From the NCBI GenBank assembly GCA_038049695.1, contig CP142461.1, forward strand, positions 27,349,001-27,413,000: a DNA stretch of 64,000 bases, in the 5' to 3' direction. This DNA comes from Cinnamomum chago. Taxonomy: Eukaryota; Streptophyta; Magnoliopsida; Laurales; Lauraceae. Under the pieces are notes generated by a model. The model was not told where the DNA came from. It did not search any database and saw only the letters and a program-made list of their open reading frames with translations. Below, one piece after another: positions 1-64,000 of the stretch (positions are counted from its first letter, which is position 1; the number at the start of each line of letters is the position of its first letter). A program made the position numbers and the translations under genes.

Positions 1-323
1 AGAATCTCTTCAATTGGATTTCGAGGCGTAAGACTAGAGTACGACACTTGAAACCCTATTTCCTATTAAAGCCTGATCCTAGAGTTTTCTAGAAGGAGTA
101 TTTCCACCGAGGGTCGCATGAAACACATAGTAGAGTCAACAGTTTCGCATATATACATTGATTGTGTTTTCGTGCAAAGGTTTCGTACAACGCGCCTGAA
201 GTTCGGGTTTTAGCGTTTTCAGACGTAAAACTTCATGAAGTGTTTACCAAACCCAAGATTCACCCGACACCAGTTTCAAACCGAAAAGAATCTCGAAATA
301 ACCTACAGTGCGCATCTCAGCCC
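1..323 (+). repeat. Satellite monomer m1 (family A)
   Basis: First monomer of the reference unit, 323 bp. It is recognised by tatttcctattaaagcctg, tttccaccgaggg and cgcatatatacattg. The dyad is imperfect here (CCTGAAGTTCGGG). It follows another A monomer (m11), so the m11-m1 boundary is the only A-A junction of the 11-mer. Confidence 0.9.
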
Positions 324-646
324 AGAATCTCTTCAATTGGATTTCGAGGCGTAAGACTAGAGTACGACACTTGAAACCCTTTTTTCTTTTAAAAATGGAT
401 CCCGTAGTTTTCTAGAAGGAGTATTTGGACCAAGAGTCGCATGAAACACATTGTAGAGTCAACAACTTCGTAAAGCTACATTCTTTGAGTTTTCATACAA
501 ACGTTCCGTATGACGCATCCGAAGTTCGACTTTTAGCCTTTTCAGTCACAGAACTCCCTGAAGTGTTCACAAAACCCAAGATTCACCCGAAACCCGTTTT
601 AAAACGAAAAGAATCTCGAAATAACCTACAATGCGCAACTCAGCCC
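324..646 (+). repeat. Satellite monomer m2 (family B)
   Basis: 323 bp. It is recognised by aaaaatggatcccgtag, which contains a BamHI site (GGATCC), and by ggaccaagagtcgc and cacattgtagag. It is present in both the 10-mer and the 11-mer. Confidence 0.9.
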
Positions 647-968
647 CGAATCCTTTCAATTGGATTTCGAGGCGTAAGACTAGAGTACGACACTTGAAAC
701 CTTATTTTCTATTAAAGCTCGATCCTAGAGTTTTCTAGAAGGAGTTTTTGCACCGAGGGTTGCGTGAAACACTTATTATAGTCAACAATTTCGCATAGAT
801 ACATTGATTGTGTTTTCAGGCAAAGGTTTCGTACAACGCGCCCGAAGTTCGGGTTTAGCCTTTTTACACGTAAAACTTCCTAAAGCGTTTACCAAACCCA
901 AGATTCACCCGAAACCCGTTTCCAACCGAAAAGAATGTCGAAATAACCTACAGTGCGCATCCCAGCCC
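647..968 (+). repeat. Satellite monomer m3 (family A), site of the 10-mer/11-mer difference
   Basis: 322 bp; one T is missing in cgggtttagcc. It carries the perfect 13-bp dyad at 841-853, followed by tttttacacgtaaaacttcc. In 10-mers the first part of m3 is kept up to agcctttt, but the following part is replaced, so position ~865 here marks the divergence point. Its end reads cacttaaaaccc rather than the usual cacttgaaaccc. Confidence 0.9.
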
Positions 969-1291
969 AGAATCTCTTCAATTGGATTTCAAGGCGTAAG
1001 ACTAGACTACAACACTTAAAACCCTTTTTTCTTTTAAAACTCGATCCCGGAGGTTTCTAGAAGGAGTATTTGGACCGAGAGTCGCTTGAAACACATAGTT
1101 GAGTCAACAACTTCGTAAAGCTCCATTGATTGAGTTTTCGCACAGAAGTTCCGTACGACTCTTCCGAAGTTCGACCTTTAGCCTTTTTAGTCGCAGAACT
1201 CCCTGAAGTATTTACCAAACCTAAGATTCACCCGAAACCCGTTTCAAACCGAAAAGAATCCCGAAATAACCTACAATGCGCAACTCAGCCC
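969..1291 (+). repeat. Satellite monomer m4 (family B), 11-mer only
   Basis: 323 bp. It is recognised by cccggaggtttctagaagg, cgcttgaaacacatag and gtacgactcttccg. It is absent from 10-mer units. Confidence 0.9.
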
Positions 1292-1614
1292 AGAATCCTT
1301 TCAATTGGATTTCGAGGCGTAAGACTAGAGAACAACACTTGAATCCTTATTTTCTATTAAAGCTCGATCCTGGAGTATTCTAGATGGAGTATTTGCACCG
1401 AGAGTCGAATGAAACACATAGTATAGTCAACAATTTAACATAATTACATTGATTGTGTTTTCGTGCAGAGGTTTCGTAAACCTCGCTCGAAGTTCGGGTT
1501 TTAGCCTTTTCAGACGTAAAACTTGCTGAAGTGTTTACCAAACCCAAGATTCACCCAAAACCCGTTTCAAACCGAAAAGAATATCGAATTAACCAACAAT
1601 GCGCATCTCAGCCC
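1292..1614 (+). repeat. Satellite monomer m5 (family A), 11-mer only except its tail
   Basis: 323 bp. It is recognised by ctggagtattctagatgg, caatttaacataattac and the tail gaatatcgaattaaccaac. The 10-mer lacks the front of m5, but its monomer mX ends with this same tail. Two subtypes exist: gtaaacctcgctcg (U1, U2, U4) and gtacaactcgctcg (U8, U11, U12). U10 is a hybrid. Confidence 0.9.
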
Positions 1615-1938
1615 AGAATCTTTTCAATTGGATTTCGAGGCGTAAGACTAGAGTACGACACTTGAAACCCTTTTTTCTTTTAAAACTCGATCCCGGAGTT
1701 TTCTAGAAGAGGTATTTGGACCGAGAGTCGCAAGAAACACATAGTAGAGTTAACAACTTCGTAAAGCTACAATGATTGAGTTTTCCTACAGAAGTTCCGT
1801 ACGACGCTTCCGAAGTTCGACTTTTTAGCCTTTTCAGTCACAGAACTCCCTGAAGTGTTTACAAAACCCAAGATTCACCCGAAAGCATTTTCAAACTGAA
1901 AAGAATCACGAAATAACCTACAATGCGCAACTCAGCCC
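1615..1938 (+). repeat. Satellite monomer m6 (family B)
   Basis: 324 bp; an extra T is present in cgactttttagcc. It is recognised by ctagaagaggtatttgg and gtcgcaagaaacac. A linked variant (acattgattgag instead of acaatgattgag) occurs in U8, U11, U12 and U14. The LINE interrupts an m6 copy at the right end of the array. Confidence 0.9.
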
Positions 1939-2261
1939 AGAATCATTTCAATTGGATTTCGGGGCGTAAAACTAGAGTACAACACTTGAAACCTTATTTT
2001 TTATTAAAGCTCGATCCTAGAGTTCTCTAAAAGGAGTATTTGCACCGAGGGTCGCATGAAACACATAGTATAGTCAACAATTTCGCATAGATACATTGAT
2101 TGTGTTTTCGCGTAGAGGTTTCGTACAACATGCCCGAAGTTCGGGTTTTAACCTTTTCAGACGAAAAACTTCCTAAAGTGCTTACCAAGCCCAAGATTCA
2201 CCCGAAACCCGTTGCAAACCGAAAAGAATCTCGAAATAACCTACAATGTGCATCCCATCCC
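1939..2261 (+). repeat. Satellite monomer m7 (family A)
   Basis: 323 bp. It is recognised by ggatttcggggcgtaaaac, gagttctctaaaaggag (which loses the XbaI site) and ccgttgcaaaccg. The perfect dyad is at 2133-2145. Confidence 0.9.
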
Positions 2262-2583
2262 AGAATCTCTTCAATCGGATTCCGAGGCGTAAGAGTAAAT
2301 TACGACACTTGAAACCCTTTTTTCTTTTAAAACACGATCGCGGAGTTTTCTAGGAGGCGTATTTGGACCGAGAGTCGCATGAAACACATAGTAGAGTCAA
2401 CAACTTCGTAAAGTTACATTGATTCACTTTTCATATAGAAGTTCCGTACGACGCTTCCGAAATTCGACTTTTTGCCTTTTCAGTCGCAGAACTCCCTGAA
2501 GTGTTTACCAATCTCAAGATTCACCCGAAACCCGTTTCAAACCGAAAATAATCTCGAAATAACCTACATTGCGAATTCAGCCC
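2262..2583 (+). repeat. Satellite monomer m8 (family B), carries the single EcoRI site of the HOR
   Basis: 322 bp. It is recognised by acacgatcgcggag, ttctaggaggcgtatttgg and gattcacttttcatatag. One base is missing in gcgaattcag, which creates GAATTC at 2573-2578. I saw no other EcoRI site in the HOR. Confidence 0.9.
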
Positions 2584-2906
2584 AGAATCTCTTCACTTGG
2601 ATTTCAAGGCGTAAGACTAGAGTACGACACTTCAAACCTTATTTTCTATTAAAGCTCGATCCTAGAGTTTTCTAGAAGGAGTATTTGCACTGAGGGTCGC
2701 ATGAAACACATAGTATAGTCAACAATTTCGCATAGATACATTGATTGTGTTTTCGTGCAGAGGTTTCGTACAACGCGCTCGAAGTTCTAGTTTTAGCCGT
2801 TTCAATCGTAAAACTTCCTACAGTATTTCCCAAACGCACGATTCACCGGAAACCCATTTCAAACCGAAAAGAGTCTCGAAATAACCTATAATGCGCAACG
2901 CAGCCC
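2584..2906 (+). repeat. Satellite monomer m9 (family A, most divergent)
   Basis: 323 bp. It is recognised by gttctagttttagccg and by cccaaacgcacgattcacc. The dyad is destroyed (CTCGAAGTTCTAG). A linked variant, cgcagtccag instead of cgcagcccag, marks U7, U9 and U10. Confidence 0.88.
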
Positions 2907-3230
2907 AGAATCTCTTCAATTGGATTTCGAGGCGTAAGACTAGAGTACGACACTTGAAACCCTTTTTTCTTTTAAAACTCGATCGCGGAGTTTTCTAGAA
3001 GGAGTATTTGGACTGAGGGTCGAATGAAACACATAGTAGAGTCAAAAACTTCGTAAAGCTACATTGATTGAGTTTTCATACAGAAGTTCTGTACGATGCT
3101 TCCGAAGTTCGACTTTTAGCGTTTTCTAGAGGCAGAACTCCCTGAAGTGTTTACCAAACCCAAGATTCACCCGAAACCCGTTTCAAACCGAAATGAATCT
3201 CGAAATAACCTACAATGCGCAACTCAGACC
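2907..3230 (+). repeat. Satellite monomer m10 (family B)
   Basis: 324 bp. It is recognised by gttttctagaggcagaac, a second TCTAGA in the same monomer and the source of the extra base. The position gggtcg(a/c)atg varies between HOR copies and is linked to the K/R change in m11. Confidence 0.9.
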
Positions 3231-3552
3231 ACAATCCTTTCAATAGGATTTCGAGGCGTAAGACTAGAGTACGGCACTTGAAACTTTATTTTCTATTAAA
3301 GCTCGATCCTTGAGTTTTCTAGAAGGAGTATTTGCACCGAGGGTCGTATGAAACATATAGTATAGTGAACAATTTCGCATAGATACATTGATTGTGTTTT
3401 TGTGCAGGGGTTTCGTACAACGCGCCCGAAGTTCGGGTTTTAGCCTTTTCAGACGTAAAACATCCTGAAGTGTTTACCAAACCCAAGATTCACATGAAAC
3501 CCGTTTCAAACCGAAAAGAATCTCGAAATAACCTACAATGCGCATCTCAGCC
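3231..3552 (+). repeat. Satellite monomer m11 (family A)
   Basis: 322 bp; one C is lost in cagccagaatc. It is recognised by gaaactttattttc, agtgaacaatttcgc and gattcacatgaaaccc. The perfect dyad is at 3425-3437. The extra segment of the 10-mer resembles the m11-to-m1 junction. Confidence 0.9.
3425..3437. other. 13-bp perfect dyad CCCGAAGTTCGGG (representative copy)
   Basis: Six bases, a central G, then the six complementary bases. Perfect copies occur in m3 (841-853), m7 (2133-2145), m11 (3425-3437) and in the 10-mer monomers m3* (7945-7957) and mX (8267-8279). B monomers keep only the core CGAAGTTCG. It could bind a dimeric protein or form a small hairpin; both are inference. Confidence 0.7.
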
Positions 3553-6500
3553 AGAATCTCTTCAATTGGATTTCGAGGCGTAAGACTAGAGTACGACACT
3601 TGAAACCCTATTTCCTATTAAAGCCTGATCCTAGAGTTTTCTAGAAGGAGTATTTCCACCGAGGGTCGCATGAAACACATAGTAGAGTCAACAGTTTCGC
3701 ATATATACATTGATTGTGTTTTCGTGCAAAGGTTTCGTACAACGCGCCTGAAGTTCGGGTTTTAGCGTTTTCAGACGTAAAACTTCATGAAGTGTTTACC
3801 AAACCCAAGATTCACCCGACACCAGTTTCAAACCGAAAAGAATCTCGAAATAACCTACAGTGCGCATCTCAGCCCAGAATCTCTTCAATTGGATTTCGAG
3901 GCGTAAGACTAGAGTACGACACTTGAAACCCTTTTTTCTTTTAAAAATGGATCCCGTAGTTTTCTAGAAGGAGTATTTGGACCAAGAGTCGCATGAAACA
4001 CATTGTAGAGTCAACAACTTCGTAAAGCTACATTCTTTGAGTTTTCATACAAACGTTCCGTATGACGCATCCGAAGTTCGACTTTTAGCCTTTTCAGTCA
4101 CAGAACTCCCTGAAGTGTTCACAAAACCCAAGATTCACCCGAAACCCGTTTTAAAACGAAAAGAATCTCGAAATAACCTACAATGCGCAACTCAGCCCCG
4201 AATCCTTTCAATTGGATTTCGAGGCGTAAGACTAGAGTACGACACTTGAAACCTTATTTTCTATTAAAGCTCGATCCTAGAGTTTTCTAGAAGGAGTTTT
4301 TGCACCGAGGGTTGCGTGAAACACTTATTATAGTCAACAATTTCGCATAGATACATTGATTGTGTTTTCAGGCAAAGGTTTCGTACAACGCGCCCGAAGT
4401 TCGGGTTTAGCCCTTTTACACGTAAAACTTCCTAAAGCGTTTACCAAACCCAAGATTCACCCGAAACCCGTTTCCAACCGAAAAGAATGTCGAAATAACC
4501 TACAGTGCGCATCCCAGCCCAGAATCTCTTCAATTGGATTTCAAGGCGTAAGACTAGACTACAACACTTAAAACCCTTTTTTCTTTTAAAACTCGATCCC
4601 GGAGGTTTCTAGAAGGAGTATTTGGACCGAGAGTCGCTTGAAACACATAGTTGAGTCAACAACTTCGTAAAGCTCCATTGATTGAGTTTTCGCACAGAAG
4701 TTCCGTACGACTCTTCCGAAGTTCGACCTTTAGCCTTTTTAGTCGCAGAACTCCCTGAAGTATTTACCAAACCTAAGATTCACCCGAAACCCGTTTCAAA
4801 CCGAAAAGAATCCCGAAATAACCTACAATGCGCAACTCAGCCCAGAATCCTTTCAATTGGATTTCGAGGCGTAAGACTAGAGAACAACACTTGAATCCTT
4901 ATTTTCTATTAAAGCTCGATCCTGGAGTATTCTAGATGGAGTATTTGCACCGAGAGTCGAATGAAACACATAGTATAGTCAACAATTTAACATAATTACA
5001 TTGATTGTGTTTTCGTGCAGAGGTTTCGTAAACCTCGCTCGAAGTTCGGGTTTTAGCCTTTTCAGACGTAAAACTTGCTGAAGTGTTTACCAAACCCAAG
5101 ATTCACCCAAAACCCGTTTCAAACCGAAAAGAATATCGAATTAACCAACAATGCGCATCTCAGCCCAGAATCTTTTCAATTGGATTTCGAGGCGTAAGAC
5201 TAGAGTACGACACTTGAAACCCTTTTTTCTTTTAAAACTCGATCCCGGAGTTTTCTAGAAGAGGTATTTGGACCGAGAGTCGCAAGAAACACATAGTAGA
5301 GTTAACAACTTCGTAAAGCTACAATGATTGAGTTTTCCTACAGAAGTTCCGTACGACGCTTCCGAAGTTCGACTTTTTAGCCTTTTCAGTCACAGAACTC
5401 CCTGAAGTGTTTACAAAACCCAAGATTCACCCGAAAGCATTTTCAAACTGAAAAGAATCACGAAATAACCTACAATGCGCAACTCAGCCCAGAATCATTT
5501 CAATTGGATTTCGGGGCGTAAAACTAGAGTACAACACTTGAAACCTTATTTTTTATTAAAGCTCGATCCTAGAGTTCTCTAAAAGGAGTATTTGCACCGA
5601 GGGTCGCATGAAACACATAGTATAGTCAACAATTTCGCATAGATACATTGATTGTGTTTTCGCGTAGAGGTTTCGTACAACATGCCCGAAGTTCGGGTTT
5701 TAACCTTTTCAGACGAAAAACTTCCTAAAGTGCTTACCAAGCCCAAGATTCACCCGAAACCCGTTGCAAACCGAAAAGAATCTCGAAATAACCTACAATG
5801 TGCATCCCATCCCAGAATCTCTTCAATCGGATTCCGAGGCGTAAGAGTAAATTACGACACTTGAAACCCTTTTTTCTTTTAAAACACGATCGCGGAGTTT
5901 TCTAGGAGGCGTATTTGGACCGAGAGTCGCATGAAACACATAGTAGAGTCAACAACTTCGTAAAGTTACATTGATTCACTTTTCATATAGAAGTTCCGTA
6001 CGACGCTTCCGAAATTCGACTTTTTGCCTTTTCAGTCGCAGAACTCCCTGAAGTGTTTACCAATCTCAAGATTCACCCGAAACCCGTTTCAAACCGAAAA
6101 TAATCTCGAAATAACCTACATTGCGAATTCAGCCCAGAATCTCTTCACTTGGATTTCAAGGCGTAAGACTAGAGTACGACACTTCAAACCTTATTTTCTA
6201 TTAAAGCTCGATCCTAGAGTTTTCTAGAAGGAGTATTTGCACTGAGGGTCGCATGAAACACATAGTATAGTCAACAATTTCGCATAGATACATTGATTGT
6301 GTTTTCGTGCAGAGGTTTCGTACAACGCGCTCGAAGTTCTAGTTTTAGCCGTTTCAATCGTAAAACTTCCTACAGTATTTCCCAAACGCACGATTCACCG
6401 GAAACCCATTTCAAACCGAAAAGAGTCTCGAAATAACCTATAATGCGCAACGCAGCCCAGAATCTCTTCAATTGGATTTCGAGGCGTAAGACTAGAGTAC

Positions 6501-7104
6501 GACACTTGAAACCCTTTTTTCTTTTAAAACTCGATCGCGGAGTTTTCTAGAAGGAGTATTTGGACTGAGGGTCGCATGAAACACATAGTAGAGTCAAAAA
6601 CTTCGTAAAGCTACATTGATTGAGTTTTCATACAGAAGTTCTGTACGATGCTTCCGAAGTTCGACTTTTAGCGTTTTCTAGAGGCAGAACTCCCTGAAGT
6701 GTTTACCAAACCCAAGATTCACCCGAAACCCGTTTCAAACCGAAATGAATCTCGAAATAACCTACAATGCGCAACTCAGACCACAATCCTTTCAATAGGA
6801 TTTCGAGGCGTAAGACTAGAGTACGGCACTTGAAACTTTATTTTCTATTAAAGCTCGATCCTTGAGTTTTCTAGAAGGAGTATTTGCACCGAGGGTCGTA
6901 TGAAACATATAGTATAGTGAACAATTTCGCATAGATACATTGATTGTGTTTTCGTGCAGGGGTTTCGTACAACGCGCCCGAAGTTCGGGTTTTAGCCTTT
7001 TCAGACGTAAGACATCCTGAAGTGTTTACCAAACCCAAGATTCACATGAAACCCGTTTCAAACCGAAAAGAATCTCGAAATAACCTACAATGCGCATCTC
7101 AGCC
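3553..7104 (+). repeat. HOR unit U2, 11-mer
   Basis: Same monomer order as U1, subtype I. It carries haplotype R: gggtcgcatg in m10 and cgtaagacatcc in m11. A private C in m3 gives agcccttttacacg near 4410. By eye I noticed only about four differences from U1. Confidence 0.95.
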
Positions 7105-7750
7105 AGAATCTCTTCAATTGGATTTCGAGGCGTAAGACTAGAGTACGACACTTGAAACCCTATTTCCTATTAAAGCCTGATCCTAGAGTTTTCTAGAAGG
7201 AGTATTTCCACCGAGGGTCGCATGAAACACATAGTAGAGTCAACAGTTTCGCATATATACATTGATTGTGTTTTCGTGCAAAGGTTTCGTACAACGCGCC
7301 TGAAGTTCGGGTTTTAGCGTTTTCAGACGTAAAACTTCATGAAGTGTTTACCAAACCCAAGATTCACCCGACACCAGTTTCAAACCGAAAAGAATCTCGA
7401 AATAACCTACAGTGCGCATCTCAGCCCAGAATCTCTTCAATTGGATTTCGAGGCGTAAGACTAGAGTACGACACTTGAAACCCTTTTTTCTTTTAAAAAT
7501 GGATCCCGTAGTTTTCTAGAAGGAGTATTTGGACCAAGAGTCGCATGAAACACATTGTAGAGTCAACAACTTCGTAAAGCTACATTCTTTGAGTTTTCAT
7601 ACAAACGTTCCGTATGACGCATCCGAAGTTCGACTTTTAGCCTTTTCAGTCACAGAACTCCCTGAAGTGTTCACAAAACCCAAGATTCACCCGAAACCCG
7701 TTTTAAAACGAAAAGAATCTCGAAATAACCTACAATGCGCAACTCAGCCC

Positions 7751-8072
7751 CGAATCCTTTCAATTGGATTTCGAGGCGTAAGACTAGAGTACGACACTTG
7801 AAACCTTATTTTCTATTAAAGCTCGATCCTAGAGTTTTCTAGAAGGAGTTTTTGCACCGAGGGTTGCGTGAAACACTTATTATAGTCAACAATTTCGCAT
7901 AGATACATTGATTGTGTTTTCAGGCAAAGGTTTCGTACAACGCGCCCGAAGTTCGGGTTTAGCCTTTTCAGACGTAAAACTTCCTGAAGTGTTTACCAAA
8001 CCCAAGATTCACATGTAACCCGTTTCAAACCGAAAAGAATCTCGAAATAACCTACAATGCACAACTCAGTCC
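7751..8072 (+). repeat. Chimeric satellite monomer m3* of the 10-mer
   Basis: 322 bp. The front is m3, including the missing T in cgggtttagcc. After agcctttt (7961-7968) it switches to cagacgtaaaacttcctg and then cacatgtaacccg, which resembles m11 (cacatgaaacccg). Its end, cacaactcagtccagaatcc, is its own. Confidence 0.9.
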
Positions 8073-8395
8073 AGAATCCTTTCAATTGGATTTCGAGGCG
8101 TAAGACTAGAGTACGACACTTGAAATCTTATTTCCTATTAAAGCCCGATCCTAGAGTTTTCTAGAAGGAGTATTTTTACCGAGGGTCGTATGAAACACAT
8201 AGTATAGTCAACAATTTCGCTTAGATACAATGATTGTGTTTTCGTGCAGAGGTTTCGTACAACGCACCCGAAGTTCGGGTTTTAGCCTTTTTACACGTAA
8301 AACTTCCTAAAGCGTTTACCAAACCCAAGATTCACCCGAAACCCGTTTCAAACCGAAAAGAATATCGAATTAACCAACAATGCGCATCTCAGCCC
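8073..8395 (+). repeat. Chimeric satellite monomer mX of the 10-mer
   Basis: 323 bp, and a three-part mosaic. The front resembles m1 and m11 (tatttcctattaaagcccg, gggtcgtatgaaac). From ~8288 it carries the m3 tail (tttttacacgtaaaacttcc, ctaaagcg). The end is the m5 tail (gaatatcgaattaaccaac). The perfect dyad lies at 8267-8279, just before the switch to the m3 tail. Confidence 0.9.
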
Positions 8396-10333
8396 AGAAT
8401 CTTTTCAATTGGATTTCGAGGCGTAAGACTAGAGTACGACACTTGAAACCCTTTTTTCTTTTAAAACTCGATCCCGGAGTTTTCTAGAAGAGGTATTTGG
8501 ACCGAGAGTCGCAAGAAACACATAGTAGAGTTAACAACTTCGTAAAGCTACAATGATTGAGTTTTCCTACAGAAGTTCCGTACGACGCTTCCGAAGTTCG
8601 ACTTTTTAGCCTTTTCAGTCACAGAACTCCCTGAAGTGTTTACAAAACCCAAGATTCACCCGAAAGCATTTTCAAACTGAAAAGAATCACGAAATAACCT
8701 ACAATGCGCAACTCAGCCCAGAATCATTTCAATTGGATTTCGGGGCGTAAAACTAGAGTACAACACTTGAAACCTTATTTTTTATTAAAGCTCGATCCTA
8801 GAGTTCTCTAAAAGGAGTATTTGCACCGAGGGTCGCATGAAACACATAGTATAGTCAACAATTTCGCATAGATACATTGATTGTGTTTTCGCGTAGAGGT
8901 TTCGTACAACATGCCCGAAGTTCGGGTTTTAACCTTTTCAGACGAAAAACTTCCTAAAGTGCTTACCAAGCCCAAGATTCACCCGAAACCCGTTGCAAAC
9001 CGAAAAGAATCTCGAAATAACCTACAATGTGCATCCCATCCCAGAATCTCTTCAATCGGATTCCGAGGCGTAAGAGTAAATTACGACACTTGAAACCCTT
9101 TTTTCTTTTAAAACACGATCGCGGAGTTTTCTAGGAGGCGTATTTGGACCGAGAGTCGCATGAAACACATAGTAGAGTCAACAACTTCGTAAAGTTACAT
9201 TGATTCACTTTTCATATAGAAGTTCCGTACGACGCTTCCGAAATTCGACTTTTTGCCTTTTCAGTCGCAGAACTCCCTGAAGTGTTTACCAATCTCAAGA
9301 TTCACCCGAAACCCGTTTCAAACCGAAAATAATCTCGAAATAACCTACATTGCGAATTCAGCCCAGAATCTCTTCACTTGGATTTCAAGGCGTAAGACTA
9401 GAGTACGACACTTCAAACCTTATTTTCTATTAAAGCTCGATCCTAGAGTTTTCTAGAAGGAGTATTTGCACTGAGGGTCGCATGAAACACATAGTATAGT
9501 CAACAATTTCGCATAGATACATTGATTGTGTTTTCGTGCAGAGGTTTCGTACAACGCGCTCGAAGTTCTAGTTTTAGCCGTTTCAATCGTAAAACTTCCT
9601 ACAGTATTTCCCAAACGCACGATTCACCGGAAACCCATTTCAAACCGAAAAGAGTCTCGAAATAACCTATAATGCGCAACGCAGCCCAGAATCTCTTCAA
9701 TTGGATTTCGAGGCGTAAGACTAGAGTACGACACTTGAAACCCTTTTTTCTTTTAAAACTCGATCGCGGAGTTTTCTAGAAGGAGTATTTGGACTGAGGG
9801 TCGAATGAAACACATAGTAGAGTCAAAAACTTCGTAAAGCTACATTGATTGAGTTTTCATACAGAAGTTCTGTACGATGCTTCCGAAGTTCGACTTTTAG
9901 CGTTTTCTAGAGGCAGAACTCCCTGAAGTGTTTACCAAACCCAAGATTCACCCGAAACCCGTTTCAAACCGAAATGAATCTCGAAATAACCTACAATGCG
10001 CAACTCAGACCACAATCCTTTCAATAGGATTTCGAGGCGTAAGACTAGAGTACGGCACTTGAAACTTTATTTTCTATTAAAGCTCGATCCTTGAGTTTTC
10101 TAGAAGGAGTATTTTCACCGAGGGTCGTATGAAACATATAGTATAGTGAACAATTTCGCATAGATACATTGATTGTGTTTTCGTGCAGGGGTTTCGTACA
10201 ACGCGCCCGAAGTTCGGGTTTTAGCCTTTTCAGACGTAAAACATCCTGAAGTGTTTACCAAACCCAAGATTCACATGAAACCCGTTTCAAACCGAAAAGA
10301 ATCTCGAAATAACCTACAATGCGCATCTCAGCC

Positions 10334-13300
10334 AGAATCTCTTCAATTGGATTTCGAGGCGTAAGACTAGAGTACGACACTTGAAACCCTATTTCCTATT
10401 AAAGCCTGATCCTAGAGTTTTCTAGAAGGAGTATTTCCACCGAGGGTCGCATGAAACACATAGTAGAGTCAACAGTTTCGCATATATACATTGATTGTGT
10501 TTTCGTGCAAAGGTTTCGTACAACGCGCCTGAAGTTCGGGTTTTAGCGTTTTCAGACGTAAAACTTCATGAAGTGTTTACCAAACCCAAGATTCACCCGA
10601 CACCAGTTTCAAACCGAAAAGAATCTCGAAATAACCTACAGTGCGCATCTCAGCCCAGAATCTCTTCAATTGGATTTCGAGGCGTAAGACTAGAGTACGA
10701 CACTTGAAACCCTTTTTTCTTTTAAAAATGGATCCCGTAGTTTTCTAGAAGGAGTATTTGGACCAAGAGTCGCATGAAACACATTGTAGAGTCAACAACT
10801 TCGTAAAGCTACATTCTTTGAGTTTTCATACAAACGTTCCGTATGACGCATCCGAAGTTCGACTTTTAGCCTTTTCAGTCACAGAACTCCCTGAAGTGTT
10901 CACAAAACCCAAGATTCACCCGAAACCCGTTTTAAAACGAAAAGAATCTCGAAATAACCTACAATGCGCAACTCAGCCCCGAATCCTTTCAATTGGATTT
11001 CGAGGCGTAAGACTAGAGTACGACACTTGAAACCTTATTTTCTATTAAAGCTCGATCCTAGAGTTTTCTAGAAGGAGTTTTTGCACCGAGGGTTGCGTGA
11101 AACACTTATTATAGTCAACAATTTCGCATAGATACATTGATTGTGTTTTCAGGCAAAGGTTTCGTACAACGCGCCCGAAGTTCGGGTTTAGCCTTTTTAC
11201 ACGTAAAACTTCCTAAAGCGTTTACCAAACCCAAGATTCACCCGAAACCCGTTTCCAACCGAAAAGAATGTCGAAATAACCTACAGTGCGCATCCCAGCC
11301 CAGAATCTCTTCAATTGGATTTCAAGGCGTAAGACTAGACTACAACACTTAAAACCCTTTTTTCTTTTAAAACTCGATCCCGGAGGTTTCTAGAAGGAGT
11401 ATTTGGACCGAGAGTCGCTTGAAACACATAGTTGAGTCAACAACTTCGTAAAGCTCCATTGATTGAGTTTTCGCACAGAAGTTCCGTACGACTCTTCCGA
11501 AGTTCGACCTTTAGCCTTTTTAGTCGCAGAACTCCCTGAAGTATTTACCAAACCTAAGATTCACCCGAAACCCGTTTCAAACCGAAAAGAATCCCGAAAT
11601 AACCTACAATGCGCAACTCAGCCCAGAATCCTTTCAATTGGATTTCGAGGCGTAAGACTAGAGAACAACACTTGAATCCTTATTTTCTATTAAAGCTCGA
11701 TCCTGGAGTATTCTAGATGGAGTATTTGCACCGAGAGTCGAATGAAACACATAGTATAGTCAACAATTTAACATAATTACATTGATTGTGTTTTCGTGCA
11801 GAGGTTTCGTAAACCTCGCTCGAAGTTCGGGTTTTAGCCTTTTCAGACGTAAAACTTGCTGAAGTGTTTACCAAACCCAAGATTCACCCAAAACCCGTTT
11901 CAAACCGAAAAGAATATCGAATTAACCAACAATGCGCATCTCAGCCCAGAATCTTTTCAATTGGATTTCGAGGCGTAAGACTAGAGTACGACACTTGAAA
12001 CCCTTTTTTCTTTTAAAACTCGATCCCGGAGTTTTCTAGAAGAGGTATTTGGACCGAGAGTCGCAAGAAACACATAGTAGAGTTAACAACTTCGTAAAGC
12101 TACAATGATTGAGTTTTCCTACAGAAGTTCCGTACGACGCTTCCGAAGTTCGACTTTTTAGCCTTTTCAGTCACAGAACTCCCTGAAGTGTTTACAAAAC
12201 CCAAGATTCACCCGAAAGCATTTTCAAACTGAAAAGAATCACGAAATAACCTACAATGCGCAACTCAGCCCAGAATCATTTCAATTGGATTTCGGGGCGT
12301 AAAACTAGAGTACAACACTTGAAACCTTATTTTTTATTAAAGCTCGATCCTAGAGTTCTCTAAAAGGAGTATTTGCACCGAGGGTCGCATGAAACACATA
12401 GTATAGTCAACAATTTCGCATAGATACATTGATTGTGTTTTCGCGTAGAGGTTTCGTACAACATGCCCGAAGTTCGGGTTTTAACCTTTTCAGACGAAAA
12501 ACTTCCTAAAGTGCTTACCAAGCCCAAGATTCACCCGAAACCCGTTGCAAACCGAAAAGAATCTCGAAATAACCTACAATGTGCATCCCATCCCAGAATC
12601 TCTTCAATCGGATTCCGAGGCGTAAGAGTAAATTACGACACTTGAAACCCTTTTTTCTTTTAAAACACGATCGCGGAGTTTTCTAGGAGGCGTATTTGGA
12701 CCGAGAGTCGCATGAAACACATAGTAGAGTCAACAACTTCGTAAAGTTACATTGATTCACTTTTCATATAGAAGTTCCGTACGACGCTTCCGAAATTCGA
12801 CTTTTTGCCTTTTCAGTCGCAGAACTCCCTGAAGTGTTTACCAATCTCAAGATTCACCCGAAACCCGTTTCAAACCGAAAATAATCTCGAAATAACCTAC
12901 ATTGCGAATTCAGCCCAGAATCTCTTCACTTGGATTTCAAGGCGTAAGACTAGAGTACGACACTTCAAACCTTATTTTCTATTAAAGCTCGATCCTAGAG
13001 TTTTCTAGAAGGAGTATTTGCACTGAGGGTCGCATGAAACACATAGTATAGTCAACAATTTCGCATAGATACATTGATTGTGTTTTCGTGCAGAGGTTTC
13101 GTACAACGCGCTCGAAGTTCTAGTTTTAGCCGTTTCAATCGTAAAACTTCCTACAGTATTTCCCAAACGCACGATTCACCGGAAACCCATTTCAAACCGA
13201 AAAGAGTCTCGAAATAACCTATAATGCGCAACGCAGCCCAGAATCTCTTCAATTGGATTTCGAGGCGTAAGACTAGAGTACGACACTTGAAACCCTTTTT

Positions 13301-13885
13301 TCTTTTAAAACTCGATCGCGGAGTTTTCTAGAAGGAGTATTTGGACTGAGGGTCGCATGAAACACATAGTAGAGTCAAAAACTTCGTAAAGCTACATTGA
13401 TTGAGTTTTCATACAGAAGTTCTGTACGATGCTTCCGAAGTTCGACTTTTAGCGTTTTCTAGAGGCAGAACTCCCTGAAGTGTTTACCAAACCCAAGATT
13501 CACCCGAAACCCGTTTCAAACCGAAATGAATCTCGAAATAACCTACAATGCGCAACTCAGACCACAATCCTTTCAATAGGATTTCGAGGCGTAAGACTAG
13601 AGTACGGCACTTGAAACTTTATTTTCTATTAAAGCTCGATCCTTGAGTTTTCTAGAAGGAGTATTTGCACCGAGGGTCGTATGAAACATATAGTATAGTG
13701 AACAATTTCGCATAGATACATTGATTGTGTTTTCGTGCAGGGGTTTCGTACAACGCGCCCGAAGTTCGGGTTTTAGCCTTTTCAGACGTAAGACATCCTG
13801 AAGTGTTTACCAAACCCAAGATTCACATGAAACCCGTTTCAAACCGAAAAGAATCTCGAAATAACCTACAATGCGCATCTCAGCC
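10334..13885 (+). repeat. HOR unit U4, 11-mer
   Basis: Subtype I 11-mer (ttcaaggcg in m3; gtaaacctcgctcg in m5) with haplotype R in m10-m11. It is the last subtype I unit before the array switches to subtype II. Confidence 0.94.
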
Positions 13886-16800
13886 AGAATCTCTTCAATT
13901 GGATTTCGAGGCGTAAGACTAGAGTACGACACTTGAAACCCTATTTCCTATTAAAGCCTGATCCTAGAGTTTTCTAGAAGGAGTATTTCCACCGAGGGTC
14001 GCATGAAACACATAGTAGAGTCAACAGTTTCGCATATATACATTGATTGTGTTTTCGTGCAAAGGTTTCGTACAACGCGCCTGAAGTTCGGGTTTTAGCG
14101 TTTTCAGACGTAAAACTTCATGAAGTGTTTACCAAACCCAAGATTCACCCGACACCAGTTTCAAACCGAAAAGAATCTCGAAATAACCTACAGTGCGCAT
14201 CTCAGCCCAGAATCTCTTCAATTGGATTTCGAGGCGTAAGACTAGAGTACGACACTTGAAACCCTTTTTTCTTTTAAAAATGGATCCCGTAGTTTTCTAG
14301 AAGGAGTATTTGGACCAAGAGTCGCATGAAACACATTGTAGAGTCAACAACTTCGTAAAGCTACATTCTTTGAGTTTTCATACAAACGTTCCGTATGACG
14401 CATCCGAAGTTCGACTTTTAGCCTTTTCAGTCACAGAACTCCCTGAAGTGTTCACAAAACCCAAGATTCACCCGAAACCCGTTTTAAAACGAAAAGAATC
14501 TCGAAATAACCTACAATGCGCAACTCAGCCCCGAATCCTTTCAATTGGATTTCGAGGCGTAAGACTAGAGTACGACACTTGAAACCTTATTTTCTATTAA
14601 AGCTCGATCCTAGAGTTTTCTAGAAGGAGTTTTTGCACCGAGGGTTGCGTGAAACACTTATTATAGTCAACAATTTCGCATAGATACATTGATTGTGTTT
14701 TCAGGCAAAGGTTTCGTACAACGCGCCCGAAGTTCGGGTTTAGCCTTTTCAGACGTAAAACTTCCTGAAGTGTTTACCAAACCCAAGATTCACATGTAAC
14801 CCGTTTCAAACCGAAAAGAATCTCGAAATAACCTACAATGCACAACTCAGTCCAGAATCCTTTCAATTGGATTTCGAGGCGTAAGACTAGAGTACGACAC
14901 TTGAAATCTTATTTCCTATTAAAGCCCGATCCTAGAGTTTTCTAGAAGGAGTATTTTTACCGAGGGTCGTATGAAACACATAGTATAGTCAACAATTTCG
15001 CTTAGATACAATGATTGTGTTTTCGTGCAGAGGTTTCGTACAACGCACCCGAAGTTCGGGTTTTAGCCTTTTTACACGTAAAACTTCCTAAAGCGTTTAC
15101 CAAACCCAAGATTCACCCGAAACCCGTTTCAAACCGAAAAGAATATCGAATTAACCAACAATGCGCATCTCAGCCCAGAATCTTTTCAATTGGATTTCGA
15201 GGCGTAAGACTAGAGTACGACACTTGAAACCCTTTTTTCTTTTAAAACTCGATCCCGGAGTTTTCTAGAAGAGGTATTTGGACCGAGAGTCGCAAGAAAC
15301 ACATAGTAGAGTTAACAACTTCGTAAAGCTACAATGATTGAGTTTTCCTACAGAAGTTCCGTACGACGCTTCCGAAGTTCGACTTTTTAGCCTTTTCAGT
15401 CACAGAACTCCCTGAAGTGTTTACAAAACCCAAGATTCACCCGAAAGCATTTTCAAACTGAAAAGAATCACGAAATAACCTACAATGCGCAACTCAGCCC
15501 AGAATCATTTCAATTGGATTTCGGGGCGTAAAACTAGAGTACAACACTTGAAACCTTATTTTTTATTAAAGCTCGATCCTAGAGTTCTCTAAAAGGAGTA
15601 TTTGCACCGAGGGTCGCATGAAACACATAGTATAGTCAACAATTTCGCATAGATACATTGATTGTGTTTTCGCGTAGAGGTTTCGTACAACATGCCCGAA
15701 GTTCGGGTTTTAACCTTTTCAGACGAAAAACTTCCTAAAGTGCTTACCAAGCCCAAGATTCACCCGAAACCCGTTGCAAACCGAAAAGAATCTCGAAATA
15801 ACCTACAATGTGCATCCCATCCCAGAATCTCTTCAATCGGATTCCGAGGCGTAAGAGTAAATTACGACACTTGAAACCCTTTTTTCTTTTAAAACACGAT
15901 CGCGGAGTTTTCTAGGAGGCGTATTTGGACCGAGAGTCGCATGAAACACATAGTAGAGTCAACAACTTCGTAAAGTTACATTGATTCACTTTTCATATAG
16001 AAGTTCCGTACGACGCTTCCGAAATTCGACTTTTTGCCTTTTCAGTCGCAGAACTCCCTGAAGTGTTTACCAATCTCAAGATTCACCCGAAACCCGTTTC
16101 AAACCGAAAATAATCTCGAAATAACCTACATTGCGAATTCAGCCCAGAATCTCTTCACTTGGATTTCAAGGCGTAAGACTAGAGTACGACACTTCAAACC
16201 TTATTTTCTATTAAAGCTCGATCCTAGAGTTTTCTAGAAGGAGTATTTGCACTGAGGGTCGCATGAAACACATAGTATAGTCAACAATTTCGCATAGATA
16301 CATTGATTGTGTTTTCGTGCAGAGGTTTCGTACAACGCGCTCGAAGTTCTAGTTTTAGCCGTTTCAATCGTAAAACTTCCTACAGTATTTCCCAAACGCA
16401 CGATTCACCGGAAACCCATTTCAAACCGAAAAGAGTCTCGAAATAACCTATAATGCGCAACGCAGCCCAGAATCTCTTCAATTGGATTTCGAGGCGTAAG
16501 ACTAGAGTACGACACTTGAAACCCTTTTTTCTTTTAAAACTCGATCGCGGAGTTTTCTAGAAGGAGTATTTGGACTGAGGGTCGCATGAAACACATAGTA
16601 GAGTCAAAAACTTCGTAAAGCTACATTGATTGAGTTTTCATACAGAAGTTCTGTACGATGCTTCCGAAGTTCGACTTTTAGCGTTTTCTAGAGGCAGAAC
16701 TCCCTGAAGTGTTTACCAAACCCAAGATTCACCCGAAACCCGTTTCAAACCGAAATGAATCTCGAAATAACCTACAATGCGCAACTCAGACCACAATCCT

Positions 16801-17114
16801 TTCAATAGGATTTCGAGGCGTAAGACTAGAGTACGGCACTTGAAACTTTATTTTCTATTAAATCTCGATCCTTGAGTTTTCTAGAAGGAGTATTTGCACC
16901 GAGGGTCGTATGAAACATATAGTATAGTGAACAATTTCGCATAGATACATTGATTGTGTTTTCGTGCAGGGGTTTCGTACAACGCGCCCGAAGTTCGGGT
17001 TTTAGCCTTTTCAGACGTAAGACATCCTGAAGTGTTTACCAAACCCAAGATTCACATGAAACCCGTTTCAAACCGAAAAGAATCTCGAAATAACCTACAA
17101 TGCGCATCTCAGCC
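13886..17114 (+). repeat. HOR unit U5, 10-mer
   Basis: 10-mer with haplotype R. m11 carries ttaaatctcgatcc (~16860) instead of ttaaagctcgatcc, a variant shared with U7, U9 and U10. Confidence 0.94.
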
Positions 17115-20100
17115 AGAATCTCTTCAATTGGATTTCGAGGCGTAAGACTAGAGTACGACACTTGAAACCCTATTTCCTATTAAAGCCTGATCCTAGAGTT
17201 TTCTAGAAGGAGTATTTCCACCGAGGGTCGCATGAAACACATAGTAGAGTCAACAGTTTCGCATATATACATTGATTGTGTTTTCGTGCAAAGGTTTCGT
17301 ACAACGCGCCTGAAGTTCGGGTTTTAGCGTTTTCAGACGTAAAACTTCATGAAGTGTTTACCAAACCCAAGATTCACCCGACACCAGTTTCAAACCGAAA
17401 AGAATCTCGAAATAACCTACAGTGCGCATCTCAGCCCAGAATCTCTTCAATTGGATTTCGAGGCGTAAGACTAGAGTACGACACTTGAAACCCTTTTTTC
17501 TTTTAAAAATGGATCCCGTAGTTTTCTAGAAGGAGTATTTGGACCAAGAGTCGCATGAAACACATTGTAGAGTCAACAACTTCGTAAAGCTACATTCTTT
17601 GAGTTTTCATACAAACGTTCCGTATGACGCATCCGAAGTTCGACTTTTAGCCTTTTCAGTCACAGAACTCCCAGAAGTGTTCACAAAACCCAAGATTCAC
17701 CCGAAACCCGTTTTAAAACGAAAAGAATCTCGAAATAACCTACAATGCGCAACTCAGCCCCGAATCCTTTCAATTGGATTTCGAGGCGTAAGACTAGAGT
17801 ACGACACTTGAAACCTTATTTTCTATTAAAGCTCGATCCTAGAGTTTTCTAGAAGGAGTTTTTGCACCGAGGGTTGCGTGAAACACTTATTATAGTCAAC
17901 AATTTCGCATAGATACATTGATTGTGTTTTCAGGCAAAGGTTTCGTACAACGCGCCCGAAGTTCGGGTTTAGCCTTTTCAGACGTAAAACTTCCTGAAGT
18001 GTTTACCAAACCCAAGATTCACATGTAACCCGTTTCAAACCGAAAAGAATCTCGAAATAACCTACAATGCACAACTCAGTCCAGAATCCTTTCAATTGGA
18101 TTTCGAGGCGTAAGACTAGAGTACGACACTTGAAATCTTATTTCCTATTAAAGCCCGATCCTAGAGTTTTCTAGAAGGAGTATTTTTACCGAGGGTCGTA
18201 TGAAACACATAGTATAGTCAACAATTTCGCTTAGATACAATGATTGTGTTTTCGTGCAGAGGTTTCGTACAACGCACCCGAAGTTCGGGTTTTAGCCTTT
18301 TTACACGTAAAACTTCCTAAAGCGTTTACCAAACCCAAGATTCACCCGAAACCCGTTTCAAACCGAAAAGAATATCGAATTAACCAACAATGCGCATCTC
18401 AGCCCAGAATCTTTTCAATTGGATTTCGAGGCGTAAGACTAGAGTACGACACTTGAAACCCTTTTTTCTTTTAAAACTCGATCCCGGAGTTTTCTAGAAG
18501 AGGTATTTGGACCGAGAGTCGCAAGAAACACATAGTAGAGTTAACAACTTCGTAAAGCTACAATGATTGAGTTTTCCTACAGAAGTTCCGTACGACGCTT
18601 CCGAAGTTCGACTTTTTAGCCTTTTCAGTCACAGAACTCCCTGAAGTGTTTACAAAACCCAAGATTCACCCGAAAGCATTTTCAAACTGAAAAGAATCAC
18701 GAAATAACCTACAATGCGCAACTCAGCCCAGAATCATTTCAATTGGATTTCGGGGCGTAAAACTAGAGTACAACACTTGAAACCTTATTTTTTATTAAAG
18801 CTCGATCCTAGAGTTCTCTAAAAGGAGTATTTGCACCGAGGGTCGCATGAAACACATAGTATAGTCAACAATTTCGCATAGATACATTGATTGTGTTTTC
18901 GCGTAGAGGTTTCGTACAACATGCCCGAAGTTCGGGTTTTAACCTTTTCAGACGAAAAACTTCCTAAAGTGCTTACCAAGCCCAAGATTCACCCGAAACC
19001 CGTTGCAAACCGAAAAGAATCTCGAAATAACCTACAATGTGCATCCCATCCCAGAATCTCTTCAATCGGATTCCGAGGCGTAAGAGTAAATTACGACACT
19101 TGAAACCCTTTTTTCTTTTAAAACACGATCGCGGAGTTTTCTAGGAGGCGTATTTGGACCGAGAGTCGCATGAAACACATAGTAGAGTCAACAACTTCGT
19201 AAAGTTACATTGATTCACTTTTCATATAGAAGTTCCGTACGACGCTTCCGAAATTCGACTTTTTGCCTTTTCAGTCGCAGAACTCCCTGAAGTGTTTACC
19301 AATCTCAAGATTCACCCGAAACCCGTTTCAAACCGAAAATAATCTCGAAATAACCTACATTGCGAATTCAGCCCAGAATCTCTTCACTTGGATTTCAAGG
19401 CGTAAGACTAGAGTACGACACTTCAAACCTTATTTTCTATTAAAGCTCGATCCTAGAGTTTTCTAGAAGGAGTATTTGCACTGAGGGTCGCATGAAACAC
19501 ATAGTATAGTCAACAATTTCGCATAGATACATTGATTGTGTTTTCGTGCAGAGGTTTCGTACAACGCGCTCGAAGTTCTAGTTTTAGCCGTTTCAATCGT
19601 AAAACTTCCTACAGTATTTCCCAAACGCACGATTCACCGGAAACCCATTTCAAACCGAAAAGAGTCTCGAAATAACCTATAATGCGCAACGCAGCCCAGA
19701 ATCTCTTCAATTGGATTTCGAGGCGTAAGACTAGAGTACGACACTTGAAACCCTTTTTTCTTTTAAAACTCGATCGCGGAGTTTTCTAGAAGGAGTATTT
19801 GGACTGAGGGTCGCATGAAACACATAGTAGAGTCAAAAACTTCGTAAAGCTACATTGATTGAGTTTTCATACAGAAGTTCTGTACGATGCTTCCGAAGTT
19901 CGACTTTTAGCGTTTTCTAGAGGCAGAACTCCCTGAAGTGTTTACCAAACCCAAGATTCACCCGAAACCCGTTTCAAACCGAAATGAATCTCGAAATAAC
20001 CTACAATGCGCAACTCAGACCACAATCCTTTCAATAGGATTTCGAGGCGTAAGACTAGAGTACGGCACTTGAAACTTTATTTTCTATTAAAGCTCGATCC

Positions 20101-20343
20101 TTGAGTTTTCTAGAAGGAGTATTTGCACCGAGGGTCGTATGAAACATATAGTATAGTGAACAATTTCGCATAGATACATTGATTGTGTTTTCGTGCAGGG
20201 GTTTCGTACAACGCGCCCGAAGTTCGGGTTTTAGCCTTTTCAGACGTAAGACATCCTGAAGTGTTTACCAAACCCAAGATTCACATGAAACCCGTTTCAA
20301 ACCGAAAAGAATCTCGAAATAACCTACAATGCGCATCTCAGCC
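17115..20343 (+). repeat. HOR unit U6, 10-mer
   Basis: 10-mer with haplotype R. A private change in m2 gives actcccagaagtg instead of actccctgaagtg (~17670). It lacks the ttaaatctcg variant of both neighbours. Confidence 0.94.
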
Positions 20344-23300
20344 AGAATCTCTTCAATTGGATTTCGAGGCGTAAGACTAGAGTACGACACTTGAAACCCT
20401 ATTTCCTATTAAAGCCTGATCCTAGAGTTTTCTAGAAGGAGTATTTCCACCGAGGGTCGCATGAAACACATAGTAGAGTCAACAGTTTCGCATATATACA
20501 TTGATTGTGTTTTCGTGCAAAGGTTTCGTACAACGCGCCTGAAGTTCGGGTTTTAGCGTTTTCAGACGTAAAACTTCATGAAGTGTTTACCAAACCCAAG
20601 ATTCACCCGACACCAGTTTCAAACCGAAAAGAATCTCGAAATAACCTACAGTGCGCATCTCAGCCCAGAATCTCTTCAATTGGATTTCGAGGCGTAAGAC
20701 TAGAGTACGACACTTGAAACCCTTTTTTCTTTTAAAAATGGATCCCGTAGTTTTCTAGAAGGAGTATTTGGACCAAGAGTCGCATGAAACACATTGTAGA
20801 GTCAACAACTTCGTAAAGCTACATTCTTTGAGTTTTCATACAAACGTTCCGTATGACGCATCCGAAGTTCGACTTTTAGCCTTTTCAGTCACAGAACTCC
20901 CTGAAGTGTTCACAAAACCCAAGATTCACCCGAAACCCGTTTTAAAACGAAAAGAATCTCGAAATAACCTACAATGCGCAACTCAGCCCCGAATCCTTTC
21001 AATTGGATTTCGAGGCGTAAGACTAGAGTACGACACTTGAAACCTTATTTTCTATTAAAGCTCGATCCTAGAGTTTTCTAGAAGGAGTTTTTGCACCGAG
21101 GGTTGCGTGAAACACTTATTATAGTCAACAATTTCGCATAGATACATTGATTGTGTTTTCAGGCAAAGGTTTCGTACAACGCGCCCGAAGTTCGGGTTTA
21201 GCCTTTTCAGACGTAAAACTTCCTGAAGTGTTTACCAAACCCAAGATTCACATGTAACCCGTTTCAAACCGAAAAGAATCTCGAAATAACCTACAATGCA
21301 CAACTCAGTCCAGAATCCTTTCAATTGGATTTCGAGGCGTAAGACTAGAGTACGACACTTGAAATCTTATTTCCTATTAAAGCCCGATCCTAGAGTTTTC
21401 TAGAAGGAGTATTTTTACCGAGGGTCGTATGAAACACATAGTATAGTCAACAATTTCGCTTAGATACAATGATTGTGTTTTCGTGCAGAGGTTTCGTACA
21501 ACGCACCCGAAGTTCGGGTTTTAGCCTTTTTACACGTAAAACTTCCTAAAGCGTTTACCAAACCCAAGATTCACCCGAAACCCGTTTCAAACCGAAAAGA
21601 ATATCGAATTAACCAACAATGCGCATCTCAGCCCAGAATCTTTTCAATTGGATTTCGAGGCGTAAGACTAGAGTACGACACTTGAAACCCTTTTTTCTTT
21701 TAAAACTCGATCCCGGAGTTTTCTAGAAGAGGTATTTGGACCGAGAGTCGCAAGAAACACATAGTAGAGTTAACAACTTCGTAAAGCTACAATGATTGAG
21801 TTTTCCTACAGAAGTTCCGTACGACGCTTCCGAAGTTCGACTTTTTAGCCTTTTCAGTCACAGAACTCCCTGAAGTGTTTACAAAACCCAAGATTCACCC
21901 GAAAGCATTTTCAAACTGAAAAGAATCACGAAATAACCTACAATGCGCAACTCAGCCCAGAATCATTTCAATTGGATTTCGGGGCGTAAAACTAGAGTAC
22001 AACACTTGAAACCTTATTTTTTATTAAAGCTCGATCCTAGAGTTCTCTAAAAGGAGTATTTGCACCGAGGGTCGCATGAAACACATAGTATAGTCAACAA
22101 TTTCGCATAGATACATTGATTGTGTTTTCGCGTAGAGGTTTCGTACAACATGCCCGAAGTTCGGGTTTTAACCTTTTCAGACGAAAAACTTCCTAAAGTG
22201 CTTACCAAGCCCAAGATTCACCCGAAACCCGTTGCAAACCGAAAAGAATCTCGAAATAACCTACAATGTGCATCCCATCCCAGAATCTCTTCAATCGGAT
22301 TCCGAGGCGTAAGAGTAAATTACGACACTTGAAACCCTTTTTTCTTTTAAAACACGATCGCGGAGTTTTCTAGGAGGCGTATTTGGACCGAGAGTCGCAT
22401 GAAACACATAGTAGAGTCAACAACTTCGTAAAGTTACATTGATTCACTTTTCATATAGAAGTTCCGTACGACGCTTCCGAAATTCGACTTTTTGCCTTTT
22501 CAGTCGCAGAACTCCCTGAAGTGTTTACCAATCTCAAGATTCACCCGAAACCCGTTTCAAACCGAAAATAATCTCGAAATAACCTACATTGCGAATTCAG
22601 CCCAGAATCTCTTCACTTGGATTTCAAGGCGTAAGACTAGAGTACGACACTTCAAACCTTATTTTCTATTAAAGCTCGATCCTAGAGTTTTCTAGAAGGA
22701 GTATTTGCACTGAGGGTCGCATGAAACACATAGTATAGTCAACAATTTCGCATAGATACATTGATTGTGTTTTCGTGCAGAGGTTTCGTACAACGCGCTC
22801 GAAGTTCTAGTTTTAGCCGTTTCAATCGTAAAACTTCCTACAGTATTTCCCAAACGCACGATTCACCGGAAACCCATTTCAAACCGAAAAGAGTCTCGAA
22901 ATAACCTATAATGCGCAACGCAGTCCAGAATCTCTTCAATTGGATTTCGAGGCGTAAGACTAGAGTACGACACTTGAAACCCTTTTTTCTTTTAAAACTC
23001 GATCGCGGAGTTTTCTAGAAGGAGTATTTGGACTGAGGGTCGCATGAAACACATAGTAGAGTCAAAAACTTCGTAAAGCTACATTGATTGAGTTTTCATA
23101 CAGAAGTTCTGTACGATGCTTCCGAAGTTCGACTTTTAGCGTTTTCTAGAGGCAGAACTCCCTGAAGTGTTTACCAAACCCAAGATTCACCCGAAACCCG
23201 TTTCAAACCGAAATGAATCTCGAAATAACCTACAATGCGCAACTCAGACCACAATCCTTTCAATAGGATTTCGAGGCGTAAGACTAGAGTACGGCACTTG

Positions 23301-23572
23301 AAACTTTATTTTCTATTAAATCTCGATCCTTGAGTTTTCTAGAAGGAGTATTTGCACCGAGGGTCGTATGAAACATATAGTATAGTGAACAATTTCGCAT
23401 AGATACATTGATTGTGTTTTCGTGCAGGGGTTTCGTACAACGCGCCCGAAGTTCGGGTTTTAGCCTTTTCAGACGTAAGACATCCTGAAGTGTTTACCAA
23501 ACCCAAGATTCACATGAAACCCGTTTCAAACCGAAAAGAATCTCGAAATAACCTACAATGCGCATCTCAGCC
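20344..23572 (+). repeat. HOR unit U7, 10-mer
   Basis: 10-mer, haplotype R. It carries cgcagtccag in m9 (~22921) and ttaaatctcg in m11 (~23325). It is followed by gtaagagtagagtacgaccc at the start of U8. The same three linked variants recur in U9/U10 and at the U10/U11 boundary. Confidence 0.94.
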
Positions 23573-26500
23573 AGAATCTCTTCAATTGGATTTCGAGGCG
23601 TAAGAGTAGAGTACGACCCTTGAAACCCTATTTCCTATTAAAGCCTGATCCTAGAGTTTTCTAGAAGGAGTATTTCCACCGAGGGTCGCATGAAACACAT
23701 AGTAGAGTCAACAGTTTCGCATATATACATTGATTGTGTTTTCGTGCAAAGGTTTCGTACAACGCGCCTGAAGTTCGGGTTTTAGCGTTTTCAGACGTAA
23801 AACTTCATGAAGTGTTTACCAAACCCAAGATTCACCCGACACCAGTTTCAAACCGAAAAGAATCTCGAAATAACCTACAGTGCGCATCTCAGCCCAGAAT
23901 CTCTTCAATTGGATTTCGAGGCGTAAGACTAGAGTACGACACTTGAAACCCTTTTTTCTTTTAAAAATGGATCCCGTAGTTTTCTAGAAGGAGTATTTGG
24001 ACCAAGAGTCGCATGAAACACATTGTAGAGTCAACAACTTCGTAAAGCTACATTCTTTGAGTTTTCATACAAACGTTCCGTATGACGCATCCGAAGTTCG
24101 ACTTTTAGCCTTTTCAGTCACAGAACTCCCTGAAGTGTTCACAAAACCCAAGATTCACCCGAAACCCGTTTTAAAACGAAAAGAATCTCGAAATAACCTA
24201 CAATGCGCAACTCAGCCCCGAATCCTTTCAATTGGATTTCGAGGCGTAAGACTAGAGTACGACACTTGAAACCTTATTTTCTATTAAAGCTCGATCCTAG
24301 AGTTTTCTAGAAGGAGTTTTTGCACCGAGGGTTGCGTGAAACACTTATTATAGTCAACAATTTCGCATAGATACATTGATTGTGTTTTCAGGCAAAGGTT
24401 TCGTACAACGCGCCCGAAGTTCGGGTTTAGCCTTTTTACACGTAAAACTTCCTAAAGCGTTTACCAAACCCAAGATTCACCCGAAACCCGTTTCCAACCG
24501 AAAAGAATGTCGAAATAACCTACAGTGCGCATCCCAGCCCAGAATCTCTTCAATTGGATTTCACGGCGTAAGACTAGACTACAACACTTAAAACCCTTTT
24601 TTCTTTTAAAACTCGATCCCGGAGGTTTCTAGAAGGAGTATTTGGACCGAGAGTCGCTTGAAACACATAGTTGAGTCAACAACTTCGTAAAGCTCCATTG
24701 ATTGAGTTTTCGCACAGAAGTTCCGTACGACTCTTCCGAAGTTCGACCTTTAGCCTTTTTAGTCGCAGAACTCCCTGAAGTATTTACCAAACCTAAGATT
24801 CACCCGAAACCCGTTTCAAACCGAAAAGAATCCCGAAATAACCTACAATGCGCAACTCAGCCCAGAATCCTTTCAATTGGATTTCGAGGCGTAAGACTAG
24901 AGAACAACACTTGAATCCTTATTTTCTATTAAAGCTCGATCCTGGAGTATTCTAGATGGAGTATTTGCACCGAGAGTCGAATGAAACACATAGTATAGTC
25001 AACAATTTAACATAATTACATTGATTGTGTTTTCGTGCAGAGGTTTCGTACAACTCGCTCGAAGTTCGGGTTTTAGCCTTTTCAGACGTAAAACTTGCTG
25101 AAGTGTTTACCAAACCCAAGATTCACCCGAAACCCGTTTCAAACCGAAAAGAATATCGAATTAACCAACAATGCGCATCTCAGCCCAGAATCTTTTCAAT
25201 TGGATTTCGAGGCGTAAGACTAGAGTACGACACTTGAAACCCTTTTTTCTTTTAAAACTCGATCCCGGAGTTTTCTAGAAGAGGTATTTGGACCGAGAGT
25301 CGCAAGAAACACATAGTAGAGTTAACAACTTCGTAAAGCTACATTGATTGAGTTTTCCTACAGAAGTTCCGTACGACGCTTCCGAAGTTCGACTTTTTAG
25401 CCTTTTCAGTCACAGAACTCCCTGAAGTGTTTACAAAACCCAAGATTCACCCGAAAGCATTTTCAAACTGAAAAGAATCACGAAATAACCTACAATGCGC
25501 AACTCAGCCCAGAATCATTTCAATTGGATTTCGGGGCGTAAAACTAGAGTACAACACTTGAAACCTTATTTTTTATTAAAGCTCGATCCTAGAGTTCTCT
25601 AAAAGGAGTATTTGCACCGAGGGTCGCATGAAACACATAGTATAGTCAACAATTTCGCATAGATACATTGATTGTGTTTTCGCGTAGAGGTTTCGTACAA
25701 CATGCCCGAAGTTCGGGTTTTAACCTTTTCAGACGAAAAACTTCCTAAAGTGCTTACCAAGCCCAAGATTCACCCGAAACCCGTTGCAAACCGAAAAGAA
25801 TCTCGAAATAACCTACAATGTGCATCCCATCCCAGAATCTCTTCAATCGGATTCCGAGGCGTAAGAGTAAATTACGACACTTGAAACCCTTTTTTCTTTT
25901 AAAACACGATCGCGGAGTTTTCTAGGAGGCGTATTTGGACCGAGAGTCGCATGAAACACATAGTAGAGTCAACAACTTCGTAAAGTTACATTGATTCACT
26001 TTTCATATAGAAGTTCCGTACGACGCTTCCGAAATTCGACTTTTTGCCTTTTCAGTCGCAGAACTCCCTGAAGTGTTTACCAATCTCAAGATTCACCCGA
26101 AACCCGTTTCAAACCGAAAATAATCTCGAAATAACCTACATTGCGAATTCAGCCCAGAATCTCTTCACTTGGATTTCAAGGCGTAAGACTAGAGTACGAC
26201 ACTTCAAACCTTATTTTCTATTAAAGCTCGATCCTAGAGTTTTCTAGAAGGAGTATTTGCACTGAGGGTCGCATGAAACACATAGTATAGTCAACAATTT
26301 CGCATAGATACATTGATTGTGTTTTCGTGCAGAGGTTTCGTACAACGCGCTCGAAGTTCTAGTTTTAGCCGTTTCAATCGTAAAACTTCCTACAGTATTT
26401 CCCAAACGCACGATTCACCGGAAACCCATTTCAAACCGAAAAGAGTCTCGAAATAACCTATAATGCGCAACGCAGCCCAGAATCTCTTCAATTGGATTTC

Positions 26501-27124
26501 GAGGCGTAAGACTAGAGTACGACACTTGAAACCCTTTTTTCTTTTAAAACTCGATCGCGGAGTTTTCTAGAAGGAGTATTTGGACTGAGGGTCGCATGAA
26601 ACACATAGTAGAGTCAAAAACTTCGTAAAGCTACATTGATTGAGTTTTCATACAGAAGTTCTGTACGATGCTTCCGAAGTTCGACTTTTAGCGTTTTCTA
26701 GAGGCAGAACTCCCTGAAGTGTTTACCAAACCCAAGATTCACCCGAAACCCGTTTCAAACCGAAATGAATCTCGAAATAACCTACAATGCGCAACTCAGA
26801 CCACAATCCTTTCAATAGGATTTCGAGGCGTAAGACTAGAGTACGGCACTTGAAACTTTATTTTCTATTAAAGCTCGATCCTTGAGTTTTCTAGAAGGAG
26901 TATTTGCACCGAGGGTCGTATGAAACATATAGTATAGTGAACAATTTCGCATAGATACATTGATTGTGTTTTCGTGCAGGGGTTTCGTACAACGCGCCCG
27001 AAGTTCGGGTTTTAGCCTTTTCAGACGTAAGACATCCTGAAGTGTTTACCAAACCCAAGATTCACATGAAACCCGTTTCAAACCGAAAAGAATCTCGAAA
27101 TAACCTACAATGCGCATCTCAGCC
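23573..27124 (+). repeat. HOR unit U8, 11-mer
   Basis: First subtype II 11-mer: ttcacggcg at the end of m3, gtacaactcgctcg in m5, acattgattgag in m6. Haplotype R. m1 opens with gtaagagtagagtacgaccc. Confidence 0.94.
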
Positions 27125-30100
27125 AGAATCTCTTCAATTGGATTTCGAGGCGTAAGACTAGAGTACGACACTTGAAACCCTATTTCCTATTAAAGCCTGA
27201 TCCTAGAGTTTTCTAGAAGGAGTATTTCCACCGAGGGTCGCATGAAACACATAGTAGAGTCAACAGTTTCGCATATATACATTGATTGTGTTTTCGTGCA
27301 AAGGTTTCGTACAACGCGCCTGAAGTTCGGGTTTTAGCGTTTTCAGACGTAAAACTTCATGAAGTGTTTACCAAACCCAAGATTCACCCGACACCAGTTT
27401 CAAACCGAAAAGAATCTCGAAATAACCTACAGTGCGCATCTCAGCCCAGAATCTCTTCAATTGGATTTCGAGGCGTAAGACTAGAGTACGACACTTGAAA
27501 CCCTTTTTTCTTTTAAAAATGGATCCCGTAGTTTTCTAGAAGGAGTATTTGGACCAAGAGTCGCATGAAACACATTGTAGAGTCAACAACTTCGTAAAGC
27601 TACATTCTTTGAGTTTTCATACAAACGTTCCGTATGACGCATCCGAAGTTCGACTTTTAGCCTTTTCAGTCACAGAACTCCCTGAAGTGTTCACAAAACC
27701 CAAGATTCACCCGAAACCCGTTTTAAAACGAAAAGAATCTCGAAATAACCTACAATGCGCAACTCAGCCCCGAATCCTTTCAATTGGATTTCGAGGCGTA
27801 AGACTAGAGTACGACACTTGAAACCTTATTTTCTATTAAAGCTCGATCCTAGAGTTTTCTAGAAGGAGTTTTTGCACCGAGGGTTGCGTGAAACACTTAT
27901 TATAGTCAACAATTTCGCATAGATACATTGATTGTGTTTTCAGGCAAAGGTTTCGTACAACGCGCCCGAAGTTCGGGTTTAGCCTTTTCAGACGTAAAAC
28001 TTCCTGAAGTGTTTACCAAACCCAAGATTCACATGTAACCCGTTTCAAACCGAAAAGAATCTCGAAATAACCTACAATGCACAACTCAGTCCAGAATCCT
28101 TTCAATTGGATTTCGAGGCGTAAGACTAGAGTACGACACTTGAAATCTTATTTCCTATTAAAGCCCGATCCTAGAGTTTTCTAGAAGGAGTATTTTTACC
28201 GAGGGTCGTATGAAACACATAGTATAGTCAACAATTTCGCTTAGATACAATGATTGTGTTTTCGTGCAGAGGTTTCGTACAACGCACCCGAAGTTCGGGT
28301 TTTAGCCTTTTTACACGTAAAACTTCCTAAAGCGTTTACCAAACCCAAGATTCACCCGAAACCCGTTTCAAACCGAAAAGAATATCGAATTAACCAACAA
28401 TGCGCATCTCAGCCCAGAATCTTTTCAATTGGATTTCGAGGCGTAAGACTAGAGTACGACACTTGAAACCCTTTTTTCTTTTAAAACTCGATCCCGGAGT
28501 TTTCTAGAAGAGGTATTTGGACCGAGAGTCGCAAGAAACACATAGTAGAGTTAACAACTTCGTAAAGCTACAATGATTGAGTTTTCCTACAGAAGTTCCG
28601 TACGACGCTTCCGAAGTTCGACTTTTTAGCCTTTTCAGTCACAGAACTCCCTGAAGTGTTTACAAAACCCAAGATTCACCCGAAAGCATTTTCAAACTGA
28701 AAAGAATCACGAAATAACCTACAATGCGCAACTCAGCCCAGAATCATTTCAATTGGATTTCGGGGCGTAAAACTAGAGTACAACACTTGAAACCTTATTT
28801 TTTATTAAAGCTCGATCCTAGAGTTCTCTAAAAGGAGTATTTGCACCGAGGGTCGCATGAAACACATAGTATAGTCAACAATTTCGCATAGATACATTGA
28901 TTGTGTTTTCGCGTAGAGGTTTCGTACAACATGCCCGAAGTTCGGGTTTTAACCTTTTCAGACGAAAAACTTCCTAAAGTGCTTACCAAGCCCAAGATTC
29001 ACCCGAAACCCGTTGCAAACCGAAAAGAATCTCGAAATAACCTACAATGTGCATCCCATCCCAGAATCTCTTCAATCGGATTCCGAGGCGTAAGAGTAAA
29101 TTACGACACTTGAAACCCTTTTTTCTTTTAAAACACGATCGCGGAGTTTTCTAGGAGGCGTATTTGGACCGAGAGTCGCATGAAACACATAGTAGAGTCA
29201 ACAACTTCGTAAAGTTACATTGATTCACTTTTCATATAGAAGTTCCGTACGACGCTTCCGAAATTCGACTTTTTGCCTTTTCAGTCGCAGAACTCCCTGA
29301 AGTGTTTACCAATCTCAAGATTCACCCGAAACCCGTTTCAAACCGAAAATAATCTCGAAATAACCTACATTGCGAATTCAGCCCAGAATCTCTTCACTTG
29401 GATTTCAAGGCGTAAGACTAGAGTACGACACTTCAAACCTTATTTTCTATTAAAGCTCGATCCTAGAGTTTTCTAGAAGGAGTATTTGCACTGAGGGTCG
29501 CATGAAACACATAGTATAGTCAACAATTTCGCATAGATACATTGATTGTGTTTTCGTGCAGAGGTTTCGTACAACGCGCTCGAAGTTCTAGTTTTAGCCG
29601 TTTCAATCGTAAAACTTCCTACAGTATTTCCCAAACGCACGATTCACCGGAAACCCATTTCAAACCGAAAAGAGTCTCGAAATAACCTATAATGCGCAAC
29701 GCAGTCCAGAATCTCTTCAATTGGATTTCGAGGCGTAAGACTAGAGTACGACACTTGAAACCCTTTTTTCTTTTAAAACTCGATCGCGGAGTTTTCTAGA
29801 AGGAGTATTTGGACTGAGGGTCGCATGAAACACATAGTAGAGTCAAAAACTTCGTAAAGCTACATTGATTGAGTTTTCATACAGAAGTTCTGTACGATGC
29901 TTCCGAAGTTCGACTTTTAGCGTTTTCTAGAGGCAGAACTCCCTGAAGTGTTTACCAAACCCAAGATTCACCCGAAACCCGTTTCAAACCGAAATGAATC
30001 TCGAAATAACCTACAATGCGCAACTCAGACCACAATCCTTTCAATAGGATTTCGAGGCGTAAGACTAGAGTACGGCACTTGAAACTTTATTTTCTATTAA

Positions 30101-30353
30101 ATCTCGATCCTTGAGTTTTCTAGAAGGAGTATTTGCACCGAGGGTCGTATGAAACATATAGTATAGTGAACAATTTCGCATAGATACATTGATTGTGTTT
30201 TCGTGCAGGGGTTTCGTACAACGCGCCCGAAGTTCGGGTTTTAGCCTTTTCAGACGTAAGACATCCTGAAGTGTTTACCAAACCCAAGATTCACATGAAA
30301 CCCGTTTCAAACCGAAAAGAATCTCGAAATAACCTACAATGCGCATCTCAGCC
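27125..30353 (+). repeat. HOR unit U9, 10-mer
   Basis: 10-mer, haplotype R, with cgcagtccag in m9 and ttaaatctcg in m11, as in U7. U7+U8 and U9+U10 are both 10+11 pairs of 6781 bp. Confidence 0.94.
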
Positions 30354-33300
30354 AGAATCTCTTCAATTGGATTTCGAGGCGTAAGAGTAGAGTACGACCC
30401 TTGAAACCCTATTTCCTATTAAAGCCTGATCCTAGAGTTTTCTAGAAGGAGTATTTCCACCGAGGGTCGCATGAAACACATAGTAGAGTCAACAGTTTCG
30501 CATATATACATTGATTGTGTTTTCGTGCAAAGGTTTCGTACAACGCGCCTGAAGTTCGGGTTTTAGCGTTTTCAGACGTAAAACTTCATGAAGTGTTTAC
30601 CAAACCCAAGATTCACCCGACACCAGTTTCAAACCGAAAAGAATCTCGAAATAACCTACAGTGCGCATCTCAGCCCAGAATCTCTTCAATTGGATTTCGA
30701 GGCGTAAGACTAGAGTACGACACTTGAAACCCTTTTTTCTTTTAAAAATGGATCCCGTAGTTTTCTAGAAGGAGTATTTGGACCAAGAGTCGCATGAAAC
30801 ACATTGTAGAGTCAACAACTTCGTAAAGCTACATTCTTTGAGTTTTCATACAAACGTTCCGTATGACGCATCCGAAGTTCGACTTTTAGCCTTTTCAGTC
30901 ACAGAACTCCCTGAAGTGTTCACAAAACCCAAGATTCACCCGAAACCCGTTTTAAAACGAAAAGAATCTCGAAATAACCTACAATGCGCAACTCAGCCCC
31001 GAATCCTTTCAATTGGATTTCGAGGCGTAAGACTAGAGTACGACACTTGAAACCTTATTTTCTATTAAAGCTCGATCCTAGAGTTTTCTAGAAGGAGTTT
31101 TTGCACCGAGGGTTGCGTGAAACACTTATTATAGTCAACAATTTCGCATAGATACATTGATTGTGTTTTCAGGCAAAGGTTTCGTACAACGCGCCCGAAG
31201 TTCGGGTTTAGCCTTTTTACACGTAAAACTTCCTAAAGCGTTTACCAAACCCAAGATTCACCCGAAACCCGTTTCCAACCGAAAAGAATGTCGAAATAAC
31301 CTACAGTGCGCATCCCAGCCCAGAATCTCTTCAATTGGATTTCACGGCGTAAGACTAGACTACAACACTTAAAACCCTTTTTTCTTTTAAAACTCGATCC
31401 CGGAGGTTTCTAGAAGGAGTATTTGGACCGAGAGTCGCTTGAAACACATAGTTGAGTCAACAACTTCGTAAAGCTCCATTGATTGAGTTTTCGCACAGAA
31501 GTTCCGTACGACTCTTCCGAAGTTCGACCTTTAGCCTTTTTAGTCGCAGAACTCCCTGAAGTATTTACCAAACCTAAGATTCACCCGAAACCCGTTTCAA
31601 ACCGAAAAGAATCCCGAAATAACCTACAATGCGCAACTCAGCCCAGAATCCTTTCAATTGGATTTCGAGGCGTAAGACTAGAGAACAACACTTGAATCCT
31701 TATTTTCTATTAAAGCTCGATCCTGGAGTATTCTAGATGGAGTATTTGCACCGAGAGTCGAATGAAACACATAGTATAGTCAACAATTTAACATAATTAC
31801 ATTGATTGTGTTTTCGTGCAGAGGTTTCGTACAACTCGCCCGAAGTTCGGGTTTTAGCCTTTTTACACGTAAAACTTCCTAAAGCGTTTACCAAACCCAA
31901 GATTCACCCGAAACCCGTTTCAAACCGAAAAGAATATCGAATTAACCAACAATGCGCATCTCAGCCCAGAATCTTTTCAATTGGATTTCGAGGCGTAAGA
32001 CTAGAGTACGACACTTGAAACCCTTTTTTCTTTTAAAACTCGATCCCGGAGTTTTCTAGAAGAGGTATTTGGACCGAGAGTCGCAAGAAACACATAGTAG
32101 AGTTAACAACTTCGTAAAGCTACAATGATTGAGTTTTCCTACAGAAGTTCCGTACGACGCTTCCGAAGTTCGACTTTTTAGCCTTTTCAGTCACAGAACT
32201 CCCTGAAGTGTTTACAAAACCCAAGATTCACCCGAAAGCATTTTCAAACTGAAAAGAATCACGAAATAACCTACAATGCGCAACTCAGCCCAGAATCATT
32301 TCAATTGGATTTCGGGGCGTAAAACTAGAGTACAACACTTGAAACCTTATTTTTTATTAAAGCTCGATCCTAGAGTTCTCTAAAAGGAGTATTTGCACCG
32401 AGGGTCGCATGAAACACATAGTATAGTCAACAATTTCGCATAGATACATTGATTGTGTTTTCGCGTAGAGGTTTCGTACAACATGCCCGAAGTTCGGGTT
32501 TTAACCTTTTCAGACGAAAAACTTCCTAAAGTGCTTACCAAGCCCAAGATTCACCCGAAACCCGTTGCAAACCGAAAAGAATCTCGAAATAACCTACAAT
32601 GTGCATCCCATCCCAGAATCTCTTCAATCGGATTCCGAGGCGTAAGAGTAAATTACGACACTTGAAACCCTTTTTTCTTTTAAAACACGATCGCGGAGTT
32701 TTCTAGGAGGCGTATTTGGACCGAGAGTCGCATGAAACACATAGTAGAGTCAACAACTTCGTAAAGTTACATTGATTCACTTTTCATATAGAAGTTCCGT
32801 ACGACGCTTCCGAAATTCGACTTTTTGCCTTTTCAGTCGCAGAACTCCCTGAAGTGTTTACCAATCTCAAGATTCACCCGAAACCCGTTTCAAACCGAAA
32901 ATAATCTCGAAATAACCTACATTGCGAATTCAGCCCAGAATCTCTTCACTTGGATTTCAAGGCGTAAGACTAGAGTACGACACTTCAAACCTTATTTTCT
33001 ATTAAAGCTCGATCCTAGAGTTTTCTAGAAGGAGTATTTGCACTGAGGGTCGCATGAAACACATAGTATAGTCAACAATTTCGCATAGATACATTGATTG
33101 TGTTTTCGTGCAGAGGTTTCGTACAACGCGCTCGAAGTTCTAGTTTTAGCCGTTTCAATCGTAAAACTTCCTACAGTATTTCCCAAACGCACGATTCACC
33201 GGAAACCCATTTCAAACCGAAAAGAGTCTCGAAATAACCTATAATGCGCAACGCAGTCCAGAATCTCTTCAATTGGATTTCGAGGCGTAAGACTAGAGTA

Positions 33301-33905
33301 CGACACTTGAAACCCTTTTTTCTTTTAAAACTCGATCGCGGAGTTTTCTAGAAGGAGTATTTGGACTGAGGGTCGCATGAAACACATAGTAGAGTCAAAA
33401 ACTTCGTAAAGCTACATTGATTGAGTTTTCATACAGAAGTTCTGTACGATGCTTCCGAAGTTCGACTTTTAGCGTTTTCTAGAGGCAGAACTCCCTGAAG
33501 TGTTTACCAAACCCAAGATTCACCCGAAACCCGTTTCAAACCGAAATGAATCTCGAAATAACCTACAATGCGCAACTCAGACCACAATCCTTTCAATAGG
33601 ATTTCGAGGCGTAAGACTAGAGTACGGCACTTGAAACTTTATTTTCTATTAAATCTCGATCCTTGAGTTTTCTAGAAGGAGTATTTGCACCGAGGGTCGT
33701 ATGAAACATATAGTATAGTGAACAATTTCGCATAGATACATTGATTGTGTTTTCGTGCAGGGGTTTCGTACAACGCGCCCGAAGTTCGGGTTTTAGCCTT
33801 TTCAGACGTAAGACATCCTGAAGTGTTTACCAAACCCAAGATTCACATGAAACCCGTTTCAAACCGAAAAGAATCTCGAAATAACCTACAATGCGCATCT
33901 CAGCC
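30354..33905 (+). repeat. HOR unit U10, recombinant 11-mer
   Basis: The left part is a subtype II 11-mer through the front of m5 (acaactcg, 31831-31838). From 31840 on it is 10-mer sequence (cccgaag, then tttttacacg, ctaaagcg and acaatgattgag in m6). The switch falls at the left arm of the dyad at 31839-31851. It also carries cgcagtccag in m9 and ttaaatctcg in m11. Confidence 0.92.
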
Positions 33906-36900
33906 AGAATCTCTTCAATTGGATTTCGAGGCGTAAGAGTAGAGTACGACCCTTGAAACCCTATTTCCTATTAAAGCCTGATCCTAGAGTTTTCTAGAAG
34001 GAGTATTTCCACCGAGGGTCGCATGAAACACATAGTAGAGTCAACAGTTTCGCATATATACATTGATTGTGTTTTCGTGCAAAGGTTTCGTACAACGCGC
34101 CTGAAGTTCGGGTTTTAGCGTTTTCAGACGTAAAACTTCATGAAGTGTTTACCAAACCCAAGATTCACCCGACACCAGTTTCAAACCGAAAAGAATCTCG
34201 AAATAACCTACAGTGCGCATCTCAGCCCAGAATCTCTTCAATTGGATTTCGAGGCGTAAGACTAGAGTACGACACTTGAAACCCTTTTTTCTTTTAAAAA
34301 TGGATCCCGTAGTTTTCTAGAAGGAGTATTTGGACCAAGAGTCGCATGAAACACATTGTAGAGTCAACAACTTCGTAAAGCTACATTCTTTGAGTTTTCA
34401 TACAAACGTTCCGTATGACGCATCCGAAGTTCGACTTTTAGCCTTTTCAGTCACAGAACTCCCTGAAGTGTTCACAAAACCCAAGATTCACCCGAAACCC
34501 GTTTTAAAACGAAAAGAATCTCGAAATAACCTACAATGCGCAACTCAGCCCCGAATCCTTTCAATTGGATTTCGAGGCGTAAGACTAGAGTACGACACTT
34601 GAAACCTTATTTTCTATTAAAGCTCGATCCTAGAGTTTTCTAGAAGGAGTTTTTGCACCGAGGGTTGCGTGAAACACTTATTATAGTCAACAATTTCGCA
34701 TAGATACATTGATTGTGTTTTCAGGCAAAGGTTTCGTACAACGCGCCCGAAGTTCGGGTTTAGCCTTTTTACACGTAAAACTTCCTAAAGCGTTTACCAA
34801 ACCCAAGATTCACCCGAAACCCGTTTCCAACCGAAAAGAATGTCGAAATAACCTACAGTGCGCATCCCAGCCCAGAATCTCTTCAATTGGATTTCACGGC
34901 GTAAGACTAGACTACAACACTTAAAACCCTTTTTTCTTTTAAAACTCGATCCCGGAGGTTTCTAGAAGGAGTATTTGGACCGAGAGTCGCTTGAAACACA
35001 TAGTTGAGTCAACAACTTCGTAAAGCTCCATTGATTGAGTTTTCGCACAGAAGTTCCGTACGACTCTTCCGAAGTTCGACCTTTAGCCTTTTTAGTCGCA
35101 GAACTCCCTGAAGTATTTACCAAACCTAAGATTCACCCGAAACCCGTTTCAAACCGAAAAGAATCCCGAAATAACCTACAATGCGCAACTCAGCCCAGAA
35201 TCCTTTCAATTGGATTTCGAGGCGTAAGACTAGAGAACAACACTTGAATCCTTATTTTCTATTAAAGCTCGATCCTGGAGTATTCTAGATGGAGTATTTG
35301 CACCGAGAGTCGAATGAAACACATAGTATAGTCAACAATTTAACATAATTACATTGATTGTGTTTTCGTGCAGAGGTTTCGTACAACTCGCTCGAAGTTC
35401 GGGTTTTAGCCTTTTCAGACGTAAAACTTGCTGAAGTGTTTACCAAACCCAAGATTGACCCGAAACCCGTTTCAAACCGAAAAGAATATCGAATTAACCA
35501 ACAATGCGCATCTCAGCCCAGAATCTTTTCAATTGGATTTCGAGGCGTAAGACTAGAGTACGACACTTGAAACCCTTTTTTCTTTTAAAACTCGATCCCG
35601 GAGTTTTCTAGAAGAGGTATTTGGACCGAGAGTCGCAAGAAACACATAGTAGAGTTAACAACTTCGTAAAGCTACATTGATTGAGTTTTCCTACAGAAGT
35701 TCCGTACGACGCTTCCGAAGTTCGACTTTTTAGCCTTTTCAGTCACAGAACTCCCTGAAGTGTTTACAAAACCCAAGATTCACCCGAAAGCATTTTCAAA
35801 CTGAAAAGAATCACGAAATAACCTACAATGCTTAACTCAGCCCAGAATCATTTCAATTGGATTTCGGGGCGTAAAACTAGAGTACAACACTTGAAACCTT
35901 ATTTTTTATTAAAGCTCGATCCTAGAGTTCTCTAAAAGGAGTATTTGCACCGAGGGTCGCATGAAACACATAGTATAGTCAACAATTTCGCATAGATACA
36001 TTGATTGTGTTTTCGCGTAGAGGTTTCGTACAACATGCCCGAAGTTCGGGTTTTAACCTTTTCAGACGAAAAACTTCCTAAAGTGCTTACCAAGCCCAAG
36101 ATTCACCCGAAACCCGTTGCAAACCGAAAAGAATCTCGAAATAACCTACAATGTGCATCCCATCCCAGAATCTCTTCAATCGGATTCCGAGGCGTAAGAG
36201 TAAATTACGACACTTGAAACCCTTTTTTCTTTTAAAACACGATCGCGGAGTTTTCTAGGAGGCGTATTTGGACCGAGAGTCGCATGAAACACATAGTAGA
36301 GTCAACAACTTCGTAAAGTTACATTGATTCACTTTTCATATAGAAGTTCCGTACGACGCTTCCGAAATTCGACTTTTTGCCTTTTCAGTCGCAGAACTCC
36401 CTGAAGTGTTTACCAATCTCAAGATTCACCCGAAACCCGTTTCAAACCGAAAATAATCTCGAAATAACCTACATTGCGAATTCAGCCCAGAATCTCTTCA
36501 CTTGGATTTCAAGGCGTAAGACTAGAGTACGACACTTCAAACCTTATTTTCTATTAAAGCTCGATCCTAGAGTTTTCTAGAAGGAGTATTTGCACTGAGG
36601 GTCGCATGAAACACATAGTATAGTCAACAATTTCGCATAGATACATTGATTGTGTTTTCGTGCAGAGGTTTCGTACAACGCGCTCGAAGTTCTAGTTTTA
36701 GCCGTTTCAATCGTAAAAATTCCTACAGTATTTCCCAAACGCACGATTCACCGGAAACCCATTTCAAACCGAAAAGAGTCTCGAAATAACCTATAATGCG
36801 CAACGCAGCCCAGAATCTCTTCAATTGGATTTCGAGGCGTAAGACTAGAGTACGACACTTGAAACCCTTTTTTCTTTTAAAACTCGATCGCGGAGTTTTC

Positions 36901-37457
36901 TAGAAGGAGTATTTGGACTGAGGGTCGAATGAAACACATAGTAGAGTCAAAAACTTCGTAAAGCTACATTGATTGAGTTTTCATACAGAAGTTCTGTACG
37001 ATGCTTCCGAAGTTCGACTTTTAGCGTTTTCTAGAGGCAGAACTCCCTGAAGTATTTACCAAACCCAAGATTCACCCGAAACCCGTTTCAAACCGAAATG
37101 AATCTCGAAATAACCTACAATGCGCAACTCAGACCACAATCCTTTCAATAGGATTTCGAGGCGTAAGACTAGAGTACGGCACTTGAAACTTTATTTTCTA
37201 TTAAAGCTCGATCCTTGAGTTTTCTAGAAGGAGTATTTGCACCGAGGGTCGTATGAAACATATAGTATAGTGAACAATTTCGCATAGATACATTGATTGT
37301 GTTTTCGTGCAGGGGTTTCGTACAACGCGCCCGAAGTTCGGGTTTTAGCCTTTTCAGACGTAAAACATCCTGAAGTGTTTACCAAACCCAAGATTCACAT
37401 GAAACCCGTTTCAAACCGAAAAGAATCTCGAAATAACCTACAATGCGCATCTCAGCC
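33906..37457 (+). repeat. HOR unit U11, 11-mer
   Basis: Subtype II 11-mer with gattgacccg in m5 and cttaactcag in m6 (~35831), both shared with U12. m1 opens with gtaagagtagagtacgaccc. Haplotype K resumes here. Private changes: cgtaaaaattcc in m9 (~36715) and gaagtatttacc in m10 (~37050). Confidence 0.94.
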
Positions 37458-40400
37458 AGAATCTCTTCAATTGGATTTCGAGGCGTAAGACTAGAGTACG
37501 ACACTTGAAACCCTATTTCCTATTAAAGCCTGATCCTAGAGTTTTCTAGAAGGAGTATTTCCACCGAGGGTCGCATGAAACACATAGTAGAGTCAACAGT
37601 TTCGCATATATACATTGATTGTGTTTTCGTGCAAAGGTTTCGTACAACGCGCCTGAAGTTCGGGTTTTAGCGTTTTCAGACGTAAAACTTCATGAAGTGT
37701 TTACCAAACCCAAGATTCACCCGACACCAGTTTCAAACCGAAAAGAATCTCGAAATAACCTACAGTGCGCATCTCAGCCCAGAATCTCTTCAATTGGATT
37801 TCGAGGCGTAAGACTAGAGTACGACAATTGAAACCCTTTTTTCTTTTAAAAATGGATCCCGTAGTTTTCTAGAAGGAGTATTTGGACCAAGAGTCGCATG
37901 AAACACATTGTAGAGTCAACAACTTCGTAAAGCTACATTCTTTGAGTTTTCATACAAACGTTCCGTATGACGCATCCGAAGTTCGACTTTTAGCCTTTTC
38001 AGTCACAGAACTCCCTGAAGTGTTCACAAAACCCAAGATTCACCCGAAACCCGTTTTAAAACGAAAAGAATCTCGAAATAACCTACAATGCGCAACTCAG
38101 CCCCGAATCCTTTCAATTGGATTTCGAGGCGTAAGACTAGAGTACGACACTTGAAACCTTATTTTCTATTAAAGCTCGATCCTAGAGTTTTCTAGAAGGA
38201 GTTTTTGCACCGAGGGTTGCGTGAAACACTTATTATAGTCAACAATTTCGCATAGATACATTGATTGTGTTTTCAGGCAAAGGTTTCGTACAACGCGCCC
38301 GAAGTTCGGGTTTAGCCTTTTTACACGTAAAACTTCCTAAAGCGTTTACCAAACCCAAGATTCACCCGAAACCCGTTTCCAACCGAAAAGAATGTCGAAA
38401 TAACCTACAGTGCGCATCCCAGCCCAGAATCTCTTCAATTGGATTTCACGGCGTAAGACTAGACTACAACACTTAAAACCCTTTTTTCTTTTAAAACTCG
38501 ATCCCGGAGGTTTCTAGAAGGAGTATTTGGACCGAGAGTCGCTTGAAACACATAGTTGAGTCAACAACTTCGTAAAGCTCCATTGATTGAGTTTTCGCAC
38601 AGAAGTTCCGTACGACTCTTCCGAAGTTCGACCTTTAGCCTTTTTAGTCGCAGAACTCCCTGAAGTATTTACCAAACCTAAGATTCACCCGAAACCCGTT
38701 TCAAACCGAAAAGAATCCCGAAATAACCTACAATGCGCAACTCAGCCCAGAATCCTTTCAATTGGATTTCGAGGCGTAAGACTAGAGAACAACACTTGAA
38801 TCCTTATTTTCTATTAAAGCTCGATCCTGGAGTATTCTAGATGGAGTATTTGCACCGAGAGTCGAATGAAACACATAGTATAGTCAACAATTTAACATAA
38901 TTACATTGATTGTGTTTTCGTGCAGAGGTTTCGTACAACTCGCTCGAAGTTCGGGTTTTAGCCTTTTCAGACGTAAAACTTGCTGAAGTGTTTACCAAAC
39001 CCAAGATTGACCCGAAACCCGTTTCAAACCGAAAAGAATATCGAATTAACCAACAATGCGCATCTCAGCCCAGAATCTTTTCAATTGGATTTCGAGGCGT
39101 AAGACTAGAGTACGACACTTGAAACCCTTTTTTCTTTTAAAACTCGATCCCGGAGTTTTCTAGAAGAGGTATTTGGACCGAGAGTCGCAAGAAACACATA
39201 GTAGAGTTAACAACTTCGTAAAGCTACATTGATTGAGTTTTCCTACAGAAGTTCCGTACGACGCTTCCGAAGTTCGACTTTTTAGCCTTTTCAGTCACAG
39301 AACTCCCTGAAGTGTTTACAAAACCCAAGATTCACCCGAAAGCATTTTCAAACTGAAAAGAATCACGAAATAACCTACAATGCTTAACTCAGCCCAGAAT
39401 CATTTCAATTGGATTTCGGGGCGTAAAACTAGAGTACAACACTTGAAACCTTATTTTTTATTAAAGCTCGATCCTAGAGTTCTCTAAAAGGAGTATTTGC
39501 ACCGAGGGTCGCATGAAACACATAGTATAGTCAACAATTTCGCATAGATACATTGATTGTGTTTTCGCGTAGAGGTTTCGTACAACATGCCCGAAGTTCG
39601 GGTTTTAACCTTTTCAGACGAAAAACTTCCTAAAGTGCTTACCAAGCCCAAGATTCACCCGAAACCCGTTGCAAACCGAAAAGAATCTCGAAATAACCTA
39701 CAATGTGCATCCCATCCCAGAATCTCTTCAATCGGATTCCGAGGCGTAAGAGTAAATTACGACACTTGAAACCCTTTTTTCTTTTAAAACACGATCGCGG
39801 AGTTTTCTAGGAGGCGTATTTGGACCGAGAGTCGCATGAAACACATAGTAGAGTCAACAACTTCGTAAAGTTACATTGATTCACTTTTCATATAGAAGTT
39901 CCGTACGACGCTTCCGAAATTCGACTTTTTGCCTTTTCAGTCGCAGAACTCCCTGAAGTGTTTACCAATCTCAAGATTCACCCGAAACCCGTTTCAAACC
40001 GAAAATAATCTCGAAATAACCTACATTGCGAATTCAGCCCAGAATCTCTTCACTTGGATTTCAAGGCGTAAGACTAGAGTACGACACTTCAAACCTTATT
40101 TTCTATTAAAGCTCGATCCTAGAGTTTTCTAGAAGGAGTATTTGCACTGAGGGTCGCATGAAACACATAGTATAGTCAACAATTTCGCATAGATACATTG
40201 ATTGTGTTTTCGTGCAGAGGTTTCGTACAACGCGCTCGAAGTTCTAGTTTTAGCCGTTTCAATCGTAAAACTTCCTACAGTATTTCCCAAACGCACGATT
40301 CACCGGAAACCCATTTCAAACCGAAAAGAGTCTCGAAATAACCTATAATGCGCAACGCAGCCCAGAATCTCTTCAATTGGATTTCGAGGCGTAAGACTAG

Positions 40401-41009
40401 AGTACGACACTTGAAACCCTTTTTTCTTTTAAAACTCGATCGCGGAGTTTTCTAGAAGGAGTATTTGGACTGAGGGTCGAATGAAACACATAGTAGAGTC
40501 AAAAACTTCGTAAAGCTACATTGATTGAGTTTTCATACAGAAGTTCTGTACGATGCTTCCGAAGTTCGACTTTTAGCGTTTTCTAGAGGCAGAACTCCCT
40601 GAAGTGTTTACCAAACCCAAGATTCACCCGAAACCCGTTTCAAACCGAAATGAATCTCGAAATAACCTACAATGCGCAACTCAGACCACAATCCTTTCAA
40701 TAGGATTTCGAGGCGTAAGACTAGAGTACGGCACTTGAAACTTTATTTTCTATTAAAGCTCGATCCTTGAGTTTTCTAGAAGGAGTATTTGCACCGAGGG
40801 TCGTATGAAACATATAGTATAGTGAACAATTTCGCATAGATACATTGATTGTGTTTTCGTGCAGGGGTTTCGTACAACGCGCCCGAAGTTCGGGTTTTAG
40901 CCTTTTCAGACGTAAAACATCCTGAAGTGTTTACCAAACCCAAGATTCACATGAAACCCGTTTCAAACCGAAAAGAATCTCGAAATAACCTACAATGCGC
41001 ATCTCAGCC
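37458..41009 (+). repeat. HOR unit U12, 11-mer
   Basis: Subtype II 11-mer, haplotype K, sharing gattgacccg (m5) and cttaactcag (m6, ~39383) with U11, so the two are probably a recent tandem duplication. A private change in m2 gives acgacaattg (~37823). Confidence 0.94.
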
Positions 41010-44000
41010 AGAATCTCTTCAATTGGATTTCGAGGCGTAAGACTAGAGTACGACACTTGAAACCCTATTTCCTATTAAAGCCTGATCCTAGAGTTTTCTA
41101 GAAGGAGTATTTCCACCGAGGGTCGCATGAAACACATAGTAGAGTCAACAGTTTCGCATATATACATTGATTGTGTTTTCGTGCAAAGGTTTCGTACAAC
41201 GCGCCTGAAGTTCGGGTTTTAGCGTTTTCAGACGTAAAACTTCATGAAGTGTTTACCAAACCCAAGATTCACCCGACACCAGTTTCAAACCGAAAAGAAT
41301 CTCGAAATAACCTACAGTGCGCATCTCAGCCCAGAATCTCTTCAATTGGATTTCGAGGCGTAAGACTAGAGTACGACACTTGAAACCCTTTTTTCTTTTA
41401 AAAATGGATCCCGTAGTTTTCTAGAAGGAGTATTTGGACCAAGAGTCGCATGAAACACATTGTAGAGTCAACAACTTCGTAAAGCTACATTCTTTGAGTT
41501 TTCATACAAACGTTCCGTATGACGCATCCGAAGTTCGACTTTTAGCCTTTTCAGTCACAGAACTCCCTGAAGTGTTCACAAAACCCAAGATTCACCCGAA
41601 ACCCGTTTTAAAACGAAAAGAATCTCGAAATAACCTACAATGCGCAACTCAGCCCCGAATCCTTTCAATTGGATTTCGAGGCGTAAGACTAGAGTACGAC
41701 ACTTGAAACCTTATTTTCTATTAAAGCTCGATCCTAGAGTTTTCTAGAAGGAGTTTTTGCACCGAGGGTTGCGTGAAACACTTATTATAGTCAACAATTT
41801 CGCATAGATACATTGATTGTGTTTTCAGGCAAAGGTTTCGTACAACGCGCCCGAAGTTCGGGTTTAGCCTTTTCAGACGTAAAACTTCCTGAAGTGTTTA
41901 CCAAACCCAAGATTCACATGTAACCCGTTTCAAACCGAAAAGAATCTCGAAATAACCTACAATGCACAACTCAGTCCAGAATCCTTTCAATTGGATTTCG
42001 AGGCGTAAGACTAGAGTACGACACTTGAAATCTTATTTCCTATTAAAGCCCGATCCTAGAGTTTTCTAGAAGGAGTATTTTTACCGAGGGTCGTATGAAA
42101 CACATAGTATAGTCAACAATTTCGCTTAGATACAATGATTGTGTTTTCGTGCAGAGGTTTCGTACAACGCACCCGAAGTTCGGGTTTTAGCCTTTTTACA
42201 CGTAAAACTTGCTGAAGCGTTTACCAAACCCAAGATTCACCCGAAACCCGTTTCAAACCGAAAAGAATATCGAATTAACCAACAATGCGCATCTCAGCCC
42301 AGAATCTTTTCAATTGGATTTCGAGGCGTAAGACTAGAGTACGACACTTGAAACCCTTTTTTCTTTTAAAACTCGATCCCGGAGTTTTCTAGAAGAGGTA
42401 TTTGGACCGAGAGTCGCAAGAAACACATAGTAGAGTTAACAACTTCGTAAAGCTACAATGATTGAGTTTTCCTACAGAAGTTCCGTACGACGCTTCCGAA
42501 GTTCGACTTTTTAGCCTTTTCAGTCACAGAACTCCCTGAAGTGTTTACAAAACCCAAGATTCACCCGAAAGCATTTTCAAACTGAAAAGAATCACGAAAT
42601 AACCTACAATGCGCAACTCAGCCCAGAATCATTTCAATTGGATTTCGGGGCGTAAAACTAGAGTACAACACTTGAAACCTTATTTTTTATTAAAGCTCGA
42701 TCCTAGAGTTCTCTAAAAGGAGTATTTGCACCGAGGGTCGCATGAAACACATAGTATAGTCAACAATTTCGCATAGATACATTGATTGTGTTTTCGCGTA
42801 GAGGTTTCGTACAACATGCCCGAAGTTCGGGTTTTAACCTTTTCAGACGAAAAACTTCCTAAAGTGCTTACCAAGCCCAAGATTCACCCGAAACCCGTTG
42901 CAAACCGAAAAGAATCTCGAAATAACCTACAATGTGCATCCCATCCCAGAATCTTTTCAATCGGATTCCGAGGCGTAAGAGTAAATTACGACACTTGAAA
43001 CCCTTTTTTCTTTTAAAACACGATCGCGGAGTTTTCTAGGAGGCGTATTTGGACCGAGAGTCGCATGAAACACATAGTAGAGTCAACAACTTCGTAAAGT
43101 TACATTGATTCACTTTTCATATAGAAGTTCCGTACGACGCTTCCGAAATTCGACTTTTTGCCTTTTCAGTCGCAGAACTCCCTGAAGTGTTTACCAATCT
43201 CAAGATTCACCCGAAACCCGTTTCAAACCGAAAATAATCTCGAAATAACCTACATTGCGAATTCAGCCCAGAATCTCTTCACTTGGATTTCAAGGCGTAA
43301 GACTAGAGTACGACACTTCAAACCTTATTTTCTATTAAAGCTCGATCCTAGAGTTTTCTAGAAGGAGTATTTGCACTGAGGGTCGCATGAAACACATAGT
43401 ATAGTCAACAATTTCGCATAGATACATTGATTGTGTTTTCGTGCAGAGGTTTCGTACAACGCGCTCGAAGTTCTAGTTTTAGCCGTTTCAATCGTAAAAC
43501 TTCCTACAGTATTTCCCAAACGCACGATTCACCGGAAACCCATTTCAAACCGAAAAGAGTCTCGAAATAACCTATAATGCGCAACGCAGCCCAGAATCTC
43601 TTCAATTGGATTTCGAGGCGTAAGACTAGAGTACGACACTTGAAACCCTTTTTTCTTTTAAAACTCGATCGCGGAGTTTTCTAGAAGGAGTATTTGGACT
43701 GAGGGTCGAATGAAACACATAGTAGAGTCAAAAACTTCGTAAAGCTACATTGATTGAGTTTTCATACAGAAGTTCTGTACGATGCTTCCGAAGTTCGACT
43801 TTTAGCGTTTTCTAGAGGCAGAACTCCCTGAAGTGTTTACCAAACCCAAGATTCACCCGAAACCCGTTTCAAACCGAAATGAATCTCGAAATAACCTACA
43901 ATGCGCAACTCAGACCACAATCCTTTCAATAGGATTTCGAGGCGTAAGACTAGAGTACGGCACTTGAAACTTTATTTTCTATTAAAGCTCGATCCTTGAG

Positions 44001-44238
44001 TTTTCTAGAAGGAGTATTTGCACCGAGGGTCGTATGAAACATATAGTATAGTGAACAATTTCGCATAGATACATTGATTGTGTTTTCGTGCAGGGGTTTC
44101 GTACAACGCGCCCGAAGTTCGGGTTTTAGCCTTTTCAGACGTAAAACATCCTGAAGTGTTTACCAAACCCAAGATTCACATGAAACCCGTTTCAAACCGA
44201 AAAGAATCTCGAAATAACCTACAATGCGCATCTCAGCC
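41010..44238 (+). repeat. HOR unit U13, 10-mer with a small conversion patch
   Basis: First of five 10-mers that share atcttttcaatcgg at the m7/m8 border (earlier units have atctcttcaatcgg). In mX, 42211-42214 is m5-like (cttgctga), while ttacacg before it and agcg after it are mX-like. This looks like a short conversion patch. Haplotype K. Confidence 0.93.
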
Positions 44239-47200
44239 AGAATCTCTTCAATTGGATTTCGAGGCGTAAGACTAGAGTACGACACTTGAAACCCTATTTC
44301 CTATTAAAGCCTGATCCTAGAGTTTTCTAGAAGGAGTATTTCCACCGAGGGTCGCATGAAACACATAGTAGAGTCAACAGTTTCGCATATATACATTGAT
44401 TGTGTTTTCGTGCAAAGGTTTCGTACAACGCGCCTGAAGTTCGGGTTTTAGCGTTTTCAGACGTAAAACTTCATGAAGTGTTTACCAAACCCAAGATTCA
44501 CCCGACACCAGTTTCAAACCGAAAAGAATCTCGAAATAACCTACAGTGCGCATCTCAGCCCAGAATCTCTTCAATTGGATTTCGAGGCGTAAGACTAGAG
44601 TACGACACTTGAAACCCTTTTTTCTTTTAAAAATGGATCCCGTAGTTTTCTAGAAGGAGTATTTGGACCAAGAGTCGCATGAAACACATTGTAGAGTCAA
44701 CAACTTCGTAAAGCTACATTCTTTGAGTTTTCATACAAACGTTCCGTATGACGCATCCGAAGTTCGACTTTTAGCCTTTTCAGTCACAGAACTCCCTGAA
44801 GTGTTCACAAAACCCAAGATTCACCCGAAACCCGTTTTAAAACGAAAAGAATCTCGAAATAACCTACAATGCGCAACTCAGCCCCGAATCCTTTCAATTG
44901 GATTTCGAGGCGTAAGACTAGAGTACGACACTTGAAACCTTATTTTCTATTAAAGCTCGATCCTAGAGTTTTCTAGAAGGAGTTTTTGCACCGAGGGTTG
45001 CGTGAAACACTTATTATAGTCAACAATTTCGCATAGATACATTGATTGTGTTTTCAGGCAAAGGTTTCGTACAACGCGCCCGAAGTTCGGGTTTAGCCTT
45101 TTCAGACGTAAAACTTCCTGAAGTGTTTACCAAACCCAAGATTCACATGTAACCCGTTTCAAACCGAAAAGAATCTCGAAATAACCTACAATGCACAACT
45201 CAGTCCAGAATCCTTTCAATTGGATTTCGAGGCGTAAGACTAGAGTACGACACTTGAAATCTTATTTCCTATTAAAGCCCGATCCTAGAGTTTTCTAGAA
45301 GGAGTATTTTTACCGAGGGTCGTATGAAACACATAGTATAGTCAACAATTTCGCTTAGATACAATGATTGTGTTTTCGTGCAGAGGTTTCGTACAACGCA
45401 CCCGAAGTTCGGGTTTTAGCCTTTTCAGACGTAAAACTTGCTGAAGTGTTTACCAAACCCAAGATTGACCCGAAACCCGTTTCAAACCGAAAAGAATATC
45501 GAATTAACCAACAATGCGCATCTCAGCCCAGAATCTTTTCAATTGGATTTCGAGGCGTAAGACTAGAGTACGACACTTGAAACCCTTTTTTCTTTTAAAA
45601 CTCGATCCCGGAGTTTTCTAGAAGAGGTATTTGGACCGAGAGTCGCAAGAAACACATAGTAGAGTTAACAACTTCGTAAAGCTACATTGATTGAGTTTTC
45701 CTACAGAAGTTCCGTACGACGCTTCCGAAGTTCGACTTTTTAGCCTTTTCAGTCACAGAACTCCCTGAAGTGTTTACAAAACCCAAGATTCACCCGAAAG
45801 CATTTTCAAACTGAAAAGAATCACGAAATAACCTACAATGCGCAACTCAGCCCAGAATCATTTCAATTGGATTTCGGGGCGTAAAACTAGAGTACAACAC
45901 TTGAAACCTTATTTTTTATTAAAGCTCGATCCTAGAGTTCTCTAAAAGGAGTATTTGCACCGAGGGTCGCATGAAACACATAGTATAGTCAACAATTTCG
46001 CATAGATACATTGATTGTGTTTTCGCGTAGAGGTTTCGTACAACATGCCCGAAGTTCGGGTTTTAACCTTTTCAGACGAAAAACTTCCTAAAGTGCTTAC
46101 CAAGCCCAAGATTCACCCGAAACCCGTTGCAAACCGAAAAGAATCTCGAAATAACCTACAATGTGCATCCCATCCCAGAATCTTTTCAATCGGATTCCGA
46201 GGCGTAAGAGTAAATTACGACACTTGAAACCCTTTTTTCTTTTAAAACACGATCGCGGAGTTTTCTAGGAGGCGTATTTGGACCGAGAGTCGCATGAAAC
46301 ACATAGTAGAGTCAACAACTTCGTAAAGTTACATTGATTCACTTTTCATATAGAAGTTCCGTACGACGCTTCCGAAATTCGACTTTTTGCCTTTTCAGTC
46401 GCAGAACTCCCTGAAGTGTTTACCAATCTCAAGATTCACCCGAAACCCGTTTCAAACCGAAAATAATCTCGAAATAACCTACATTGCGAATTCAGCCCAG
46501 AATCTCTTCACTTGGATTTCAAGGCGTAAGACTAGAGTACGACACTTCAAACCTTATTTTCTATTAAAGCTCGATCCTAGAGTTTTCTAGAAGGAGTATT
46601 TGCACTGAGGGTCGCATGAAACACATAGTATAGTCAACAATTTCGCATAGATACATTGATTGTGTTTTCGTGCAGAGGTTTCGTACAACGCGCTCGAAGT
46701 TCTAGTTTTAGCCGTTTCAATCGTAAAACTTCCTACAGTATTTCCCAAACGCACGATTCACCGGAAACCCATTTCAAACCGAAAAGAGTCTCGAAATAAC
46801 CTATAATGCGCAACGCAGCCCAGAATCTCTTCAATTGGATTTCGAGGCGTAAGACTAGAGTACGACACTTGAAACCCTTTTTTCTTTTAAAACTCGATCG
46901 CGGAGTTTTCTAGAAGGAGTATTTGGACTGAGGGTCGAATGAAACACATAGTAGAGTCAAAAACTTCGTAAAGCTACATTGATTGAGTTTTCATACAGAA
47001 GTTCTGTACGATGCTTCCGAAGTTCGACTTTTAGCGTTTTCTAGAGGCAGAACTCCCTGAAGTGTTTACCAAACCCAAGATTCACCCGAAACCCGTTTCA
47101 AACCGAAATGAATCTCGAAATAACCTACAATGCGCAACTCAGACCACAATCCTTTCAATAGGATTTCGAGGCGTAAGACTAGAGTACGGCACTTGAAACT

Positions 47201-47467
47201 TTATTTTCTATTAAAGCTCGATCCTTGAGTTTTCTAGAAGGAGTATTTGCACCGAGGGTCGTATGAAACATATAGTATAGTGAACAATTTCGCATAGATA
47301 CATTGATTGTGTTTTCGTGCAGGGGTTTCGTACAACGCGCCCGAAGTTCGGGTTTTAGCCTTTTCAGACGTAAAACATCCTGAAGTGTTTACCAAACCCA
47401 AGATTCACATGAAACCCGTTTCAAACCGAAAAGAATCTCGAAATAACCTACAATGCGCATCTCAGCC
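44239..47467 (+). repeat. HOR unit U14, 10-mer with an 11-mer-derived tract
   Basis: The mX front is 10-mer type (acgcacccg), but from 45426 it is m5 type (cagacgtaaaacttgctg, gattgacccg), and m6 has acattg at 45687. At 45842 it matches ordinary 10-mers again. The tract is therefore between 262 and about 440 bp. The gattgacccg variant points to the U11/U12 lineage as donor. Confidence 0.92.
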
Positions 47468-50400
47468 AGAATCTCTTCAATTGGATTTCGAGGCGTAAGA
47501 CTAGAGTACGACACTTGAAACCCTATTTCCTATTAAAGCCTGATCCTAGAGTTTTCTAGAAGGAGTATTTCCACCGAGGGTCGCATGAAACACATAGTAG
47601 AGTCAACAGTTTCGCATATATACATTGATTGTGTTTTCGTGCAAAGGTTTCGTACAACGCGCCTGAAGTTCGGGTTTTAGCGTTTTCAGACGTAAAACTT
47701 CATGAAGTGTTTACCAAACCCAAGATTCACCCGACACCAGTTTCAAACCGAAAAGAATCTCGAAATAACCTACAGTGCGCATCTCAGCCCAGAATCTCTT
47801 CAATTGGATTTTTTGGCGTAAGACTAGAGTACGACACTTGAAACCCTTTTTTCTTTTAAAAATGGATCCCGTAGTTTTCTAGAAGGAGTATTTGGACCAA
47901 GAGTCGCATGAAACACATTGTAGAGTCAACAACTTCGTAAAGCTACATTCTTTGAGTTTTCATACAAACGTTCCGTATGACGCATCCGAAGTTCGACTTT
48001 TAGCCTTTTCAGTCACAGAACTCCCTGAAGTGTTCACAAAACCCAAGATTCACCCGAAACCCGTTTTAAAACGAAAAGAATCTCGAAATAACCTACAATG
48101 CGCAACTCAGCCCCGAATCCTTTCAATTGGATTTCGAGGCGTAAGACTAGAGTACGACACTTGAAACCTTATTTTCTATTAAAGCTCGATCCTAGAGTTT
48201 TCTAGAAGGAGTTTTTGCACCGAGGGTTGCGTGAAACACTTATTATAGTCAACAATTTCGCATAGATACATTGATTGTGTTTTCAGGCAAAGGTTTCGTA
48301 CAACGCGCCCGAAGTTCGGGTTTAGCCTTTTCAGACGTAAAACTTCCTGAAGTGTTTACCAAACCCAAGATTCACATGTAACCCGTTTCAAACCGAAAAG
48401 AATCTCGAAATAACCTACAATGCACAACTCAGTCCAGAATCCTTTCAATTGGATTTCGAGGCGTAAGACTAGAGTACGACACTTGAAATCTTATTTCCTA
48501 TTAAAGCCCGATCCTAGAGTTTTCTAGAAGGAGTATTTTTACCGAGGGTCGTATGAAACACATAGTATAGTCAACAATTTCGCTTAGATACAATGATTGT
48601 GTTTTCGTGCAGAGGTTTCGTACAACGCACCCGAAGTTCGGGTTTTAGCCTTTTTACACGTAAAACTTCCTAAAGCGTTTACCAAACCCAAGATTCACCC
48701 GAAACCCGTTTCAAACCGAAAAGAATATCGAATTAACCAACAATGCGCATCTCAGCCCAGAATCTTTTCAATTGGATTTCGAGGCGTAAGACTAGAGTAC
48801 GACACTTGAAACCCTTTTTTCTTTTAAAACTCGATCCCGGAGTTTTCTAGAAGAGGTATTTGGACCGAGAGTCGCAAGAAACACATAGTAGAGTTAACAA
48901 CTTCGTAAAGCTACAATGATTGAGTTTTCCTACAGAAGTTCCGTACGACGCTTCCGAAGTTCGACTTTTTAGCCTTTTCAGTCACAGAACTCCCTGAAGT
49001 GTTTACAAAACCCAAGATTCACCCGAAAGCATTTTCAAACTGAAAAGAATCACGAAATAACCTACAATGCGCAACTCAGCCCAGAATCATTTCAATTGGA
49101 TTTCGGGGCGTAAAACTAGAGTACAACACTTGAAACCTTATTTTTTATTAAAGCTCGATCCTAGAGTTCTCTAAAAGGAGTATTTGCACCGAGGGTCGCA
49201 TGAAACACATAGTATAGTCAACAATTTCGCATAGATACATTGATTGTGTTTTCGCGTAGAGGTTTCGTACAACATGCCCGAAGTTCGGGTTTTAACCTTT
49301 TCAGACGAAAAACTTCCTAAAGTGCTTACCAAGCCCAAGATTCACCCGAAACCCGTTGCAAACCGAAAAGAATCTCGAAATAACCTACAATGTGCATCCC
49401 ATCCCAGAATCTTTTCAATCGGATTCCGAGGCGTAAGAGTAAATTACGACACTTGAAACCCTTTTTTCTTTTAAAACACGATCGCGGAGTTTTCTAGGAG
49501 GCGTATTTGGACCGAGAGTCGCATGAAACACATAGTAGAGTCAACAACTTCGTAAAGTTACATTGATTCACTTTTCATATAGAAGTTCCGTACGACGCTT
49601 CCGAAATTCGACTTTTTGCCTTTTCAGTCGCAGAACTCCCTGAAGTGTTTACCAATCTCAAGATTCACCCGAAACCCGTTTCAAACCGAAAATAATCTCG
49701 AAATAACCTACATTGCGAATTCAGCCCAGAATCTCTTCACTTGGATTTCAAGGCGTAAGACTAGAGTACGACACTTCAAACCTTATTTTCTATTAAAGCT
49801 CGATCCTAGAGTTTTCTAGAAGGAGTATTTGCACTGAGGGTCGCATGAAACACATAGTATAGTCAACAATTTCGCATAGATACATTGATTGTGTTTTCGT
49901 GCAGAGGTTTCGTACAACGCGCTCGAAGTTCTAGTTTTAGCCGTTTCAATCGTAAAACTTCCTACAGTATTTCCCAAACGCACGATTCACCGGAAACCCA
50001 TTTCAAACCGAAAAGAGTCTCGAAATAACCTATAATGCGCAACGCAGCCCAGAATCTCTTCAATTGGATTTCGAGGCGTAAGACTAGAGTACGACACTTG
50101 AAACCCTTTTTTCTTTTAAAACTCGATCGCGGAGTTTTCTAGAAGGAGTATTTGGACTGAGGGTCGAATGAAACACATAGTAGAGTCAAAAACTTCGTAA
50201 AGCTACATTGATTGAGTTTTCATACAGAAGTTCTGTACGATGCTTCCGAAGTTCGACTTTTAGCGTTTTCTAGAGGCAGAACTCCCTGAAGTGTTTACCA
50301 AACCCAAGATTCACCCGAAACCCGTTTCAAACCGAAATGAATCTCGAAATAACCTACAATGCGCAACTCAGACCACAATCCTTTCAATAGGATTTCGAGG

Positions 50401-50696
50401 CGTAAGACTAGAGTACGGCACTTGAAACTTTATTTTCTATTAAAGCTCGATCCTTGAGTTTTCTAGAAGGAGTATTTGCACCGAGGGTCGTATGAAACAT
50501 ATAGTATAGTGAACAATTTCGCATAGATACATTGATTGTGTTTTCGTGCAGGGGTTTCGTACAACGCGCCCGAAGTTCGGGTTTTAGCCTTTTCAGACGT
50601 AAAACATCCTGAAGTGTTTACCAAACCCAAGATTCACATGAAACCCGTTTCAAACCGAAAAGAATCTCGAAATAACCTACAATGCGCATCTCAGCC
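47468..50696 (+). repeat. HOR unit U15, 10-mer
   Basis: Standard 10-mer, haplotype K, with the m7 variant atcttttcaatcgg. At the m1/m2 border a cluster of three adjacent substitutions (47812-47814) changes ggatttcgagg to ggattttttgg. Confidence 0.94.
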
Positions 50697-53600
50697 AGAA
50701 TCTCTTCAATTGGATTTCGAGGCGTAAGACTAGAGTACGACACTTGAAACCCTATTTCCTATTAAAGCCTGATCCTAGAGTTTTCTAGAAGGAGTATTTC
50801 CACCGAGGGTCGCATGAAACACATAGTAGAGTCAACAGTTTCGCATATATACATTGATTGTGTTTTCGTGCAAAGGTTTCGTACAACGCGCCTGAAGTTC
50901 GGGTTTTAGCGTTTTCAGACGTAAAACTTCATGAAGTGTTTACCAAACCCAAGATTCACCCGACACCAGTTTCAAACCGAAAAGAATCTCGAAATAACCT
51001 ACAGTGCGCATCTCAGCCCAGAATCTCTTCAATTGGATTTCGAGGCGTAAGACTAGAGTACGACACTTGAAACCCTTTTTTCTTTTAAAAATGGATCCCG
51101 TAGTTTTCTAGAAGGAGTATTTGGACCAAGAGTCGCATGAAACACATTGTAGAGTCAACAACTTCGTAAAGCTACATTCTTTGAGTTTTCATACAAACGT
51201 TCCGTATGACGCATCCGAAGTTCGACTTTTAGCCTTTTCAGTCACAGAACTCCCTGAAGTGTTCACAAAACCCAAGATTCACCCGAAACCCGTTTTAAAA
51301 CGAAAAGAATCTCGAAATAACCTACAATGCGCAACTCAGCCCCGAATCCTTTCAATTGGATTTCGAGGCGTAAGACTAGAGTACGACACTTGAAACCTTA
51401 TTTTCTATTAAAGCTCGATCCTAGAGTTTTCTAGAAGGAGTTTTTGCACCGAGGGTTGCGTGAAACACTTATTATAGTCAACAATTTCGCATAGATACAT
51501 TGATTGTGTTTTCAGGCAAAGGTTTCGTACAACGCGCCCGAAGTTCGGGTTTAGCCTTTTCAGACGTAAAACTTCCTGAAGTGTTTACCAAACCCAAGAT
51601 TCACATGTAACCCGTTTCAAACCGAAAAGAATCTCGAAATAACCTACAATGCACAACTCAGTCCAGAATCCTTTCAATTGGATTTCGAGGCGTAAGACTA
51701 GAGTACGACACTTGAAATCTTATTTCCTATTAAAGCCCGATCCTAGAGTTTTCTAGAAGGAGTATTTTTACCGAGGGTCGTATGAAACACATAGTATAGT
51801 CAACAATTTCGCTTAGATACAATGATTGTGTTTTCGTGCAGAGGTTTCGTACAACGCACCCGAAGTTCGGGTTTTAGCCTTTTTACACGTAAAACTTCCT
51901 AAAGCGTTTACCAAACCCAAGATTCACCCGAAACCCGTTTCAAACCGAAAAGAATATCGAATTAACCAACAATGCGCATCTCAGCCCAGAATCTTTTCAA
52001 TTGGATTTCGAGGCGTAAGACTAGAGTACGACACTTGAAACCCTTTTTTCTTTTAAAACTCGATCCCGGAGTTTTCTAGAAGAGGTATTTGGACCGAGAG
52101 TCGCAAGAAACACATAGTAGAGTTAACAACTTCGTAAAGCTACAATGATTGAGTTTTCCTACAGAAGTTCCGTACGACGCTTCCGAAGTTCGACTTTTTA
52201 GCCTTTTCAGTCACAGAACTCCCTGAAGTGTTTACAAAACCCAAGATTCACCCGAAAGCATTTTCAAACTGAAAAGAATCACGAAATAACCTACAATGCG
52301 CAACTCAGCCCAGAATCATTTCAATTGGATTTCGGGGCGTAAAACTAGAGTACAACACTTGAAACCTTATTTTTTATTAAAGCTCGATCCTAGAGTTCTC
52401 TAAAAGGAGTATTTGCACCGAGGGTCGCATGAAACACATAGTATAGTCAACAATTTCGCATAGATACATTGATTGTGTTTTCGCGTAGAGGTTTCGTACA
52501 ACATGCCCGAAGTTCGGGTTTTAACCTTTTCAGACGAAAAACTTCCTAAAGTGCTTACCAAGCCCAAGATTCACCCGAAACCCGTTGCAAACCGAAAAGA
52601 ATCTCGAAATAACCTACAATGTGCATCCCATCCCAGAATCTTTTCAATCGGATTCCGAGGCGTAAGAGTAAATTACGACACTTGAAACCCTTTTTTCTTT
52701 TAAAACACGATCGCGGAGTTTTCTAGGAGGCGTATTTGGACCGAGAGTCGCATGAAACACATAGTAGAGTCAACAACTTCGTAAAGTTACATTGATTCAC
52801 TTTTCATATAGAAGTTCCGTACGACGCTTCCGAAATTCGACTTTTTGCCTTTTCAGTCGCAGAACTCCCTGAAGTGTTTACCAATCTCAAGATTCACCCG
52901 AAACCCGTTTCAAACCGAAAATAATCTCGAAATAACCTACATTGCGAATTCAGCCCAGAATCTCTTCACTTGGATTTCAAGGCGTAAGACTAGAGTACGA
53001 CACTTCAAACCTTATTTTCTATTAAAGCTCGATCCTAGAGTTTTCTAGAAGGAGTATTTGCACTGAGGGTCGCATGAAACACATAGTATAGTCAACAATT
53101 TCGCATAGATACATTGATTGTGTTTTCGTGCAGAGGTTTCGTACAACGCGCTCGAAGTTCTAGTTTTAGCCGTTTCAATCGTAAAACTTCCTACAGTATT
53201 TCCCAAACGCACGATTCACCGGAAACCCATTTCAAACCGAAAAGAGTCTCGAAATAACCTATAATGCGCAACGCAGCCCAGAATCTCTTCAATTGGATTT
53301 CGAGGCGTAAGACTAGAGTACGACACTTGAAACCCTTTTTTCTTTTAAAACTCGATCGCGGAGTTTTCTAGAAGGAGTATTTGGACTGAGGGTCGAATGA
53401 AACACATAGTAGAGTCAAAAACTTCGTAAAGCTACATTGATTGAGTTTTCATACAGAAGTTCTGTACGATGCTTCCGAAGTTCGACTTTTAGCGTTTTCT
53501 AGAGGCAGAACTCCCTGAAGTGTTTACCAAACCCAAGATTCACCCGAAACCCGTTTCAAACCGAAATGAATCTCGAAATAACCTACAATGCGCAACTCAG

Positions 53601-53925
53601 ACCACAATCCTTTCAATAGGATTTCGAGGCGTAAGACTAGAGTACGGCACTTGAAACTTTATTTTCTATTAAAGCTCGATCCTTGAGTTTTCTAGAAGGA
53701 GTATTTGCACCGAGGGTCGTATGAAACATATAGTATAGTGAACAATTTCGCATAGATACATTGATTGTGTTTTCGTGCAGGGGTTTCGTACAACGCGCCC
53801 GAAGTTCGGGTTTTAGCCTTTTCAGACGTAAAACATCCTGAAGTGTTTACCAAACCCAAGATTCACATGAAACCCGTTTCAAACCGAAAAGAATCTCGAA
53901 ATAACCTACAATGCGCATCTCAGCC
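50697..53925 (+). repeat. HOR unit U16, 10-mer
   Basis: Standard 10-mer, haplotype K, m7 variant atcttttcaatcgg. I noticed no private variant. Confidence 0.94.
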
Positions 53926-56900
53926 AGAATCTCTTCAATTGGATTTCGAGGCGTAAGACTAGAGTACGACACTTGAAACCCTATTTCCTATTAAAGCCTG
54001 ATCCTAGAGTTTTCTAGAAGGAGTATTTCCACCGAGGGTCGCATGAAACACATAGTAGAGTCAACAGTTTCGCATATATACATTGATTGTGTTTTCGTGC
54101 AAAGGTTTCGTACAACGCGCCTGAAGTTCGGGTTTTAGCGTTTTCAGACGTAAAACTTCATGAAGTGTTTACCAAACCCAAGATTCACCCGACACCAGTT
54201 TCAAACCGAAAAGAATCTCGAAATAACCTACAGTGCGCATCTCAGCCCAGAATCTCTTCAATTGGATTTCGAGGCGTAAGACTAGAGTACGACACTTGAA
54301 ACCCTTTTTTCTTTTAAAAATGGATCCCGTAGTTTTCTAGAAGGAGTATTTGGACCAAGAGTCGCATGAAACACATTGTAGAGTCAACAACTTCGTAAAG
54401 CTACATTCTTTGAGTTTTCATACAAACGTTCCGTATGACGCATCCGAAGTTCGACTTTTAGCCTTTTCAGTCACAGAACTCCCTGAAGTGTTCACAAAAC
54501 CCAAGATTCACCCGAAACCCGTTTTAAAACGAAAAGAATCTCGAAATAACCTACAATGCGCAACTCAGCCCCGAATCCTTTCAATTGGATTTCGAGGCGT
54601 AAGACTAGAGTACGACACTTGAAACCTTATTTTCTATTAAAGCTCGATCCTAGAGTTTTCTAGAAGGAGTTTTTGCACCGAGGGTTGCGTGAAACACTTA
54701 TTATAGTCAACAATTTCGCATAGATACATTGATTGTGTTTTCAGGCAAAGGTTTCGTACAACGCGCCCGAAGTTCGGGTTTAGCCTTTTCAGACGTAAAA
54801 CTTCCTGAAGTGTTTACCAAACCCAAGATTCACATGTAACCCGTTTCAAACCGAAAAGAATCTCGAAATAACCTACAATGCACAACTCAGTCCAGAATCC
54901 TTTCAATTGGATTTCGAGGCGTAAGACTAGAGTACGACACTTGAAATCTTATTTCCTATTAAAGCCCGATCCTAGAGTTTTCTAGAAGGAGTATTTTTAC
55001 CGAGGGTCGTATGAAACACATAGTATAGTCAACAATTTCGCTTAGATACAATGATTGTGTTTTCGTGCAGAGGTTTCGTACAACGCACCCGAAGTTCGGG
55101 TTTTAGCCTTTTTACACGTAAAACTTCCTAAAGCGTTTACCAAACCCAAGATTCACCCGAAACCCGTTTCAAACCGAAAAGAATATCGAATTAACCAACA
55201 ATGCGCATCTCAGCCCAGAATCTTTTCAATTGGATTTCGAGGCGTAAGACTAGAGTACGACACTTGAAACCCTTTTTTCTTTTAAAACTCGATCCCGGAG
55301 TTTTCTAGAAGAGGTATTTGGACCGAGAGTCGCAAGAAACACATAGTAGAGTTAACAACTTCGTAAAGCTACAATGATTGAGTTTTCCTACAGAAGTTCC
55401 GTACGACGCTTCCGAAGTTCGACTTTTTAGCCTTTTCAGTCACAGAACTCCCTGAAGTGTTTACAAAACCCAAGATTCACCCGAAAGCATTTTCAAACTG
55501 AAAAGAATCACGAAATAACCTACAATGCGCAACTCAGCCCAGAATCATTTCAATTGGATTTCGGGGCGTAAAACTAGAGTACAACACTTGAAACCTTATT
55601 TTTTATTAAAGCTCGATCCTAGAGTTCTCTAAAAGGAGTATTTGCACCGAGGGTCGCATGAAACACATAGTATAGTCAACAATTTCGCATAGATACATTG
55701 ATTGTGTTTTCGCGTAGAGGTTTCGTACAACATGCCCGAAGTTCGGGTTTTAACCTTTTCAGACGAAAAACTTCCTAAAGTGCTTACCAAGCCCAAGATT
55801 CACCCGAAACCCGTTGCAAACCGAAAAGAATCTCGAAATAACCTACAATGTGCATCCCATCCCAGAATCTTTTCAATCGGATTCCGAGGCGTAAGAGTAA
55901 ATTACGACACTTGAAACCCTTTTTTCTTTTAAAACACGATCGCGGAGTTTTCTAGGAGGCGTATTTGGACCGAGAGTCGCATGAAACACATAGTAGAGTC
56001 AACAACTTCGTAAAGTTACATTGATTCACTTTTCATATAGAAGTTCCGTACGACGCTTCCGAAATTCGACTTTTTGCCTTTTCAGTCGCAGAACTCCCTG
56101 AAGTGTTTACCAATCTCAAGATTCACCCGAAACCCGTTTCAAACCGAAAATAATCTCGAAATAACCTACATTGCGAATTCAGCCCAGAATCTCTTCACTT
56201 GGATTTCAAGGCGTAAGACTAGAGTACGACACTTCAAACCTTATTTTCTATTAAAGCTCGATCCTAGAGTTTTCTAGAAGGAGTATTTGCACTGAGGGTC
56301 GCATGAAACACATAGTATAGTCAACAATTTCGCATAGATACATTGATTGTGTTTTCGTGCAGAGGTTTCGTACAACGCGCTCGAAGTTCTAGTTTTAGCC
56401 GTTTCAATCGTAAAACTTCCTACAGTATTTCCCAAACGCACGATTCACCGGAAACCCATTTCAAACCGAAAAGAGTCTCGAAATAACCTATAATGCGCAA
56501 CGCAGCCCAGAATCTCTTCAATTGGATTTCGAGGCGTAAGACTAGAGTACGACACTTGAAACCCTTTTTTCTTTTAAAACTCGATCGCGGAGTTTTCTAG
56601 AAGGAGTATTTGGACTGAGGGTCGAATGAAACACATAGTAGAGTCAAAAACTTCGTAAAGCTACATTGATTGAGTTTTCATACAGAAGTTCTGTACGATG
56701 CTTCCGAAGTTCGACTTTTAGCGTTTTCTAGAGGCAGAACTCCCTGAAGTGTTTACCAAACCCAAGATTCACCCGAAACCCGTTTCAAACCGAAATGAAT
56801 CTCGAAATAACCTACAATGCGCAACTCAGACCACAATCCTTTCAATAGGATTTCGAGGCGTAAGACTAGAGTACGGCACTTGAAACTTTATTTTCTATTA

Positions 56901-57154
56901 AAGCTCGATCCTTGAGTTTTCTAGAAGGAGTATTTGCACCGAGGGTCGTATGAAACATATAGTATAGTGAACAATTTCGCATAGATACATTGATTGTGTT
57001 TTCGTGCAGGGGTTTCGTACAACGCGCCCGAAGTTCGGGTTTTAGCCTTTTCAGACGTAAAACATCCTGAAGTGTTTACCAAACCCAAGATTCACATGAA
57101 ACCCGTTTCAAACCGAAAAGAATCTCGAAATAACCTACAATGCGCATCTCAGCC
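53926..57154 (+). repeat. HOR unit U17, 10-mer
   Basis: Last complete unit of the window, a standard 10-mer of haplotype K with the m7 variant atcttttcaatcgg. I noticed no private variant relative to U16. Confidence 0.94.
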
Positions 57155-58511
57155 AGAATCTCTTCAATTGGATTTCGAGGCGTAAGACTAGAGTACGACA
57201 CTTGAAACCCTATTTCCTATTAAAGCCTGATCCTAGAGTTTTCTAGAAGGAGTATTTCCACCGAGGGTCGCATGAAACACATAGTAGAGTCAACAGTTTC
57301 GCATATATACATTGATTGTGTTTTCGTGCAAAGGTTTCGTACAACGCGCCTGAAGTTCGGGTTTTAGCGTTTTCAGACGTAAAACTTCATGAAGTGTTTA
57401 CCAAACCCAAGATTCACCCGACACCAGTTTCAAACCGAAAAGAATCTCGAAATAACCTACAGTGCGCATCTCAGCCCAGAATCTCTTCAATTGGATTTCG
57501 AGGCGTAAGACTAGAGTACGACACTTGAAACCCTTTTTTCTTTTAAAAATGGATCCCGTAGTTTTCTAGAAGGAGTATTTGGACCAAGAGTCGCATGAAA
57601 CACATTGTAGAGTCAACAACTTCGTAAAGCTACATTCTTTGAGTTTTCATACAAACGTTCCGTATGACGCATCCGAAGTTCGACTTTTAGCCTTTTCAGT
57701 CACAGAACTCCCTGAAGTGTTCACAAAACCCAAGATTCACCCGAAACCCGTTTTAAAACGAAAAGAATCTCGAAATAACCTACAATGCGCAACTCAGCCC
57801 CGAATCCTTTCAATTGGATTTCGAGGCGTAAGACTAGAGTACGACACTTGAAACCTTATTTTCTATTAAAGCTCGATCCTAGAGTTTTCTAGAAGGAGTT
57901 TTTGCACCGAGGGTTGCGTGAAACACTTATTATAGTCAACAATTTCGCATAGATACATTGATTGTGTTTTCAGGCAAAGGTTTCGTACAACGCGCCCGAA
58001 GTTCGGGTTTAGCCTTTTCAGACGTAAAACTTCCTGAAGTGTTTACCAAACCCAAGATTCACATGTAACCCGTTTCAAACCGAAAAGAATCTCGAAATAA
58101 CCTACAATGCACAACTCAGTCCAGAATCCTTTCAATTGGATTTCGAGGCGTAAGACTAGAGTACGACACTTGAAATCTTATTTCCTATTAAAGCCCGATC
58201 CTAGAGTTTTCTAGAAGGAGTATTTTTACCGAGGGTCGTATGAAACACATAGTATAGTCAACAATTTCGCTTAGATACAATGATTGTGTTTTCGTGCAGA
58301 GGTTTCGTACAACGCACCCGAAGTTCGGGTTTTAGCCTTTTTACACGTAAAACTTCCTAAAGCGTTTACCAAACCCAAGATTCACCCGAAACCCGTTTCA
58401 AACCGAAAAGAATATCGAATTAACCAACAATGCGCATCTCAGCCCAGAATCTTTTCAATTGGATTTCGAGGCGTAAGACTAGAGTACGACACTTAAAACC
58501 CTTTTTTCTTT
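57155..58511 (+). repeat. HOR unit U18, 10-mer truncated by the LINE
   Basis: It contains m1 (57155-57477), m2 (57478-57800), m3* (57801-58122), mX (58123-58445) and the first 66 bp of m6. The satellite match stops at 58511, inside cccttttttctttt. Near the break it has cacttaaaaccc where other 10-mers have cacttgaaaccc. Confidence 0.93.
58495..58511 (+). other. Candidate left target-site duplication of the LINE
   Basis: The 17 bases AAAACCCTTTTTTCTTT directly precede the element and are preceded by TT, giving TT/AAAA (bottom strand TTTT/AA), the consensus nick site of L1-type endonucleases. Duplications in this family usually start with the A run and are about 7-20 bp. The right-hand copy should follow the poly(A) tail beyond the window, so the call is a prediction. 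Confidence 0.6.
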
Positions 58512-58696
58512 ATTTTTTCTCTAGTTCTTTATTTTTTCTCTAGTTCTTTATTTTTTCTCTGAGTTCTTTATTTTTTCTCTAGTTCTTTATTTTTTCTCTA
58601 GTTCTTTATTTTTTCTCTAGTTCTTTATTTTTTTCTCTAGTTCTTTATTTTTTCTCTGAGTTCTTTATTTTTTCTCTAGTTCTTTATTTTTTCTCT
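58512..58696 (+). repeat. T-rich minisatellite, 19-20-bp unit, ~9.6 copies, at the 5' end of the LINE
   Basis: Unit attttttctctagttcttt (19 bp), with 20-bp variants carrying ctctgagttc (58550-58569, 58647-58666) or one extra T (58627-58646). Units start at 58512, 58531, 58550, 58570, 58589, 58608, 58627, 58647, 58667 and 58686; the last is cut after ttctct. The repeat is unrelated to the 323-bp satellite except for a similar cttttttcttt at the junction. It may be part of the element's 5' UTR or may have grown at the insertion junction. Confidence 0.93.
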
Positions 58697-58746
58697 CCTC
58701 TTCCCTCTCTGGCGATTTTCTTCCTCTTCCTGGTTGGCGGCTCATC
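58686..58746 (+). promoter_or_regulatory. Pyrimidine-rich leader before ORF1 (possible internal promoter/5' UTR)
   Basis: The tract ttctctcctcttccctctct, and later ttcttcctcttcc, resembles the pyrimidine patches common near plant transcription starts. LINEs of this type need an internal promoter near their 5' end. I see no TATA box. The transcription start cannot be placed from sequence, so the regulatory role is inference. Confidence 0.4.
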
Positions 58747-60552
58747 ATGGATGGAGGGGATGCCTCCATTCCCTCTCACCATCTTCTTCTCTCTTCTAAT
58801 CCGATGCTAACAGAGCAGATCCGTTTGATGTTATCCTTTGCTGAGGAGCGAAGTGTTAAAGTTTCATTAATAAAGTCGTTTTTGAAGAAGCAGCAGGAAA
58901 ATTTTATTCCATTGGAAATCCCTCGCGATCTGATCCTCGAGGCAAAGATTCGGCTGGGTGATGATATAAAGGCCTCTGCTGCTCGTGTTGAAGCCATTCT
59001 TTCTCTCAAGTGTTCCCCTTCTGAGGAACTTCGGCGGCAGCAGATCCTACAGGTGGAGCAACATCTTGGCCGGATGTTGTCTGATGATGAACTTGAAGCA
59101 GTGGTGGTATCGTCTCCTCCCCGCGGTGATGGTGGTGATCCTGATCAAGTGCAACGTCTTCTGACTACTGTTACAGGTTTGGCTACATCAGATCTGAAAA
59201 ACCTGCAAGGTAAGGATGCTTTGGGTTCGTCTTCCTCATCAGATCCGAAATCTGTGCATGGCGATAATGCTACAGGGGTGAGTTCTTCGTCAGATCCGAA
59301 AAACATGCATGCTGGTGGGATGAATGAATCGTGGTCGTCATTGTTTCGTAAGCAAAATAATAGATCACGAGACTTGCATCGGAAAACTAATCCGTCTATA
59401 GACCCGAACCACCATATTGTGTTTGATGAGGAGGATACTTCCGCTGCAGTACAAAACTGGGGAAACTCCCTTGTGGGATATTTTATTGGTAACGCCCCTC
59501 CCATTACTGAGATCAAACTGAGTCTTTCAAAAGCCTGGAGATTGAAAGACTTAGAACTCATTCCCATGGCAGATGGGTTCATGCTATTCAAGTTTCATTC
59601 TTACGATGTGGGGCAACAGATATTGGATGAAGGTCCCTGGTTCGTCTATGGAAGACCATTGATCTTGCGACGATGGGCAGCGGATATCTCTATGTGCCGA
59701 GACAGTCTTGAGACTATACCTGTATGGGTTCGGCTTCCAAACCTTAACTTTTGCTTTCGATCAAATTCTGGACTTAGTAAAATTGCAAGTGTTATTGGAA
59801 ACCCTATTTGCATGGACCATGCAACTGCAGCAGGCACAAGATATGCGTTCGCTAGGATTTGTGTTGAAGTAGATGTGGATGCAGAGTTTCCTACAGAGCT
59901 GCGTATGAAATATAAGGAGAAAACCATTACACAGAAGATTGAATATGCGTGGAGACCTCATCCATGCAAAACATGCAGAACGTTCAATCATGGAGATTCT
60001 TCATGCCCACTTAAGACTACCCAGCAGAAGCCAAAGCAGGTCTGGATTCCAAAAAAACCTTCTTCAGGAGCGACTCCAATGGGTGATATTGCAGATAGTA
60101 ATGCAGAAGTTCCTGTAGGTGTAGGTGCACAGGAAGCAGGTGGTGATATTCCGGCAGGTGTGGTGCAACAAGAGACTATCTTGGAAACGTGGAATGTTGT
60201 TAAAGGCAAACGTAGTCCTGAAAGAGCTTCTTCTCCTGTCATGAAACAATCTGGATCCACCCAGAAAGTTACTGAGGATTCAAACAGGTTTCTTAGTTTA
60301 TCAAATCTTGAAGGGGACTCCTCGGTTGATGCTGAAGAGTTAGCTAAGACTACTGCTTTGGTTCTTCATAGAGCTCAGACAGATCTTGTTGAACCAGGAT
60401 CTGGACAAGGATCTAGTGCAGAACAGGCTATGATATCTTCTTCTTCTCGCCCACCTACTGGAAAGGTAGCAAAACAACACCAAAAGCAAAAACAAAGTAT
60501 GCCTGGTATCATCATAAAGGAGAGAGCACTCCTCAAGACTGGGTCTAAATGA
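58747..60552 (+). CDS. LINE ORF1 protein (DUF4283 and CCHC zinc knuckle), 601 aa
   Basis: This is the nucleic-acid-binding protein of the LINE, expected to coat the element RNA in a ribonucleoprotein. Residues 1-120 are largely helical and match nothing I recognise. Residues ~147-193 hold three imperfect copies of a Ser-rich repeat built on SSDPK(N/S). The stretch from ~233 (QNWGNSLVGYFIG) through GPWFVYGRPLILRRW (ending ~310) is typical of DUF4283 proteins, and the conserved segment continues to ~400. Residues 407-420 form a CX2CX4HX4C knuckle (C407, C410, H415, C420). The C-terminal ~180 residues are low-complexity, ending in a Lys/Gln-rich basic tail. The start ATG has A at -3 and G at +4, a good plant context. 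The frame is intact. Domain names come from family knowledge and no search was run. The stop TGA overlaps the probable ORF2 start. Confidence 0.93.
   Translation: MDGGDASIPSHHLLLSSNPMLTEQIRLMLSFAEERSVKVSLIKSFLKKQQENFIPLEIPRDLILEAKIRLGDDIKASAARVEAILSLKCSPSEELRRQQILQVEQHLGRMLSDDELEAVVVSSPPRGDGGDPDQVQRLLTTVTGLATSDLKNLQGKDALGSSSSSDPKSVHGDNATGVSSSSDPKNMHAGGMNESWSSLFRKQNNRSRDLHRKTNPSIDPNHHIVFDEEDTSAAVQNWGNSLVGYFIGNAPPITEIKLSLSKAWRLKDLELIPMADGFMLFKFHSYDVGQQILDEGPWFVYGRPLILRRWAADISMCRDSLETIPVWVRLPNLNFCFRSNSGLSKIASVIGNPICMDHATAAGTRYAFARICVEVDVDAEFPTELRMKYKEKTITQKIEYAWRPHPCKTCRTFNHGDSSCPLKTTQQKPKQVWIPKKPSSGATPMGDIADSNAEVPVGVGAQEAGGDIPAGVVQQETILETWNVVKGKRSPERASSPVMKQSGSTQKVTEDSNRFLSLSNLEGDSSVDAEELAKTTALVLHRAQTDLVEPGSGQGSSAEQAMISSSSRPPTGKVAKQHQKQKQSMPGIIIKERALLKTGSK
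60549..60552 (+). promoter_or_regulatory. ATGA stop/start overlap between ORF1 and ORF2
   Basis: The ORF1 stop TGA (60550-60552) overlaps an ATG (60549-60551) that opens ORF2 in the -1 frame, with a second in-frame ATG six bases later (60555). Such overlaps allow terminating ribosomes to restart on the next frame. That mechanism is known from other non-LTR elements and viruses, but it is inferred here. Confidence 0.6.
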
Positions 60553-63500
60553 CAATGCTCGTTTGGAATGTGCGAGGGCTTAACAGACCCTCAATGCAAC
60601 ATGTAGTTCGGAATAAAATTAATTTTCTGCATTTAGAATTTATTGTTTTATTGGAGACAAAAATTAAACAGCCATCCTACAATTATGTTCTTAACTCGAT
60701 CATTCCTAATGGATGGAGGGAGATTTCAAATATGGAAGCAGGGTCATCAGCCCGAGTTTGGATACTGTGGAATCCAAAGGTGATCACTGTATCATGCATG
60801 GATCGGAATGCTCAGTGTATTCACTGTGAGGTTCAGTATGGTGCTCTCAAATTCCTTTTTTCAGGCTGCTATGGGTTTAATAATTACATGCAAAGACGAG
60901 ACCTCTGGAGTTATTTAGTTGCTGCTTCGAAACGAAGTGGTTTACCATGGGTTGTGGCAGGAGATTTCAATACAATCAGGTGGAGTCATGAAAAATCGGG
61001 GGGAGCGACACCAAGAGCTGTTGGACTTATTGAGTTTAATGATTGTATTCAAGAAGCAGGCCTTTTGGAACTCAAACTTGCCGGTCCATCTTTCACTTGG
61101 TCTAACTCTAGTGTTGGAGAATCGAGAATTGAATGCAAGCTGGATAGAGTCCTAGTGAATGCATGTTTTCTTCAAGCTAATCCTTTCAAAGGAGAAGTAT
61201 TGCAGCCCGGTCTTTCAGATCATTCTCCAATTCTGTTGACAGTAAAGGAGAAAAATCATTGCAAAGCTCCATTCCGGTACTATAACTACTGGGCCAAGCT
61301 ACCTGGGTTCTTTCAAACAGTAGCTTCCGCTTGGCACACAGAGATTAAAGGTACACCTTTGTACAGGGTGGTACAAAAACTCAGATTGGTTAAGCACCAG
61401 CTTATTGATTGGAAGCAGACCCAGTCCTCTATACCAGCTCGGTTATCAGAAGCTTCTGATCAGCTGAATGGGTTACAGCGATTGATAGAGGGGGATCCTC
61501 ATAATTGTAACATTCAAATGGAGGAAAGGAAGGCCAGGCATCACCTTGATCAGTTGCTTCAGGTTGAAGAGAGCATGTATAAGCAACGATCTAGAGATCT
61601 TTCTGTGAACTTAGGGGATAGCAATACCAAGTACTTCTATCGCCTTATGAAAAAGAGACAAAGTCATTCTTGCATTTCTCAGATTATGGACTCGGATGGT
61701 ACTACTTTTTCTGATCCTCCAGGCATTGCTGCAACCTTTGTTTCTCATTTCCAAAATATCTTGGCACCTCCTATTGAAAGCCATCATCCAGATCTCACTC
61801 TTGTTCGTCCTCATGAAGTTGTCACTGAAGCGGATGCACAGATTCTTCTGAGACCGGTCTCTGTTGATGAGATTGAAGCATCTATAAAGAATGCTAACCC
61901 GCATAAAGCTCCTGGACCAGATGGGTTCAACGCACACTTTTTTAAGGTGTGTTGGCCAATTATTGGAAAGGATGTGTGTGATAGCATCAAAGATTTCTTC
62001 CAGCATGGCTCCATGCTTAAGCAACTGAAGCACACGTTTATAGTGCTGGTTCCCAAAGGTGAAAATGCTTGCTCGCCTGATAAGTTCCGGCCTATTGCCT
62101 TAACTAATGAGTTGTATAAAATCATCTCCCGCATTTTGCTCAATCGGTTAAAGCCTGTTGTTTCCAAGATCGTGGGACCTATGCAATCAGCATTTGTCCT
62201 AGGCCGGAGTATCACAGATAACCTCCTGTTAGCCCAAGATCTACTGCATAAGTTTCATTTGAAGAGGGGTCCTCCTAGAATGTGTGTTAAGCTTGATCTT
62301 GCCAAAGCTTATGACAGTGTGAGATGGGATTTCCTGGAGGCGGCTCTTCACGCTCTTCACTTCCCTTCCCATGTTATTAGATTGCTTATGGAGTGTGTAA
62401 CCAAAGCCCAGTTTTCAGTACTGGTTAATGGCAGTTCTGAGGGTTTTTTCAGAAGTACTAGAGGATTACGTCAAGGGTGCCCTCTTTCTCCATTTCTGTT
62501 TACTATTGTTATGGAATATTTCTCCCTCATGATGGATCAATATGCTGATTCTTATATGATTCCCTCTCCTTTTGTTAAAGGGCATGTTACGGTCTCTCAT
62601 TTGATGTTTGCTGATGATCTTATGGTTTTCAGCAAAGCCTCTCCTTCTGCAGCTGCTACCCTCAAGCATTTTCTGGAGCACTTTCAATATTTCACAGGTT
62701 TAGGAGTAAATTGGGCAAAGAGTGCCATTTTCTTTGCTAACTGTCGACCTGAAGATGAAATGGCTCTTTCTTCTATCTTGAGCATTCCGACTGCAACTCT
62801 TCCCATCAAGTATCTTGGTCTTCCTCTATCTGCTACAAGACTGAATTTCAATGACTGCCAGCCTCTCCTGTCTAAAATCCAGCAGAGATTAGCAGGATGG
62901 AAAGCTAAAACTTTGTCATATGCAGGAAGAGTAGAGTTGATCAGGTCTACTCTTACTTCATTTCATCTTTACTGGGCATCTGTTTACTTGCTTCCTCAAG
63001 CAGTTCTTCATGCTCTTGATCGCCAAGTGAGGGATTTCTTCTGGAATTGTTGGTCTTCGAAGTACATTCATCCCATTGCTTGGGGAGACATATGTCAACC
63101 AGTAGCTAAAGGGGGTCTTGGTATTCGTTCTATTCATGGAACAGCTAAAGCAGCTCTATTGAGGCAGGTGTGGCAGGTTATTCTTAACAAGAAAACTTGC
63201 TGGAATTTATGGGTGCATGAGCGATATATTCGTGGGAAATCCTTCTGGGATGTACCAATTCCATCTCATGCTTCATGGGGATGGAAAAGCTTAATGAAGC
63301 TCCGATCTATTGCATTAAACCATGTGAAATGGCTGGTAGGTAATGGCCATACTATAAAGTTTTGGACAGACCCTTGGCTGAATGGTGGTCGTCTTAAGGA
63401 TTGCTATGGTGATAGAGCAATCTATGATATGGGGCTTGGGGCTGATATATATCTCCGGCAATTCATTCATGATGGCAATTGGAGATTTCCTGCAGCAACA

Positions 63501-64000
63501 TCCAATTCACTCATGGAGATTTTTCAAAGTGTTCCTAATGAAGGTGCCCCATGGAGTGAATTTGAAGACGAAGTTGTATGGACTCTAGAAGCTAATGGGA
63601 GGTTTACTTTGAAGTCAGCATATACAAAGGTATGTAATCTCAATGATCAAGATCTCAGTTGGACAGCTTTGATTTGGTTTCAGGGATGTATTAAGAGACA
63701 TTATCTTTGTGCTTGGATGTTCTTGAGGAGGCGCCTTAAAACCAAAGAGTTTCTTCTCCAAAGGAATGTACAATGTGACTCTCTCTGTGTGCTTTGTTCT
63801 GACACTTGGGAGTCTGATTTACATTTGATGCTTCACTGTCCTTTTTCTAAATCAGTCTGGGCTTCGGTTCTTTCTAAGCTGAACTTGATTCCTCTTCAAT
63901 ATGAGAGGCCAATTGACCTGATGCATTCAGTCCAATCTCAATTAGAGCATGGTAGCAGGGATATTCAAACTCTGGGCAAACTTGTTGTGAATGCCTTCAT
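60549..64000 (+). CDS. LINE ORF2 polyprotein: APE endonuclease, reverse transcriptase, zf-RVT (partial, 3' end outside window)
   Basis: ORF2 is the enzyme that nicks the target and copies the RNA. My translation is open for 1150 codons to the edge. Endonuclease (1-~235): WNVRGLN at 6-12, E36 in LLETK, Y108 in GCYGFNN, D139/N141 in GDFN, T183-W184-x-N186, D199 in KLDR, and catalytic D224-H225 in SDHSP. Reverse transcriptase (~440-720): KAPGPDGFN at 453-461, FRPIALTN from 513, D583 in KLDLAKAYDSV, GLRQGCPLSPF from 639, and FADD with D689-D690. Then LPIKYLGLPLS (~751) and a zf-RVT finger CX2CX8HX3HC (C1080, C1083, H1092, H1096, C1097). All catalytic residues are present. The chosen start, ATG 60549, overlaps the ORF1 stop as ATGA; ATG 60555 in the same frame is the alternative. 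An RNase H domain, found in some plant L1s, would lie beyond the window if present. Confidence 0.95.
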   Translation, partial: MTMLVWNVRGLNRPSMQHVVRNKINFLHLEFIVLLETKIKQPSYNYVLNSIIPNGWREISNMEAGSSARVWILWNPKVITVSCMDRNAQCIHCEVQYGALKFLFSGCYGFNNYMQRRDLWSYLVAASKRSGLPWVVAGDFNTIRWSHEKSGGATPRAVGLIEFNDCIQEAGLLELKLAGPSFTWSNSSVGESRIECKLDRVLVNACFLQANPFKGEVLQPGLSDHSPILLTVKEKNHCKAPFRYYNYWAKLPGFFQTVASAWHTEIKGTPLYRVVQKLRLVKHQLIDWKQTQSSIPARLSEASDQLNGLQRLIEGDPHNCNIQMEERKARHHLDQLLQVEESMYKQRSRDLSVNLGDSNTKYFYRLMKKRQSHSCISQIMDSDGTTFSDPPGIAATFVSHFQNILAPPIESHHPDLTLVRPHEVVTEADAQILLRPVSVDEIEASIKNANPHKAPGPDGFNAHFFKVCWPIIGKDVCDSIKDFFQHGSMLKQLKHTFIVLVPKGENACSPDKFRPIALTNELYKIISRILLNRLKPVVSKIVGPMQSAFVLGRSITDNLLLAQDLLHKFHLKRGPPRMCVKLDLAKAYDSVRWDFLEAALHALHFPSHVIRLLMECVTKAQFSVLVNGSSEGFFRSTRGLRQGCPLSPFLFTIVMEYFSLMMDQYADSYMIPSPFVKGHVTVSHLMFADDLMVFSKASPSAAATLKHFLEHFQYFTGLGVNWAKSAIFFANCRPEDEMALSSILSIPTATLPIKYLGLPLSATRLNFNDCQPLLSKIQQRLAGWKAKTLSYAGRVELIRSTLTSFHLYWASVYLLPQAVLHALDRQVRDFFWNCWSSKYIHPIAWGDICQPVAKGGLGIRSIHGTAKAALLRQVWQVILNKKTCWNLWVHERYIRGKSFWDVPIPSHASWGWKSLMKLRSIALNHVKWLVGNGHTIKFWTDPWLNGGRLKDCYGDRAIYDMGLGADIYLRQFIHDGNWRFPAATSNSLMEIFQSVPNEGAPWSEFEDEVVWTLEANGRFTLKSAYTKVCNLNDQDLSWTALIWFQGCIKRHYLCAWMFLRRRLKTKEFLLQRNVQCDSLCVLCSDTWESDLHLMLHCPFSKSVWASVLSKLNLIPLQYERPIDLMHSVQSQLEHGSRDIQTLGKLVVNAF

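Follow-up and report, generated by a model that had tools for sequence, protein, structure and literature searches.

Structural variants (StVs) of higher-order repeats (HORs), that is, deleted derivatives of a parent HOR, are a kind known from human alpha satellite, where descriptions include a 13-mer of the D17Z1 16-mer and forms ranging from 16- to 12-mer (PMC6471113). Sister HORs and HOR haplotype blocks beside a main array are described for human sequences of the D17Z1-B type (PMC9549924), and gene conversion between centromeric repeats has been reported from maize (PMC2834710). The array presented here, in which two unit forms alternate within 64 kb, is a case of an HOR structural variant. 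A literature search by monomer sequence did not find the satellite in print; it was not among the matches listed for 323-bp centromeric satellites, and nothing useful on plant HOR variants appeared among the matches listed for that subject.

Unit forms and retroelement of the window

The window, the whole 64-kb stretch of DNA that was analysed, is C11:27349001-27413000, where C11 denotes contig CP142461.1 in a 1.06-Gb genome of 14 contigs. A satellite with a period of 323 bp spans positions 1-58509 (TRF) and is followed by a LINE. Cutting the window at a conserved anchor yielded 181 monomers of 322-324 bp, 35 of them distinct, that fall into 13 types (a-m). These types are 80-95% identical to one another and are assembled into near-identical units (0.14-0.21% divergent over shared segments within the block), which is the organization of an HOR. 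Seventeen HORs are complete, seven 11-mers (3552 bp) and ten 10-mers (3229 bp), and the 18th unit is a 10-mer cut by the retroelement; their order is 11, 11, 10, 11, 10, 10, 10, 11, 10, 11, 11, 11, then five 10-mers and the cut one. The 11-mer reads abcdefghijk and the 10-mer ablmfghijk, with lm in place of cde. Types a, c, e, g, i, k, l and m (A types) alternate with b, d, f, h and j (B types), and the alternation is broken by A-A junctions at k-a in both forms and at l-m in the 10-mer only. The principal features, all on the forward strand, are the following, with M denoting the fourth monomer of a 12-mer described below:

1..58505, forward: 323-bp satellite array of 18 HOR units (TRF and decomposition)
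10..3561, forward: example 11-mer, a b c d e f g h i j k, 3552 bp
656..977, forward: monomer c, a fusion of l front and M tail with the switch within 854-864
978..1623, forward: monomers d and e of the 11-mers; d and the front of e are missing from 10-mers
7114..10342, forward: example 10-mer, a b l m f g h i j k, 3229 bp
7760..8081, forward: monomer l, the same as c to 7968, then a k-like tail where segment Y starts
7969..8291, forward: segment Y, the l tail plus the m front, about one monomer
8082..8404, forward: monomer m, M front and middle with an e tail, the switch within 8314-8349
30363..33914, forward: 11-mer unit 9, whose e has a c/M-like patch in columns 186-233
44248..47476, forward: 10-mer unit 13, whose m is e-like from column 211

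The first-pass annotation, in which c, d and e were called m3, m4 and m5 and the k-a junction m11-m1, had described how the 10-mer differs from the 11-mer, and that observation is confirmed: one insertion (+1) and one deletion (-2) separate the forms, Y being extra and two monomers fewer being present. As claimed, m3 is intact to 7968 in the 10-mer, since l matches c up to that position (column 210). Of the limits given for Y (7969-8289) the start holds, and the end falls two bases further on, at 8291, in a run of T. The reported likeness of Y to the m11-m1 junction is borne out by a comparison with 11 candidates, in which k-a is closest with 21 differing columns, j-k follows with 28 and g-h is worst with 59. 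A recent copy of window sequence was considered as the source of Y and rejected, because even k-a, the nearest in-register segment, differs at those 21 columns. The resumption of m3 after Y is seen at the 10-mer that had been cited but not in unit 13. There, at 8082-8404, m matches c over columns 200-269 and e from column 234, being c-identical to at least 8313 and e-identical from at most 8350, and the loss of m4 and the m5 front from the 10-mer was described correctly, cde being replaced by lm with e sequence from column 234. Chance can be excluded for the structure of l because one single sequence recurs in 11 of 11 window copies.

The LINE lies in the satellite, occupying 58506-64000 of the window and the first 748 bp to its right, and it has a poly-A end. 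One ORF, of 601 aa, contains DUF4283 and another, of at least 1150 aa, contains Exo_endo_phos, RVT_1 and zf-RVT, domains that we take to be plant-like; the 5' end of the LINE carries 9.9 copies of a 19-bp repeat. The left flank is an f front and the right flank an h tail, with the f tail, g and the h front missing across the element, and these flanks do not match those expected after simple insertion. Right of the LINE the satellite resumes with i j k, followed by 22 monomers that have 12-34 differences from the nearest type (at least 20 in 18 of them). The young homogeneous block, at the right side of the HOR array, adjoins diverged repeats.

Twelve-monomer units on the contig

The array extends over about 25.4-27.4 Mb of the 56.6-Mb contig. 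Going by size and structure it may be a centromere, an extent of this kind only suggesting such a role. The window array belongs to the span of the 10/11-mer block, which begins at about C11:27.297 Mb. To derive both forms, the first-pass annotation had proposed an unseen 12-mer of about 3875 bp with the order m1, m2, m3 front, Y, m3 tail, m4 to m11; a chimeric 12-mer built from window monomers has a length of 3875 bp. No 12-mer was found inside the 64-kb window by decomposition. The sequence read beyond it, about 219 kb of C11 (out of some 1.9 Mb of array outside the window) and 10 kb right of the window, contains 13 complete 12-mers of the proposed order (3870-3876 bp), four at C11:26.78-26.80 Mb, six at C11:27.23-27.29 Mb and three at C11:25.47-25.51 Mb. 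The ancestor is unseen, as had been stated, within the window, but not on the contig, where the type still forms array stretches. An HOR of about 3875 bp with both Y and m4-m5, for which a search of the rest of the genome had been recommended, is present on C11, and the thought that there might be no 12-mer anywhere is contradicted by these units outside the window.

The agreement extends to the sequence of the fourth monomer. At C11:26.78-26.80 Mb the regular unit is a b l M d e f g h i j k, with four of four complete units at 3875 bp, and in five of five copies M is one base apart from the predicted chimera (window m front plus c tail), compared with 12-24 differences for six wrong chimeras, eight for whole m and 17 for whole c. 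The predicted kind of fourth monomer occurs in 11 of the 13 12-mers, whose identity to the predicted unit is 98.5-99.0%. In the remaining two, at 25.47-25.51 Mb, the fourth monomer has an e-type tail and d starts with f-type bases; they are 98.5% identical to a unit with window m as fourth monomer and look as if they had exchanged sequence with a 10-mer-type unit. A c-d-e query gave 40 scored full matches, eight in the block, 31 at C11:26.55-26.86 Mb (97% identity) and one at 27.253 Mb. Along one chosen run, C11:26.693-26.735 Mb, the 12 starts (26692683-26735309) have ten spacings of 3875 and one of 3876.

Other unit variants occur in the loci read. Eight units interspersed among 12-mers at C11:27248576-27292501 are 11-mers of another kind, a b l (M/d) e f g h i j k, which equal the window 11-mer in monomer number, but by another deletion. 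Seven units at C11:25.67-25.71 Mb are 10-mers unlike those of the window, a b l M d e f i j k, in which g and h have been lost, and 10-monomer units are suggested to run on to about 25.89 Mb because c/M-tail places there are spaced about 3230 bp. Three 12-monomer units with a different order, a b l m j M d e f i j k, lie in that same 25.67-25.71 Mb. At C11:25.476-25.501 Mb there are five 6-mer units (a b l m j k), and single 13-, 15- and 18-monomer units were also encountered. Change of unit length is frequent in the parts read. At C11:25476378 a 10-mer-type l m f has its M/e switch at 214-227 and not at 233-268, and so may have arisen independently. Genome-wide, 7461 forward places and one reverse place match a 35-base stretch conserved in the satellite; those listed, about the first 100, comprise one on C2 (the reverse one) and others on C8 from 31.36 Mb on, so that at least one other contig has its own array of the satellite.

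Derivation of the two forms

Very probably the 12-mer is ancestral, and the 11-mer and 10-mer are two in-register deletions of it, co-amplified in a young block. It is seen directly that the 12-mer exists, that both junctions are chimeric, that the c junction stays within the block and that flanking sequence is shared. The ancestor would be the 3875-bp unit a b l M d e f g h i j k, persisting in stretches of the C11 array, and the deletions would have arisen at the right side of the HOR array by recombination of mispaired similar monomers, through unequal crossover or an equivalent intrastrand or repair event; we infer both the type of event and the order of the two deletions. A first deletion would have joined l to M within an 11-bp identical tract, with one monomer lost, to give c and the 11-mer; a second would have joined M to e within a 36-bp identical tract, with two monomers lost, to give m and the 10-mer. 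Both forms would next have been amplified side by side in one young block, swapping sequence. The lengths (3875 bp against 3552 and 3229 bp) correspond to in-register loss of one and two whole monomers, and the junction monomers are chimeric, c being l/M with its switch in a tract of 11 bp (only the tenth longest of 28, which counts against this history) and m being M/e with its switch in one of 36 bp (longest of 27). The first-pass annotation had also derived the 11-mer from the 12-mer by a one-monomer loss and the 10-mer by a two-monomer loss, which agrees with these fusions. The parent HOR occurs in the same array, in the form of the 13 complete 12-mers, and the direct parent of the block is not among the units read; no 12-mer with the private changes of the block was found in these loci, which hold only relatives of its seed 12-mer.

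Which form is derived can be approached through the frequencies of the junctions. With block copies included, the c/M tail has 461 exact places genome-wide and the l/Y junction 516, and the approximately 100 first places listed for each are all on C11. The l/M fusion that defines c has eight exact places genome-wide, all within 91 kb (C11:27296566-27387333), corresponding to seven 11-mers and an odd 4-monomer unit at the left border of the block; one more c, in window unit 1, has a change inside the l/M pattern and is outside the eight. For the m/e pattern there are 10 places, all in the window, one being the e of unit 9, and 15 10-mers immediately left of the window have a change inside the pattern. 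The front of c differs from block l fronts by a mean of 0.24 differences per 208 columns and from outer l by 2.94. It is in this light that the alternative of the first-pass annotation, insertion of Y into m3 in the 10-mer lineage only, is to be judged. It would start from an 11-mer ancestor and take Y from another array or a one-monomer circle. On window data alone it costs an equal number of events, and re-entry in the same register is what a one-monomer circle would give, but the l/Y junction is abundant while the uninterrupted m3 is the rare form, none of its eight exact places lying beyond the block and its left border, and Y, d and e stand together in 12-mers of three stretches up to 1.8 Mb apart. 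The alternative is rejected on account of the 12-mers with Y outside the block, and it is the least probable of the histories considered.

The 12-mers could instead be secondary, rebuilt by crossover of a 10-mer (in m) with an 11-mer (in c), as a crossover in columns 200-233 would yield exactly l - M - d. Column 184 bears on this reading. It is A in 26 of 26 block m, and outside the block G in 27 of 27 M and in 20 of 21 m-type monomers; of the 13 12-mers, 12 have G, and the remaining one, at C11:25494757, whose fourth monomer ends in an e-type tail, has A like block m. The G outside the block argues that the 12-mers were not rebuilt from block 10-mers. In addition, the four sampled stretches are 0.56-2.11% apart, against 0.14-0.21% within the block, and c is found in the block only. 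A secondary origin is rejected as highly improbable, with the A at C11:25494757 left as one observation in its favour. Still less credible, though ahead of the insertion of Y, is a single conversion-like replacement of the c tail, d and the e front by Y, with the c-like stretch of m as a later patch. Unit 13, where Y is followed directly by e-type sequence, and the patch in e of unit 9 would fit such a replacement, but what looks c-like in m is simply M sequence native to the 12-mer, and unit 13 itself looks like a later exchange (253G, f148T, g323T).

Deletion from an ancestral 12-mer was further compared with the relationships among whole units. The alignment took in monomers of 311-334 bp that had under 25 differences from a type (232 distinct, of 839 in total), and a unit tree was built from the segments shared by those units that contain a, b, l or c, f, i, j and k, 67 in number and 52 of them distinct. 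The block contributes 33 units (25 10-mers and eight 11-mers, 21 of the 33 distinct), which form one group with a support of 0.998, and the block plus the 12-mer at C11:27244701 have a support of 0.873, both supports being read from an unrooted tree without an outgroup. Neither 10-mers nor 11-mers group by themselves, and across 2792 columns no fixed difference separates the 25 10-mers from the eight 11-mers (mean divergence 0.20%). The block is 1.0-1.7% divergent from outer units over shared segments and has 10 private sites. The tree position of the 12-mer at 27244701 may reflect exchange, as it is a mosaic, identical to the block in h, i, j and k and with 1-7 differences in a, b, f and g.

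Whether the 12-mer has a sub-structure built from a 3-mer and a 9-mer, with M resembling a and l resembling k, was also considered; pairwise counts point that way (l-k 24, M-a 25). The monomer phylogeny including Y that the first-pass annotation had proposed was run on one 12-mer and returned weak groupings only, with a weak M-a group and no l-k group (support labels being shifted by re-rooting), and the sub-structure is not supported by it.

The two forms appear to exchange sequence, as indicated by patches in units 9, 12 and 13 and by the flanking variants j107 and k221, which are found in all four combinations with the two forms. The 253G of unit 13 recurs in e of units 10 and 11, and its f148T in units 7, 10 and 11, while g323T has been kept, as in units 12-16; with two variants in common with 11-mers and one with its neighbours, unit 13 resembles the product of a later exchange between the forms. 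In unit 12 (starting at 41019) a short e-like patch in m has e-type bases at 226 and 229, and the patch of unit 9 is an exchange between the forms or within the unit. A single breakpoint for m is not proven, as unit 13 lacks a resumed m3 and the patches of units 9 and 12 reveal short conversions within that interval.

It is doubtful that the 36-bp tract, which lies at monomer coordinates 233-268 and is unchanged between monomers that have diverged elsewhere, is a preferred recombination site driving the change of unit length. The idea arises because the M x e fusion and the M x d fusion at C11:27.25-27.29 Mb both switch inside it, the M/d 11-mer being M-like at 228 and 232 and d-like from 269. 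Against this, neither pair of monomers shares a longer identical tract in the main 12-mer, such that tract length alone could explain its use, and the l x M fusion lies elsewhere.

Comparison with known systems

An ancestor inferred from two descendants in 64 kb was then found on the same contig with the expected order, length and chimera, and while the kind of event is itself ordinary, this makes for an unusually clean test case. The exact fusion tracts (11 and 36 bp) let one ask how much identity such exchange needs. As in the maize gene conversion described in PMC2834710, the patches of units 9, 12 and 13 are short and keep the register, though here they are a pattern in one assembly only. 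As in the D17Z1-B type (PMC9549924), a compact block that has private changes and a unit structure of its own lies beside a larger related HOR array; unlike the sister HORs described there (about 3-7%), it is 1.0-1.7% from the outer units and is closer to a haplotype block. The StVs of human alpha satellite described in PMC6471113 and the forms of this array are both in-register whole-monomer deletions of a parent HOR. The monomer differs, being 323 bp with A/B alternation here and about 171 bp in primate alpha satellite, so the likeness is one of behaviour only, and the two forms of the block come from two different deletions, with the parent not found within the block. Within those terms, this HOR array changes its unit length as human alpha satellite does, by in-register monomer loss followed by local amplification.
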